Below the pieces are notes generated by a model. It did not search any database. It was not told the origin of the DNA and saw nothing but the letters and a program-made list of their open reading frames with translations. This document shows, in pieces, positions 1 through 36,748 of a stretch of 36,748 nucleotides of DNA (position 1 is its first letter; every line of letters starts with the position of its first letter). Source of the DNA: a virus; the IMG/VR virus record IMGVR_UViG_3300042406_000755, positions 1-36,748 of that record; one strand, 5' to 3'. Made by a program: the position numbers and the translations under genes.

Positions 1-592
1 GGAATCCCTCCGTCTCACGATGCCGCGAGACGGTCGAATAGTCCGCAATGTCGCCAAGCAGCACCAACTTGTCCGGCCGCTCCTCTGCCAAGAACGCGCA
101 GAACAAACGGTGGAGAGTCGGGTCGTGATGGGGGCAGTGGTGATCGCCGCAAATCACAATCGACTGATCTGCCTTCTTCGACTTCTTAGGCTTCGGCAGA
201 CCTTTCCAATCGTCGGGATCAACCGGCGGGATCAGCAGATCGAGCGGCACAGCATCAACGCGCAACTGCGGCTGCGGCGGAGATCCCCACTCGTTCACAC
301 GAACCCGAACGATCTTCCACTCCTCAGCGTTCAGCCCGAAACGGCGCATTAGATCTTCCGGCGAAGTCGAAGCGCCCAGCTCGCCGGTCACGGTCGCCGT
401 TCCGTCCTCGTGCTTCGAGACACCTGGCGCTCGATCACTTGGATTGTGACCAGCCTGGACAGCCTGCCAGCGTGACTGAACTGAGGTGCGCGGAGCGTTC
501 GCTTTGCGAGCGGCCTCCGCGACTGTTTTAGCAACTCCGTTCTGAAGGAACTCGATTGCCTTGTCAACATTCGGATTTTGGATTGCTGCCAT
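1..592 (-). CDS. HTH-metallophosphoesterase protein (partial, runs off left edge)
   Basis: Reading leftward from an ATG at 590-592, preceded by a clear AAGGAG ribosome site, the frame stays open to the window edge (197 codons). Residues 1-50 look like a helix-turn-helix (VAEAARKANAPRTSVQSRW). A proline/lysine-rich linker follows. From about residue 150 a calcineurin-like metallophosphoesterase begins, with the first metal motif GDHHCPHHD and the second motif GDIAD. Other metal ligands (GNHE, H, GHTH in the family) would lie beyond the edge. Similar HTH-phosphoesterase fusions occur in actinobacterial phages and are predicted to cleave phosphodiesters, but their substrate is unknown. It lies downstream of the HTH gene ending at 690. 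Family call is firm; role is inferred. Confidence 0.85.
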   Translation of the reverse strand, partial: MAAIQNPNVDKAIEFLQNGVAKTVAEAARKANAPRTSVQSRWQAVQAGHNPSDRAPGVSKHEDGTATVTGELGASTSPEDLMRRFGLNAEEWKIVRVRVNEWGSPPQPQLRVDAVPLDLLIPPVDPDDWKGLPKPKKSKKADQSIVICGDHHCPHHDPTLHRLFCAFLAEERPDKLVLLGDIADYSTVSRHRETEGF

Positions 593-678
593 CTTGACTC
601 CTTTCAGAAATCCCGACTTACACACGGCACCACAGCACTAGGCTGCGCGACCGTCCTCGCCAACGACCAACATCCTCG

Positions 679-705
679 GTCGGGTGCCCTCACGATACAC
701 CCGAC
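679..705. repeat. Inverted repeat spanning the stop of the HTH gene
   Basis: GTCGGGTG (679-686) and CACCCGAC (698-705) are perfect complements around an 11-base loop. The stop codon of the gene ending at 690 sits in the loop. There is no T-tract on either side, so it is a weak terminator candidate. It could instead stabilise the mRNA 3' end or attenuate transcription into the phosphoesterase gene. Confidence 0.4.
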
Positions 706-1274
706 TTTGCCTTCTGGAGCTTATCAACTCTCCGTCGGATGGTTGTTTTGGGAACACCCGTCTTTTCGGAAATGGTCTGATACGAAAGACGCGGGTTATC
801 GAGACGCATCTTAGCAGCCGCCTCCACGGCAGGATCGAGCCGCTTGCGCACGCTCTTCCCGTTCTTGGCTTTCTCGGCGCGTATCCAGTAGCGCACAGCC
901 GCAGGCGTCACGCCATACTTCTCGGCCGCCGCCGTCGTGCCGTGTGTTTCCGAATACGCGACCGCTGCCGCGCGATCTTTCGGCGTCCTCGTCTTTTGAT
1001 TTTTGCGATACGACTTGCTCTTGGGATCGCCAAAGATGTAATCCGGCGCGCTCGACAGCGGAACTCCGATACAGCAGAGAAAGCCGTCCAGCGTCCGCGC
1101 TACATCGACGCGCACCTTCGAGTCGCGCAGCCACTCCTGCCAGCGCCGCTGCCACCGCTCGTCGTATCGAACAGCCGTCCTGATCTCTGTGAGTCCGCCA
1201 GGGCACTCGTCTAGCAGCCACTTGACGATCTCGCCCGACTTCGCATACTTCTCTGTTGCCCACTTCTCTTCCAC
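690..1274 (-). CDS. DNA-binding protein with two HTH motifs
   Basis: 194 residues starting at GTG, with AAGGAGGTAACT just before it. The first helix-turn-helix is near residues 98-130 (AAAEKYGVTPAAVRYWI). A second follows near 160-185 (LSYQTISEKTGVPKTTIRRR). A basic stretch (KSKSYRKNQKTRTPK) precedes the first. The N-terminal 90 residues, rich in Trp and charged residues, are unassigned. Two HTHs in tandem resemble transposase/resolvase-type or regulator DNA-binding domains, but no catalytic motif is visible, so a transcriptional regulator is the best guess. Its start lies about 50 bases past the structured element at 1326-1421, which makes it the natural candidate to be controlled by, or to bind, that element. 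Confidence 0.75.
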   Translation of the reverse strand: MEEKWATEKYAKSGEIVKWLLDECPGGLTEIRTAVRYDERWQRRWQEWLRDSKVRVDVARTLDGFLCCIGVPLSSAPDYIFGDPKSKSYRKNQKTRTPKDRAAAVAYSETHGTTAAAEKYGVTPAAVRYWIRAEKAKNGKSVRKRLDPAVEAAAKMRLDNPRLSYQTISEKTGVPKTTIRRRVDKLQKAKSGVS

Positions 1275-1325
1275 AGTTACCTCCTTGTTAGATTTGTTAC
1301 AAACAGGTCGAAAATACCGGCCGAT

Positions 1326-1421
1326 CAGTTACACAGGGGGGTTCTATAACCCCCCAGTGTGTAACTGGGCGCAAAATGGCTCATAGAGCCAAATCGTTAC
1401 TGGGGCTTTTCACCCAGTTTT
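1326..1421 (-). promoter_or_regulatory. Structured leader/operator element, copy 1
   Basis: Read on the minus strand, a 22-base block at 1421-1400 forms the small hairpin CTGGG(N8)CCCAG. Exactly 33 bases later a long hairpin occupies 1367-1326. Its outer stem is CAGTTACACA/TGTGTAACTG, it has a two-base CT bulge, and its inner stem is GGGGGGTT/AACCCCCC with a four-base loop. The same architecture with the same 33-base spacing occurs at 13120-13216 on the plus strand. Base differences between the copies are compensated in both stems. It lies upstream of the HTH gene starting at 1274. A possible -10 (TATTTT, 1316-1311) follows it. It may be an RNA element (antiterminator-like) or a palindromic operator. 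Confidence 0.75.
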
Positions 1422-1478
1422 CGCGCCAAAACCGGCTGTCGGACGCATCTCTCCGACGGGAGGTAAAGCGTTTTGTCA

Positions 1479-1628
1479 CTACGCATCTGCGATGTCGAAC
1501 ACCGCATCGAGGGTCGCTTCATCGCGCTCTTCGTCGGTCAGCTCGTCCCACTCGCGGCCGTCGTAGTCCTCTGGATTGTGATTCTCCTCGGCCCTCTCGG
1601 ACGAATCGAAATACCAATCTGGCCCCAT
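1479..1628 (-). CDS. Small acidic protein, 49 aa
   Basis: ATG at 1626-1628 follows AAAGGAGG at proper spacing, two bases after the stop of the upstream gene. The product is very acidic (EENHNPEDYDGREWDELT, then DEERDEATLDAVFDIADA). No domain recognised. Small acidic phage proteins can mimic DNA or inhibit host proteins, but nothing here shows this. The overlap-style spacing supports it being translated. Confidence 0.7.
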   Translation of the reverse strand: MGPDWYFDSSERAEENHNPEDYDGREWDELTDEERDEATLDAVFDIADA

Positions 1629-1630
1629 TG

Positions 1631-1936
1631 TCAGTCCTCCTTTCGTAGTTCGGTTAGCAGCTTCACTAGCACCTTACCAGCGCCGTCAAGTCGCGCAAGT
1701 CGCCCGATCATCGCGCTGCTGTCGTAACGCTCGGCCAACTCGTTCGGTGTCAAGTTAGGCTCGCGCTCCAAAATCGCGGTGCGTTCAGCGTTCGATAGCT
1801 GCGTGTCGGCTAGCTCCAAGTAGTCCGCCAGCTCGACCGCAACTTCGTAAAGCTGCGTCAGCACGACTGCTTTTACTTCGGCCGGATCTCCGTCGATCTC
1901 GGCTGGATTGTCAATGTTTATGCGGTTAGTAGTCAA
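1631..1936 (-). CDS. Hypothetical protein, 101 aa
   Basis: Starts at TTG (1934-1936), nine bases after AGGAGG; no ATG is better placed. Acidic and helical (VKAVVLTQLYEVAVELADYL), with a short HTH-like segment (LTPNELAERYDSSAMIGRLA). Family not recognised. It is the first minus-strand gene after the plus-strand insertion at 1967-2226, so its own promoter may overlap the divergent promoter of those genes. Confidence 0.7.
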   Translation of the reverse strand: MTTNRINIDNPAEIDGDPAEVKAVVLTQLYEVAVELADYLELADTQLSNAERTAILEREPNLTPNELAERYDSSAMIGRLARLDGAGKVLVKLLTELRKED

Positions 1937-1966
1937 GGGGCAATACCTCCTGTATCTTGTTTGTAA

Positions 1967-2155
1967 GTGTGGTCACGAATACGAGATATACTTGTTTTCC
2001 TGGGGGGATTGGGCTTTGCGATCAACGAGATCGTTCTGTCGCCTCCCCCCTCGATGCCTGCGCTCGTGTTGGCCGCAGGTATGATGGGCCTGCCTGGAGC
2101 TTTCCACGCCGAACAGCAGTGGCGCTCGCGTCAAGGAGAGGATGACAAACGATGA
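1967..2155 (+). CDS. Small membrane protein, holin-like
   Basis: 62 residues from GTG. Two hydrophobic segments (about residues 8-25, ILVFLGGLGFAINEIVL, and 31-46, PALVLAAGMMGLPGAF) are followed by a charged tail. The PALVL..GMMGLP segment resembles small actinophage membrane proteins of the form 'P.LL...AMIGLPAFLR', sometimes called holins. It runs against its neighbours on the minus strand. No ribosome site precedes it, but TATCTT at 1952-1957 lies nine bases before the GTG, so the mRNA may be leaderless or nearly so. It would act in the inner membrane, plausibly with the transglycosylase at 2223-2879. Confidence 0.65.
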   Translation: MWSRIRDILVFLGGLGFAINEIVLSPPPSMPALVLAAGMMGLPGAFHAEQQWRSRQGEDDKR

Positions 2156-2226
2156 CGGTTCGATGCTTGCCCGTTGCGTGGATTAGCTTTATCGGTGTCA
2201 TCGAGTTAGCCCTCCTCATTCACTAG
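2152..2226 (+). CDS. 24-aa membrane peptide
   Basis: ATG overlaps the previous stop in an ATGA junction, which suggests translational coupling. The product is one hydrophobic helix (LPVAWISFIGVIELALLI) with a short basic N-terminus. Its TAG stop interleaves with the stop of the minus-strand transglycosylase in a CTAG palindrome (2223-2226). It could be an accessory to, or inhibitor of, the upstream holin-like protein. No homologue recognised. Confidence 0.5.
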   Translation: MTVRCLPVAWISFIGVIELALLIH

Positions 2227-2879
2227 ATCCCGCACGCCCAGCTCGTCGTCGGGCCGACGCCCGCAAAGGCTCGCTGCGTCACGCGGATAGCTGCGTATCC
2301 GTGAAACGGGGTAGCGTTTCTCGGCAGCCGTCCAGCGCGAGTAATCTTCTGACGCTGCTTGACTTTACCGATGCGCTTGTGCGTCCAGCGTCCGTCAGAC
2401 CACAGCGTATGCCGCTGGACAGGCTTGACCTTCGTGCGCGTCTCGACAAAACGAACGCCGCGCGGTGTCCCAGGCCACATCGAGTGCCAGATCGGGCCGA
2501 ACTGTGCCAAGCCCTGATACTGCCCGTTCGTCGCCGCCCAGTTCAGCGTCGATTCGCAAGTCAGCAGCCCGACAATGCTCGGCCCGCCCCAACGCTTCTG
2601 TTCTGAGGCCGCAATCGCGATCACTTGCGAAGGCGTCGGCTCCGACCACGGGCGCCAACCCTTGATCGTATCAGACACCCGCTTCGGCGGTCGCGTGATC
2701 TTCGACCCGACGCGCACAGGGAACGGACAGCCGAGGTGTTCTTCGTCGCCAGCGACCAGCACGCAGCGGTCGTCGGCGTCCTCGATGCCGTCCGAGTCCT
2801 GATCGGCCAACGCCAGCGAAGGGAACGCAAGCGCCGTTACCACGAGTCCGGCTGCTAGTGTTGCCAGCAGTGCCTTCAT
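2223..2879 (-). CDS. Secreted transglycosylase/lysozyme-like protein with TSP3 motif
   Basis: Start at 2879 was chosen because it overlaps the previous stop (ATGA) and opens a good signal peptide (MKALLATLAAGLVVTALAFP, cleavage near LALA-DQ, residue 25). Residues 26-51 form a thrombospondin type 3 / calcium-binding repeat (DQDSDGIEDADDRC). Residues about 82-135 resemble the lysozyme-like transglycosylase fold: a glutamate in LLTCESTLNW (E109, likely catalytic) and YQGLAQFG (121-128). The protein should be exported and cut peptidoglycan glycan strands. Two small membrane genes converge on it from the left, a lysis-like arrangement. Cargo acting on the host surface is an alternative. Confidence 0.75.
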   Translation of the reverse strand: MKALLATLAAGLVVTALAFPSLALADQDSDGIEDADDRCVLVAGDEEHLGCPFPVRVGSKITRPPKRVSDTIKGWRPWSEPTPSQVIAIAASEQKRWGGPSIVGLLTCESTLNWAATNGQYQGLAQFGPIWHSMWPGTPRGVRFVETRTKVKPVQRHTLWSDGRWTHKRIGKVKQRQKITRAGRLPRNATPFHGYAAIRVTQRAFAGVGPTTSWACGI

Positions 2880-3175
2880 CGAACGCTCTCCACCAACGGA
2901 CGAAAGACCATATCCGAATAGTCGCCTTGCCAATAGCCGTCCTCGACCAACGCCTCCCAGCCCATCCCAGGAAACATATCGTCGGCGTAGGCTTCCAGCG
3001 AGTCATAAACGCCGTCGGCGCTAAACTCAAACATCCCGACAACACCTGCGTCCAGAGGGATGTCCTGTCGAATAGCCCACTCCACGAAGTCCTCCGGCGC
3101 TCCTTGCGGCACCGTGTAGTGCGGCTCGAAGGCGTTGTAGATTTCCTCGACTGCTTCTGCTTTCGTGTATGCCAT
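2876..3175 (-). CDS. Hypothetical acidic protein, 99 aa
   Basis: ATG at 3173-3175 follows GAGGAGG and shares one base with the upstream stop. The product begins MAYTKAEAVEEIYNAFEPHY and is rich in Asp, Glu, Trp and Tyr, with a C-terminal DGYWQGDYSDMVFRPL segment. I do not recognise the family. A longer in-frame extension to 3319 is not favoured, because it would bury the ribosome site and the WYL-like gene upstream. Confidence 0.75.
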   Translation of the reverse strand: MAYTKAEAVEEIYNAFEPHYTVPQGAPEDFVEWAIRQDIPLDAGVVGMFEFSADGVYDSLEAYADDMFPGMGWEALVEDGYWQGDYSDMVFRPLVESVR

Positions 3176-3465
3176 TAGCTTTGCCTCCTCTCGATCTCCA
3201 CATACTCCACATCGGGAGCATCGTAGGTGCGAATGATCCGATCCAAGCGGAACGAGCGCGGCTCCTCGCGGCCGTGATCGTAGGCGCTCAGGATTAGAGA
3301 GGAGTCCTTTGCCTCCCACACCTCCGAAGGGGAAATCAGCCTATGCTGTGGCTCCTCGTCGGGCTTTTCATAGACCAACATTATAGGCACTCGCGCTGAC
3401 GCTGCGTAGTCCAGCGTCGCAGTTATGCCTGCGCTCTCGTTCGTTTCTAGTATGCGTGTGTCCAT
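3175..3465 (-). CDS. WYL-like domain protein, 96 aa
   Basis: ATG at 3463-3465 has GAGAGGTGATCTGGG before it. Residues 25-80 match the outline of a WYL domain: a strand with IMLVYEK, then RLISPSEVW, SLILSAYDHG and RSFRLDRIIRTYD. In WYL regulators the R.F.L..I segment helps bind ligand (often nucleic acid). Here the domain stands alone, without the usual HTH. Phage and defence islands use WYL proteins as regulators, for example of CRISPR or abortive infection systems, so a role in counter-defence or ligand sensing is possible but only inferred. Confidence 0.65.
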   Translation of the reverse strand: MDTRILETNESAGITATLDYAASARVPIMLVYEKPDEEPQHRLISPSEVWEAKDSSLILSAYDHGREEPRSFRLDRIIRTYDAPDVEYVEIERRQS

Positions 3466-4043
3466 CCCAGATCACCTCTCTTTCTTGGTCGAAGAAGGTG
3501 TCCCATCTCCAGCCAATGTCGTTCTGCCGCGATTGCGTCGTCCTCGAACACATCGCGGTCTGTCTTGTATTGCTTGCGTAGCTCCACCGGCCCGAAGTCC
3601 AGCAACTGCTTTATGTGCTGGAACTCGTGCGCTAGTGTGCGTAGCGTCTGTCCTGCTGTGCGATACAGCCTACTACCCTCGTCAAACGGGTCGTCGGGGT
3701 TCGGCTCTGAGCTGACCAGCAGCACCTTTACTTGTGCCAGCGTCTGCGTGTCGCAGTCGAACTTGTAGCGCATCCAGCCATTACAGTTTCGGGCAACCGA
3801 GAACATCTGCGTTGTCGGGTTCCACTTCTGCTGCCGCCGCTCGACGATTAGCGGTAGCTCCGCGCCGAACAGCCACGCCGCATACTCCTGGATGGCGGGC
3901 TTGTTCAGCACGAAATCTACGCGCCGACAGTCACACTCGTCATCGCAGGCGTGATCGCAGCAGCCTGTGTGTTCTTCCAAATAGATTGAGTTTCCGGCCT
4001 CGTCTGCGTGGATTGTGTGTGCGCTAGGCTCGCCAGCAGTCAT
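3447..4043 (-). CDS. HExxH zinc metallopeptidase-like protein
   Basis: 198 residues. The zinc motif is HEFQH (139-143) within TLRTLAHEFQHIKQLLDFG. A likely third ligand is Glu174 in FEDDAIAAER, the gluzincin-like 'HExxH...E' layout. The first 45 residues hold a cysteine-rich cluster (CCDHACDDECDC, 28-39) that could bind a second metal. No signal peptide, so it should act in the cytoplasm, perhaps on a host protein or as an anti-defence factor. Start at 4043 is chosen over the longer frame because upstream sequence encodes the next gene. It overlaps the gene at 3175-3465 by 19 bases. Confidence 0.75.
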   Translation of the reverse strand: MTAGEPSAHTIHADEAGNSIYLEEHTGCCDHACDDECDCRRVDFVLNKPAIQEYAAWLFGAELPLIVERRQQKWNPTTQMFSVARNCNGWMRYKFDCDTQTLAQVKVLLVSSEPNPDDPFDEGSRLYRTAGQTLRTLAHEFQHIKQLLDFGPVELRKQYKTDRDVFEDDAIAAERHWLEMGHLLRPRKRGDLGWTHAY

Positions 4044-4221
4044 CTGTCTCGATCTCCTTGTCGCACTCCTCGCACCACGGCACTTCCAGCCACTCGCACG
4101 CCCCCACCGACAAGTCCTCCTCGACAGGGATTGTTGCGATGTATCCGCACTCGCACCTAACGCTGACATCGTAGCGATCTACGCCTTGCGGGGTTCCCCA
4201 CGGTTGGTATGGATTAGACAT
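4024..4221 (-). CDS. Small zinc-ribbon-type protein, 65 aa
   Basis: ATG at 4219-4221 follows AAGGAGAAGGTAG. Four cysteines occur as CEC (residues 23-25) and WCEEC (49-53), a compact treble-clef or ribbon layout, in an otherwise acidic protein (DVSVRCECGYIATIPVEED). Family not named. First of seven short cysteine-pair proteins in this leftward block. Confidence 0.75.
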   Translation of the reverse strand: MSNPYQPWGTPQGVDRYDVSVRCECGYIATIPVEEDLSVGACEWLEVPWCEECDKEIETDDCWRA

Positions 4222-4507
4222 CTACCTTCTCCTTGTCGTAGTAGCCGGTGTAGATAACGGCCTGTCCCTCGTCGGTGTAGCCAACCGTCATATTGTCGTG
4301 CCAGATGGCCTCGGTGACAAACGACTCGCTCGCCCTCTGACCCTTGTTGCGTCGGTCGATCTCGGCCTGAACTGCCTGAACGCCCTCGGCATATGCGGTT
4401 GCCGCGTTTGCGTAGCGTTCGGCTTGCTCGGCGTAAGTTCGAATGTTCTCGGACAGCCACTTGTCAGACACCTCCGCCAACTCTTTTCGGTCAGTCATTA
4501 TGAACAT
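4214..4507 (-). CDS. Hypothetical helical protein, 97 aa
   Basis: ATG at 4507 shares a base with the upstream stop (TGATG) and follows GGAGGTGG; a second ATG three codons in is possible. A long helix (EQAERYANAATAYAEGVQAVQAEI) of about 40 residues is likely a coiled coil. It is followed by a beta-like end (IWHDNMTVGYTDEGQAVIYTG). No family recognised. Confidence 0.75.
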   Translation of the reverse strand: MFIMTDRKELAEVSDKWLSENIRTYAEQAERYANAATAYAEGVQAVQAEIDRRNKGQRASESFVTEAIWHDNMTVGYTDEGQAVIYTGYYDKEKVDV

Positions 4508-4731
4508 CAGGCACCACCTCCGTCAAAGATTTCTAGGATTTCGTCATCTACAAGCATAGCGCCGCAGTCAAGGCAGGTGTAGCAGTCCTTCTCGTATGCG
4601 CCGCCTATTGGCACCGTGGCTACGCCCACCTTTCCGGCGTCGTCTCGATACAGCTCGTAGTAGTATTCGTCGTAGCCGCGTTCGTAGATGTCGCCTTCCT
4701 TACAGCGCGGGCACTTTATCGGCTCAGGCAT
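4507..4731 (-). CDS. Zinc-ribbon protein, 74 aa
   Basis: Start at 4731 shares a base with the upstream stop. CPRC near the N-terminus (MPEPIKCPRCKEGDIYERG) and CLDC near residue 55 form a classical four-cysteine zinc ribbon. A tyrosine-rich middle (DEYYYELYRD) separates them, and an acidic tail (DDEILEIFDGG) closes the protein. Likely binds nucleic acid or a protein partner; target unknown. Confidence 0.8.
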   Translation of the reverse strand: MPEPIKCPRCKEGDIYERGYDEYYYELYRDDAGKVGVATVPIGGAYEKDCYTCLDCGAMLVDDEILEIFDGGGA

Positions 4732-4922
4732 CAGCCTCCCCTCCAATAATGCTCGCCGCGCCGATGGAACCCTTCCACATCTTGCGGCTCGTCGCCGCCG
4801 ACAAGGAACGGGCGCAGGTGTTCGGGGCACTCTCCCTGGTCGCGCTCCAAGCTGCGCGCCAGATCAACCATTGCTTCCCACTCGCCATAGTATGCGGGGT
4901 GATCGAAGTCGAAGGTCGGCAT
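4731..4922 (-). CDS. Hypothetical protein, 63 aa
   Basis: ATG at 4920-4922, directly overlapping the upstream stop. It is rich in aromatic and acidic residues (PTFDFDHPAYYGEWEAMVDLA). No motif or family recognised. It is called as a gene because it fits exactly between two coupled neighbours. Confidence 0.65.
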   Translation of the reverse strand: MPTFDFDHPAYYGEWEAMVDLARSLERDQGECPEHLRPFLVGGDEPQDVEGFHRRGEHYWRGG

Positions 4923-5137
4923 TAGGACTGCTGCCTTTCCTTGACCTTCTCGATCTCGCTCAGCGCTGCCTCGAGATACGAGTAAGCGGAAGTAATATCA
5001 TTCTCCGCGACCTTGACTCGAGTCGTATCCCACTCGTCCTCGGAAAGCGTAGTATGCGCAAACGACGCTTCCTTTTCTGCGGCTCGGCACGCTGTCATCG
5101 CTACCCTCAGCGCACTCAACAGATCACTTGTTTCCAT
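4922..5137 (-). CDS. Hypothetical helical protein, 71 aa
   Basis: Start at 5137 is set by AGGAGGTGGTGCGA immediately before the ATG. The product is nearly all helix (SALRVAMTACRAAEKEASFA, then SYLEAALSEIEKVKERQQ). An in-frame upstream ATG at 5194 would remove the ribosome site, so it is not used. Function unknown. Confidence 0.75.
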   Translation of the reverse strand: METSDLLSALRVAMTACRAAEKEASFAHTTLSEDEWDTTRVKVAENDITSAYSYLEAALSEIEKVKERQQS

Positions 5138-5165
5138 TCGCACCACCTCCTTGTTCGTTGTTGAC

Positions 5166-5393
5166 TTACAGGCTACCATCGTTGTCAAGTCCATCGCACC
5201 AGCAGACCAGCACGCCCCATTCGGCAGGGTCGGGACACTCGTAAGCGTTCTCGCTCCCGCAGTCCGGGCAGGCTCGCACCGCGTCCTCGAATACTTCCAG
5301 CATCGTGCCGTCCTTCGCCTTGTGCCATCCCACTGTCGCGGGGCGGCGGGGTTCCAGCGGCTCGTCTGTCACAGTGTTTCTCCACTCAGTCAT
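5166..5393 (-). CDS. Zinc-ribbon-type protein, 75 aa
   Basis: ATG at 5391-5393. Cysteines occur as CPDC (residues 42-45), C53 and CWC (64-66) in the second half (VRACPDCGSENAYEC). The first half is basic. Overlaps the next gene start by eight bases. Member of the run of short cysteine-pair proteins; no precise family. Confidence 0.7.
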   Translation of the reverse strand: MTEWRNTVTDEPLEPRRPATVGWHKAKDGTMLEVFEDAVRACPDCGSENAYECPDPAEWGVLVCWCDGLDNDGSL

Positions 5394-5781
5394 CGCTGTC
5401 TCCGGTGTGAATGGTCAGGTGTCCGATCACAATATCGCCGTCCTCGTAGCGCACCGTGAAGGGCCGGGGAAACTCGACCAATCGCATACCATACGGTTCG
5501 GAGATCTCTGCCTCCTCTGGCCGGACTACCCCAATCATTCCAGCGTCGACCGGGTAGGTGTTGCCAGCATCGTCGGGATATACGCCGTCGCCCCCGTATG
5601 TGCCGGACGCGACGAACGCCATTCTTTCGTCGCCGTCAACCTCTGCCTCGAGCAGATCTCTCTTACGAAAGTCTGCCGACTCGAGTAGCTCTAGCCAGCT
5701 CGAGTCGAAGGCATAGCAAGGGTCGCCTACCCAATACTTTCCAGCTTCCAACATTCTTGACTCTGTTTGTCCTCTATACAT
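5386..5781 (-). CDS. Conserved phage-type beta protein, 131 aa
   Basis: Start at 5781 follows AGGAGGTGGTGACG. The segments AGKYWVGDPCYAF and FVASGTYGGDGVYPDDAGNTY followed by PVDAGMIGVV match a small protein family I have seen across phages and bacteria ('WVGDPCY ... YGDG.Y.D..G..Y.VDAG.IG'). Its function is unknown to me. Mostly beta strands, cytoplasmic, acidic tail. Confidence 0.75.
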   Translation of the reverse strand: MYRGQTESRMLEAGKYWVGDPCYAFDSSWLELLESADFRKRDLLEAEVDGDERMAFVASGTYGGDGVYPDDAGNTYPVDAGMIGVVRPEEAEISEPYGMRLVEFPRPFTVRYEDGDIVIGHLTIHTGDSDD

Positions 5782-5914
5782 CGTCACCACCTCCTGTCTC
5801 GTCGCCTACATATACCGCTGCGAGTCCGAGCACAATCGCAATCAAAGCTGTCTGCCACGCGCCCGCTGCGGCAAAGATTACTGCCCCGATAAATACCGCG
5901 ATAGGATAGCTCAA
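5774..5914 (-). CDS. Small membrane protein, 46 aa
   Basis: Begins at TTG (5912-5914), overlapping the previous TGA (TTGA), and ends inside the next gene. Two hydrophobic stretches (AVFIGAVIFAAAGAW and ALIAIVLGLAAVYV) make a tight two-helix hairpin, followed by an acidic glycine tail. The last bases encode the ribosome site of the downstream gene. Too short for most gene finders; the strong hydrophobic pattern and exact packing argue that it is real. Confidence 0.65.
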   Translation of the reverse strand: MSYPIAVFIGAVIFAAAGAWQTALIAIVLGLAAVYVGDETGGGDDV

Positions 5915-6198
5915 GCCTTATCCATCGAGGCTAGCTCCTCGTGAGCGGCCTGTGCCTCGAGGCTTGCCCTCTCGACGCAGTAGCTTTCAGACCCCTTTGT
6001 GCCGTCCTCGACCTCGTACCTCGAGGGGACATAGTTGCCCCAATAGTCGCGATAGCCTTCCTCGCCGAGCATACACTCGCCGAGCTCGATCATCTCCATC
6101 GCGTGCCTGCCGACGGAACCCTCGAGCTTCCACGCTGTCCCGCTGTTTATCAGCTCCTGCGTTTCCCTCACCTGCTCTGTGTACGCTGTTTCAGTCAC
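5911..6198 (-). CDS. Hypothetical protein, 95 aa
   Basis: GTG start at 6198 is fixed by AGGAGGTGGTGCGA directly upstream. Acidic and largely helical (QVRETQELINSGTAWKLEGS; MEMIELGECMLGEEGYRDYW). No recognised domain. Ends at a TGA that overlaps the TTG of the small membrane gene. Confidence 0.75.
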   Translation of the reverse strand: MTETAYTEQVRETQELINSGTAWKLEGSVGRHAMEMIELGECMLGEEGYRDYWGNYVPSRYEVEDGTKGSESYCVERASLEAQAAHEELASMDKA

Positions 6199-6436
6199 TC
6201 GCACCACCTCCTCTTGCCTCGGCCTCAACGATTATCTGCTGTATTTCGTGCGGTTTCAGAACAATCCCGCAAGACAAACATTCGATACCTTCACGCTCTG
6301 GCGTGCCGTCCCAATGCGGCTCGGCGAAAGTTAGACGACCGTCGTCTATCCCTTCCAGCTTACCCCAATCCTGCGTCACATAAGAACGGTAGATTTCGTT
6401 CCCTCCGCATTTCGGGCACCTCACATCTTTATTCAT
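6191..6436 (-). CDS. Zinc-ribbon protein, 81 aa
   Basis: Start at 6436 follows AGGAGGTGGTGCGA. N-terminal CPKCGG (7-12) and CLSC (residues 53-56) form a typical zinc ribbon resembling small transcription-factor-like ribbons. The C-terminus is an acidic helix (PHEIQQIIVEAEARGG). Its stop overlaps the next start. Likely nucleic acid or polymerase interaction, unproven. Confidence 0.8.
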   Translation of the reverse strand: MNKDVRCPKCGGNEIYRSYVTQDWGKLEGIDDGRLTFAEPHWDGTPEREGIECLSCGIVLKPHEIQQIIVEAEARGGGASD

Positions 6437-6755
6437 TCGCACCACCTCCTGTTTCGTTCTCGTACATTGTAGCCCGCTCGTCAAGCTCTCCGTTTAGCTC
6501 TGCGTCCACGCACGACTCGCACATCCACTCAGGCACACTCGGCCGGACTAATCCAAATGCGTGCCAACTATCCCAGCCGCCGCAGTAGTCGCATCGGCCG
6601 ACTTCGTTCGCAAACTTAGCCCGTTCGTCAAGCTCCGCTATCGGCAGGCCGGCCTCGTCGTGCGGGCAGTCTCGGCGATAGCAGCTCTCCGCCTCCTCTG
6701 GCGTGTCGTATTGCGACGCGCACCCTGAACAGTCGTGATACTCGAGCCTAGCCAT
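6429..6755 (-). CDS. Multi-cysteine zinc-binding protein, 108 aa
   Basis: Of two nearby ATGs, 6755 has better spacing to GGGAG. There are nine cysteines, including CSGC, CYRRDC, CDYC and CESC pairs, so two zinc knuckles are plausible. Acidic linkers lie between (IAELDERAKF repeats later as GELDERATM, a small internal repeat). Function unknown. Confidence 0.75.
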   Translation of the reverse strand: MARLEYHDCSGCASQYDTPEEAESCYRRDCPHDEAGLPIAELDERAKFANEVGRCDYCGGWDSWHAFGLVRPSVPEWMCESCVDAELNGELDERATMYENETGGGANE

Positions 6756-7143
6756 ACAGCACATCTCCCAGCAGCCCGGCCTGCGCGATACAGTCGGCAG
6801 CGGTCGCGTCGATCATTCCAGGGTCGCTGGTCACGCCTTGCCATATCCAGCCTCGAATGGTCGTGTTCAGCTCGACGGAACCGTTCAGTATCCGCTCGAG
6901 CCCCAGCGCTACCGCGTCGAGAGTCAGCCGCAGCACCTCGGACTCGTCCTCGTTCTGATCGTCGGTTAGCTCGGCCCAAACCGTCGCGGGGTCGTCCGGG
7001 AAACCGCCGGTCGAGTAGTCCTCGACCGTGGCCCAATAGTTGATACCTCCCTCGACAGCGGTCACGATAATCCCCGCCAGCAGCTCCTCCGTCAGCTCGA
7101 TCTCGATATTCAGATCTCGAGTATTCATTGTTCGTGTCGTCAT
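6748..7143 (-). CDS. Hypothetical phage protein, 131 aa
   Basis: ATG at 7143 follows GAGGAGGACTAG. The middle (IIVTAVEGGINYWATVEDY) is a segment I associate with a widespread small actinophage/bacterial family ('TA.EGG..YW......Y'), function unknown. Acidic, with helical C-terminal half (LRLTLDAVALGLERIL). No transmembrane segment. Confidence 0.75.
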   Translation of the reverse strand: MTTRTMNTRDLNIEIELTEELLAGIIVTAVEGGINYWATVEDYSTGGFPDDPATVWAELTDDQNEDESEVLRLTLDAVALGLERILNGSVELNTTIRGWIWQGVTSDPGMIDATAADCIAQAGLLGDVLYG

Positions 7144-7428
7144 CTAGTCCTCCTCTCCCAAGCCAAACTCGGCTCGGCCGTGTTTCCTCTCGTCGTAGCA
7201 GTGCTCGTGATAGTTGTAGGGAACGCTCGTCATACCATCGCCGCAGCGCACCTCGCAGTCGACCGGGATACCGCCGCCGCACTCGTCGCAGTCGTAGCCT
7301 GCGCACATCTCGCAGAGGTATCCGTCGTTCGTCGGCACTCGATTTATCCCAACGAGGAGCTTAGTCCCGGGCAGCACTCCGGCGGTTCCCCGGCCGCACT
7401 CGAGGCAAGGGTCGACAGCGGCCGTCAT
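7144..7428 (-). CDS. Zinc-binding multi-CxxC protein, 94 aa
   Basis: Start at 7428 overlaps the upstream stop (ATGA). Cysteine pairs CLEC, CEMC and CDEC plus further single cysteines and CYDERKH indicate one or two zinc sites. LPGTKLLVGINRVPTNDGYL sits between them. Such treble-clef arrays often bind nucleic acid; no specific family named. Confidence 0.75.
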   Translation of the reverse strand: MTAAVDPCLECGRGTAGVLPGTKLLVGINRVPTNDGYLCEMCAGYDCDECGGGIPVDCEVRCGDGMTSVPYNYHEHCYDERKHGRAEFGLGEED

Positions 7429-7637
7429 TCCCAGACCCCCTCGAGCTCGATAGCTCCGCAGCTCGCGCACATATAGGCCCCGACCGTCTCTCGATAGAAC
7501 CCCTGCGGCTGCTCGCAAGCTCCGCAGGTTAGGCCCTCCTCGAGTCCGGTCGAGACTACCGCCTCAGCCCTCGAGCTCGAGCACCCGCTCAGCATAACCT
7601 CGTCGGCAGCGTCGAGTGTTTCGTAGGGATTAGCCAT
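7425..7637 (-). CDS. Zinc-ribbon protein, 70 aa
   Basis: Start at 7637 shares its first base with the stop of the upstream membrane gene. CGAC and CASC pairs (about 20 residues apart: TCGACEQPQGFYRETVGAYM) form a simple ribbon. N-terminus is serine-rich. Overlaps the next gene by four bases, so translation is probably coupled. Confidence 0.7.
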   Translation of the reverse strand: MANPYETLDAADEVMLSGCSSSRAEAVVSTGLEEGLTCGACEQPQGFYRETVGAYMCASCGAIELEGVWE

Positions 7638-7810
7638 TAGCGCACCCCTGCCCGGTCGCAGCTCGGGGGAGCGGTCGCAATAGCTCCCAGCGGCGGCGAG
7701 GCACAGCTCCAAGTCGCCCCGGTCATAGCGTTGACCAGCAGCAGCGCAGCAGCGAGCCAAACCGCCGCGGTCGCAAATGCGAGCCCGACTAGCTTAGCTC
7801 GAGTAGTCAC
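7637..7810 (-). CDS. Small membrane protein, 57 aa
   Basis: GTG at 7808-7810 follows GAGGAGGTGAGAGC and overlaps the upstream TGA (GTGA). One long hydrophobic helix (LVGLAFATAAVWLAAALLLV) near the N-terminus is followed by about 30 residues with two cysteines outside it (WSCASPP, PSCDRAG). A single-pass inner-membrane protein; role unknown, superinfection or lysis control possible. Confidence 0.65.
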   Translation of the reverse strand: MTTRAKLVGLAFATAAVWLAAALLLVNAMTGATWSCASPPLGAIATAPPSCDRAGVR

Positions 7811-8145
7811 GCTCTCACCTCCTCGAGCGCATAAGTCGCGACAGAATAGGCGAGGTCATACAGGAGCGCAGTCGCGGTGCTAGCAATCGAGCCGTAAGTC
7901 GAGGCCTGCGGCTCCACGCACAGCAAGTCCAGACAGGACGACGCCAGCTCGACGGCCGCTAGCGTCGCAATCGGAACGGCACTATCGGCGAGCTCGGCCG
8001 CGACTAGCTCGAGATCCCGGTCGTCGTCTTTTAGCTCGACCACCTCCTCGACGATCTCCTCGGCCCAATCGCACAACCGCCAAGAATAGAACCCGGCCGC
8101 CTCGAGCGCTGCGGCCGCTATCTCTGCTGCGGTGCGGTCAGTCAT
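7807..8145 (-). CDS. Hypothetical helical protein, 112 aa
   Basis: ATG at 8145 follows GCGGAGGCGGGTCG. Almost entirely alanine/leucine/glutamate helix (AAEIAAAALEAAGFYSW; EEIVEEVVELKDDDRDLE). Pattern resembles MazG-like or ATP-pyrophosphohydrolase-type helical bundles (WAEEIVEEVVEL..DD), but I cannot confirm the metal-binding ExxE-12-28-ExxD set, so it stays hypothetical. Confidence 0.7.
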   Translation of the reverse strand: MTDRTAAEIAAAALEAAGFYSWRLCDWAEEIVEEVVELKDDDRDLELVAAELADSAVPIATLAAVELASSCLDLLCVEPQASTYGSIASTATALLYDLAYSVATYALEEVRA

Positions 8146-8270
8146 CGACCCGCCTCCGCAACTCGCGCGACCTTCCAGCCAGCTCGCTCGGCTCGATACC
8201 TCGCAACATCGGGGTCGGGAGCGGTCACTATCGCCCGGGCCCCGTTTCGCATCGTCAGCTCGTATCTCAT
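8142..8270 (-). CDS. Small basic protein, 42 aa
   Basis: ATG at 8268-8270 follows GAGAGGAGGCAGCGATT; stop overlaps the next start (ATGA). Product begins MRYELTMRNGARAIVTAPDP and ends in WKVARVAEAGR, a short beta-like fold. Family unknown, but spacing and ribosome site are strong. Confidence 0.65.
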   Translation of the reverse strand: MRYELTMRNGARAIVTAPDPDVARYRAERAGWKVARVAEAGR

Positions 8271-8308
8271 AATCGCTGCCTCCTCTCGGTTTCGTTTCTG
8301 CGGTGTGT

Positions 8309-8578
8309 TCATTCTACCCCTTCCGTCAAGGCCACGAGCCCGGCTCCAAAGTCCTCGCTCTCGAGCGTGACTCGAGCCGCGGCCGTCCTCGAGTAGCCTC
8401 GAGGCTCGAGGTCACGCTGCCCCTGTGCTGCGGCCCAATACTCCGCAAGAAACTCCGCCAGAACCGCAGCGGGTCGCTCGGAGGCTAGGGCCTCCATCAG
8501 CAGGAGCCGGGCGATGCCGCGGCCGTATATCTCCGTCAGCTCGACCAGCTCCTCGACTCCGGGGATAGCTCGGTTCAT
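8309..8578 (-). CDS. Hypothetical protein, 89 aa
   Basis: ATG overlaps the upstream TGA (ATGA at 8575-8578). Helical and acidic (VEELVELTEIYGRGIARLLL; AAVLAEFLAEYWAAAQGQ). First gene in which the CTCGAG word becomes dense. No family recognised. Confidence 0.65.
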   Translation of the reverse strand: MNRAIPGVEELVELTEIYGRGIARLLLMEALASERPAAVLAEFLAEYWAAAQGQRDLEPRGYSRTAAARVTLESEDFGAGLVALTEGVE

Positions 8579-8802
8579 CGAGCGGCCCTCCTCGAGTAGC
8601 CTAGCGTCCGGGCAGCCCCGGCGATATAAGTCGCTGCCGCCATATCTCCCGAGATAGCTGCGGCTCGAGCTTTCGTCGCGGCTCGGCCTGCCTCTCCTGT
8701 CGAGATAGCTCCTCGAGCGTGCCTCGCGAGCCTAGCTCTCGAGCTCGGCTCGAGCTTAGCTCCTATGCGAGCCCAGCGGTTTAGGTGGTCGGTGTCGATC
8801 AT
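8575..8802 (-). CDS. Hypothetical basic Ala/Arg-rich protein, 75 aa
   Basis: ATG at 8800-8802 follows GAGGAGGCGATCAT and overlaps the upstream TGA. Product is rich in Ala and Arg (SSRARLARHARGAISTGEAG). Repetitive composition reflects the CTCGAG island. No family recognised; DNA binding would fit its charge but is not shown. Confidence 0.6.
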   Translation of the reverse strand: MIDTDHLNRWARIGAKLEPSSRARLARHARGAISTGEAGRAATKARAAAISGDMAAATYIAGAARTLGYSRRAAR

Positions 8803-9437
8803 ATGATCGCCTCCTCTCTGTTAGGCGAGCCGCTATAGCTCGCGATTGTGAACTCTTTCGGGTCGGCGGGTTTATCTCCTCGCACTGCGAGCCAGATAAT
8901 CGCCTGTAGCTCCCGAGGCCTCTCGTCGCAATATCTCGCAGCGAGCCGATAGCTCGCCTCGAGCTCGAGGTAGCGTCGGCCCTCCGGCGAGCGTCGCTTA
9001 CAGCCCTCAGCCGCGAGCGCTGCCCAGACATCGACCGTGACCGCCTCTCGATCTCCGAGCAGCGCTCGATAGAAACTCCTCACTTTAGGGCCCCCGAGAA
9101 CCTCGAGCGGCTCAGCTCCGGCCGATATCTCCCAAGCTTTGCGGCGGTTAGCTCCGAAAGCGACCCGCGGCGGCTCGAGATCTCCTCGAGCTGCGGCGAG
9201 CGCAAGTCTCGACGCTTGCGCAAGGTTGACCGTCCAATGCTGGCGAGGGCTCAGCGCTGCGATTATTCCGGCCGCAGCCTCGAGGCCCAGCCCAGCAGCC
9301 CCGGCCAGCCGCTCGACCTCGAGCTCGGCGGCCGGATACCAGCGGCGACCCGCCTCTCGTATCGGCTCGCTCGTCGAGTCGTAAAGCTCGACGACTCGAG
9401 CGACCTGCTCCGGCGAGTGTCCCGGGGGCCTCGTCAT
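8799..9437 (-). CDS. Conserved phage protein, HhH-GPD-like fold suspected
   Basis: Start at 9437 is chosen because it overlaps the upstream TGA (ATGA); an in-frame ATG four codons upstream is the alternative. Segments IIAALSPRQHWTVNLAQA, LGGPKVRSFYRALLGD and AVTVDVWAALAAEG match a conserved phage family whose pattern recalls helix-hairpin-helix DNA glycosylases ('GxKVxSFYxNLxGD ... TVDxHA', with an Asp where glycosylases keep the catalytic Asp). A base-excision or DNA-modification role is inference. The family pattern is preserved although the gene lies in the CTCGAG island, which suggests the word bias is laid over normal protein constraints. Confidence 0.7.
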   Translation of the reverse strand: MTRPPGHSPEQVARVVELYDSTSEPIREAGRRWYPAAELEVERLAGAAGLGLEAAAGIIAALSPRQHWTVNLAQASRLALAAARGDLEPPRVAFGANRRKAWEISAGAEPLEVLGGPKVRSFYRALLGDREAVTVDVWAALAAEGCKRRSPEGRRYLELEASYRLAARYCDERPRELQAIIWLAVRGDKPADPKEFTIASYSGSPNREEAII

Positions 9438-9793
9438 CGACTCCGCCATTCCTCGGAGCGATACTCGCTCCCGGCCCAGATCTCGACCTGTATGGCCTCG
9501 CAGCCATTGGCCCAGCCAGCTCGAGCCGCGGCCGCCAGCGGCTCGGCCAGCTGCTCGAGGTCAGCTCCGACCATCGAGAACACGGCCGAGAACTCGCGAC
9601 CACCGCGCCAGCCTCCTCGAGCGCTGGTCAGTGTGTAGCCTCCGCCAGCCTCGAGGATAGCCTCGACGATAGCTCGGCGAGCTCGCCTCAGCTCGAGGCG
9701 CCGCGGCTGTCCGATAGTTAGCTCGACCCGGGCAGCTCCCGACCAGCTCGACCGGCCGGTCGGAGGCCAGCTCGACAGCAGCTCGGCCGCCAT
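9434..9793 (-). CDS. Hypothetical protein, 119 aa
   Basis: Start at 9793 follows AGAGGAGGTCGAGCTA. Alternating beta-like and helical segments: VELTIGQPRRLELRRARRAI, YTLTSARGGW, EFSAVFSMVG, AIQVEIWAGSEYRSEEW. This looks like a small alpha/beta domain. No family recognised. Overlaps both neighbours by a few bases. Confidence 0.65.
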   Translation of the reverse strand: MAAELLSSWPPTGRSSWSGAARVELTIGQPRRLELRRARRAIVEAILEAGGGYTLTSARGGWRGGREFSAVFSMVGADLEQLAEPLAAAARAGWANGCEAIQVEIWAGSEYRSEEWRSR

Positions 9794-10395
9794 TAGCTCG
9801 ACCTCCTCTCGACAGCCTCTCGCGTAAGCTGCTCGGCCCTCGCAGTGAGCCGGGCAGCTCGAGCCGCAGCCTCTCGAGCTCGACGCTCGACCAGCTCGAC
9901 CAGCTCGTCGAGCTCGGCGACTCGCTCCGGGTCGCCTCCGCAGCAATCGCACAGCGTCGAGCGGAACTCCGAGCTCGCGTCGCTTCTTAGCTCCTCAGCT
10001 CGACGCTTCAGCGCAACCGCGGCTCGAGTGAACCGCTCCGCGGATAGCTCGAGCTCCCGGGCCTCGATAGCTCGAGACTCGAACTCGCTCGCGACCCGAT
10101 AGCTCGACCTCCGCAGCTCGCCTATAGCTCCGGCGAGCTCGCTGGCCTCGCTCGAGGAGATAGCTCGCCTTCCCACTCGAGCTATCTCTCGGAGAAAGTC
10201 GGCGAGCTTAGCGGCTGCGATAGCTCGCTCGAATAGCTCGAGCTCGCCAGCTGCTCGAGATAGCTCCGCAACCTCTCGGAGCCTCCGGGCAGATAGCTCG
10301 AGCTCGAGCCTCGAGTCAGCATCTGCTGCGAGCCCGGCCGCGGTAGCGGCTCGCCAGCGCAGCGCTTCCGGCGTGTTTAGCTCGCGGCTCGTCAT
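9793..10395 (-). CDS. Coiled-coil protein, 200 aa
   Basis: Start at 10395 overlaps the upstream TGA (ATGA). Long stretches of Leu/Glu/Arg/Ala heptad-like sequence (RLELELSARRLREVAELS; ELELFERAIAAAKLADFL) predict a rod-like coiled coil. A single CDCC motif (TLCDCCGGDPERVAELDEL) near residue 155 could bind metal. No family recognised. Confidence 0.65.
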   Translation of the reverse strand: MTSRELNTPEALRWRAATAAGLAADADSRLELELSARRLREVAELSRAAGELELFERAIAAAKLADFLREIARVGRRAISSSEASELAGAIGELRRSSYRVASEFESRAIEARELELSAERFTRAAVALKRRAEELRSDASSEFRSTLCDCCGGDPERVAELDELVELVERRAREAAARAARLTARAEQLTREAVERRSS

Positions 10396-10868
10396 CGAGT
10401 CACCGCCTCGACCGGGGCCAGCGTCGACAGCTCTCGCACCCAGATCGGCGGCCGTCGAGTCCCGGGCAGGTTCTCGAGGCCAGCTCGAGCTAGCTCCGCT
10501 GCGACCCGCTCGGCAGCCCGGGCAAACTCTCGGCCCATCACCGAGGCAGCCGACTCGCTCGGCAGCTTCCCGGCCCTTTCCTCGAGCTCTCTCGAGGTCG
10601 CCAGCTCGAGGATTGCGGCAGCGAGGAGCCCAATGCCCCCAGCCTTCTCGAGCCGCACTCGCTCGACCGGGTGTCCCTTCCACTCGAGCCCTTCCGCAGC
10701 CGCCTCGACCAGCCCAGCAGCTCGACCAGCCGGATAGCGGCTCCGCTCGAGCTGCTGTCGAGCAGCCCTAACCGAGTCCTCGGCAGCAGCCTCGTCGTCA
10801 TTGACCAGCTCTCGAGCCGCTATCCGCAGCAGCTCGGCAGCCATTCTTTCGTGACTCGTCGTGTTCAT
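10392..10868 (-). CDS. Hypothetical helical protein, 158 aa
   Basis: ATG at 10868 follows AGGAGGGCAGAACA, one of the better ribosome sites in the block. Mostly alpha helical and acidic/Ala-rich (MAAELLRIAARELVNDDEAA). C-terminal half contains PGTRRPPIWVRELSTL. Function unknown. Confidence 0.65.
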   Translation of the reverse strand: MNTTSHERMAAELLRIAARELVNDDEAAAEDSVRAARQQLERSRYPAGRAAGLVEAAAEGLEWKGHPVERVRLEKAGGIGLLAAAILELATSRELEERAGKLPSESAASVMGREFARAAERVAAELARAGLENLPGTRRPPIWVRELSTLAPVEAVTR

Positions 10869-11155
10869 TGTTCTGCCCTCCTGTCTGCCGCCAGCTCCGC
10901 CAGCGGCTCGTCGTTATCACAGTCCCGGCCCAACTCAGCCCGAGCCCGGGCCCAACTTGCCTCACGCTCGAGGCGCCGAGCTCGAGCTGCCTCCCGGATA
11001 CCAGCTCGAGCTCGACCAGCTCGAGCCCGGGCCCGGTCGCGACCCGCTCGAGCTGCGAGCCGGGAGCTCGAGGCCCCCAGCTCGTCGACCAGCTCGAGCA
11101 GTTCGTCCGCCTCGACCTCGAGCTCGACCAGCCTCCGCTCGACCCGGGGCCTCAC
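10865..11155 (-). CDS. Coiled-coil Arg/Ala-rich protein, 96 aa
   Basis: GTG at 11153-11155 overlaps the upstream TGA (GTGA). First 30 residues are an acidic leucine coil (LVELEVEADELLELVDEL), the middle a basic run (RARARAGRARAGIREAARAR), so the protein is strongly bipolar in charge. It could bind DNA with the basic part. No family recognised. Confidence 0.6.
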   Translation of the reverse strand: MRPRVERRLVELEVEADELLELVDELGASSSRLAARAGRDRARARAGRARAGIREAARARRLEREASWARARAELGRDCDNDEPLAELAADRRAEQ

Positions 11156-11523
11156 TTGCCAGCCCTCCTGGACTCGATTGCTCGAGCCACCTGGTCGGCT
11201 CGAGCTCGCAGCTCTCGAGCTGTCTCCGCATCGCTCGAGCGCCCGGCGACTATCGCACTCGAGCGGAGCTCGAGCTCGAGCTGCTCGAGCTGCTCGAGGT
11301 CGAGCAGGTGATCGAGGTCGCTGTCGACCCGACCCTCGAGCTCGAGAGTCTGCTCGACCACGAGCTCGAGCTGCTGCCGCTCGACCCTATCCGCTAGGGC
11401 TCGCAGCTCCCGAGCACTCGAGCGGAGGTCGGCAGCGCACTCGCTGCCGACCTCTCCCTCGAGCCCGGAGGCCAGCGCCTCGGCGAGCTCCGCCGCGGCT
11501 CGGTTGCTCTCCGGGGTCGCCAT
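11152..11523 (-). CDS. Coiled-coil Leu/Glu-rich protein, 123 aa
   Basis: Start at 11523 shares a base with the upstream stop (TGATG) and follows GAGGAGGTGGTCGAC. Contains a leucine/glutamate run (LLDLEQLEQLELELRSS) predicted as coiled coil. This gene shows CTCGAG in all three reading positions, so the word, not the protein, seems selected. Confidence 0.6.
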   Translation of the reverse strand: MATPESNRAAAELAEALASGLEGEVGSECAADLRSSARELRALADRVERQQLELVVEQTLELEGRVDSDLDHLLDLEQLEQLELELRSSAIVAGRSSDAETARELRARADQVARAIESRRAGK

Positions 11524-11954
11524 CAGTCGACCACCTCCTCGAGCTGGTCTAGGGCTCGAGCCTCGGCTGCCTCGACTCGAGTCCTGCCGACTCGCTCGAC
11601 CTCCTCGGCGATCCGCTTCCGCCACTCGGCCGCGGAGATCTTGCTGCTGTTCGTGCGGAGCCCGGCTCGAGCCTCGACCTCCTCGACCGGAATGTTCCAC
11701 CAGCGGGAGCCGAACTCCTGCCCGGTCACGAACCCGAGCTGAGCCAGCCGCTCCGCCAGCTCGCCAGCACTCGCTCGAGTGATCGAGGGAACGCCGACCA
11801 TCATCGTCGACCAGATCAGCCGCTCCGTGATAGGCCAAGCCTCCTCAGTGGTCAGCCGCTCCCAGCGCTGCTGTCCCTCCTCGGTTGCTCCGAGCTTCTG
11901 CCCGGTCGAGCGACCCTCGCCGTCGACTTCGTAAAACTGCCAATCGAGCGACAT
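11523..11954 (-). CDS. Hypothetical protein, 143 aa
   Basis: ATG at 11954 shares a base with the upstream stop (TGATG). Residues 30-95 may be a winged-helix-like fold (WPITERLIWSTMMVGVPSIT; GELAERLAQLGFVTGQEFGS), followed by a charged helix (WRKRIAEEVERVGRTRVEAA). A DNA-binding role is possible, weakly supported. Confidence 0.6.
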   Translation of the reverse strand: MSLDWQFYEVDGEGRSTGQKLGATEEGQQRWERLTTEEAWPITERLIWSTMMVGVPSITRASAGELAERLAQLGFVTGQEFGSRWWNIPVEEVEARAGLRTNSSKISAAEWRKRIAEEVERVGRTRVEAAEARALDQLEEVVD

Positions 11955-12199
11955 CAGGCCACCGCCTCGAGCCGGGCGTCGACCATCAGGTCACCTGCTC
12001 GACGAAAGTCTCGAGCGTGCTCTCGAGCCTCCGCTGCGAGTCGAGTCAACCGCTCCCGACTGCCCGAGCCCTCCGGGTGGTCGAGCGCTTGCTGCTCGAG
12101 GCTCCCGGCGAGGTTATCCTCGCGAGCTGCTTGACAGTAGGCAGCGAGCTGGACTAGCCTCGCTGTCTCCTGCTCGATCTTGACTATTCCTATTTCCAT
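11954..12199 (-). CDS. Hypothetical helical protein, 81 aa
   Basis: ATG at 12199 follows AGGAAGGTGACACG. First gene of the leftward run, so its promoter should lie in 12200-12620. Helical (EQETARLVQLAAYCQAARED; RLAAEAREHARDFRRAGDL). No family recognised. Confidence 0.65.
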   Translation of the reverse strand: MEIGIVKIEQETARLVQLAAYCQAAREDNLAGSLEQQALDHPEGSGSRERLTRLAAEAREHARDFRRAGDLMVDARLEAVA

Positions 12200-12545
12200 C
12201 GTGTCACCTTCCTGTTAGGGGCCGGGGCCAATCCCCAGCCACACCCGGAAGGCTACACGAAAACCCGGTCGGAGTGGGCGCCTCGAGGTCGCCTCGAGAG
12301 AGGGTCGCTCGAGCCCCCGCCCGGGCCCCCGGAACCCGGCAGTCCCGGCTCGAGTGAACGCTCGAGCGCTCGAGCCCCGGGGCTCCGGGTCGCCGGGGCC
12401 CCGGGAGGCCGGGAGAACGCCGCTCAGCGCTTCTGGCGTGCCTGTAAATCGGCAATCCGGGCGCGAAAAATCGAAATCAAGGTCTACCAACGACAACCAG
12501 GAAGTAGATTCCCTAACTGGCCCAAAGCACCCTGGACAGGGCAGT

Positions 12546-12585
12546 AGTAATCGACCCCACACGAAGGCGGGGCTGCGGGATTACT
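12546..12585. repeat. Inverted repeat AGTAATC...GATTACT
   Basis: Outer arms AGTAATC (12546-12552) and GATTACT (12579-12585) enclose inner arms CCCC and GGGG around CACACGAAGGC-like loop sequence. The 40-base unit could fold as an extended hairpin in DNA or RNA. No T-tract follows. Confidence 0.4.
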
Positions 12586-12596
12586 TGGTCAGGAGG

Positions 12597-12615
12597 AAAC
12601 GACCCTGCGGGGTCG
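12597..12615 (-). terminator. Possible intrinsic terminator
   Basis: Read on the minus strand, CGACCC/GGGTCG form a 6-bp stem around CGCA, followed by TTTCC. It lies just after the tiny membrane gene ending at 12621. The T-tract is short, so termination may be partial. Confidence 0.4.
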
Positions 12616-12620
12616 CGGGG

Positions 12621-12695
12621 TTAGCGGCGGAAGGGCCAGAGAAGGACGGCGAAATACACCGCCATCACAACGACAACTAGAACCCACTCGTTCAT
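12621..12695 (-). CDS. 24-aa membrane peptide
   Basis: ATG at 12693-12695 overlaps the upstream TGA (ATGA). The whole product is one hydrophobic helix with a basic end (MNEWVLVVVVMAVYFAVLLW, then PFRR). Same size and same coupled layout as the 24-residue gene at 2152-2226. Single-pass inner-membrane peptide, role unknown. Confidence 0.55.
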   Translation of the reverse strand: MNEWVLVVVVMAVYFAVLLWPFRR

Positions 12696-12778
12696 CTGCG
12701 AGGAGGTCCGGCGATCAAGATCAGCATCGAGAGATAGACAGCGACGGCTGCGAAAGTGAGAGCGATCTCGACGGCCAC
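12692..12778 (-). CDS. 28-aa membrane peptide
   Basis: GTG at 12776-12778 shares a base with the upstream TAG. One hydrophobic helix (EIALTFAAVAVYLSMLILIA) followed by GPPRR. The bases encoding GPPRR form the ribosome site (GGACCTCCTCGC region reads weakly), so coupling is the likelier way the next peptide is made. Confidence 0.55.
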   Translation of the reverse strand: MAVEIALTFAAVAVYLSMLILIAGPPRR

Positions 12779-13044
12779 TATCGACGCATCTTCTTCAACT
12801 GCTTGCGCTCGTACTGAAGCGCATCGCTGACCTCGCGGAGTCGGCCGTCGTACTCTGGTCCGCCCCAGGCAATCTTGCCGATGGCGGAACGGATCGGTCG
12901 CATCGCGTCTTCAAGGGAGCGCAGCGTCTTCTCGATCACGCGGTCGCGATCCTTCGAGCCAGGCTTGTGCGAACGGCGAATGTCCTCGCGCGCTCGGCGG
13001 GCAGCCTCGGCGGTTTCCTGTGCCTTCTCTATGTGCGGGGTCAT
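12778..13044 (-). CDS. Hypothetical basic helical protein, 88 aa
   Basis: Start at 13044 follows AGGTGGAT; the longer frame to 13113 would run into the divergent control region. A highly charged helix (EKAQETAEAARRAREDIRRS) ends in a basic tail (YERKQLKKMRR). First gene of a short leftward unit with the two tiny membrane genes. Family unknown. Confidence 0.7.
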   Translation of the reverse strand: MTPHIEKAQETAEAARRAREDIRRSHKPGSKDRDRVIEKTLRSLEDAMRPIRSAIGKIAWGGPEYDGRLREVSDALQYERKQLKKMRR

Positions 13045-13057
13045 ATCCACCTGTCGA

Positions 13058-13063
13058 ATAGTA
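13058..13063 (-). promoter_or_regulatory. Possible -10 box for the 12778-13044 unit
   Basis: TACTAT on the minus strand fits TANNNT and lies 13 bases before the ATG at 13044, leaving room for the AGGTGG ribosome site in a short leader. No clear -35. Confidence 0.35.
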
Positions 13064-13119
13064 CTAAGCGGCCGGGCGAAAAAGGCGCGGCCGAGAAACA
13101 GGCACCGTTTCACGGGCTG

Positions 13120-13216
13120 AAAACTGGGTTAAAAGCCCCAGAAGCAATTTGGCTTAAACACTTGATCTGCGGTTATTTACACACTGGGGGTCTATATAGA
13201 CCCCCTGTGTAAATAA
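13120..13216 (+). promoter_or_regulatory. Structured leader/operator element, copy 2
   Basis: A block at 13120-13141 matches copy 1 at 21 of 22 bases and folds as CTGGG(N8)CCCAG. After exactly 33 bases comes the long hairpin: TTATTTACACA/TGTGTAAATAA (13173-13183 / 13206-13216), a CT bulge, and the perfect 20-base palindrome GGGGGTCTATATAGACCCCC (13186-13205). GCGGTT/AACCGC can extend it outward to 13169-13222. Relative to copy 1, a G-C pair becomes T-A and the inner stem changes on both sides together. It points at the portal gene, 58 bases before its ATG. Confidence 0.75.
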
Positions 13217-13259
13217 AACCGCCTTGTTTCACGGACGAACCCTTCGTCGGGCGGGGCGA

Positions 13260-13265
13260 TAGACT
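13260..13265 (+). promoter_or_regulatory. -10 box TAGACT before portal
   Basis: TAGACT lies eight bases before the portal ATG, and no ribosome site is present in between. Fits a leaderless or near-leaderless transcript. Confidence 0.45.
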
Positions 13266-13273
13266 ACTTTTCG

Positions 13274-14695
13274 ATGGCGCAATTTTCTGACCTGATTCTC
13301 GGACGCTCTACCAGCAAGGCACTTCAGCCTACCAACCAGCCGACGCCGGACTTCGCCATTGGCGGGGGCACCCTGCGTGGCCGCAGACTCGCCGGACGCT
13401 CAGCCCAGCGTCACCTCGAAGCCTACGGCGGCAAGGACGCAATTGACTGGGTGATGGACTGCGTAGATCTCTACGCCAACACCGCCAGCAACGCCGACTA
13501 CTACTTCCGCCGTGGAGACGAGGTTGTGGCCCCCCGCGCCGCTCTCAACAAGTACGATAACGCGGTAGCGGCTCCCGACGATCTAGTCAACCTCTTCTCC
13601 TCCCCCAACCCGTTTATGGACTACACCGAGCTGCTTGAGCTGTCGGTGATCGATCTTCTCGTTGCGGGCGAATTTATGTGGCTCAAGTTCCGGCCTGAGA
13701 TCGAGACAGGCAAGCCGCTGGCGCTGTACCGCCTGTCGCCTGCGCTGATCGAGATTGAGCTGAACGAGAACGACTATCCGGAGGCGTACGTCTATCAAGC
13801 TCCTGGCAGGACCGGCGAGCCGGTGCGCTTGAAGCCGGAGCACATCGTCCACGTCAAGCGCCCGAACCCCCACGACCCGTGGAGGGGTATGAGCATCATC
13901 GCGGGCAACCCTCGGATGTACGACATCGAACTCGCCCTCACGGAGTCAGTCGCCCAGTACTACGAGCAGTCCACGCGACTGTCAGGGGTGCTGGAATCGG
14001 ATCGGTCCATCCCGCCTTCGACGTGGGTGAAGATCAAGCGTCAGTTCCAGCAGCTCTACTCCGGCCAGGACAATGCCTACAAGGTGGCGATGCTGGAACG
14101 CGGTCTGAAGTTCAAGCCGATCTCTGGTAACGCGGCCGAGGCGCAGTTCGTGGAGCTGTCGGGTCTTTCGAAGCAGCGCATCGCCGATGCGTTCCGCGTG
14201 CCGCTCCCGCTGCTTGGAGAGGTTGGCTCGGCCGACCGCCAGGCCGTCCGCGAGTCGCAGCGCATCTTCGACAACAAGACGATGCGCCCGTTCCTGAACC
14301 GCATCCAGGCGCAGGTGTCGCAGCAGCTCACGCAAGCCTGGGGTCTGGACTTTGTAATCGACTACGAATATGTGATGCCTATCGAGGACCGGCTCGACCT
14401 TGCCGCCTCGATGGCGACGCTGCCTGGCGTGCAGGTCAAGGACATCCGCGCGCAGGTCGGCCTGGAGCCGCTGGCGGTCCAGAAGGAGGAGTGGTCGAAG
14501 GTGGATGACGTGATCTTGAACCTGCCAGGCCAGGAGCAGAAGCGCGGCGGCTTTGCGGATCGTGCGATGGGCACCGAGGCCGGACGCCCGCCGGACCCGC
14601 AGAACACGCGCGAGTTCCCGCAGGACGGATCGCTGCCCGAAGGCGCGGACGCTATGAACCCTAACGAGGAGGTGCCGAATGGCAGCCAAGCGTAA
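13274..14695 (+). CDS. Portal protein (HK97-like)
   Basis: 473 residues, the usual length for HK97-type portals. It forms the dodecameric ring at the capsid vertex through which DNA enters and leaves. Recognisable family stretches: LYANTASNADYYFRRG, the helix-rich core with LLVAGEFMWLKF, LYRLSPALIEIELN, KPEHIVHVKRPNPHDPWRGM (the 'H....P...RG.S.I' motif) and AFRVPLPLLGE with the late-domain ADRQAVRESQRIFDN. The C-terminus is proline/glycine-rich and disordered. First gene of the rightward operon, unusually not preceded by terminase genes. Confidence 0.95.
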   Translation: MAQFSDLILGRSTSKALQPTNQPTPDFAIGGGTLRGRRLAGRSAQRHLEAYGGKDAIDWVMDCVDLYANTASNADYYFRRGDEVVAPRAALNKYDNAVAAPDDLVNLFSSPNPFMDYTELLELSVIDLLVAGEFMWLKFRPEIETGKPLALYRLSPALIEIELNENDYPEAYVYQAPGRTGEPVRLKPEHIVHVKRPNPHDPWRGMSIIAGNPRMYDIELALTESVAQYYEQSTRLSGVLESDRSIPPSTWVKIKRQFQQLYSGQDNAYKVAMLERGLKFKPISGNAAEAQFVELSGLSKQRIADAFRVPLPLLGEVGSADRQAVRESQRIFDNKTMRPFLNRIQAQVSQQLTQAWGLDFVIDYEYVMPIEDRLDLAASMATLPGVQVKDIRAQVGLEPLAVQKEEWSKVDDVILNLPGQEQKRGGFADRAMGTEAGRPPDPQNTREFPQDGSLPEGADAMNPNEEVPNGSQA

Positions 14696-14846
14696 GGCCA
14701 AGCCGAAGCGTGGTGCCCGTAACCGTGGCGGCGGCTCTTCCGGCAAGGTGCGCGTCAAGGGGCATACCCGCACGCCGCGCGGCCCGAACAAGGGTAAGAA
14801 GGCTGTGCGCGTCAAGGGGCACCGCCGAGCGATACCGCGCGTTTGA
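14679..14846 (+). CDS. Small very basic protein with repeated VRVKGH
   Basis: ATG at 14679, inside the portal 3' end, follows GAGGAGGTGCCGA. 55 residues, almost half Lys/Arg/Gly. The motif VRVKGH occurs twice (KVRVKGHTRTPRG and AVRVKGHRRAI). Similar short V-x-V-K-x-H-x-R repeats are found in phage structural regions. DNA or capsid-interior binding is likely from charge alone. Confidence 0.75.
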   Translation: MAAKRKAKPKRGARNRGGGSSGKVRVKGHTRTPRGPNKGKKAVRVKGHRRAIPRV

Positions 14847-14852
14847 TAGTCT
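14847..14852 (+). promoter_or_regulatory. -10 box TAGTCT
   Basis: TAGTCT ends exactly six bases before the GTG at 14859, the spacing expected when transcription starts on the start codon. Confidence 0.5.
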
Positions 14853-14858
14853 GCGCGT

Positions 14859-15173
14859 GTGACCCTTCAACACGAACTCGCTGACAAGCTGAAGCGCTTT
14901 GGAGCGGCCGCCGCCGAGGAGGGCGCGAGCTTCTACCCTGAGCCGTGTCGGCCGTCGGAGATCCCGCCGGAGCGGGCGCCGCGCCACAAGAACCTGATGG
15001 CGCCTTCGCCGAGTATGCAGGTGGCCTACACCACCGGCTGCGGCTCGACCTCGCGGGTCGGCATCCCATACGCCTCCGGTAGCCTGCCAGGACGGATGGC
15101 GGGCGAGATCGGGGAGTGCGTGGTCTGCGCGATAGATGATCGGGCGTATGACTTCCCCAGGTTTGGGGGGTAG
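14859..15173 (+). CDS. Hypothetical protein, 104 aa
   Basis: GTG start without ribosome site; TAGTCT lies six bases upstream. Helical N-terminus (LADKLKRFGAAAAEEGASF), then a proline-rich segment (PSEIPPERAPRHKNLM) and a glycine-rich part with CGS and ECVVCAI cysteines. No family recognised. Lies between portal and protease, so a head role is possible. Confidence 0.7.
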   Translation: MTLQHELADKLKRFGAAAAEEGASFYPEPCRPSEIPPERAPRHKNLMAPSPSMQVAYTTGCGSTSRVGIPYASGSLPGRMAGEIGECVVCAIDDRAYDFPRFGG

Positions 15174-15198
15174 CTTTGACCCTGAAAGACTATTTTTC

Positions 15199-15213
15199 GG
15201 GTGCTTCGCACCC
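15199..15213. repeat. Hairpin GGGTGC-TTC-GCACCC
   Basis: Perfect 6-bp stem with a three-base loop, immediately next to the TAGTAT box of the following gene. No T-tract follows. It may be an operator or a weak transcript end for the preceding gene. Confidence 0.4.
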
Positions 15214-15219
15214 TAGTAT
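15214..15219 (+). promoter_or_regulatory. -10 box TAGTAT
   Basis: TAGTAT ends six bases before the ATG at 15226; there is no Shine-Dalgarno sequence. Confidence 0.5.
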
Positions 15220-15225
15220 TGCCGT

Positions 15226-15357
15226 ATGAAGTCGCCCCTGGCTCCTTTATTGCTAGTGCTTGCTGTAGTCCTAAGTGCTGGTGGAGAGCTGATTGCTGGC
15301 CTCTCTGTATGGGGCGTGGCTACGGCGATTGAGATCGCGGCTCGCGTCACCCGCTAG
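15226..15357 (+). CDS. Small membrane protein, 43 aa
   Basis: ATG with a -10 box six bases upstream and no ribosome site. Two hydrophobic segments (LAPLLLVLAVVLSAGGELI and AGLSVWGVATAIEIAA), the first signal-peptide-like. Sits between head genes, an odd place for a membrane protein. Possibly an antiholin or exclusion protein; function not known. Confidence 0.6.
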   Translation: MKSPLAPLLLVLAVVLSAGGELIAGLSVWGVATAIEIAARVTR

Positions 15358-15359
15358 CG

Positions 15360-15365
15360 TAGTCT
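15360..15365 (+). promoter_or_regulatory. -10 box TAGTCT before prohead protease
   Basis: TAGTCT ends six bases before the ATG at 15372; it is the same hexamer and the same spacing as at 14847. Confidence 0.5.
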
Positions 15366-15371
15366 GTAAGT

Positions 15372-16997
15372 ATGGACGCAAAGGCTCCTTTTGAGTTTGA
15401 GATCGCGCTGCCGACCGAGAAGTCGGTTACAACCGACGCTGGAGATGTCATCATTGAAGGCTATGCAGCGGACTTCGAAGTTGATCGCCAGGGCGAGGCG
15501 TTCCTTCCAGGAGCATTTGACGATGCCTGCAAGAAGGCCACTCGCGCGGAGATCCCACTACTCTTTGAGCACGATAACAACCGACAGCTTGGTGTTATTG
15601 AAGAACTCCGCGTGGACCCTGAGCGTGGTCTTTGGACACGCGCTCGAATCGCAAAAGCACAAGCTGGGACTTGGGCTGAAGATGTCGTCGATAAGGTAAG
15701 GCGCGGAATGATGAAGGGGCTGTCCGTTCGCGGCCTCTCGAAAGTCAAGATGACCGCCAACGGACCGAGGATCGGCACCATCGACCTCGCCGAGATTTCT
15801 GTGACGCCCGTTCCAGTTCAGCCAGGCGCGCTCTTTGCGGTCGCGCAAAAGTCTCTCGCCGCCGCCGAAGAAGACCTCGCCGCCGGTGAGATCGAGGTTG
15901 TCGAGGACGAAACAGAAAAGGCGCTGGCCTACTTTGAGGATCGGCTGGCAAGTCTGACCGCCGCCTTCGAGGAAGTGTCAAAGGCGATGCACGAGGGCGA
16001 CCACTCGGAGGACTCCGAGGTGGACGAGGGGATGCTGGCTGGCCTGCTTGACCGCATCGGCCTCGCCGCGCAGGCCGGAGACGCTGAGATGCTGGCCGAG
16101 ATCTTCACAATGATCGAGTGGCAGTCCGAGTGGGACGAGTCCGTGGACGATATGACTTACAAGGGCCGCGAAGAGCTGCCTGCGCTGCTTCGAGCTGTGG
16201 TCGAGGTCGCTAGAGCGGCTGGCGGTAAGCCGACCGCCGAGGATCTGCGCGCCGTCATTCCTTCCAAGAAGTCGATGGGCGACTTCACTGATCGTCCCTG
16301 GTCCGGCTCTTCGGCAGGCTACACCGACGAGCAGTGGCGTCGCGCTTGTGTTCTGGATCGAGGCGCTGAGGCCGGAGAAGGCAAGCAGCGCTACGGGCTG
16401 CCGGTGCGCGAGCCGGACGGAACGCTGAACTGCCGCGCCGTGGCCAATGCCCGCGCTCGCATCTCTCAGGTCAAGGGAGCCTCGGCCGAGGCTGTTGCTC
16501 GCGCGCAGCGCAAGCTCGACACCTTTGCCAAGCAGTGCGAGAACTATCGCTCGAAGTCGCTGACCGGTTGCGAGAAGTGTGACTGCATTGACTGCGCCAA
16601 CTGCGACTGCATCGACTGCGACTGCGTGAACTGCAAGCCCCGACAGACTGAGAAGTCTGAGACTTGGCAGCGTAAGGAAGGGCAGAACCCAAAAGGCGGA
16701 CTAAATAGTAAGGGTCGGGCCTCGCTCAAGGCGCAGGGCCAGAACATCCGACCTGGCGTAAAGAATTACTCGAAGGCGTCGGTCGCCAACAAAAAGCGCT
16801 GGATCTCCTGGGCGCTGCGCTTCTACACCAACCCTTCCGGCCCGATGGTGGATAAGAACGGAAACCCGACTCGACTGGCCCTGACCGCTGCCGCCTGGGG
16901 TGAGCCGGTGCCAAAGACGCGAGCCGCCGCGCTGGCGATTGCCGCGAAGGCCCGACGCCGTAAAGCCGAACTCGAACGACAAGGAGCCTACAAGTGA
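15372..16997 (+). CDS. Prohead protease with Cys-cluster and C-terminal DUF6321-like module
   Basis: 541 residues, over twice the normal prohead protease length. Residues 1-170 are an S78/U35-type HK97 prohead protease: VIIEGYAADFEVDRQGEAF, likely catalytic His67 in LFEHDNNRQLG and Ser118 in KGLSVRG, then DLAEISVTPVPV. It should cleave the delta domain of the major capsid protein and other head proteins. Residues 175-300 are acidic and helical, possibly scaffold. Residues about 305-395 hold a module (GYTDEQWRRACVLDRG, KQRYGLPVREPDGTLNCRAV) seen in other phage head proteins. Nine cysteines at 400-421, spaced CxxC and CxC, form a metallothionein-like cluster. The end (GGLNSKGRASLKAQGQNIRP, TRLALTAAAWGEPVP) resembles a stand-alone phage domain I recall as DUF6321. 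Confidence 0.9.
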   Translation: MDAKAPFEFEIALPTEKSVTTDAGDVIIEGYAADFEVDRQGEAFLPGAFDDACKKATRAEIPLLFEHDNNRQLGVIEELRVDPERGLWTRARIAKAQAGTWAEDVVDKVRRGMMKGLSVRGLSKVKMTANGPRIGTIDLAEISVTPVPVQPGALFAVAQKSLAAAEEDLAAGEIEVVEDETEKALAYFEDRLASLTAAFEEVSKAMHEGDHSEDSEVDEGMLAGLLDRIGLAAQAGDAEMLAEIFTMIEWQSEWDESVDDMTYKGREELPALLRAVVEVARAAGGKPTAEDLRAVIPSKKSMGDFTDRPWSGSSAGYTDEQWRRACVLDRGAEAGEGKQRYGLPVREPDGTLNCRAVANARARISQVKGASAEAVARAQRKLDTFAKQCENYRSKSLTGCEKCDCIDCANCDCIDCDCVNCKPRQTEKSETWQRKEGQNPKGGLNSKGRASLKAQGQNIRPGVKNYSKASVANKKRWISWALRFYTNPSGPMVDKNGNPTRLALTAAAWGEPVPKTRAAALAIAAKARRRKAELERQGAYK

Positions 16998-17716
16998 AAC
17001 GCCTAATCTCGACCATCGCCGTTGTTGCTTTCCTAGCCTTCCCCGCCACGGCCGGAGCCAACACGCAAACTATCTCCGCCACCGGCGCGCCGGTCAAACA
17101 TCCAGCAAAGGCGTTCACGGCCGCCTCGCTGAATGTCATCACGAAGACCGGCCCCGACACTCCTGGCGCTCAGATCTTTCCGGCCACTCGCGCGCAGATC
17201 TTCTTCGACGATGACTTTGTATTCACGGCCGCTGGCTTGCCTGTCTGCCGCGCGGCGATTGACGGACTCAACACCGCGCTCGCTCGCGCCGCGTGCCCGA
17301 ACTCGATTGTCGGGACCGGCGCAGCAAAAGTTGGGCTGGCAGGCTTTACCGAGACAGTTCTCGACGCAGAGATCACCGCCTTCAACGGCCCGCCAGTCAA
17401 CGGGCGTCCTGTGCTGCGGCTTTTCTCTTACACTAACGCTGTCGCTCTAGGAACTGTGCTGACCGGCGTGCTGAAACCTTCCGGCCGCAGCGGTTACGGC
17501 AAGGTGCTTGATGTAAGCATCCCGACTTTGCCGCTCGGCAGCGCGATCATCGAGTTCCAGACAAAGGTGCAGCGCTCTTGGAAGTACAAGGGCAAGGTGC
17601 AGCACTACGTCAAAGCTCGTTGCGCGACTCGTAAGTGGCGCTTCTCAGGTACCTTTACTTACGATGGCGCCTCCTCGAAGTCGGCTTACGCAAATCAAAC
17701 TTGCCGGAGGGGCTAG
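16994..17716 (+). CDS. Secreted protein of bacterial (Thermoleophilia-like) type
   Basis: Start GTG at 16994 with AAGGAGCCTACAA, overlapping the protease stop. Residues 1-22 are a signal peptide (KRLISTIAVVAFLAFPATAGA). The mature part has FFDDDFVFTAAGLPVCRAA, ACPNSIVGTGAAKVG, ITAFNGPPVNGRPVLRLF and a C-terminal KYKGKVQHYVKARCATRKW with paired cysteines. To my memory this is a family common in Solirubrobacterales genomes, function unknown, beta-rich. In a phage it is probable cargo, perhaps acting on the host envelope. Its place between protease and major capsid is unusual. Confidence 0.75.
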   Translation: MKRLISTIAVVAFLAFPATAGANTQTISATGAPVKHPAKAFTAASLNVITKTGPDTPGAQIFPATRAQIFFDDDFVFTAAGLPVCRAAIDGLNTALARAACPNSIVGTGAAKVGLAGFTETVLDAEITAFNGPPVNGRPVLRLFSYTNAVALGTVLTGVLKPSGRSGYGKVLDVSIPTLPLGSAIIEFQTKVQRSWKYKGKVQHYVKARCATRKWRFSGTFTYDGASSKSAYANQTCRRG

Positions 17717-17745
17717 GTTCCTGCGTTTTTGTCACGCGACCTGAT

Positions 17746-17751
17746 TAGATT
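17746..17751 (+). promoter_or_regulatory. -10 box TAGATT before major capsid
   Basis: TAGATT lies ten bases before the capsid ATG at 17762, with no ribosome site in between. A short-leader or leaderless start is likely. Confidence 0.4.
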
Positions 17752-17761
17752 CTTAGTGCAA

Positions 17762-19123
17762 ATGGACTCTGACCTGATTCAGCAGATTGATGACAAGTTC
17801 GGCCCTCAGTTCGAGGAGCTGACCGAAAAGGCTTCCGAGCTTTCGGAGCGTCTGGAAGCAGACGATCACGATGGCGAGTCGGTTAAGTCTCTGACTGAGC
17901 AGATCGAGGGCATTGACGAGAAGGTCAAGGAATTGACCGCTTCTCGTGACGAGGAGATTCAGAAGGCTCAAGTCAAGAGCCTCAGCTCCGAGGTCACGAC
18001 TCTGCGTGAGGCCATCAGCGCCGCTCGCGAGCCGCACGCTGACTTCGCGCTTGGCGCTGGTGAGTCGGCTGAGGTTGCTGAGTCGCCCTGGACCGACGAG
18101 TCCGAGAATCCCTCCTTCTTCGCAGACGCTCACAAGTCTCTGACCAAGAACGACTCCGCCGCGACTGCCCGTTGGGCCGAGGCGATGTCAAGCAAGACGA
18201 TGACTCAATCCAGCGGCTCCGCCGGTGGTTATCTCGTCCCGCCGCAGGTTTCGAGCGAACTGCTCACCATCCGCGAGCAGGCTAACGTTCTTCGTCCTCT
18301 CTTTAGCCGCGTTCCGGTAACTTCGGACACGCTCCGCATCGCCGCCATCACCGGCGGACTGAGCGCAGGCTGGGTCGCCGAGCTGGCTGACAAGCCTGAG
18401 TCGGATATGACCTTCGGTGAGATTTCGGTCAACACCTTCTGGAAGGCCGGTATGTCGGTTGTTACGAACCAGCTTCTCAGGAACAGCCAGCCGTCGGTTG
18501 ACCGCCTCGTGTACGAGGATCTGGCTAAGCGCCTTGCGGCTCTTGAGGAGATCTCCTTCATCAGCGGCTCCGGCAACGGCCAGCCGACCGGAATCCTGAA
18601 CACCCCTGGCGTTCAGTCCAACTCCGCTTCTCTCCTGACTTCGAGTGACGTTGCTGATCTGCTCGACGAGATCGTGGACGGCATCACCGCCATTCACACC
18701 GAGTACTACGGCGCACCGAACGCAATCCTGATGCACCCGCGCACTTGGGGCCGCATTGTCAAGGAGCGTAAGGCCGACGCAACCGCTGAGTACTACGTCG
18801 GCAAGCCTCAGACTCGCGACAGCGTTGACCCGATCCCAGGGTACAACGGCCCTCGCGGCAGCCTCTTCGGCCTCCCCGTCATCACCACCAGGAACGTCCC
18901 GACCAACCTCGGTGACAATGACAACGAGAGCCGCGTCATCGTCGGAAACTTCTCCGAGGGTCTGATCTTGGATCACGCCAGCATCTCGCTCGACGCTTCC
19001 GAGCACGTGTACTTCACTACCAACGCAACCATCTTCCGCGCCGAGGACGCGGTAGGATTCACGGCCGCCCGTTACCCGAAGGCATTTTATGTCATCGGCG
19101 GATCGGGACTTGCCAACGGATAA
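17762..19123 (+). CDS. Major capsid protein (HK97 fold) with delta domain
   Basis: 453 residues from ATG at 17762; the longer frame from TTG 17729 covers the -10 box and is not used. Residues 1-100 are a charged coiled-coil delta/scaffolding domain (QFEELTEKASELSERLEADD). The HK97 core follows from about 150: TQSSGSAGGYLVPPQVSSEL, the N-arm start; LRPLFSRVPVTSDTLRI, E-loop region; LEEISFISGSGNGQPTGIL, the classic 'aFl.GdG..qP.Gil' motif; and LMHPRTWGRIVKERKA, then LFGLPVITTRNVP. It self-assembles into the shell, cleaved by the protease upstream. Confidence 0.95.
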   Translation: MDSDLIQQIDDKFGPQFEELTEKASELSERLEADDHDGESVKSLTEQIEGIDEKVKELTASRDEEIQKAQVKSLSSEVTTLREAISAAREPHADFALGAGESAEVAESPWTDESENPSFFADAHKSLTKNDSAATARWAEAMSSKTMTQSSGSAGGYLVPPQVSSELLTIREQANVLRPLFSRVPVTSDTLRIAAITGGLSAGWVAELADKPESDMTFGEISVNTFWKAGMSVVTNQLLRNSQPSVDRLVYEDLAKRLAALEEISFISGSGNGQPTGILNTPGVQSNSASLLTSSDVADLLDEIVDGITAIHTEYYGAPNAILMHPRTWGRIVKERKADATAEYYVGKPQTRDSVDPIPGYNGPRGSLFGLPVITTRNVPTNLGDNDNESRVIVGNFSEGLILDHASISLDASEHVYFTTNATIFRAEDAVGFTAARYPKAFYVIGGSGLANG

Positions 19124-19125
19124 GG

Positions 19126-19131
19126 TAGGAT
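19126..19131 (+). promoter_or_regulatory. -10 box TAGGAT
   Basis: TAGGAT ends six bases before the ATG at 19138; no Shine-Dalgarno sequence precedes the gene. Confidence 0.5.
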
Positions 19132-19137
19132 ACTGAT

Positions 19138-19701
19138 ATGGGAAACACACGCTCACTCACAGATAAGCCGATCACAAAGGAAGTTGTTGTTGATGCGGAA
19201 ACCGGCAAGGTCGTAGCAGCGCACCTGAGCACTGTCGTAACTGACCCGACCGCCGCTGACGCTGTGCAGATTCCTGACGGCGACGTGTACCCCACTGCTG
19301 ACGCTACGGGCCTCGATCCGCTGGCTGTTCACGATGCGGACGATCCCACCACGGCGATTAACCCCGATCAGACGGTCGATACCGACGAGGTTCAGTCTGT
19401 CACCATCACCGGCTCGCCCACTGGCGGAACCTTCACCCTCACCTTCGACGGCGACACGACTGCCGCCATCAACCACAATGCTGCTGCTTCGACTGTCCAG
19501 AGCGCACTGCGCGCCATCGACAGCATCGACGGAGCAAATGTCTCAGTCACCGGCTCGGCTGGCGGTCCTTACACCGTCACCTTCATCGGGGAACTTGCCG
19601 CTACCAACGTAGCCGCAATGACTGCGACTTCCTCCCTTACTGGCGGCACCACGCCTGGCGTCACCATCGCCACCGTCACCGCCGGTTTCAAGGCTGGCTG
19701 A
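19138..19701 (+). CDS. Probable capsid decoration protein with Ig-like domain
   Basis: 187 residues, directly after the major capsid gene where decoration proteins normally lie. The N-terminal 80 residues are acidic (DVYPTADATGLDPLAVHDAD). Residues 82-185 form a beta-rich Ig-like domain (VQSVTITGSPTGGTFTLTF, then GGPYTVTFIGELAATNVAA). The next gene carries a close relative of this domain. Such domains commonly decorate virions and bind surface sugars. No ribosome site; a -10 box is six bases before the ATG. Confidence 0.75.
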   Translation: MGNTRSLTDKPITKEVVVDAETGKVVAAHLSTVVTDPTAADAVQIPDGDVYPTADATGLDPLAVHDADDPTTAINPDQTVDTDEVQSVTITGSPTGGTFTLTFDGDTTAAINHNAAASTVQSALRAIDSIDGANVSVTGSAGGPYTVTFIGELAATNVAAMTATSSLTGGTTPGVTIATVTAGFKAG

Positions 19702-19729
19702 TCTCCCTAGCCTGAATAAGTCTGCCCCT

Positions 19730-19745
19730 GAGTTCCTGTTAACTC
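19730..19745. repeat. Nested inverted repeats between head genes
   Basis: GAGTT/AACTC (19730-19734, 19741-19745) lie inside wider arms GCCCCT (19724-19729) and AGGGGC (19760-19765). No T-tract. Could mark the end of the previous transcript. Confidence 0.3.
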
Positions 19746-19779
19746 TGTCGGGCGCGTGTAGGGGCGGCGCGCTCGACGC

Positions 19780-19785
19780 TATCCT
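19780..19785 (+). promoter_or_regulatory. -10 box TATCCT
   Basis: TATCCT ends six bases before the GTG at 19792, again without a ribosome site. Confidence 0.5.
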
Positions 19786-19791
19786 GTACTT

Positions 19792-20757
19792 GTGTCGCAA
19801 CTAGTAACACTCGACGAGTACAAGACCGCGCTTGGGATCACAGGGACTGCTGATGACGCTAAGCACGACGCCGCTCTTTCAGCGGCCGAGCAGGCTGTGG
19901 TCAACTTCACGCAGCGCGACTTCACTAAGACCCTCGTCGGAGGCGTGGACGAGGTACAGACCATCTCGCTGACCGGCAATCCTACAGGCGGACACTTCAC
20001 GCTGACCTTTAACGGGCAGACAACCAGCAACATTCAGCACAACGCCTCAGCCGCGACGGTCTTCGGCAAGCTGGAGAACCTGAGCACTATTGCCGCTGGC
20101 GCGATCACGGTCACAGGAAACGCTGGAGGGCCGTGGACGGTCACGTTCATCGGAGAGCTTGGCTCGCAGAACGTCTCGACGATCACTGGCGCTGACACCC
20201 TGACAGGCGGCACCAGTCCGGCCGTAAGCGTTACCACAACTACGTCAGGCGTCGCCGGAAGCTCGGTGACAGACCGCACTTTCTGGCTAGAGCCAGGCAG
20301 CGCGTTCCTGGAGATCGACGACTGCACCGTCGTTAACGATGTCACCGGTCTAGGCATTGCCACCTGGGAGGAGCGCACTGAAGGCCCGTCTGCTGCTCAC
20401 GGTATCTACACCTACATCCAGCTCGAAGCTGGCTATCAAACCTCGGTCGAGATGGGCTTCGAGCGCAACGAGGACATCTTCGGCACGCAGCAGGCCAGCA
20501 CGCTCGGCACTGAGGTCACGGTCAACGCGGACTGGGGATGGGGATCAGTGCCTTCGGATGTCAAGCGCGCGATCATCTGGACTGCCGCCAGCTTTGAAAA
20601 GGACACTGACAACCCTTACGGATCACTGTCGCAGAAGCGCGTGGCCGAGGTGTCTGAGACTTACTACATCGCACCACCGCGGCCGGATCTGACCCCCGAA
20701 GCAGTGCCGCTTCAGGCTCAAGCTCTACTGCTGCCATACCGCCGCTTGGTGCTTTAA
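19792..20757 (+). CDS. Head-tail connector (adaptor) with inserted Ig-like domain
   Basis: 321 residues. The start (LVTLDEYKTALGITGTADDA, then LSAAEQAVVNFTQRDFTK) is the usual beginning of gp6/gp15-type head-tail adaptors, which bind the portal ring. A second adaptor part returns near residue 160 and ends with DVKRAIIWTAASFEKDTDNP and QKRVAEVSETYYIA, also adaptor-like. Between them, residues about 51-155 form an Ig-like domain (VQTISLTGNPTGGHFTLTFN; GGPWTVTFIGELGSQNV) nearly repeating the one in the previous gene. So the adaptor carries an insertion. Family call is by motif only. Confidence 0.75.
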   Translation: MSQLVTLDEYKTALGITGTADDAKHDAALSAAEQAVVNFTQRDFTKTLVGGVDEVQTISLTGNPTGGHFTLTFNGQTTSNIQHNASAATVFGKLENLSTIAAGAITVTGNAGGPWTVTFIGELGSQNVSTITGADTLTGGTSPAVSVTTTTSGVAGSSVTDRTFWLEPGSAFLEIDDCTVVNDVTGLGIATWEERTEGPSAAHGIYTYIQLEAGYQTSVEMGFERNEDIFGTQQASTLGTEVTVNADWGWGSVPSDVKRAIIWTAASFEKDTDNPYGSLSQKRVAEVSETYYIAPPRPDLTPEAVPLQAQALLLPYRRLVL

Positions 20758-21320
20758 TGGCTAAAGATCCAGTACGAGTTGCGGCCGGGAAAAAGGCTTG
20801 GGAAACTCGCCGCGCAAACGAGGAGTTCGACCGTCGCAGTGAGGCAGCTAAAAAGGGATGGGACACGCGACGAGCTAGAGAAGCACAAGGCGACATCACT
20901 TTTGAGCTCGAGGACATTGATGACGAGATTGACGAGATTGAAGAGGATATTGAGGAAGCGGCCGAAAAAGCGCTCGAAGTCATTGTTCAAATGGCAGTGG
21001 AGATTGCCCGCTCTCACGCTCCTGTAAAGACCGGAGAACTCAGTAATTCTATTCACGGGTATATTCAAGGTGATGCAGGTGTCATAACCGCTGACGCGCC
21101 GCACGCAGCGATTCAGGAGTACGGGGGCGACCCCAAAGAGCCATTTACAGGCTACAGCGCGTCTGGATTTATGGCGTTTGAGCCCGGCACGTCCGATCCA
21201 CCACACGGCGCAAAGCTAGTGCACAGTCACCCTGGAAACCCAGCAGTCGGATTTATGCGAGCCGCAGAAGACTTCGCGGCCGAAAAAGGCGCAGAGATTG
21301 TAGTAGAATTGCTAGGCTAA
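20757..21320 (+). CDS. HK97 gp10-like head-tail joining protein
   Basis: ATG overlaps the previous stop (TAATG). The domain is in the second half: IARSHAPVKTGELSNSIHG and APHAAIQEYGG, typical of HK97 gp10 proteins, which join head and tail. The first 45 residues hold two copies of a basic motif (KKAWETRR and KKGWDTRR) found at the start of various phage and chromatin-type proteins. An acidic helix (DIDDEIDEIEEDIEEAAEKA) links the two. 187 residues is longer than the usual 120-150. Confidence 0.85.
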   Translation: MAKDPVRVAAGKKAWETRRANEEFDRRSEAAKKGWDTRRAREAQGDITFELEDIDDEIDEIEEDIEEAAEKALEVIVQMAVEIARSHAPVKTGELSNSIHGYIQGDAGVITADAPHAAIQEYGGDPKEPFTGYSASGFMAFEPGTSDPPHGAKLVHSHPGNPAVGFMRAAEDFAAEKGAEIVVELLG

Positions 21321-21763
21321 TGGCTTCCGCAGCAACATCTGTACGCCAGCGCGTAATCGACATTGTGGAAGCCGAGTTTTCGGCAGAAGGTTTGATCGTG
21401 ACCAACGACAAGCTGACTCGCGCTGCCGGTAAAGACGGCGAAACGGTCGCGGCCGTGTATCCAGAGGCCGAGTATGAGCGTCCAGGCCTTGTGATTGAGC
21501 TCGTAGTCCCTGTAGTGCTGCAAATCTATATGGCTTATGAAGCTGAGCCTGACGAGACAATTCAGGTCGATCCAGGCGTAATTGAAGACTACGGCGACAG
21601 GCTTCGCGAAGCGTTTAGAACGCAGTCGAGCGGCAACACGAGCGAGATGTGGTTTCTACGCCTGACTCGAATCGACTATCCTGACGACCCGACGGGGAAC
21701 AAAAGTCGTCTCGAGGCTCAGATCGAAGGATATGGCAACAATCAAGCCTCATTGCCCGCCTAG
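21320..21763 (+). CDS. Probable tail terminator/completion protein
   Basis: ATG overlaps the upstream stop (TAATG). 147 residues; position right after the gp10-like gene and before the tail tube is the usual place for the tail terminator. Mixed alpha/beta (VRQRVIDIVEAEFSAEGLIV; GLVIELVVPVVLQIY; EMWFLRLTRIDYPDDP). Called mainly from gene order, with weak sequence support. Confidence 0.65.
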   Translation: MASAATSVRQRVIDIVEAEFSAEGLIVTNDKLTRAAGKDGETVAAVYPEAEYERPGLVIELVVPVVLQIYMAYEAEPDETIQVDPGVIEDYGDRLREAFRTQSSGNTSEMWFLRLTRIDYPDDPTGNKSRLEAQIEGYGNNQASLPA

Positions 21764-21780
21764 CCTGGCACAGAGCGCGA

Positions 21781-21786
21781 TATTCT
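21781..21786 (+). promoter_or_regulatory. -10 box TATTCT
   Basis: TATTCT lies eight bases before the ATG at 21795, slightly wider than the six-base spacing of the other boxes. AAGGGG in the gap is too near the ATG to be a good ribosome site. Confidence 0.4.
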
Positions 21787-21794
21787 AAGGGGTA

Positions 21795-22043
21795 ATGTCT
21801 GACGAAGCAAAGACCTCTAAGTCCGAGGACAAGCCTAAGAAGAGCGCCGCAAAGGAAGGCGTCAAGGTGTCCCTAAACCCTGATTTCGCCGCTGAAGGCT
21901 CTGTATTCATCTCCAGCGCTGATCTTGATCCGGCAGATGTCGGCTCTGACGGTCGCATTGAGATTACGGCCGCTGGCAAGACCGTTTCTGCAAGGACTGC
22001 TTCCGCCCTATCTGCCTGTCGAGCTGTTAAGGTAGGTTCGTAA
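21795..22043 (+). CDS. Small hypothetical structural protein, 82 aa
   Basis: Lysine-rich N-terminus (KTSKSEDKPKKSAAKEG) and a short beta domain (GSVFISSADLDPADVGSDGR). Sits right before the tail tube gene, so a minor tail or tail-assembly role is likely. Its last codons provide AAGGTAGG for the next gene. Confidence 0.65.
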   Translation: MSDEAKTSKSEDKPKKSAAKEGVKVSLNPDFAAEGSVFISSADLDPADVGSDGRIEITAAGKTVSARTASALSACRAVKVGS

Positions 22044-23003
22044 ATGGGTGGACTTCGCGGAAACGACGCACTTTTTGGCATTGGCAAGCAGTCCGGTAAG
22101 GGCACTGCCAACTCGACTGCATCTACTTGGGATGTTCTTCCGTTCTCCGGCGGCTCCATTGGCCCCGTTCGTGCCGTAGAGAACCTGTCTGAGACTGATT
22201 CGAGCCGCGATCAGGGCGTTGCTTACGTCCAGAACTTCTCGGTTGAGGGCACGCCGGAAGTGTACGTGCGTGACTCGAACATTCATCACATTCTTGAGTC
22301 TGTACTGGGCACGCTCTCGTCCACAGGCACTACCAACTACGTGCACACCATCACTCCGGCCAGCGCGCTCCCTTACTACACTTTCTATCGTGAGATTGGC
22401 GACACGCTTTATGAGCGTTTCGAGGACTGCAAGGTTTCCGAGGTCACGATCTCGGCCGAGGCCGGTCAGCCGCTCACCGCGTCGCTCAACATTATGGGTC
22501 GCAACGCCGTTCGCCTGACCTCTCCGCCCGCTTCGATTGCGACTACCGCTTCCGACGCCGTGTACAACTTCAACGAGGCCGCTGTCAGTCTCGCTGGCGG
22601 CAGCACCGCGCTTGTCGGCTCTTTCGAGTGCACCATCTCCAACAACGTGTCGATGCAGCAGACCGACGATGCCAAGCCTTACGATGTTGTCGAGGGGCTG
22701 CGCGAGGTTTCGCTTGGCTTCACGCTGATCTTCGAGACTCTGGACGAGTACAACCGCTTTAACTATGGCGGCACCAGCGGCACCGCTCAGTCGAGCACGC
22801 TGGCTACTACAGCCGCTAACTTCGTGTTTTCGAAGGGCGCTAACAACGCTATCGAGTTTGATTTTCCAGAGATCGCTTATCAGGAGTTCCCCGTGGAGCC
22901 TAACCCTGGCGGCGACCCTATTACTGTGGATGTCCGCGCCGTCGCACAGCGCAACGCCTCCGGCGTCATCTCGTGCGAAGTGAAGAATCAAGAATCCGCC
23001 TGA
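22044..23003 (+). CDS. Major tail tube protein
   Basis: 319 residues. N-terminus GNDALFGIGKQSGKGTANST is typical of siphovirus tail tube proteins ('GKQ.G.GT...'). Repeated beta segments include DCKVSEVTISAEAGQPLTAS, the common 'V....is...g..l.a...i.G' pattern, and EVSLGFTLIFETLDEYNRF. It stacks as hexamers to form the tail tube around the tape measure. Starts after AAGGTAGG. Largest protein in this part of the operon apart from the tape measure. Confidence 0.85.
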   Translation: MGGLRGNDALFGIGKQSGKGTANSTASTWDVLPFSGGSIGPVRAVENLSETDSSRDQGVAYVQNFSVEGTPEVYVRDSNIHHILESVLGTLSSTGTTNYVHTITPASALPYYTFYREIGDTLYERFEDCKVSEVTISAEAGQPLTASLNIMGRNAVRLTSPPASIATTASDAVYNFNEAAVSLAGGSTALVGSFECTISNNVSMQQTDDAKPYDVVEGLREVSLGFTLIFETLDEYNRFNYGGTSGTAQSSTLATTAANFVFSKGANNAIEFDFPEIAYQEFPVEPNPGGDPITVDVRAVAQRNASGVISCEVKNQESA

Positions 23004-23015
23004 TAGGAGGCCACG

Positions 23016-23207
23016 ATGGACAAAGAGATTCACGAACTGGCAGTGCTGGTTCGGGAGGAAGCGAATCGCGTCACGCGGCGCGCTAATGTTTTACGTAAGT
23101 TGTCTGCACGCCTAATCGACGCGCTCGACGCGGCAGCAGACGAAAAGATCGACAGCCCAAAGGAGGGCACACGAAAGAATGACAGACCAAGCCACAACGA
23201 AGACTAA
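23016..23207 (+). CDS. Small helical protein, 63 aa
   Basis: ATG follows ATAGGAGGCCACG. Basic, one long amphipathic helix (DKEIHELAVLVREEANRVTR) and charged tail. Overlaps the chaperone gene by 29 bases. Unknown; possibly tail assembly. Confidence 0.7.
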   Translation: MDKEIHELAVLVREEANRVTRRANVLRKLSARLIDALDAAADEKIDSPKEGTRKNDRPSHNED

Positions 23208-23631
23208 ATCCGCCAGCAAGGAAGCCTGGAAGAAGGCCAACGTTCACAAGGGCGTCACGCTGCCGTCCGGCACCATTGTTGACATCACGATCCCCAGCTT
23301 GCCGAGGCTTATCAAGGCAGGCCAAGTGCCGAACCATCTGATCGACGTTGCAGTCGAGCAAGGCTCGGCCGACAAGATTGATCGCGAAGTGCTGGAGCAG
23401 ACCTGGGAGTTCACGCGCTTTATCGTGCCGCAGATGCTCGCAAACCCGTCGATCACGGAAGAGGACGTGGAGGATCTGCCCGCCCTGGATCTTGAAATGC
23501 TTATCAGCTTTGCCAGCAGAGTGACAGACATTGACGCTGTCGGGCACCAGCTCGGAGGTCTGGAAACCCAGGCTTCGTTTCGAAGCCTTCGTGGCGTCTT
23601 CGCTCCCGATTCGGATCTATTCGATCTATAA
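23179..23631 (+). CDS. Tail assembly chaperone, zero-frame product (G-like)
   Basis: 150 residues between tail tube and tape measure genes, start after AAAGGAGG. KKANVHKGVTLPSGTIVDIT and the leucine-rich helix region (LIKAGQVPNHLIDVAVEQGS) match the common actinophage chaperone type ('V.LPSG..V.i..p....l...g.iP..L'). A second reading frame continues to 23821 with a typical lysine-rich T domain. In such phages a programmed frameshift makes a G-T fusion. Chaperones load on the tape measure before tube assembly. Confidence 0.85.
   Translation: MTDQATTKTKSASKEAWKKANVHKGVTLPSGTIVDITIPSLPRLIKAGQVPNHLIDVAVEQGSADKIDREVLEQTWEFTRFIVPQMLANPSITEEDVEDLPALDLEMLISFASRVTDIDAVGHQLGGLETQASFRSLRGVFAPDSDLFDL
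23571..23587 (+). promoter_or_regulatory. Candidate +1 frameshift site and hairpin
   Basis: GGCTTCG and CGAAGCC form a perfect 7-bp stem around TTT. In the zero frame the codons are TTT CGA; a slip of one base gives TTC GAA, still Phe-reading. CCC GAT (23605-23610), slipping to CCG ATT, is a second candidate. Which site is used cannot be told from sequence alone. Confidence 0.45.
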
Positions 23632-23821
23632 TGACGGGGGTGAGTGGCCCAGCTTCTCCGATGATGATGTAATCAACTTCGTCGTAAGAGAAGCTATGCT
23701 CGTAAAGGTGGCCGAGCATCGCAAGAAGCAAGAGAAGGAGCAAAAGAGGGCTGAATTCCGCAGCTCTCATAAGGAACTGCGCGGCAGCGGCACTGCGGCG
23801 TGGCAAAAGGAGATGACGTAA
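23582..23821 (+). CDS. Tail assembly chaperone, frameshifted T-like extension
   Basis: The frame open to 23821 is offset +1 from the chaperone gene and has no ribosome site or good start of its own. It holds FSDDDVINFVVREAMLVKVA and a lysine/glutamate-rich end (EHRKKQEKEQKRAEF) typical of the T domain. If the ribosome slips +1 near 23578-23610, a fusion of about 213 residues results. Start shown is the first codon after the proposed site. Confidence 0.7.
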   Translation, partial: EAFVASSLPIRIYSIYNDGGEWPSFSDDDVINFVVREAMLVKVAEHRKKQEKEQKRAEFRSSHKELRGSGTAAWQKEMT

Positions 23822-23822
23822 G

Positions 23823-26800
23823 GTGGCCGACCGCACTAGCAGGGTCACAATTCAAGTCGATATGGACACGGGCCGCGTCAAGGGCGGCACCGATGCAGTC
23901 AAGGCATACCTTAAGTCCATTCGAGATGAAAAAGTCAACATCAACCTTGATGTTGATGCGAAAAACGTTCGCGCTTGGCAGAAGACTCTAAAGGGAGCCG
24001 AGGGTGACATTCTCAGGCTGCAACGCTCGCTCGAGAAAGAAGGTAAGGCGCTTGATAGGCGCTCCAAGCTGTTCAAGAGTCAACATCCGCTTGTTCAAGA
24101 ATTCATTAACGATACGTGGGATCTCATTAAAGAAGTCAATGAGGGAAACGACGCAATAGAAGGTCAGACCGGCGCTATTCAAGACCTTACACCGGCCTAC
24201 CGTGAGGCAAAGAAGGAGACAGCGGCGTTTGCCTCGACCCTTCAAGATGTTACTGAGAGGCAACGCATCGCGGCGAAGGGCAACGAAAAAGCCGCGAAGG
24301 TAGCGCGCGAAGAGGCAAAGGCGCGCGAACAGCTTGTTAAGCAAATCGAAAAAGAAGACGCCGCGCATCGCAAAAACCTTGCCACGCAAGAGCGCGCGTT
24401 TAAGCAGAACGAGCAGTTCAATCTAAGTCTCGCCCAGCTCGCAGACCGGCACGCAACGTACGCCGACCAGCTTGACCGAGTCAGCAGCAAGTCGGCGTTC
24501 CTCAAGACGCCGCAAGACATCGCAAAGATGCAGCGCCTTCAAGCCGAGATGGAGAACGTCTCGCTGGCTTATCAACGAATGGGTGGCGATATGTCGGTGC
24601 TGGAGAAGCACTCGACGCGAAGCCAGAACACGCTGGCTCGACTGGTCGATCAGATCTCCCGCGTGCGGCTGCATCTTGGATTCTTCTCTCTAAACGTCAA
24701 GCAGGCTGCCTACGCTTTGACCGCATTTGGTCCCATCATTTCGGGCCTGATCGGGGCGTTCTCGTCGTTAATCGGCGTGCTCGGCACCGGCCTGGTCGGC
24801 GCGCTTGGCCTAGCCGGTGCGGCAATGGGAGGGTTCCTACTGAACGCCGCTGGCATCGGCTTTGCTTTGAAGCCGTTAATCAAGGAGTTTACAACGGCAA
24901 CCGGGGCCGCGAGCGACTACTACGAGCAGGTCATCGAGACGGGCAAGGGGTCGGAAGAAGCGCAAGACGCGCTCAAGGAGTATCAGACCGTTCTCAAGAA
25001 CCTGCCGCCGGAAACCAGAAGCGCCGTCGTTGAGTTTGGGAAGATGCGCGCGAGCTGGATGAAGGTATCGGAAGAGCTGCGCAAGCCGTTCTTCGACTTG
25101 ATGGCAGACGGAATGGGCACCCTGAACTCCCTGATGCCGATGTTCCAGCGCAACACCGTCAAGGCGTTTGGCGCGGCCTCAAAGGGAGTAAAGCAGTGGC
25201 TGTCAGGACTGCGCGGCCCGGAGGCTAAGACCATTATGGATACGCTGATGACGCGGATGACGGCCGCGACCCCGGCCCTGCTGTCCGGCCTCGGCAACAT
25301 CGTCACGGCGTTTGCTCGACTGTCGCAAGCCTCGTCTAGAGCGCTGCCGGACGTGATGCGCAGCTTCGATCAGTGGTCGGCAGGGCTGGCCAAGAGTACG
25401 GACGCAAACGGCTTCGCTCAACGTGTCAATACGATAATGGACGCTTTGCGGGCCGTAGGCCGCGTGGTCACGTCAGGCACTCGCCTTCTCATAACCTTCT
25501 TCTCGACCGGCACCGAAGCCGGGGAAGGCTTTGCCAATACAATTACTAAGACCTTCAATCGCTGGAACTCGTGGATGAAATCCGTTGCAGGGCAGCAAAG
25601 CCTAAAAAGGTTCTTCGAGGAATCGGTGCAGGAAATGAGCAACCTGTACGACATCATTACGCCGCTCCTTAAAATCTTTGCCAAGTTTGTTCAGACTATG
25701 CGCCCTGTCTCGGTGGCCTTCCAAAGAATTGCCGCCTCCGCTCTAGAGGTAGTAAATATTATGATGCAGATTCCTGGGGTCGCGCAGCTGATCGCGGCAG
25801 CTTTGACAGGCAAGATGCTGCTGGGAATTGCCGCCAGCGTTAAAGCGGTTGGCGTTGGCTTTGCCGCTCTAAGGACTCGACTGTTAGGGGCGACAGCTGC
25901 CTCTGCTGCTTTCAGTGTTTCAATGGCGCAAATGAAGGTAGCCGCAACGGGAGTAGCCGCTTCGACGCTTCCTGGCGTTGGCAGGCAGGCTGCGGTTACT
26001 GCAACTTCGATGTCGAGGCTGGCATTGGCGGGGCGTGGACTCGTGGGAATGTTGGGTGGCCCCATTGGGATCGCCTTGACCGCCGCAACCGTCGGTCTGA
26101 TGTTCTTCGGAGACGAGATCTCAAAAGCAATAAAGGGCGGCCGGAGCTTTGAAGAGATCTTGGTCGATCAGCAGCAGGCACTCCGCGATAACGAGCTAGC
26201 TTCGGCCGCAGCGGCGAACAGCGTCAAGACGTTCAATGCTCGAATAAAGGAAGCGGAAGAATCCGCGCGAGCATACAACAAAGCAGTTGCTCAGGGCGCG
26301 TCGCAAGCGCAGCTTGATGAACTCTTTAATGACACCTCGACCGCCGCCGGTGCCGCGAACAAAAGTATTGAGGCAGTAGCACAAAACATTATCCGCTACC
26401 GGCAGACAAACGCCGATCTAAAAAAGGCGAACATCGAAGCAGGCGAGTCGTTCTTTGAGCTTGGCGCGCGAACCGGCAGTTTCCTAGAAGGCATCCTCGG
26501 CCCCACAAGGGACATCAAAGACGTTGTTCAAGATGTCGGCACTAGCATTGGACAAAACTTTAGGCAACAGATTCTAAACGGCGAAGTTGGAGTAGCCGAG
26601 TTCACCAGGCGCGTTAGGGAGCTGGATAATATGGAGAACTTTGAGCTGACGCCGGAAGGCCGTAGAGCGCTGCACGATCTTCGTATGTTCAAGCTCTCCG
26701 ACGATCTCCGCAACCTAAACTTTAATCGTATGTTTATGGGTCTAGAGCGAATTCCAGACCAGGTTGGAGGAGCGCTTAACGAACTTGGTCGTGATCTACC

Positions 26801-28349
26801 TACGGACAACTTTAAGAACTTGAAGGGTGTGCTGAGCACGATTGTCTCGCCGCGATCAGTTCAAGAGATCGTGCTTCTCGGCCGCGAGCTGCAAAAGCTC
26901 AAGGGCGGTTACGGCGGCCGAGTCGGCACAAACTTGCTGCAACGCATTTTGGGCAAGGTCGATCCAAACAAGCCGGAGCAGACCATTAAACGACTTCAAT
27001 CCGCAATTAAACGCTTGACGGGCAAGCCAGTTGACTTGAAGATCGACGTCGAAAAAGATCGTTTGGGAGAACTACAGTCGCAAATTAGACGCATCCAGAA
27101 ACAGATTGGACAAGGCTTCAAGGGTCGGATGCAGATCGACAACTTGATCGCGACGCAGGCAAAAGCTCGCGATCTCTTTAATCGAGTCAAGGACATTGAT
27201 GCGTTAAATCCGTCCGTCACTGTTAAGATTTCGCCTCAGTTCACAGGAAGTTGGACTAAGCAAGTGACTCTGACACCGAAAGACAAGACCGGCGGCGGCC
27301 CAGGCGGCGCGGAAGGCGGTCGTTTTGCGGAGGGCGGCAACGTCGATATGCAGATGCGGCGTGCCGCGCCAGGGCGCAAGGTCAATCGTCCGATGTTTAT
27401 GGTCGGCGAGGAGAACCGCACCGAGTTCGTAATCGCAACCAATCCGGCGTATCGTCAAAACAATTTGCAGTACTGGGCTGAGGCAGGCGCAGCGCTCGGC
27501 ATTCCAGGCTTTGCACGCGGAGCGATTATCGGCGGCGGAAACGCAAAACCGACTAAACCGAAAAATCCGGGTCAGATCGGCAAGTACGAGTGGCTGAAGA
27601 AGATGATCTCGTGGTCTGAAACAGAGACTGGAAATACCCGTGGAATGATGGAAGCGCAGCTGGCTCGCGGCGCGATTTCGCAGCTCGACTACCCCGCTTT
27701 GCTGAGCGACGTAACTAGAACGGAAGAACTTTACCGTGATTTGAACGACCAACTAATTACAATGTCCAGCACCGCTAAGCAGCGGGCAATTAAAGGCCGC
27801 AATAAGTCAAGAAAGAAGCCTAAGCGCGACAAGTATCCAAAGGGCGAAAGTGGCGATAAGAGCTTTGATAGAGATATGCGCGCGTGGGAAAAGAACGAGC
27901 AAAAAGAAAAGGACAACAAGCAGAAGCTCCGCGACTTCTATCAGGAACGCCTTGACATCGGTCAGGCACTCGACGCCCTGGCAATTCAAAAGATGGAGTT
28001 GGAGAACGAGCGCGACACTGGCGGCCCGCTAGGAGTAAGCCCATCGGTCGGCGAAGCGATCAACCTGCTGGCGGGCGGCTACGCGCTTCAGCAGCAGTTC
28101 GGCAGCAACATCTTTGGCGGCTCGGCGTCGATGGGCGGGGGCGGCAGCTTCATCGCCCCAGGCGGCACCCTTCCGGCCGCGCCGCCTACCGAGAATATGG
28201 GCGCAGCTGGCTTCGCTCCGAGAATGGGCGGGCCAGGCGCAGCGGCCGCTGGTGGCAAGACCGTGACCATCACCAACAACTACCAGGAGCAGCCCGCCGA
28301 TCCGCACACTTGGTCTAAGAACCTGGCTTGGGAGGTAGGCGTTGCCTAG
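23823..28349 (+). CDS. Tail tape measure protein
   Basis: 1508 residues from GTG one base after the T frame ends. At about 1.5 angstrom per residue it predicts a tail near 225 nm. Helical coiled coil through residues 30-270 (EDAAHRKNLATQERAFKQNE), a hydrophobic stretch around 290-350 (ALTAFGPIISGLIGAFSSLI), another near 640-760 and a charged helix-rich middle. The C-terminus has the glycine-rich region (EGGRFAEGGNVDMQ) and FMVGEENRTEFVIAT typical of tape measures. It sets tail length and probably helps DNA ejection through the membrane. No transglycosylase or peptidase motif seen in it. Confidence 0.95.
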   Translation: MADRTSRVTIQVDMDTGRVKGGTDAVKAYLKSIRDEKVNINLDVDAKNVRAWQKTLKGAEGDILRLQRSLEKEGKALDRRSKLFKSQHPLVQEFINDTWDLIKEVNEGNDAIEGQTGAIQDLTPAYREAKKETAAFASTLQDVTERQRIAAKGNEKAAKVAREEAKAREQLVKQIEKEDAAHRKNLATQERAFKQNEQFNLSLAQLADRHATYADQLDRVSSKSAFLKTPQDIAKMQRLQAEMENVSLAYQRMGGDMSVLEKHSTRSQNTLARLVDQISRVRLHLGFFSLNVKQAAYALTAFGPIISGLIGAFSSLIGVLGTGLVGALGLAGAAMGGFLLNAAGIGFALKPLIKEFTTATGAASDYYEQVIETGKGSEEAQDALKEYQTVLKNLPPETRSAVVEFGKMRASWMKVSEELRKPFFDLMADGMGTLNSLMPMFQRNTVKAFGAASKGVKQWLSGLRGPEAKTIMDTLMTRMTAATPALLSGLGNIVTAFARLSQASSRALPDVMRSFDQWSAGLAKSTDANGFAQRVNTIMDALRAVGRVVTSGTRLLITFFSTGTEAGEGFANTITKTFNRWNSWMKSVAGQQSLKRFFEESVQEMSNLYDIITPLLKIFAKFVQTMRPVSVAFQRIAASALEVVNIMMQIPGVAQLIAAALTGKMLLGIAASVKAVGVGFAALRTRLLGATAASAAFSVSMAQMKVAATGVAASTLPGVGRQAAVTATSMSRLALAGRGLVGMLGGPIGIALTAATVGLMFFGDEISKAIKGGRSFEEILVDQQQALRDNELASAAAANSVKTFNARIKEAEESARAYNKAVAQGASQAQLDELFNDTSTAAGAANKSIEAVAQNIIRYRQTNADLKKANIEAGESFFELGARTGSFLEGILGPTRDIKDVVQDVGTSIGQNFRQQILNGEVGVAEFTRRVRELDNMENFELTPEGRRALHDLRMFKLSDDLRNLNFNRMFMGLERIPDQVGGALNELGRDLPTDNFKNLKGVLSTIVSPRSVQEIVLLGRELQKLKGGYGGRVGTNLLQRILGKVDPNKPEQTIKRLQSAIKRLTGKPVDLKIDVEKDRLGELQSQIRRIQKQIGQGFKGRMQIDNLIATQAKARDLFNRVKDIDALNPSVTVKISPQFTGSWTKQVTLTPKDKTGGGPGGAEGGRFAEGGNVDMQMRRAAPGRKVNRPMFMVGEENRTEFVIATNPAYRQNNLQYWAEAGAALGIPGFARGAIIGGGNAKPTKPKNPGQIGKYEWLKKMISWSETETGNTRGMMEAQLARGAISQLDYPALLSDVTRTEELYRDLNDQLITMSSTAKQRAIKGRNKSRKKPKRDKYPKGESGDKSFDRDMRAWEKNEQKEKDNKQKLRDFYQERLDIGQALDALAIQKMELENERDTGGPLGVSPSVGEAINLLAGGYALQQQFGSNIFGGSASMGGGGSFIAPGGTLPAAPPTENMGAAGFAPRMGGPGAAAAGGKTVTITNNYQEQPADPHTWSKNLAWEVGVA

Positions 28350-29580
28350 TTATCCGACAGGGCCAGAGACGGGAGCCATCTACACGCTGACCAACTCGGC
28401 AGGCTACTCGGCTGTCTTTAACTCCGACGATTCGACGACTACAGGCCAGTTGAACTACAACTACTCGACGACCACGACCGCCGGTGCGGCGTCCGGTACG
28501 TTTCGCCTGAACAACGCTACGCACTCCTCGGCGACCTCGATGTATCTGTCCGAGACAGACGCGAGTTCAGTAGATCGCGCCGCTGCGCTGACGGCAGCGA
28601 CCGCCACGGTCGGCACCGGCACGACGGTCACAATTCGCAGCTACAAAAACCCTGCGCTTGTCTATCGCACCTACACGATCACGGCCGCCTCAGACAGCGG
28701 CACCTATCGAACCTTCACGGTCACGTATCTGACGGGAGCGGGCACGCTGGACGCGGACGAGCGGTGCTTTGTAACAGTCGCAATTGCCGGAAACTATGTT
28801 GGCGCGCTCGCGGGCGATGATGCAGTGACGGGCCTCGACAGTCCCGAAGTGCGGGAGTCCTTCTCGGACATCTCCGAGGGCGACGGCGCGATCCACGGCA
28901 ATTTCTACCACGGCCGCCGACCGATCACACTGTCCGGTCAGATTGTGGCCGACTCGACCGAAGCTCGAAACGAGCGCTTGACGCGCTTGCAGCGCGCGAC
29001 TAACTCGCTCCAGGCAGACGGCACGCTGACGTGGACACCGACCGGCGGGATCTCGCAGTTCTGCTACGTGCGCAAGCAGCAGCCTACCAGGATTGCGGGG
29101 GCCGGAACGATCAAGAACTTCTTTGTTGCGCTGGTGGCAGCCGATCCGCGCATCTACGCTACGACCGCGACTTCCTACTCAGGCATCGCGATTGGTGGCA
29201 CGCAAGTCGCGGAGAACCGTGGCTCCTACGCCGCGCCGTTTGACTCAATCACGATCTCACGGCCGACAGGCAGTACTGTCAACACGATTACTGTTACGGT
29301 CGGCGGCGTCACCGTGGTCAAGCTCGGCGGGACCGGAACGGGCGGCACTCCGGCTGCGCTCGGCTGGACTTCGGCTAGCGCCATTACAAACTACGTCATC
29401 AACACGCGCACGCGCGCGGTCGTCACTACCGGCAGCGTGACCGACGCCTACAACACTGTGGACTTTACGGCCTCGAACTGGACTGATCTGTCGCCAGGAA
29501 ACAACAATGTTTCGTTTTCTGTCACCGGCGGCGGCACAGGTTCGACGATGGCGATCTCGTACCGCGACGTTTGGATGTAG
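28342..29580 (+). CDS. Distal tail protein (Dit) with inserted beta domain
   Basis: TTG start at 28342 follows GGAGGTAGGCG and overlaps the tape measure stop by eight bases. The Dit-type core includes DSPEVRESFSDISEGDGAIH and NFYHGRRPITLSGQI plus RLTRLQRATNS. Residues about 25-150 are an extra beta-rich insertion (GTFRLNNATHSSATSMYLSE) resembling tail-fibre domains that may bind sugars, so this is an 'evolved' Dit. Forms the hub at the tail tip. 412 residues versus about 250 for plain Dit. Confidence 0.75.
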   Translation: MPSYPTGPETGAIYTLTNSAGYSAVFNSDDSTTTGQLNYNYSTTTTAGAASGTFRLNNATHSSATSMYLSETDASSVDRAAALTAATATVGTGTTVTIRSYKNPALVYRTYTITAASDSGTYRTFTVTYLTGAGTLDADERCFVTVAIAGNYVGALAGDDAVTGLDSPEVRESFSDISEGDGAIHGNFYHGRRPITLSGQIVADSTEARNERLTRLQRATNSLQADGTLTWTPTGGISQFCYVRKQQPTRIAGAGTIKNFFVALVAADPRIYATTATSYSGIAIGGTQVAENRGSYAAPFDSITISRPTGSTVNTITVTVGGVTVVKLGGTGTGGTPAALGWTSASAITNYVINTRTRAVVTTGSVTDAYNTVDFTASNWTDLSPGNNNVSFSVTGGGTGSTMAISYRDVWM

Positions 29581-29583
29581 CCA

Positions 29584-31332
29584 ATGAGTTCAGGACCGCA
29601 GACTTGGCGTATGGTGCTCGCAAAAGAGACGGCGAACACGGCCGCGTCGGCTTCGACTAACAACGCTCCCTGGGTAGCCACCAATATTGGCGAGCTGGTC
29701 AACGCGACCGAGCGCCGGTTTTCTTTTAAGCTCAACCAACCGCAGACGCTCAGCTTTAGCATCCCGCTGACCGATCCGCTTGCGGATGATCTTGTGACCT
29801 TGACAAACGACGCTACCTCGATCCCGATCATTAAGCTGTATCGCGACACAACGCTAATGATGGTGGCCGAAGTCATCTCGGCCGAGCTGGCTAGTCAAGG
29901 GCAAGTTCCGACGGTGGCAGTAGTTGCCACAGAGACGATGTGGAATCGTTTAACTAAACGCTTTATTCCCGACAGCAAACGCTCGGTTGGCTATAGAGTG
30001 CCTAGCACGACAGATCGAACAAGCGACGTGATGACGCAGCTTGAATTCATTAACACGACGCCAGCGCAAGTTATCCCTAGCACTATTGAGACTACTTTTA
30101 CCGAAACAGGCGTTGGCTCAGCTCCGGCTGGTTGGGCACTGGGAACGGCTTTCTGGACCGGTGGCACGTCTTCTTTGACAAAGCAGACAAGCGGGTCGTG
30201 GGACACTGATAGCGGATCGGGGTTTATGCGATTTAATGGAACGAAAGATGCTACGACTACGCAACGCACCATCTCCGCTCGAACCTCGACGGGCACTTCT
30301 GGAATACCCGTAACGCCTGGAACGGTGTACACGGCGCGCACCAGGCTGCGGACTATCACTAGCGTCACCGGAACCAACAACGGAATCTATGTGCAGCTTG
30401 CGTGGTACAAAACGGACGGCACCGCATCTGCGGTGCAAGCCACTACTGTTGGAACTCCAGTCCTGACCACAAATGGCACCACGACAACCCTGTACGATAC
30501 TGGAGTAGCGCCTTCCGACGCGGCCTACGTGGCAGTCTTCTTTATCGTAACGACGAATGTCAACGCGCAGAGCTTTTCATACGGCCTTGACAACGTGGTC
30601 TTCGGGCCAGCCCCGCAAACGGGCATCGCGGCCGGAAGTGCGACTGGCTTCAGTAGCGACACTTTTGCTGGCGGCCCGTGGTACTACAAACCGTTTATGG
30701 AGTTCGTACAAGAAGCCGCTTTGACAATCGGCGGTTTTGATTTCTGGCAAGCGCCGCTTGATCCCGTCACAAACTCTGGAAACTCCGGCACTCTAACGGT
30801 CGATCCCTACACAACTGTTGACGGAGTTCGTAGATCATTTAAAGGTCAAGCTCGCGCCAACGCGATTTTTGAGTACGGAACTGGTCGGCAAAACGTAACC
30901 GAGTACCGTTTTACGCTCTCCGGCGACGGTTTGATTAACGTGGCTTATGCGTTGCCGCCTGGCTTTCCAAGTGGCGGAGGCGTCGGAACCGTGAGCAAAG
31001 CGGATTCGACAGGCACAACGCGGCAGCGCCTGCGCGAAGAAGTGGTTTCGACCGATCTGCAAACGAACGAAGCGCGTCAAGCCATTGCCAACGCGCACAC
31101 CTCAATTCGGCAGCGGTATAAGCGCGTACTTACTTTCACGCCGCAAGTAGAGGATGGGTCGCGCACGCCGCGCTTTGGCCTAGACTATGAGATTGGCGAT
31201 ACCGTCACGGCGCGCGTAAAAGATCAAGGCTCGCTGTTGATCGATACGACGGTTCGAGTGTACGGAGCTGACATTGAGGTTGATAATCAAGGAATGATAC
31301 GCACAAATCTAACATTGGTACAGGAGGTCTAG
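29584..31332 (+). CDS. Baseplate/tail-associated protein (Tal-like) with CBM-like insert
   Basis: 582 residues right after Dit, where tail-tip proteins lie. N-terminus is a beta domain (ERRFSFKLNQPQTLSFSIPL, VAVVATETMWNRLTKRFIPD). Residues about 160-345 look like a carbohydrate-binding jelly roll (SGSGFMRFNGTKDATTTQRT; VYTARTRLRTITSVTG). Then the core returns (GFDFWQAPLDPVTNSG, VEDGSRTPRFGLDYEIGDTV), like the end of siphovirus Tal/'gp37' proteins. It may contact the host surface. No ribosome site is evident. Confidence 0.75.
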   Translation: MSSGPQTWRMVLAKETANTAASASTNNAPWVATNIGELVNATERRFSFKLNQPQTLSFSIPLTDPLADDLVTLTNDATSIPIIKLYRDTTLMMVAEVISAELASQGQVPTVAVVATETMWNRLTKRFIPDSKRSVGYRVPSTTDRTSDVMTQLEFINTTPAQVIPSTIETTFTETGVGSAPAGWALGTAFWTGGTSSLTKQTSGSWDTDSGSGFMRFNGTKDATTTQRTISARTSTGTSGIPVTPGTVYTARTRLRTITSVTGTNNGIYVQLAWYKTDGTASAVQATTVGTPVLTTNGTTTTLYDTGVAPSDAAYVAVFFIVTTNVNAQSFSYGLDNVVFGPAPQTGIAAGSATGFSSDTFAGGPWYYKPFMEFVQEAALTIGGFDFWQAPLDPVTNSGNSGTLTVDPYTTVDGVRRSFKGQARANAIFEYGTGRQNVTEYRFTLSGDGLINVAYALPPGFPSGGGVGTVSKADSTGTTRQRLREEVVSTDLQTNEARQAIANAHTSIRQRYKRVLTFTPQVEDGSRTPRFGLDYEIGDTVTARVKDQGSLLIDTTVRVYGADIEVDNQGMIRTNLTLVQEV

Positions 31333-31952
31333 TGCCCGATAATCCAACACAGCCAGGCCAGCTTCCAAGACAGCAGTTTGCTGCTTCAAACGACGCTACG
31401 CGCAACCAGTCTCGAATGGCGCGCCTTGAAGAGCGCGTGAAACAACTAGAGCAAGGAAAACAGCTCATTCAAACTCCTATGTTCACGTGGACTTCTGAAG
31501 TAACAGTCAGCTCAGTCACGTCAAAAACTTGGACCTTCACAATTCCAATGCCGCCTGCGGTGCGAGATCCAGGCTCACTGGTTAAGCTGGAATATATGTT
31601 CTGCTGGTTTGAAGTTCCCATTCTGAGCGTAGGCGGCGCGGTTAGTGGAAACGTGAGCATTAGCACAGCAGCCACTTCAGCAAGTTGGTCTTGGAGTATT
31701 GCTAGCGGCGGTGTTCAAACATATCTCTATCCAAATACTGCATCGGGCACCGCCGCTACACAAGCGGATAGATCCACGTTTATCCCTTTTCGCCTAGCGG
31801 CAGACTCTCCCTCAGGAGCAATTATAGATACGTCGCTCGTAGTCACACGCACATCTGCCAGCAACTCCTTTACTCTCGGATACCCAGCATTAGGAATTTG
31901 GCCGCGCTTCTACGCTATAATTCCGCCATCGTTTGCATCGACAACATCGTGA
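31332..31952 (+). CDS. Tail tip protein with coiled coil, putative receptor-binding
   Basis: GTG at 31332 follows CAGGAGGTCTA. N-terminal helix (RMARLEERVKQLEQGKQL) likely trimerises. The rest is a beta-rich domain with Thr/Ser stretches and aromatics (FTWTSEVTVSSVTSKTWTFT), as in small receptor-binding or collar proteins. Adjacent to the lysis genes. Confidence 0.6.
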   Translation: MPDNPTQPGQLPRQQFAASNDATRNQSRMARLEERVKQLEQGKQLIQTPMFTWTSEVTVSSVTSKTWTFTIPMPPAVRDPGSLVKLEYMFCWFEVPILSVGGAVSGNVSISTAATSASWSWSIASGGVQTYLYPNTASGTAATQADRSTFIPFRLAADSPSGAIIDTSLVVTRTSASNSFTLGYPALGIWPRFYAIIPPSFASTTS

Positions 31953-32593
31953 GTACTGAATCTAACATACAAAAGCAGATCGAAGCGGCCGCTAAGAAGC
32001 AGTCGCACTACACCGCTATTGCGCGCCTATCGCAGAAGCGTCTTGTCAAGTGGCGCCGCAAGTGGCGCAGCGCTGCAAAGCGCGTGGAAAAGCTCGCCGA
32101 GACAAAGCCTGGCTCGCCGGATCTGGTCGAAACGCAGAAAGCTGAGGCTCGCTTTGGTCGCAAGACTCGCTTCTGGCGCAGCCGCCGCGACTTCTCGCTG
32201 CGCCGCCGCGCCTTCTGGAAAGCTGTGCTCGAACGACGCAAGATCAAGCTCGCGCGCTGGATCGAGGTCAACCGTCGAATTGATTGGAACGGCTACCCCG
32301 AACTGAGCAATCGAAAGGTCCGCAAAGTCTTGCGTTACGCGCAGCGCAAGCACAATTTTGTAGTCACCAGCACGACGGGCGGCCAGCACGCGCCGACAAG
32401 CTGGCACTATCAGGGCAGGGCCGTAGATGGCGTCTGCGCCGATATGGCCGCGTGTCAGATCGATCTTGAGAATCACTTTGGAGCAGAGTACTTCTTGGAG
32501 CTGTTCGGCCCAGCATCGCGTTATGTTAAGAACGGCTACGTAATTAACGCGAAGTTCCCTGACCACGACGATCACATTCACTTCGCTGCCTAA
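31949..32593 (+). CDS. M15-type peptidase (endolysin)
   Basis: 214 residues; GTG at 31949 overlaps the previous stop (GTGA). The first 110 residues are a long, very basic helix (RRKWRSAAKRVEKLAE...RSRRDFSLRRRAFW). The peptidase domain has SWHYQGRAVD (His153, Asp160) and DHDDHIHFA (His209 and His211), the M15/VanY-type zinc residues. It should cut peptide bonds in peptidoglycan. Coupled to the GH25 gene. The basic helix may drive binding to the cell wall or membrane. Confidence 0.85.
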   Translation: MSTESNIQKQIEAAAKKQSHYTAIARLSQKRLVKWRRKWRSAAKRVEKLAETKPGSPDLVETQKAEARFGRKTRFWRSRRDFSLRRRAFWKAVLERRKIKLARWIEVNRRIDWNGYPELSNRKVRKVLRYAQRKHNFVVTSTTGGQHAPTSWHYQGRAVDGVCADMAACQIDLENHFGAEYFLELFGPASRYVKNGYVINAKFPDHDDHIHFAA

Positions 32594-33387
32594 TGGCCCG
32601 CGACGTACAAAAGTATGCGCGCAAGCGCCGCAAGCTCGCGACCTGGCCGGAGGCTAAGCGCGGCCGAACTTTCCGGCGCTTTCGACGCAAGGTTCGCCGG
32701 ATCGGGCGCACCGTTCCTAATCCTGGGCCGGATCTCTCGATGTGGAATGTCAATGTCAAGTGGGACAAGGTAGCGGCGTACTCGGACTTCGTATTCTTGA
32801 AGGCATCCGAAGGCCGCACCTGGGAAGACCCGACTCTGGTCGAGCGCATCTCGGCTGCGCGTGACGGCGCTCAGGGCGAGGGGCTGCTGGTCGGCTACTA
32901 CCACTTTGCTCGACCGGACAACAACCCGCCGCGCACTGAGGCGCGTCACTTTGTCAACACTGTGCGCGAAGCTGGCGGCTACCTCGGCGAGCAGCGTCGC
33001 GGAGTGATGCGCCGCAACGAGCTGCCTGGCGTGCTCGATTACGAGGTCTATCATCCGACCAAGAAGGATCAGCACTGGATCTCCGAATGGGTGGACGAGT
33101 ATCGCAAGATTACCAAGCACGATCCCATTATTTACGGAGGTCACGTGCTGCGTGAGCGTACCGACAGCGACTTCGATTGCCCGCTCTGGCTGGCGGCGTA
33201 TGTCAACGAGCTGAGTCCGGCGCTGCTGCCTTCCGGCTGGTGGAAGCCTGGGCCGACTCTGTGGCAGTACACAGACGGTAAGGTGCCGTCTGATCCGGCA
33301 GGACCGCCTGAGTGCCCTGGCGTTGGGCCTTGCGATATGAACTTTTATCGCGGAGATCGCCGCAGTCTTCTAAAACTCGCAATCTAG
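32593..33387 (+). CDS. GH25 muramidase (endolysin)
   Basis: 264 residues, ATG overlapping the previous stop. A basic, arginine-rich N-terminus (residues 1-45) resembles that of the M15 gene. The GH25 barrel follows: DLSMWN (47-52), FVFLKASEG, GYYHFARPD (101-109), LDYE (148-151, with the catalytic Asp and Glu), PIIYGG, LWLAAYV and LWQYTDG. It hydrolyses the glycan beta-1,4 bond. Together with M15 it makes a two-enzyme lysis set; no signal peptide, so a holin is needed. Confidence 0.9.
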   Translation: MARDVQKYARKRRKLATWPEAKRGRTFRRFRRKVRRIGRTVPNPGPDLSMWNVNVKWDKVAAYSDFVFLKASEGRTWEDPTLVERISAARDGAQGEGLLVGYYHFARPDNNPPRTEARHFVNTVREAGGYLGEQRRGVMRRNELPGVLDYEVYHPTKKDQHWISEWVDEYRKITKHDPIIYGGHVLRERTDSDFDCPLWLAAYVNELSPALLPSGWWKPGPTLWQYTDGKVPSDPAGPPECPGVGPCDMNFYRGDRRSLLKLAI

Positions 33388-33399
33388 GGGGAGGTGAAA

Positions 33400-33636
33400 A
33401 TGAACAAGGTATTTACTGCCGTCCGTAACTTCTACCGCCGCGAGCCTGCAAGGGTCGTCGCTGCTGTGGTTGCTGCGATTGTGTTTGTCGCGCAGTGGCT
33501 CGATGTCGGGATTGACTCGAACACTGTGTTCGTCGTTGTCGGCACCGCCCTGGCCGTCCTGTTTGGCGGAGAGGTCGTGCGCCGTGATGTCAAGCCGGTG
33601 AAGAAGCCGGTTAAGGCAAAGAAGAAGAAGGCTTAG
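33400..33636 (+). CDS. Putative holin, 78 aa
   Basis: ATG follows GGGGGAGGTGAAA. Two transmembrane helices (VVAAVVAAIVFVAQWL and NTVFVVVGTALAVLFGG) and a lysine-rich tail (KPVKKPVKAKKKKA) match a class II-type holin, right after the endolysins. Its TAG stop interleaves with the stop of the terminase gene on the other strand (33633-33636). Confidence 0.75.
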   Translation: MNKVFTAVRNFYRREPARVVAAVVAAIVFVAQWLDVGIDSNTVFVVVGTALAVLFGGEVVRRDVKPVKKPVKAKKKKA

Positions 33637-35078
33637 TACCAAGCCTCCGGCCGAAGGGCAATGGAGCGGCGCGAGTCCGGCGTAACGGTCGTGACTTGCC
33701 CCTCCGGCTCTTCTGGCTCGTCCCACAGCGCGTCCTCTGGCTCCTCCTCGTTCGGATCGAGCACCTTGACTCCTGGCGGAGCCTCGTGGACAACGCCCCA
33801 GTTCTGAAGCATTTTGGCGGCCACCATATCGTCGTGTAGGCCGCTCGGAGCTGAGAAAGTGTAGCGCCCATTCTTAGTGATCTCGTACTCGTAGTGCTCG
33901 AACTCCTCGCGCTCCTCCTCGGTAATGAAGGCGCGGCCGTGTTCTAGGTCCGCCGCCAGGAGCCGCACCATACGCTCCTTCTGATGCCCTGACGCAAAGT
34001 TGATCGGGATCACGTCGATCCCACGGTCGTCGAGATGGTCGAACACCACGTCGCCGATGCCGGTCGAGTCGATCACTGCTGTCACGCCCTCGACGTTAGG
34101 ATCGTTTTGAAGCCCTCGGATAACATCGATGATGTACTCCTCCTGGATCGGCCAAGAGACTTCGTTGTAGCGTTCCAGGATGCAAGGCTCGCGGGTATCC
34201 GAGTTGCAGCCGGAGATGACCGTGAAGTCTTCCTTCTTTGCAAGGTCAATGCCGAGAGTGACCCAGCCTTGCGGGGGTACAAGCCCAGCTCTAACGGCCG
34301 ACCATTCGCGGCCGTCCTGTGCCACGCCTTCGAGCGCGAACATTGACGCGGCGTTCGCAACAAAGTTTGCCAAGTACTCCTGCTCGAACAGGAGCTTAGG
34401 CAGCGACGCTTTTGCGTCCTCGACTTCATCGTGATCGATCAACGGGTTGTTGTAGGACGGGAACTGCCAGGACTCGTAAGCAGCGTTGCCGTCCTGGCCT
34501 CGATGCCACACTTGATAGAACCAGTTGCGGCCTCGCGGGGTTGAGATAATCAAGGCGCGACCGCCTTTGTCAGAAAGCGTCGGGCGCACGAGCTGAAACC
34601 ACACATTCGACGGGATCAGCGCGGCCTCGTCCATTACCACAAAGTCCACACCTTCACCGGCCAGCGAGTCCGGCGTACCGGCCGTGTAGAACTCGATCTG
34701 CGAGCCGTTGTTGAAGCTCAAGATGCGGTCGTTGGCAGCGTCCGAGGGCGGGTCTTTAGCCAGCAGCATCCTGGGAAGCTGAGTCTTGACCTTGCGATAG
34801 CCTCGCCGAACGTTCTTGTCAGAGTTGGCGACCCACCACACCATTTGATTCGGTTTCGAGAGCGCCGCCATAATAACTTCGTGAGCGGCCAGCTCGGTCT
34901 TGCCCCATCGGCGGCCTGCGCGCAGCACGCGAAAGCGCGCCTTCGAGTTCATCACATCGACCTGGCCGCCTTCGTGCGGGACAAAGATCGCCTTGCGAAG
35001 CTGCGACAGGACGTGGTTCGCCTCTCCAGGCTGAACCTCTAGCAGTGCCTTCCAGGAATCTAGGTCAGTCTTCGTCAT
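33633..35078 (-). CDS. terL: Terminase large subunit
   Basis: 481 residues. The N-terminal ATPase has Walker A GRRWGKTE (55-62), Walker B VDFVVMDEAA (144-153) and the STPRG coupling motif (179-183). The C-terminal RNase H-like nuclease has GIDLAKKEDF (Asp278), IDSTGIGD (Asp337) and GLHDDMVAA (Asp416/417). It cuts concatemer DNA and pumps it into the prohead via the portal. Lies on the strand opposite to the portal operon and converges with the holin gene. Overlaps the small terminase by 14 bases. Confidence 0.95.
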   Translation of the reverse strand: MTKTDLDSWKALLEVQPGEANHVLSQLRKAIFVPHEGGQVDVMNSKARFRVLRAGRRWGKTELAAHEVIMAALSKPNQMVWWVANSDKNVRRGYRKVKTQLPRMLLAKDPPSDAANDRILSFNNGSQIEFYTAGTPDSLAGEGVDFVVMDEAALIPSNVWFQLVRPTLSDKGGRALIISTPRGRNWFYQVWHRGQDGNAAYESWQFPSYNNPLIDHDEVEDAKASLPKLLFEQEYLANFVANAASMFALEGVAQDGREWSAVRAGLVPPQGWVTLGIDLAKKEDFTVISGCNSDTREPCILERYNEVSWPIQEEYIIDVIRGLQNDPNVEGVTAVIDSTGIGDVVFDHLDDRGIDVIPINFASGHQKERMVRLLAADLEHGRAFITEEEREEFEHYEYEITKNGRYTFSAPSGLHDDMVAAKMLQNWGVVHEAPPGVKVLDPNEEEPEDALWDEPEEPEGQVTTVTPDSRRSIALRPEAWY

Positions 35079-35490
35079 CGTCCGCAGACTTCAGCTTGTC
35101 CACAGCGGCAGCCAGGGCCGGATCATCGTGGACCGCCATCATCAATTCCTCCATCGCCTTGCCAGCATCGGCGTCCGAGTGGTTGATGTTGAGCGTCGAG
35201 CCAGCGAACTCGCGGTGAATCTTCAAGACATTCTCAAGGCTAATCTCCTTGCCGGAGTTCAGCAGCCCCTCAATGCGACGGGTCGTGTGCCGAGTAATCG
35301 TGTTGCAGCGGTTGCGAATAATCTCCGAGACGCGCGCCTGGATCTCCGGCCGCTTCTGCCAATCGGCAACGGTGCCGCGATCCTTGACGCCTAGAGCCTT
35401 CGCAATCTCAGTCTGACTTACACCATCGGCGGTAAGTTCGGCGAGCTGGTCTTTCAGCTCTGGATATGCGTCGATTCGAGCAACTTTCAT
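35065..35490 (-). CDS. terS: Terminase small subunit, probable
   Basis: 141 residues. A helix-turn-helix near residues 22-48 (DGVSQTEIAKALGVKDRGTV; ADWQKRPEIQARV) would bind the packaging start site. Helical middle for oligomerisation, acidic C-terminus (ADDDED). It lies just before terL and its ATG overlaps the previous stop (ATGA). Sequence support is moderate, gene order strong. Confidence 0.8.
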   Translation of the reverse strand: MKVARIDAYPELKDQLAELTADGVSQTEIAKALGVKDRGTVADWQKRPEIQARVSEIIRNRCNTITRHTTRRIEGLLNSGKEISLENVLKIHREFAGSTLNINHSDADAGKAMEELMMAVHDDPALAAAVDKLKSADDDED

Positions 35491-35786
35491 AGTGGGTCTG
35501 TATATCTTATCACGTCTCCGCTCGGCCGTAGAACCAAGCGAGGATTGACCTGCGCCATATGATGACCGGCCGCGATTACGAGCCTGTCGGCTAGATCGAG
35601 CGAGATCGTGTGCGGCTTCTCCGGCGGCGACTGTGGCGGGCTGAGCGCGCGGTACACGGTTCGAGTCGAGGTGTTTGCCCGCTCGGCCAGGCGCTGCACT
35701 GCCTCTCCCTCGTCGGGGTCGTCAGGGCGCACTACACGGCGCAGGACTATCGCGATGTCCTCAGCTACTACTTTTGGCTCGGCCAA
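35487..35786 (-). CDS. HTH DNA-binding protein, 99 aa
   Basis: Starts at TTG 35786 within the end of the resolvase gene; a later start is possible since no good ribosome site is seen. HTH at about residues 28-50 (VQRLAERANTSTRTVYRAL), then IS-LDLADRLVIAAG, a segment common in small actinophage regulators. Perhaps controls the terminase genes downstream. Confidence 0.7.
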   Translation of the reverse strand: MAEPKVVAEDIAIVLRRVVRPDDPDEGEAVQRLAERANTSTRTVYRALSPPQSPPEKPHTISLDLADRLVIAAGHHMAQVNPRLVLRPSGDVIRYTDPL

Positions 35787-36228
35787 CGCGCTGTTGCAAC
35801 AAGTAGTAGGTTAGGTGCATCGTCGCGTCGTTAGCGTGGCGGTTTTCGTGCAAGGGGCGGAGGAAGTTTTCCTCAGCGCCTGCCGAGACGGCCGTGTCTT
35901 TGATGGCGGCGGGTTGAAGTGTGTACGGGATGCTGGCGGACTGGCAAATGTACTCTAAAGCGCCGATACCGCGAGCGGTGCGGCACTTGTCCCAGCCCAG
36001 GTTCTCCAGCTCCCAGGGATAGAGCTGCCAGTCCTCGATCACGACAAACTCCGTACCGGTCAGCCGGTCGAGGAGTTCTTGGTCAGCGACCTCGGCTTCT
36101 GTTACACCGAGCGCGCGACCAAGCGCGTGAATGAAGTCCCACAACTCAGAGGTTCCGGCCGTCTCCCACTCAGGGGTTCCGATGGCGTAGCCCAACGACT
36201 CGCCTGGATCAACGGCCACAATCTTCAT
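35761..36228 (-). CDS. RuvC-like Holliday junction resolvase
   Basis: 155 residues from ATG 36228 (MKIVAVDPGESLGYA); another ATG two codons earlier is less likely. Catalytic acidic residues are seen as Asp7 in AVDPGE, Glu in FVVIEDWQLY (near 67), and Asp near 134 in NRHANDATMH. Family RuvC-like resolvases cut branched DNA before packaging, in keeping with terminase next to it. No ribosome site; TATTAT lies seven bases before the ATG. Confidence 0.85.
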   Translation of the reverse strand: MKIVAVDPGESLGYAIGTPEWETAGTSELWDFIHALGRALGVTEAEVADQELLDRLTGTEFVVIEDWQLYPWELENLGWDKCRTARGIGALEYICQSASIPYTLQPAAIKDTAVSAGAEENFLRPLHENRHANDATMHLTYYLLQQRVGRAKSSS

Positions 36229-36235
36229 AGGCATA

Positions 36236-36241
36236 ATAATA
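36236..36241 (-). promoter_or_regulatory. -10 box TATTAT for resolvase
   Basis: On the minus strand TATTAT ends seven bases before the ATG at 36228, directly after the terminator hairpin of the upstream gene. It restarts transcription for the terminase block. Confidence 0.45.
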
Positions 36242-36242
36242 G

Positions 36243-36281
36243 CAAAGCCGCCCTGGTGTCAATCAAACCAGGGCGGCTTTG
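36243..36281 (-). terminator. Strong hairpin terminator
   Basis: CAAAGCCGCCCTGGT and ACCAGGGCGGCTTTG pair perfectly over 15 bp around a nine-base loop. The stem carries A and T runs at its base. It lies after the gene at 36326-36616 and just before the resolvase promoter. It may work in both directions. Confidence 0.8.
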
Positions 36282-36325
36282 TTAGGAGGTGACAAGAGCA
36301 TCATAGTAGCGGGCCGCTCGTAAAA

Positions 36326-36616
36326 CTACGGCAGCTTCATTACAAGCTGCTCGAACGGATCGGCTCCGCCTTCATCGAGCTTCGTCTGCTCGTAGTAGTC
36401 GATAAGCCGCAAGCGCAACTCTGCTTTCACGTTCTCCAAGACGCCGACCATCGCGTTCAAGGTTTCGAAGCAGATGCCGTTCTGCCGGAGATAGGCTCCA
36501 ACGTCCTCGGACACGGCCCACGCGACATCGCCAGGCTTCAAGTACTCGTCGGTGGTGTCGAGTTCGTATCCTGGCGGCCGCAGCCTCTTTGCTCGTTCGG
36601 GATCGATGTATGGCAC
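36326..36616 (-). CDS. Conserved small phage protein (DUF6899-like), 96 aa
   Basis: GTG start sharing a base with the upstream TAG, after AAGGAGG. MPYIDPERAKRLRP and ETLNAMVGVLENVKAELRLR then IDYYEQTKLDEGGADPFEQL fit the family pattern 'MPYI... lN.viGvLE.iK.ElyrR...pYE..K...nGDv' that I recall as DUF6899. Function unknown. Followed by the strong terminator. Confidence 0.75.
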   Translation of the reverse strand: MPYIDPERAKRLRPPGYELDTTDEYLKPGDVAWAVSEDVGAYLRQNGICFETLNAMVGVLENVKAELRLRLIDYYEQTKLDEGGADPFEQLVMKLP

Positions 36617-36748
36617 TAATCCTCCTTTATGTAGTCGGGAATGTAGTCAGGATCTTTGGCCTGACTCCAACGGTCAACAATCTTCGCCTCGGCTGTGATG
36701 GGCACCTTTGAGCTGAGCGCGTCAAAGCCTTCCGTCATAGCCTGCTCG
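36616..36748 (-). CDS. Hypothetical protein (partial, runs off right edge)
   Basis: The frame is open from the window edge to the TAG at 36616-36618. C-terminal 43 residues visible (MTEGFDALSSKVPITAEAKI; KDPDYIPDYIKED at the end). The gene may start at the ATG near 36737 or beyond the edge. No family can be named. Confidence 0.6.
   Translation of the reverse strand, partial: EQAMTEGFDALSSKVPITAEAKIVDRWSQAKDPDYIPDYIKED

Follow-up and report, generated by a model that had tools for sequence, protein, structure and literature searches.

A putative early operon of a tailed phage is densely packed with the palindrome CTCGAG

The DNA analysed here (hereafter the window) is a virus record of the IMG/VR class, 36,748 nucleotides long, whose genes encode an uncultured tailed phage (Table 1). 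Its structural genes run rightward from position 13,274, and a set of small overlapping genes runs leftward starting at 12,199. Judging by gene content and layout, the leftward set is probably early and the structural set late, and we use the two terms in this sense below; a consensus scan of positions 12180-13320 for a promoter between the two sets was negative. A second record from another IMG/VR dataset (G001) matches the window at 99.87% identity over positions 1-22121 and at 99.97% over 29069-36748, and reaches about 10 kb further left than window base 1; in this extension it encodes a family A DNA polymerase, a primase-like protein and a SNF2-type helicase. More than half of the differences between the two records over window positions 1-22121 (16/28) fall within approximately 550 bases (3181-3729), a cluster that suggests recent recombination. 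Searching bacterial genomes with the capsid protein, in quest of the host, gave no match, and DNA searches of phage records returned no match to the window.

Table 1. Features of the window discussed in the text; early assignments are putative.
Feature	Position	Strand	Remarks
HTH protein	690-1274		
CTCGAG island	4970-12374		101 copies
phrog_2355 protein	6748-7143	-	shares 40% identity with a gene of the homologous G004/G002 region
Dense core of CTCGAG island	7701-12420		85 copies
Early gene, 112 aa	7807-8145	-	
Early gene, 42 aa	8142-8270	-	homologs 55% identical in G004 and G005
Early gene, 89 aa	8309-8578	-	
Early gene, 75 aa	8575-8802	-	
DUF7178 / phrog_3842 protein, 216 aa	8799-9449	-	
Early gene, about 119 aa	9434-9793	-	no family match
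Early gene, 200 aa	9793-10395	-	no family match
Early gene, 158 aa	10392-10868	-	no family match
Early gene, 96 aa	10865-11155	-	GTG start
Early gene, 123 aa	11152-11523	-	Leu/Glu/Ala/Arg-rich
Early gene, 143 aa	11523-11954	-	only a sub-threshold PaaX_M match
First early gene, 81 aa	11954-12199	-	no family match
Non-coding stretch upstream of first early gene	12200-12380		6 CTCGAG; sharp right edge of the island
Portal	13274-14695		structural genes run rightward
Head maturation protease-like protein	15372-16997		
Major head protein	17729-19123		
Tape measure	23823-28349		
Terminase	33633-35078	-	

The early genes are interwoven with an island of the six-base palindrome CTCGAG. An initial annotation, counting by hand, had reported about 80 copies in positions 8340-12380, and the exact count there is 81; the next commonest words of this stretch are GCTCGA, TCGAGC and AGCTCG. 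The saturation is thus real, but the island is longer than was described, with 101 copies over 4970-12369; this leftward extension, the other missing palindromes and the relatives had all been overlooked. In the core there is approximately one copy per 55 bases, and the density declines leftward from about 20-26 to 4-5 per kb (10, 7, 20, 9, 10, 8, 7, 8, 4, 7, 2, 1, 3, 3, 2 and 0 copies in successive 500-base steps going left from 12,380). The right edge is sharp, at about 12,375, and peak density adjoins the early control region, where the word does continue past the last gene into non-coding DNA, as had been noted. It is also rare elsewhere, with three copies beyond the island (20907, 21710 and 24030), a depletion compared to the 9.2 expected in the right-hand part of the window.

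An artefact of assembly or sequencing is extremely improbable as the source of the island, since G001 carries it together with both flanks at 99.9% identity; its genes are also coherent, many of them with ribosome-binding sites. Some actinophage homologs of the DUF7178 / phrog_3842 protein are annotated as DNA glycosylases. Among the phage proteins scanned, neither a methyltransferase nor a candidate CTCGAG-binding protein was identified.

A codon-preserving shuffle, proposed as a check in the initial annotation, fails to reproduce the abundance of the word. Synonymous codons were shuffled in 12 island genes over 1000 runs, with the proteins and the pooled island codon usage held fixed; these genes contain 78 copies of CTCGAG as compared to 24.2±3.7 expected, and the maximum in 1000 runs was 38. 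Recoding the island proteins with the codon usage of the structural genes lowers the expectation to 8.5±2.7. The excess extends to all three codon phases (39, 29 and 10 observed, compared to 17.9, 5.0 and 1.2 expected), and the gene at 11152-11523 indeed carries the word in several phases. The excess in every phase, the non-coding copies and the shuffles together indicate that the DNA word itself, rather than the protein, is favoured, as was first suspected. The island proteins also differ in composition from the structural proteins, being richer in Ala (18.7 vs 11.3%), Arg (12.8 vs 6.0%), Glu (12.6 vs 5.9%) and Leu (10.5 vs 7.3%). Homologs of the DUF7178 protein share the residues that lie under CTCGAG, just 14 in all, at 18%, as compared to 36% elsewhere, so that the protein seems to have yielded to the word. 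Taken together, the data exclude chance, codon usage and assembly error as causes of the island, as well as protein composition as its full cause.

The words most strongly elevated above the synonymous shuffle were CTCGA, GCTCGA, CTCGAG and CTCGAGC, and AGCTCGAG ranked among the leading 8-mers. At the level of DNA, the early operon shows an extreme excess of a palindrome centred on TCGA, chiefly CTCGAG and its extension AGCTCGAG. Words that differ from CTCGAG at an outer base are enriched in the island (CTCGAC 46 observed vs 23.8 expected, CTCGAT 13 vs 5.5), while those that differ at the centre are missing (CTGGAG 0 vs 14.4, CTAGAG 0 vs 5.5, CTTGAG 0 vs 2.0). The island contains no CTTGAG or CTCAAG, the products expected of CpG decay of CTCGAG, although just 2 were expected. 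In the flanks of the word only a G at position -1 (55%) and an A at -2 (34%) stand out, and neither a fixed spacing nor a long conserved flank was found in the island; helical phasing was rejected for want of an excess at 10-11 bases, and codon phasing of the spacing for want of a 3-base period.

The initial annotation had proposed as candidate roles a mutational drive, a site of methylation, a binding array or a signal for packaging or segregation. Several of the features above could be produced by biased repair or gene conversion, in which word-specific methylation, nicking or mismatch repair turns near-misses into CTCGAG. Such a drive, of the kind proposed for HIP1, would start from a focus at about 12.3 kb, carry the word outwards and need no benefit to the phage; indeed, Elhai's model yields over-representation without function (PMC4390886). 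It would account for the involvement of all frames and of non-coding DNA, for the wiping out of the central variants, for the fall in density away from the focus and for the near absence of CTGGAG from other CTCGAG-rich phage loci (see below). However, a drive should act genome-wide, yet the late genes are depleted of the word, and CTCGAC, which differs only at an outer base, is enriched rather than consumed. Furthermore, no phage enzyme suited to the task was seen, and none of the 10 differences between G001 and the window in 8675-12152 gains or loses a CTCGAG, although this is a weak test. We consider this explanation somewhat unlikely.

The related records fall into three sequence groups, the first holding the window, G001 and G007, the second G002, G003, G004 and G006, and the third G005. 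The head proteins of the second and third groups are 95% and 92% identical to that of the window, respectively, and alignments of portal and capsid revealed no further relatives save one weak capsid-like fragment. A comparison with related phages had been suggested when the island was first noticed, and CTCGAG turns out to occur in no record of the second or third group, with 0 observed as compared to about 17 expected in G005 and G002. Window positions 1-5330 align piecewise with G005, and similarity returns at 12,425 with G002 and G004; between these points there is no nucleotide similarity to the relatives, only scattered related proteins (8142-8270 and 6748-7143). The island coincides with this gap (about 5.3-12.4 kb) and thus corresponds to the hypervariable early module.

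The relatives carry an intergenic cassette before their small early genes, with approximately 9-13 copies in each record (L146 2385-7200; L143/L144, G005 41431-43979; L137/L138). Each copy consists of a long covarying hairpin (compensatory changes in 10/18 pairs) with an invariant tRNA T-loop (GGGTTCGATTCCC), followed by a CCCC-ATTA-GGGG hairpin and a ribosome-binding site. A tRNA array was rejected, as ARAGORN and Rfam gave no tRNA or known family; in form the cassette resembles a mimic of an acceptor/T-arm, perhaps acting as an RNase P or other processing signal.

The early region is also marked by the words that it lacks. Window positions 1-12420 contain no ACGT, TGCA, AATT, TTAA, CATG or GGWCC and only three GTAC (6016, 6181 and 6462), where the late rate would predict 33.7 ACGT, 29.1 TGCA, 18.4 AATT, 20.9 TTAA, 11.2 GGWCC and 31.1 GTAC. 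The late region retains these words, except for CATG, which is missing from the whole window. The losses go beyond codon effects (CATG 0/47 late and 0/23 early; ACGT 0/18 and TGCA 0/21 early), and the lowest early/late ratio among non-palindromic tetramers was 0.34. Rightward of the deserts, GTAC reappears at 12811, TTAA at 13129, AATT at 13146, ACGT at 13788 and TGCA at 14430; in the leftward extension of G001, TGCA and GTAC are met again within about 0.5 kb, TTAA and ACGT after about 3 kb and AATT after about 4 kb. In the homologous part of G005, ACGT, GTAC and AATT are missing, a single TTAA occurs and the TGCA desert is shorter, while the late part of G005 contains the desert words at normal numbers. 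Deserts of word-specific lengths also appear in L143/L144 (G005 31601-43999) and L146 1-8037, and share with those of the window a right edge near the early/late boundary.

Longer words are affected as well. The whole window is without CATG, CCWWGG, CGATCG, CTGCAG and GGTCTC, whereas the loss of CYCGRG, GTMKAC, CCGCGG, RGGNCCY and GTCGAC is complete or almost complete only outside 4.9-12.4 kb, with 122, 10, 11, 12 and 10 copies inside, respectively. The island thus keeps the short-word deserts yet escapes several six-base avoidances. The late genes of the window hold 3 CYCGRG compared to 27 expected; with the absence of CTCGAG from the relatives, this upholds the early impression that the island reverses the usual avoidance of palindromes by phages, and supports a contrast stronger than was then apparent. 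The tetramer lost genome-wide differs by lineage, being CATG in the phage of the window and AGCT (and CCAGG) in relatives (L142-L144, L137); AGCT is missing from all of G005 and G002 (0, compared to Markov expectations of 189 and 66). The early loss of palindromes is probably due to word-specific avoidance of restriction sites, limited to early DNA for several words. In L135 (9438-10169), a dATP/dGTP diphosphohydrolase domain fused to DUF4406 adjoins a family A DNA polymerase, an arrangement reminiscent of 2-aminoadenine phages. A 2-aminoadenine genome was considered on these grounds and rejected, because a whole-genome base change would not yield early-only deserts; no PurZ-like gene was recognised among the proteins scanned.

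It could be argued that CTCGAG is simply what remains when proteins rich in Ala, Arg, Glu and Leu are encoded in a region without six short words. When a broad list of depleted words, chosen post hoc, is barred from the shuffle, the expectation does rise, to 42, but we place no reliance on this version. With only restriction-like words forbidden, the expectation stays at 24.3±3.1; it rises to 31.6±3.2 when CTGGAG is forbidden too and to 37.4±2.6 for all CTNGAG. None of these reaches the 78 observed, and at the synonymous level the by-product explanation is largely refuted. Furthermore, window positions 1-4900 have the same deserts as the island and G005 has overlapping ones, and both are without CTCGAG. 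We therefore regard this explanation as improbable.

The density of the island was compared with that of viral and bacterial loci preselected for clustered CTCGAG, the matches listed being samples. The window reaches 49 copies per 2 kb, as compared to maxima, among the matches listed, of 27 for viruses (at least 228 loci) and 24 for bacteria (at least 119). One phage locus, L175, carries 121 copies in 13.9 kb, of which a synonymous shuffle covers 116 observed vs 40 expected, and an off-frame excess is common among the listed phage loci; this is suggestive only, because the loci were chosen for CTCGAG. Across L175, L120, L059, L244, L183, L198, L102 and L017, CTGGAG was observed 3 times vs about 81 expected from the synonymous shuffle. 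In the G008/L252/L205 phage group, which has no detected similarity to the window, dense non-coding CTCGAG declines into the neighbouring genes; the repeats (L139 3100-4085, L252 3034-3620, L205 9640-10135) adjoin a terminase gene or a glutamine-amidotransferase-like (GATase-like) gene, and L252 has tandem GATCGCCAGCTCGAG units.

Loci such as L175, with an all-frame excess, raise the possibility that the module (about 5.3-12.4 kb) came by exchange from a lineage of phages whose DNA is generally rich in CTCGAG for reasons of its own. The limits of similarity to relatives, 5,330 and 12,425, match the island, and the avoidance of CYCGRG, GTMKAC, CCGCGG, RGGNCCY and GTCGAC ceases inside it. On the other hand, the module shares the missing words of the window, including CATG, which is absent in this phage and present in its relatives, so that it has probably been in the lineage for long, under the same pressures. 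In addition, the viral and bacterial loci listed include no donor of similar density, and an import merely shifts the question to the donor. We consider such an import unlikely.

Several known systems resemble the island in part. HIP1, the highly iterated palindrome of cyanobacteria (GCGATCGC), for which an origin in biased repair was proposed (PMC4390886), is likewise over-represented in coding and non-coding DNA, as CTCGAG is here beyond codon effects (78 vs 24±3.7). However, HIP1 is eight bases long, genome-wide and tied to host methyltransferases, whereas the six-base word described here is confined to one 7.4-kb phage operon, with no methyltransferase among the proteins scanned. The cluster A mycobacteriophage stoperators, which act on transcription, are also many copies of a short word, but these 13-base asymmetric sites number more than 20 and lie in promoters and short intergenic gaps (PMC9283540), as opposed to the approximately 100 palindromic, six-base and mostly intragenic copies of CTCGAG. 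The complete loss of Type II-like palindromes (CATG, ACGT, TGCA and others), beyond codon effects, resembles the restriction-site avoidance described in whole phage genomes (Rusinov et al. 2018, PMC6286503), from which it differs in that several words are missing only early, where one palindrome is hugely enriched. The early deserts also recall the principle that first-active DNA is kept free of sites. In phage T5, the first-step-transfer DNA is not known to carry EcoRI sites, although later DNA has them; used as a positive control, this first-step DNA had no tetramer deserts comparable to those of the window.

The reading that we favour, tentatively and as a possibility only, is direct selection for CTCGAG as a protein-recognition word in early DNA. 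Two things lead us to prefer it over its rivals: the word, avoided elsewhere, is concentrated close to the early control region, and the proteins have yielded to it. The shuffle excess, the non-coding copies, the absence in relatives and the non-coding arrays of the G008/L252/L205 group also speak for it. CTCGAG would be the recognition word of a sequence-specific DNA-binding or DNA-modifying protein, encoded by phage or host and acting on early DNA. Selection would have packed the early module with the word, most densely beside the early control region, and accessory proteins under weak constraint would have been rewritten in the process. Once bound, the protein may cover the early operon or silence it, or may shield it for as long as it forms the exposed part of the genome; avoidance of the word in the rest of the genome would keep the effect local. 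Against selection, no helical phasing, regular spacing or long flank marks the copies, the proteins scanned yielded no candidate binder or methyltransferase, six bases give low specificity for a binding site, and about 100 sites are far above known regulatory arrays. Moreover, CCCGGG, GTCGAC, CCGCGG and RGGNCCY occur inside the island though lacking elsewhere in the genome, so that general relaxation or a foreign origin accounts for part of the pattern. A fuller scenario, in which approximately 100 CTCGAG mark the early DNA for a phage or host protein, host-cut palindromes were purged from that DNA and its proteins were rewritten, is quite doubtful as a whole; if true, it would point to a local DNA "vocabulary", with early DNA written in protective words at the cost of its proteins.

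Palindromes of the HIP1 kind have been hard to explain partly because they are genome-wide. A sharp 7-kb island in a nearly word-free remainder, with word-free relatives, provides a natural experiment for separating selection, repair bias and import. The early-only deserts further suggest that the restriction-exposed part of phage DNA may be readable from sequence, a notion that is testable in many phages.
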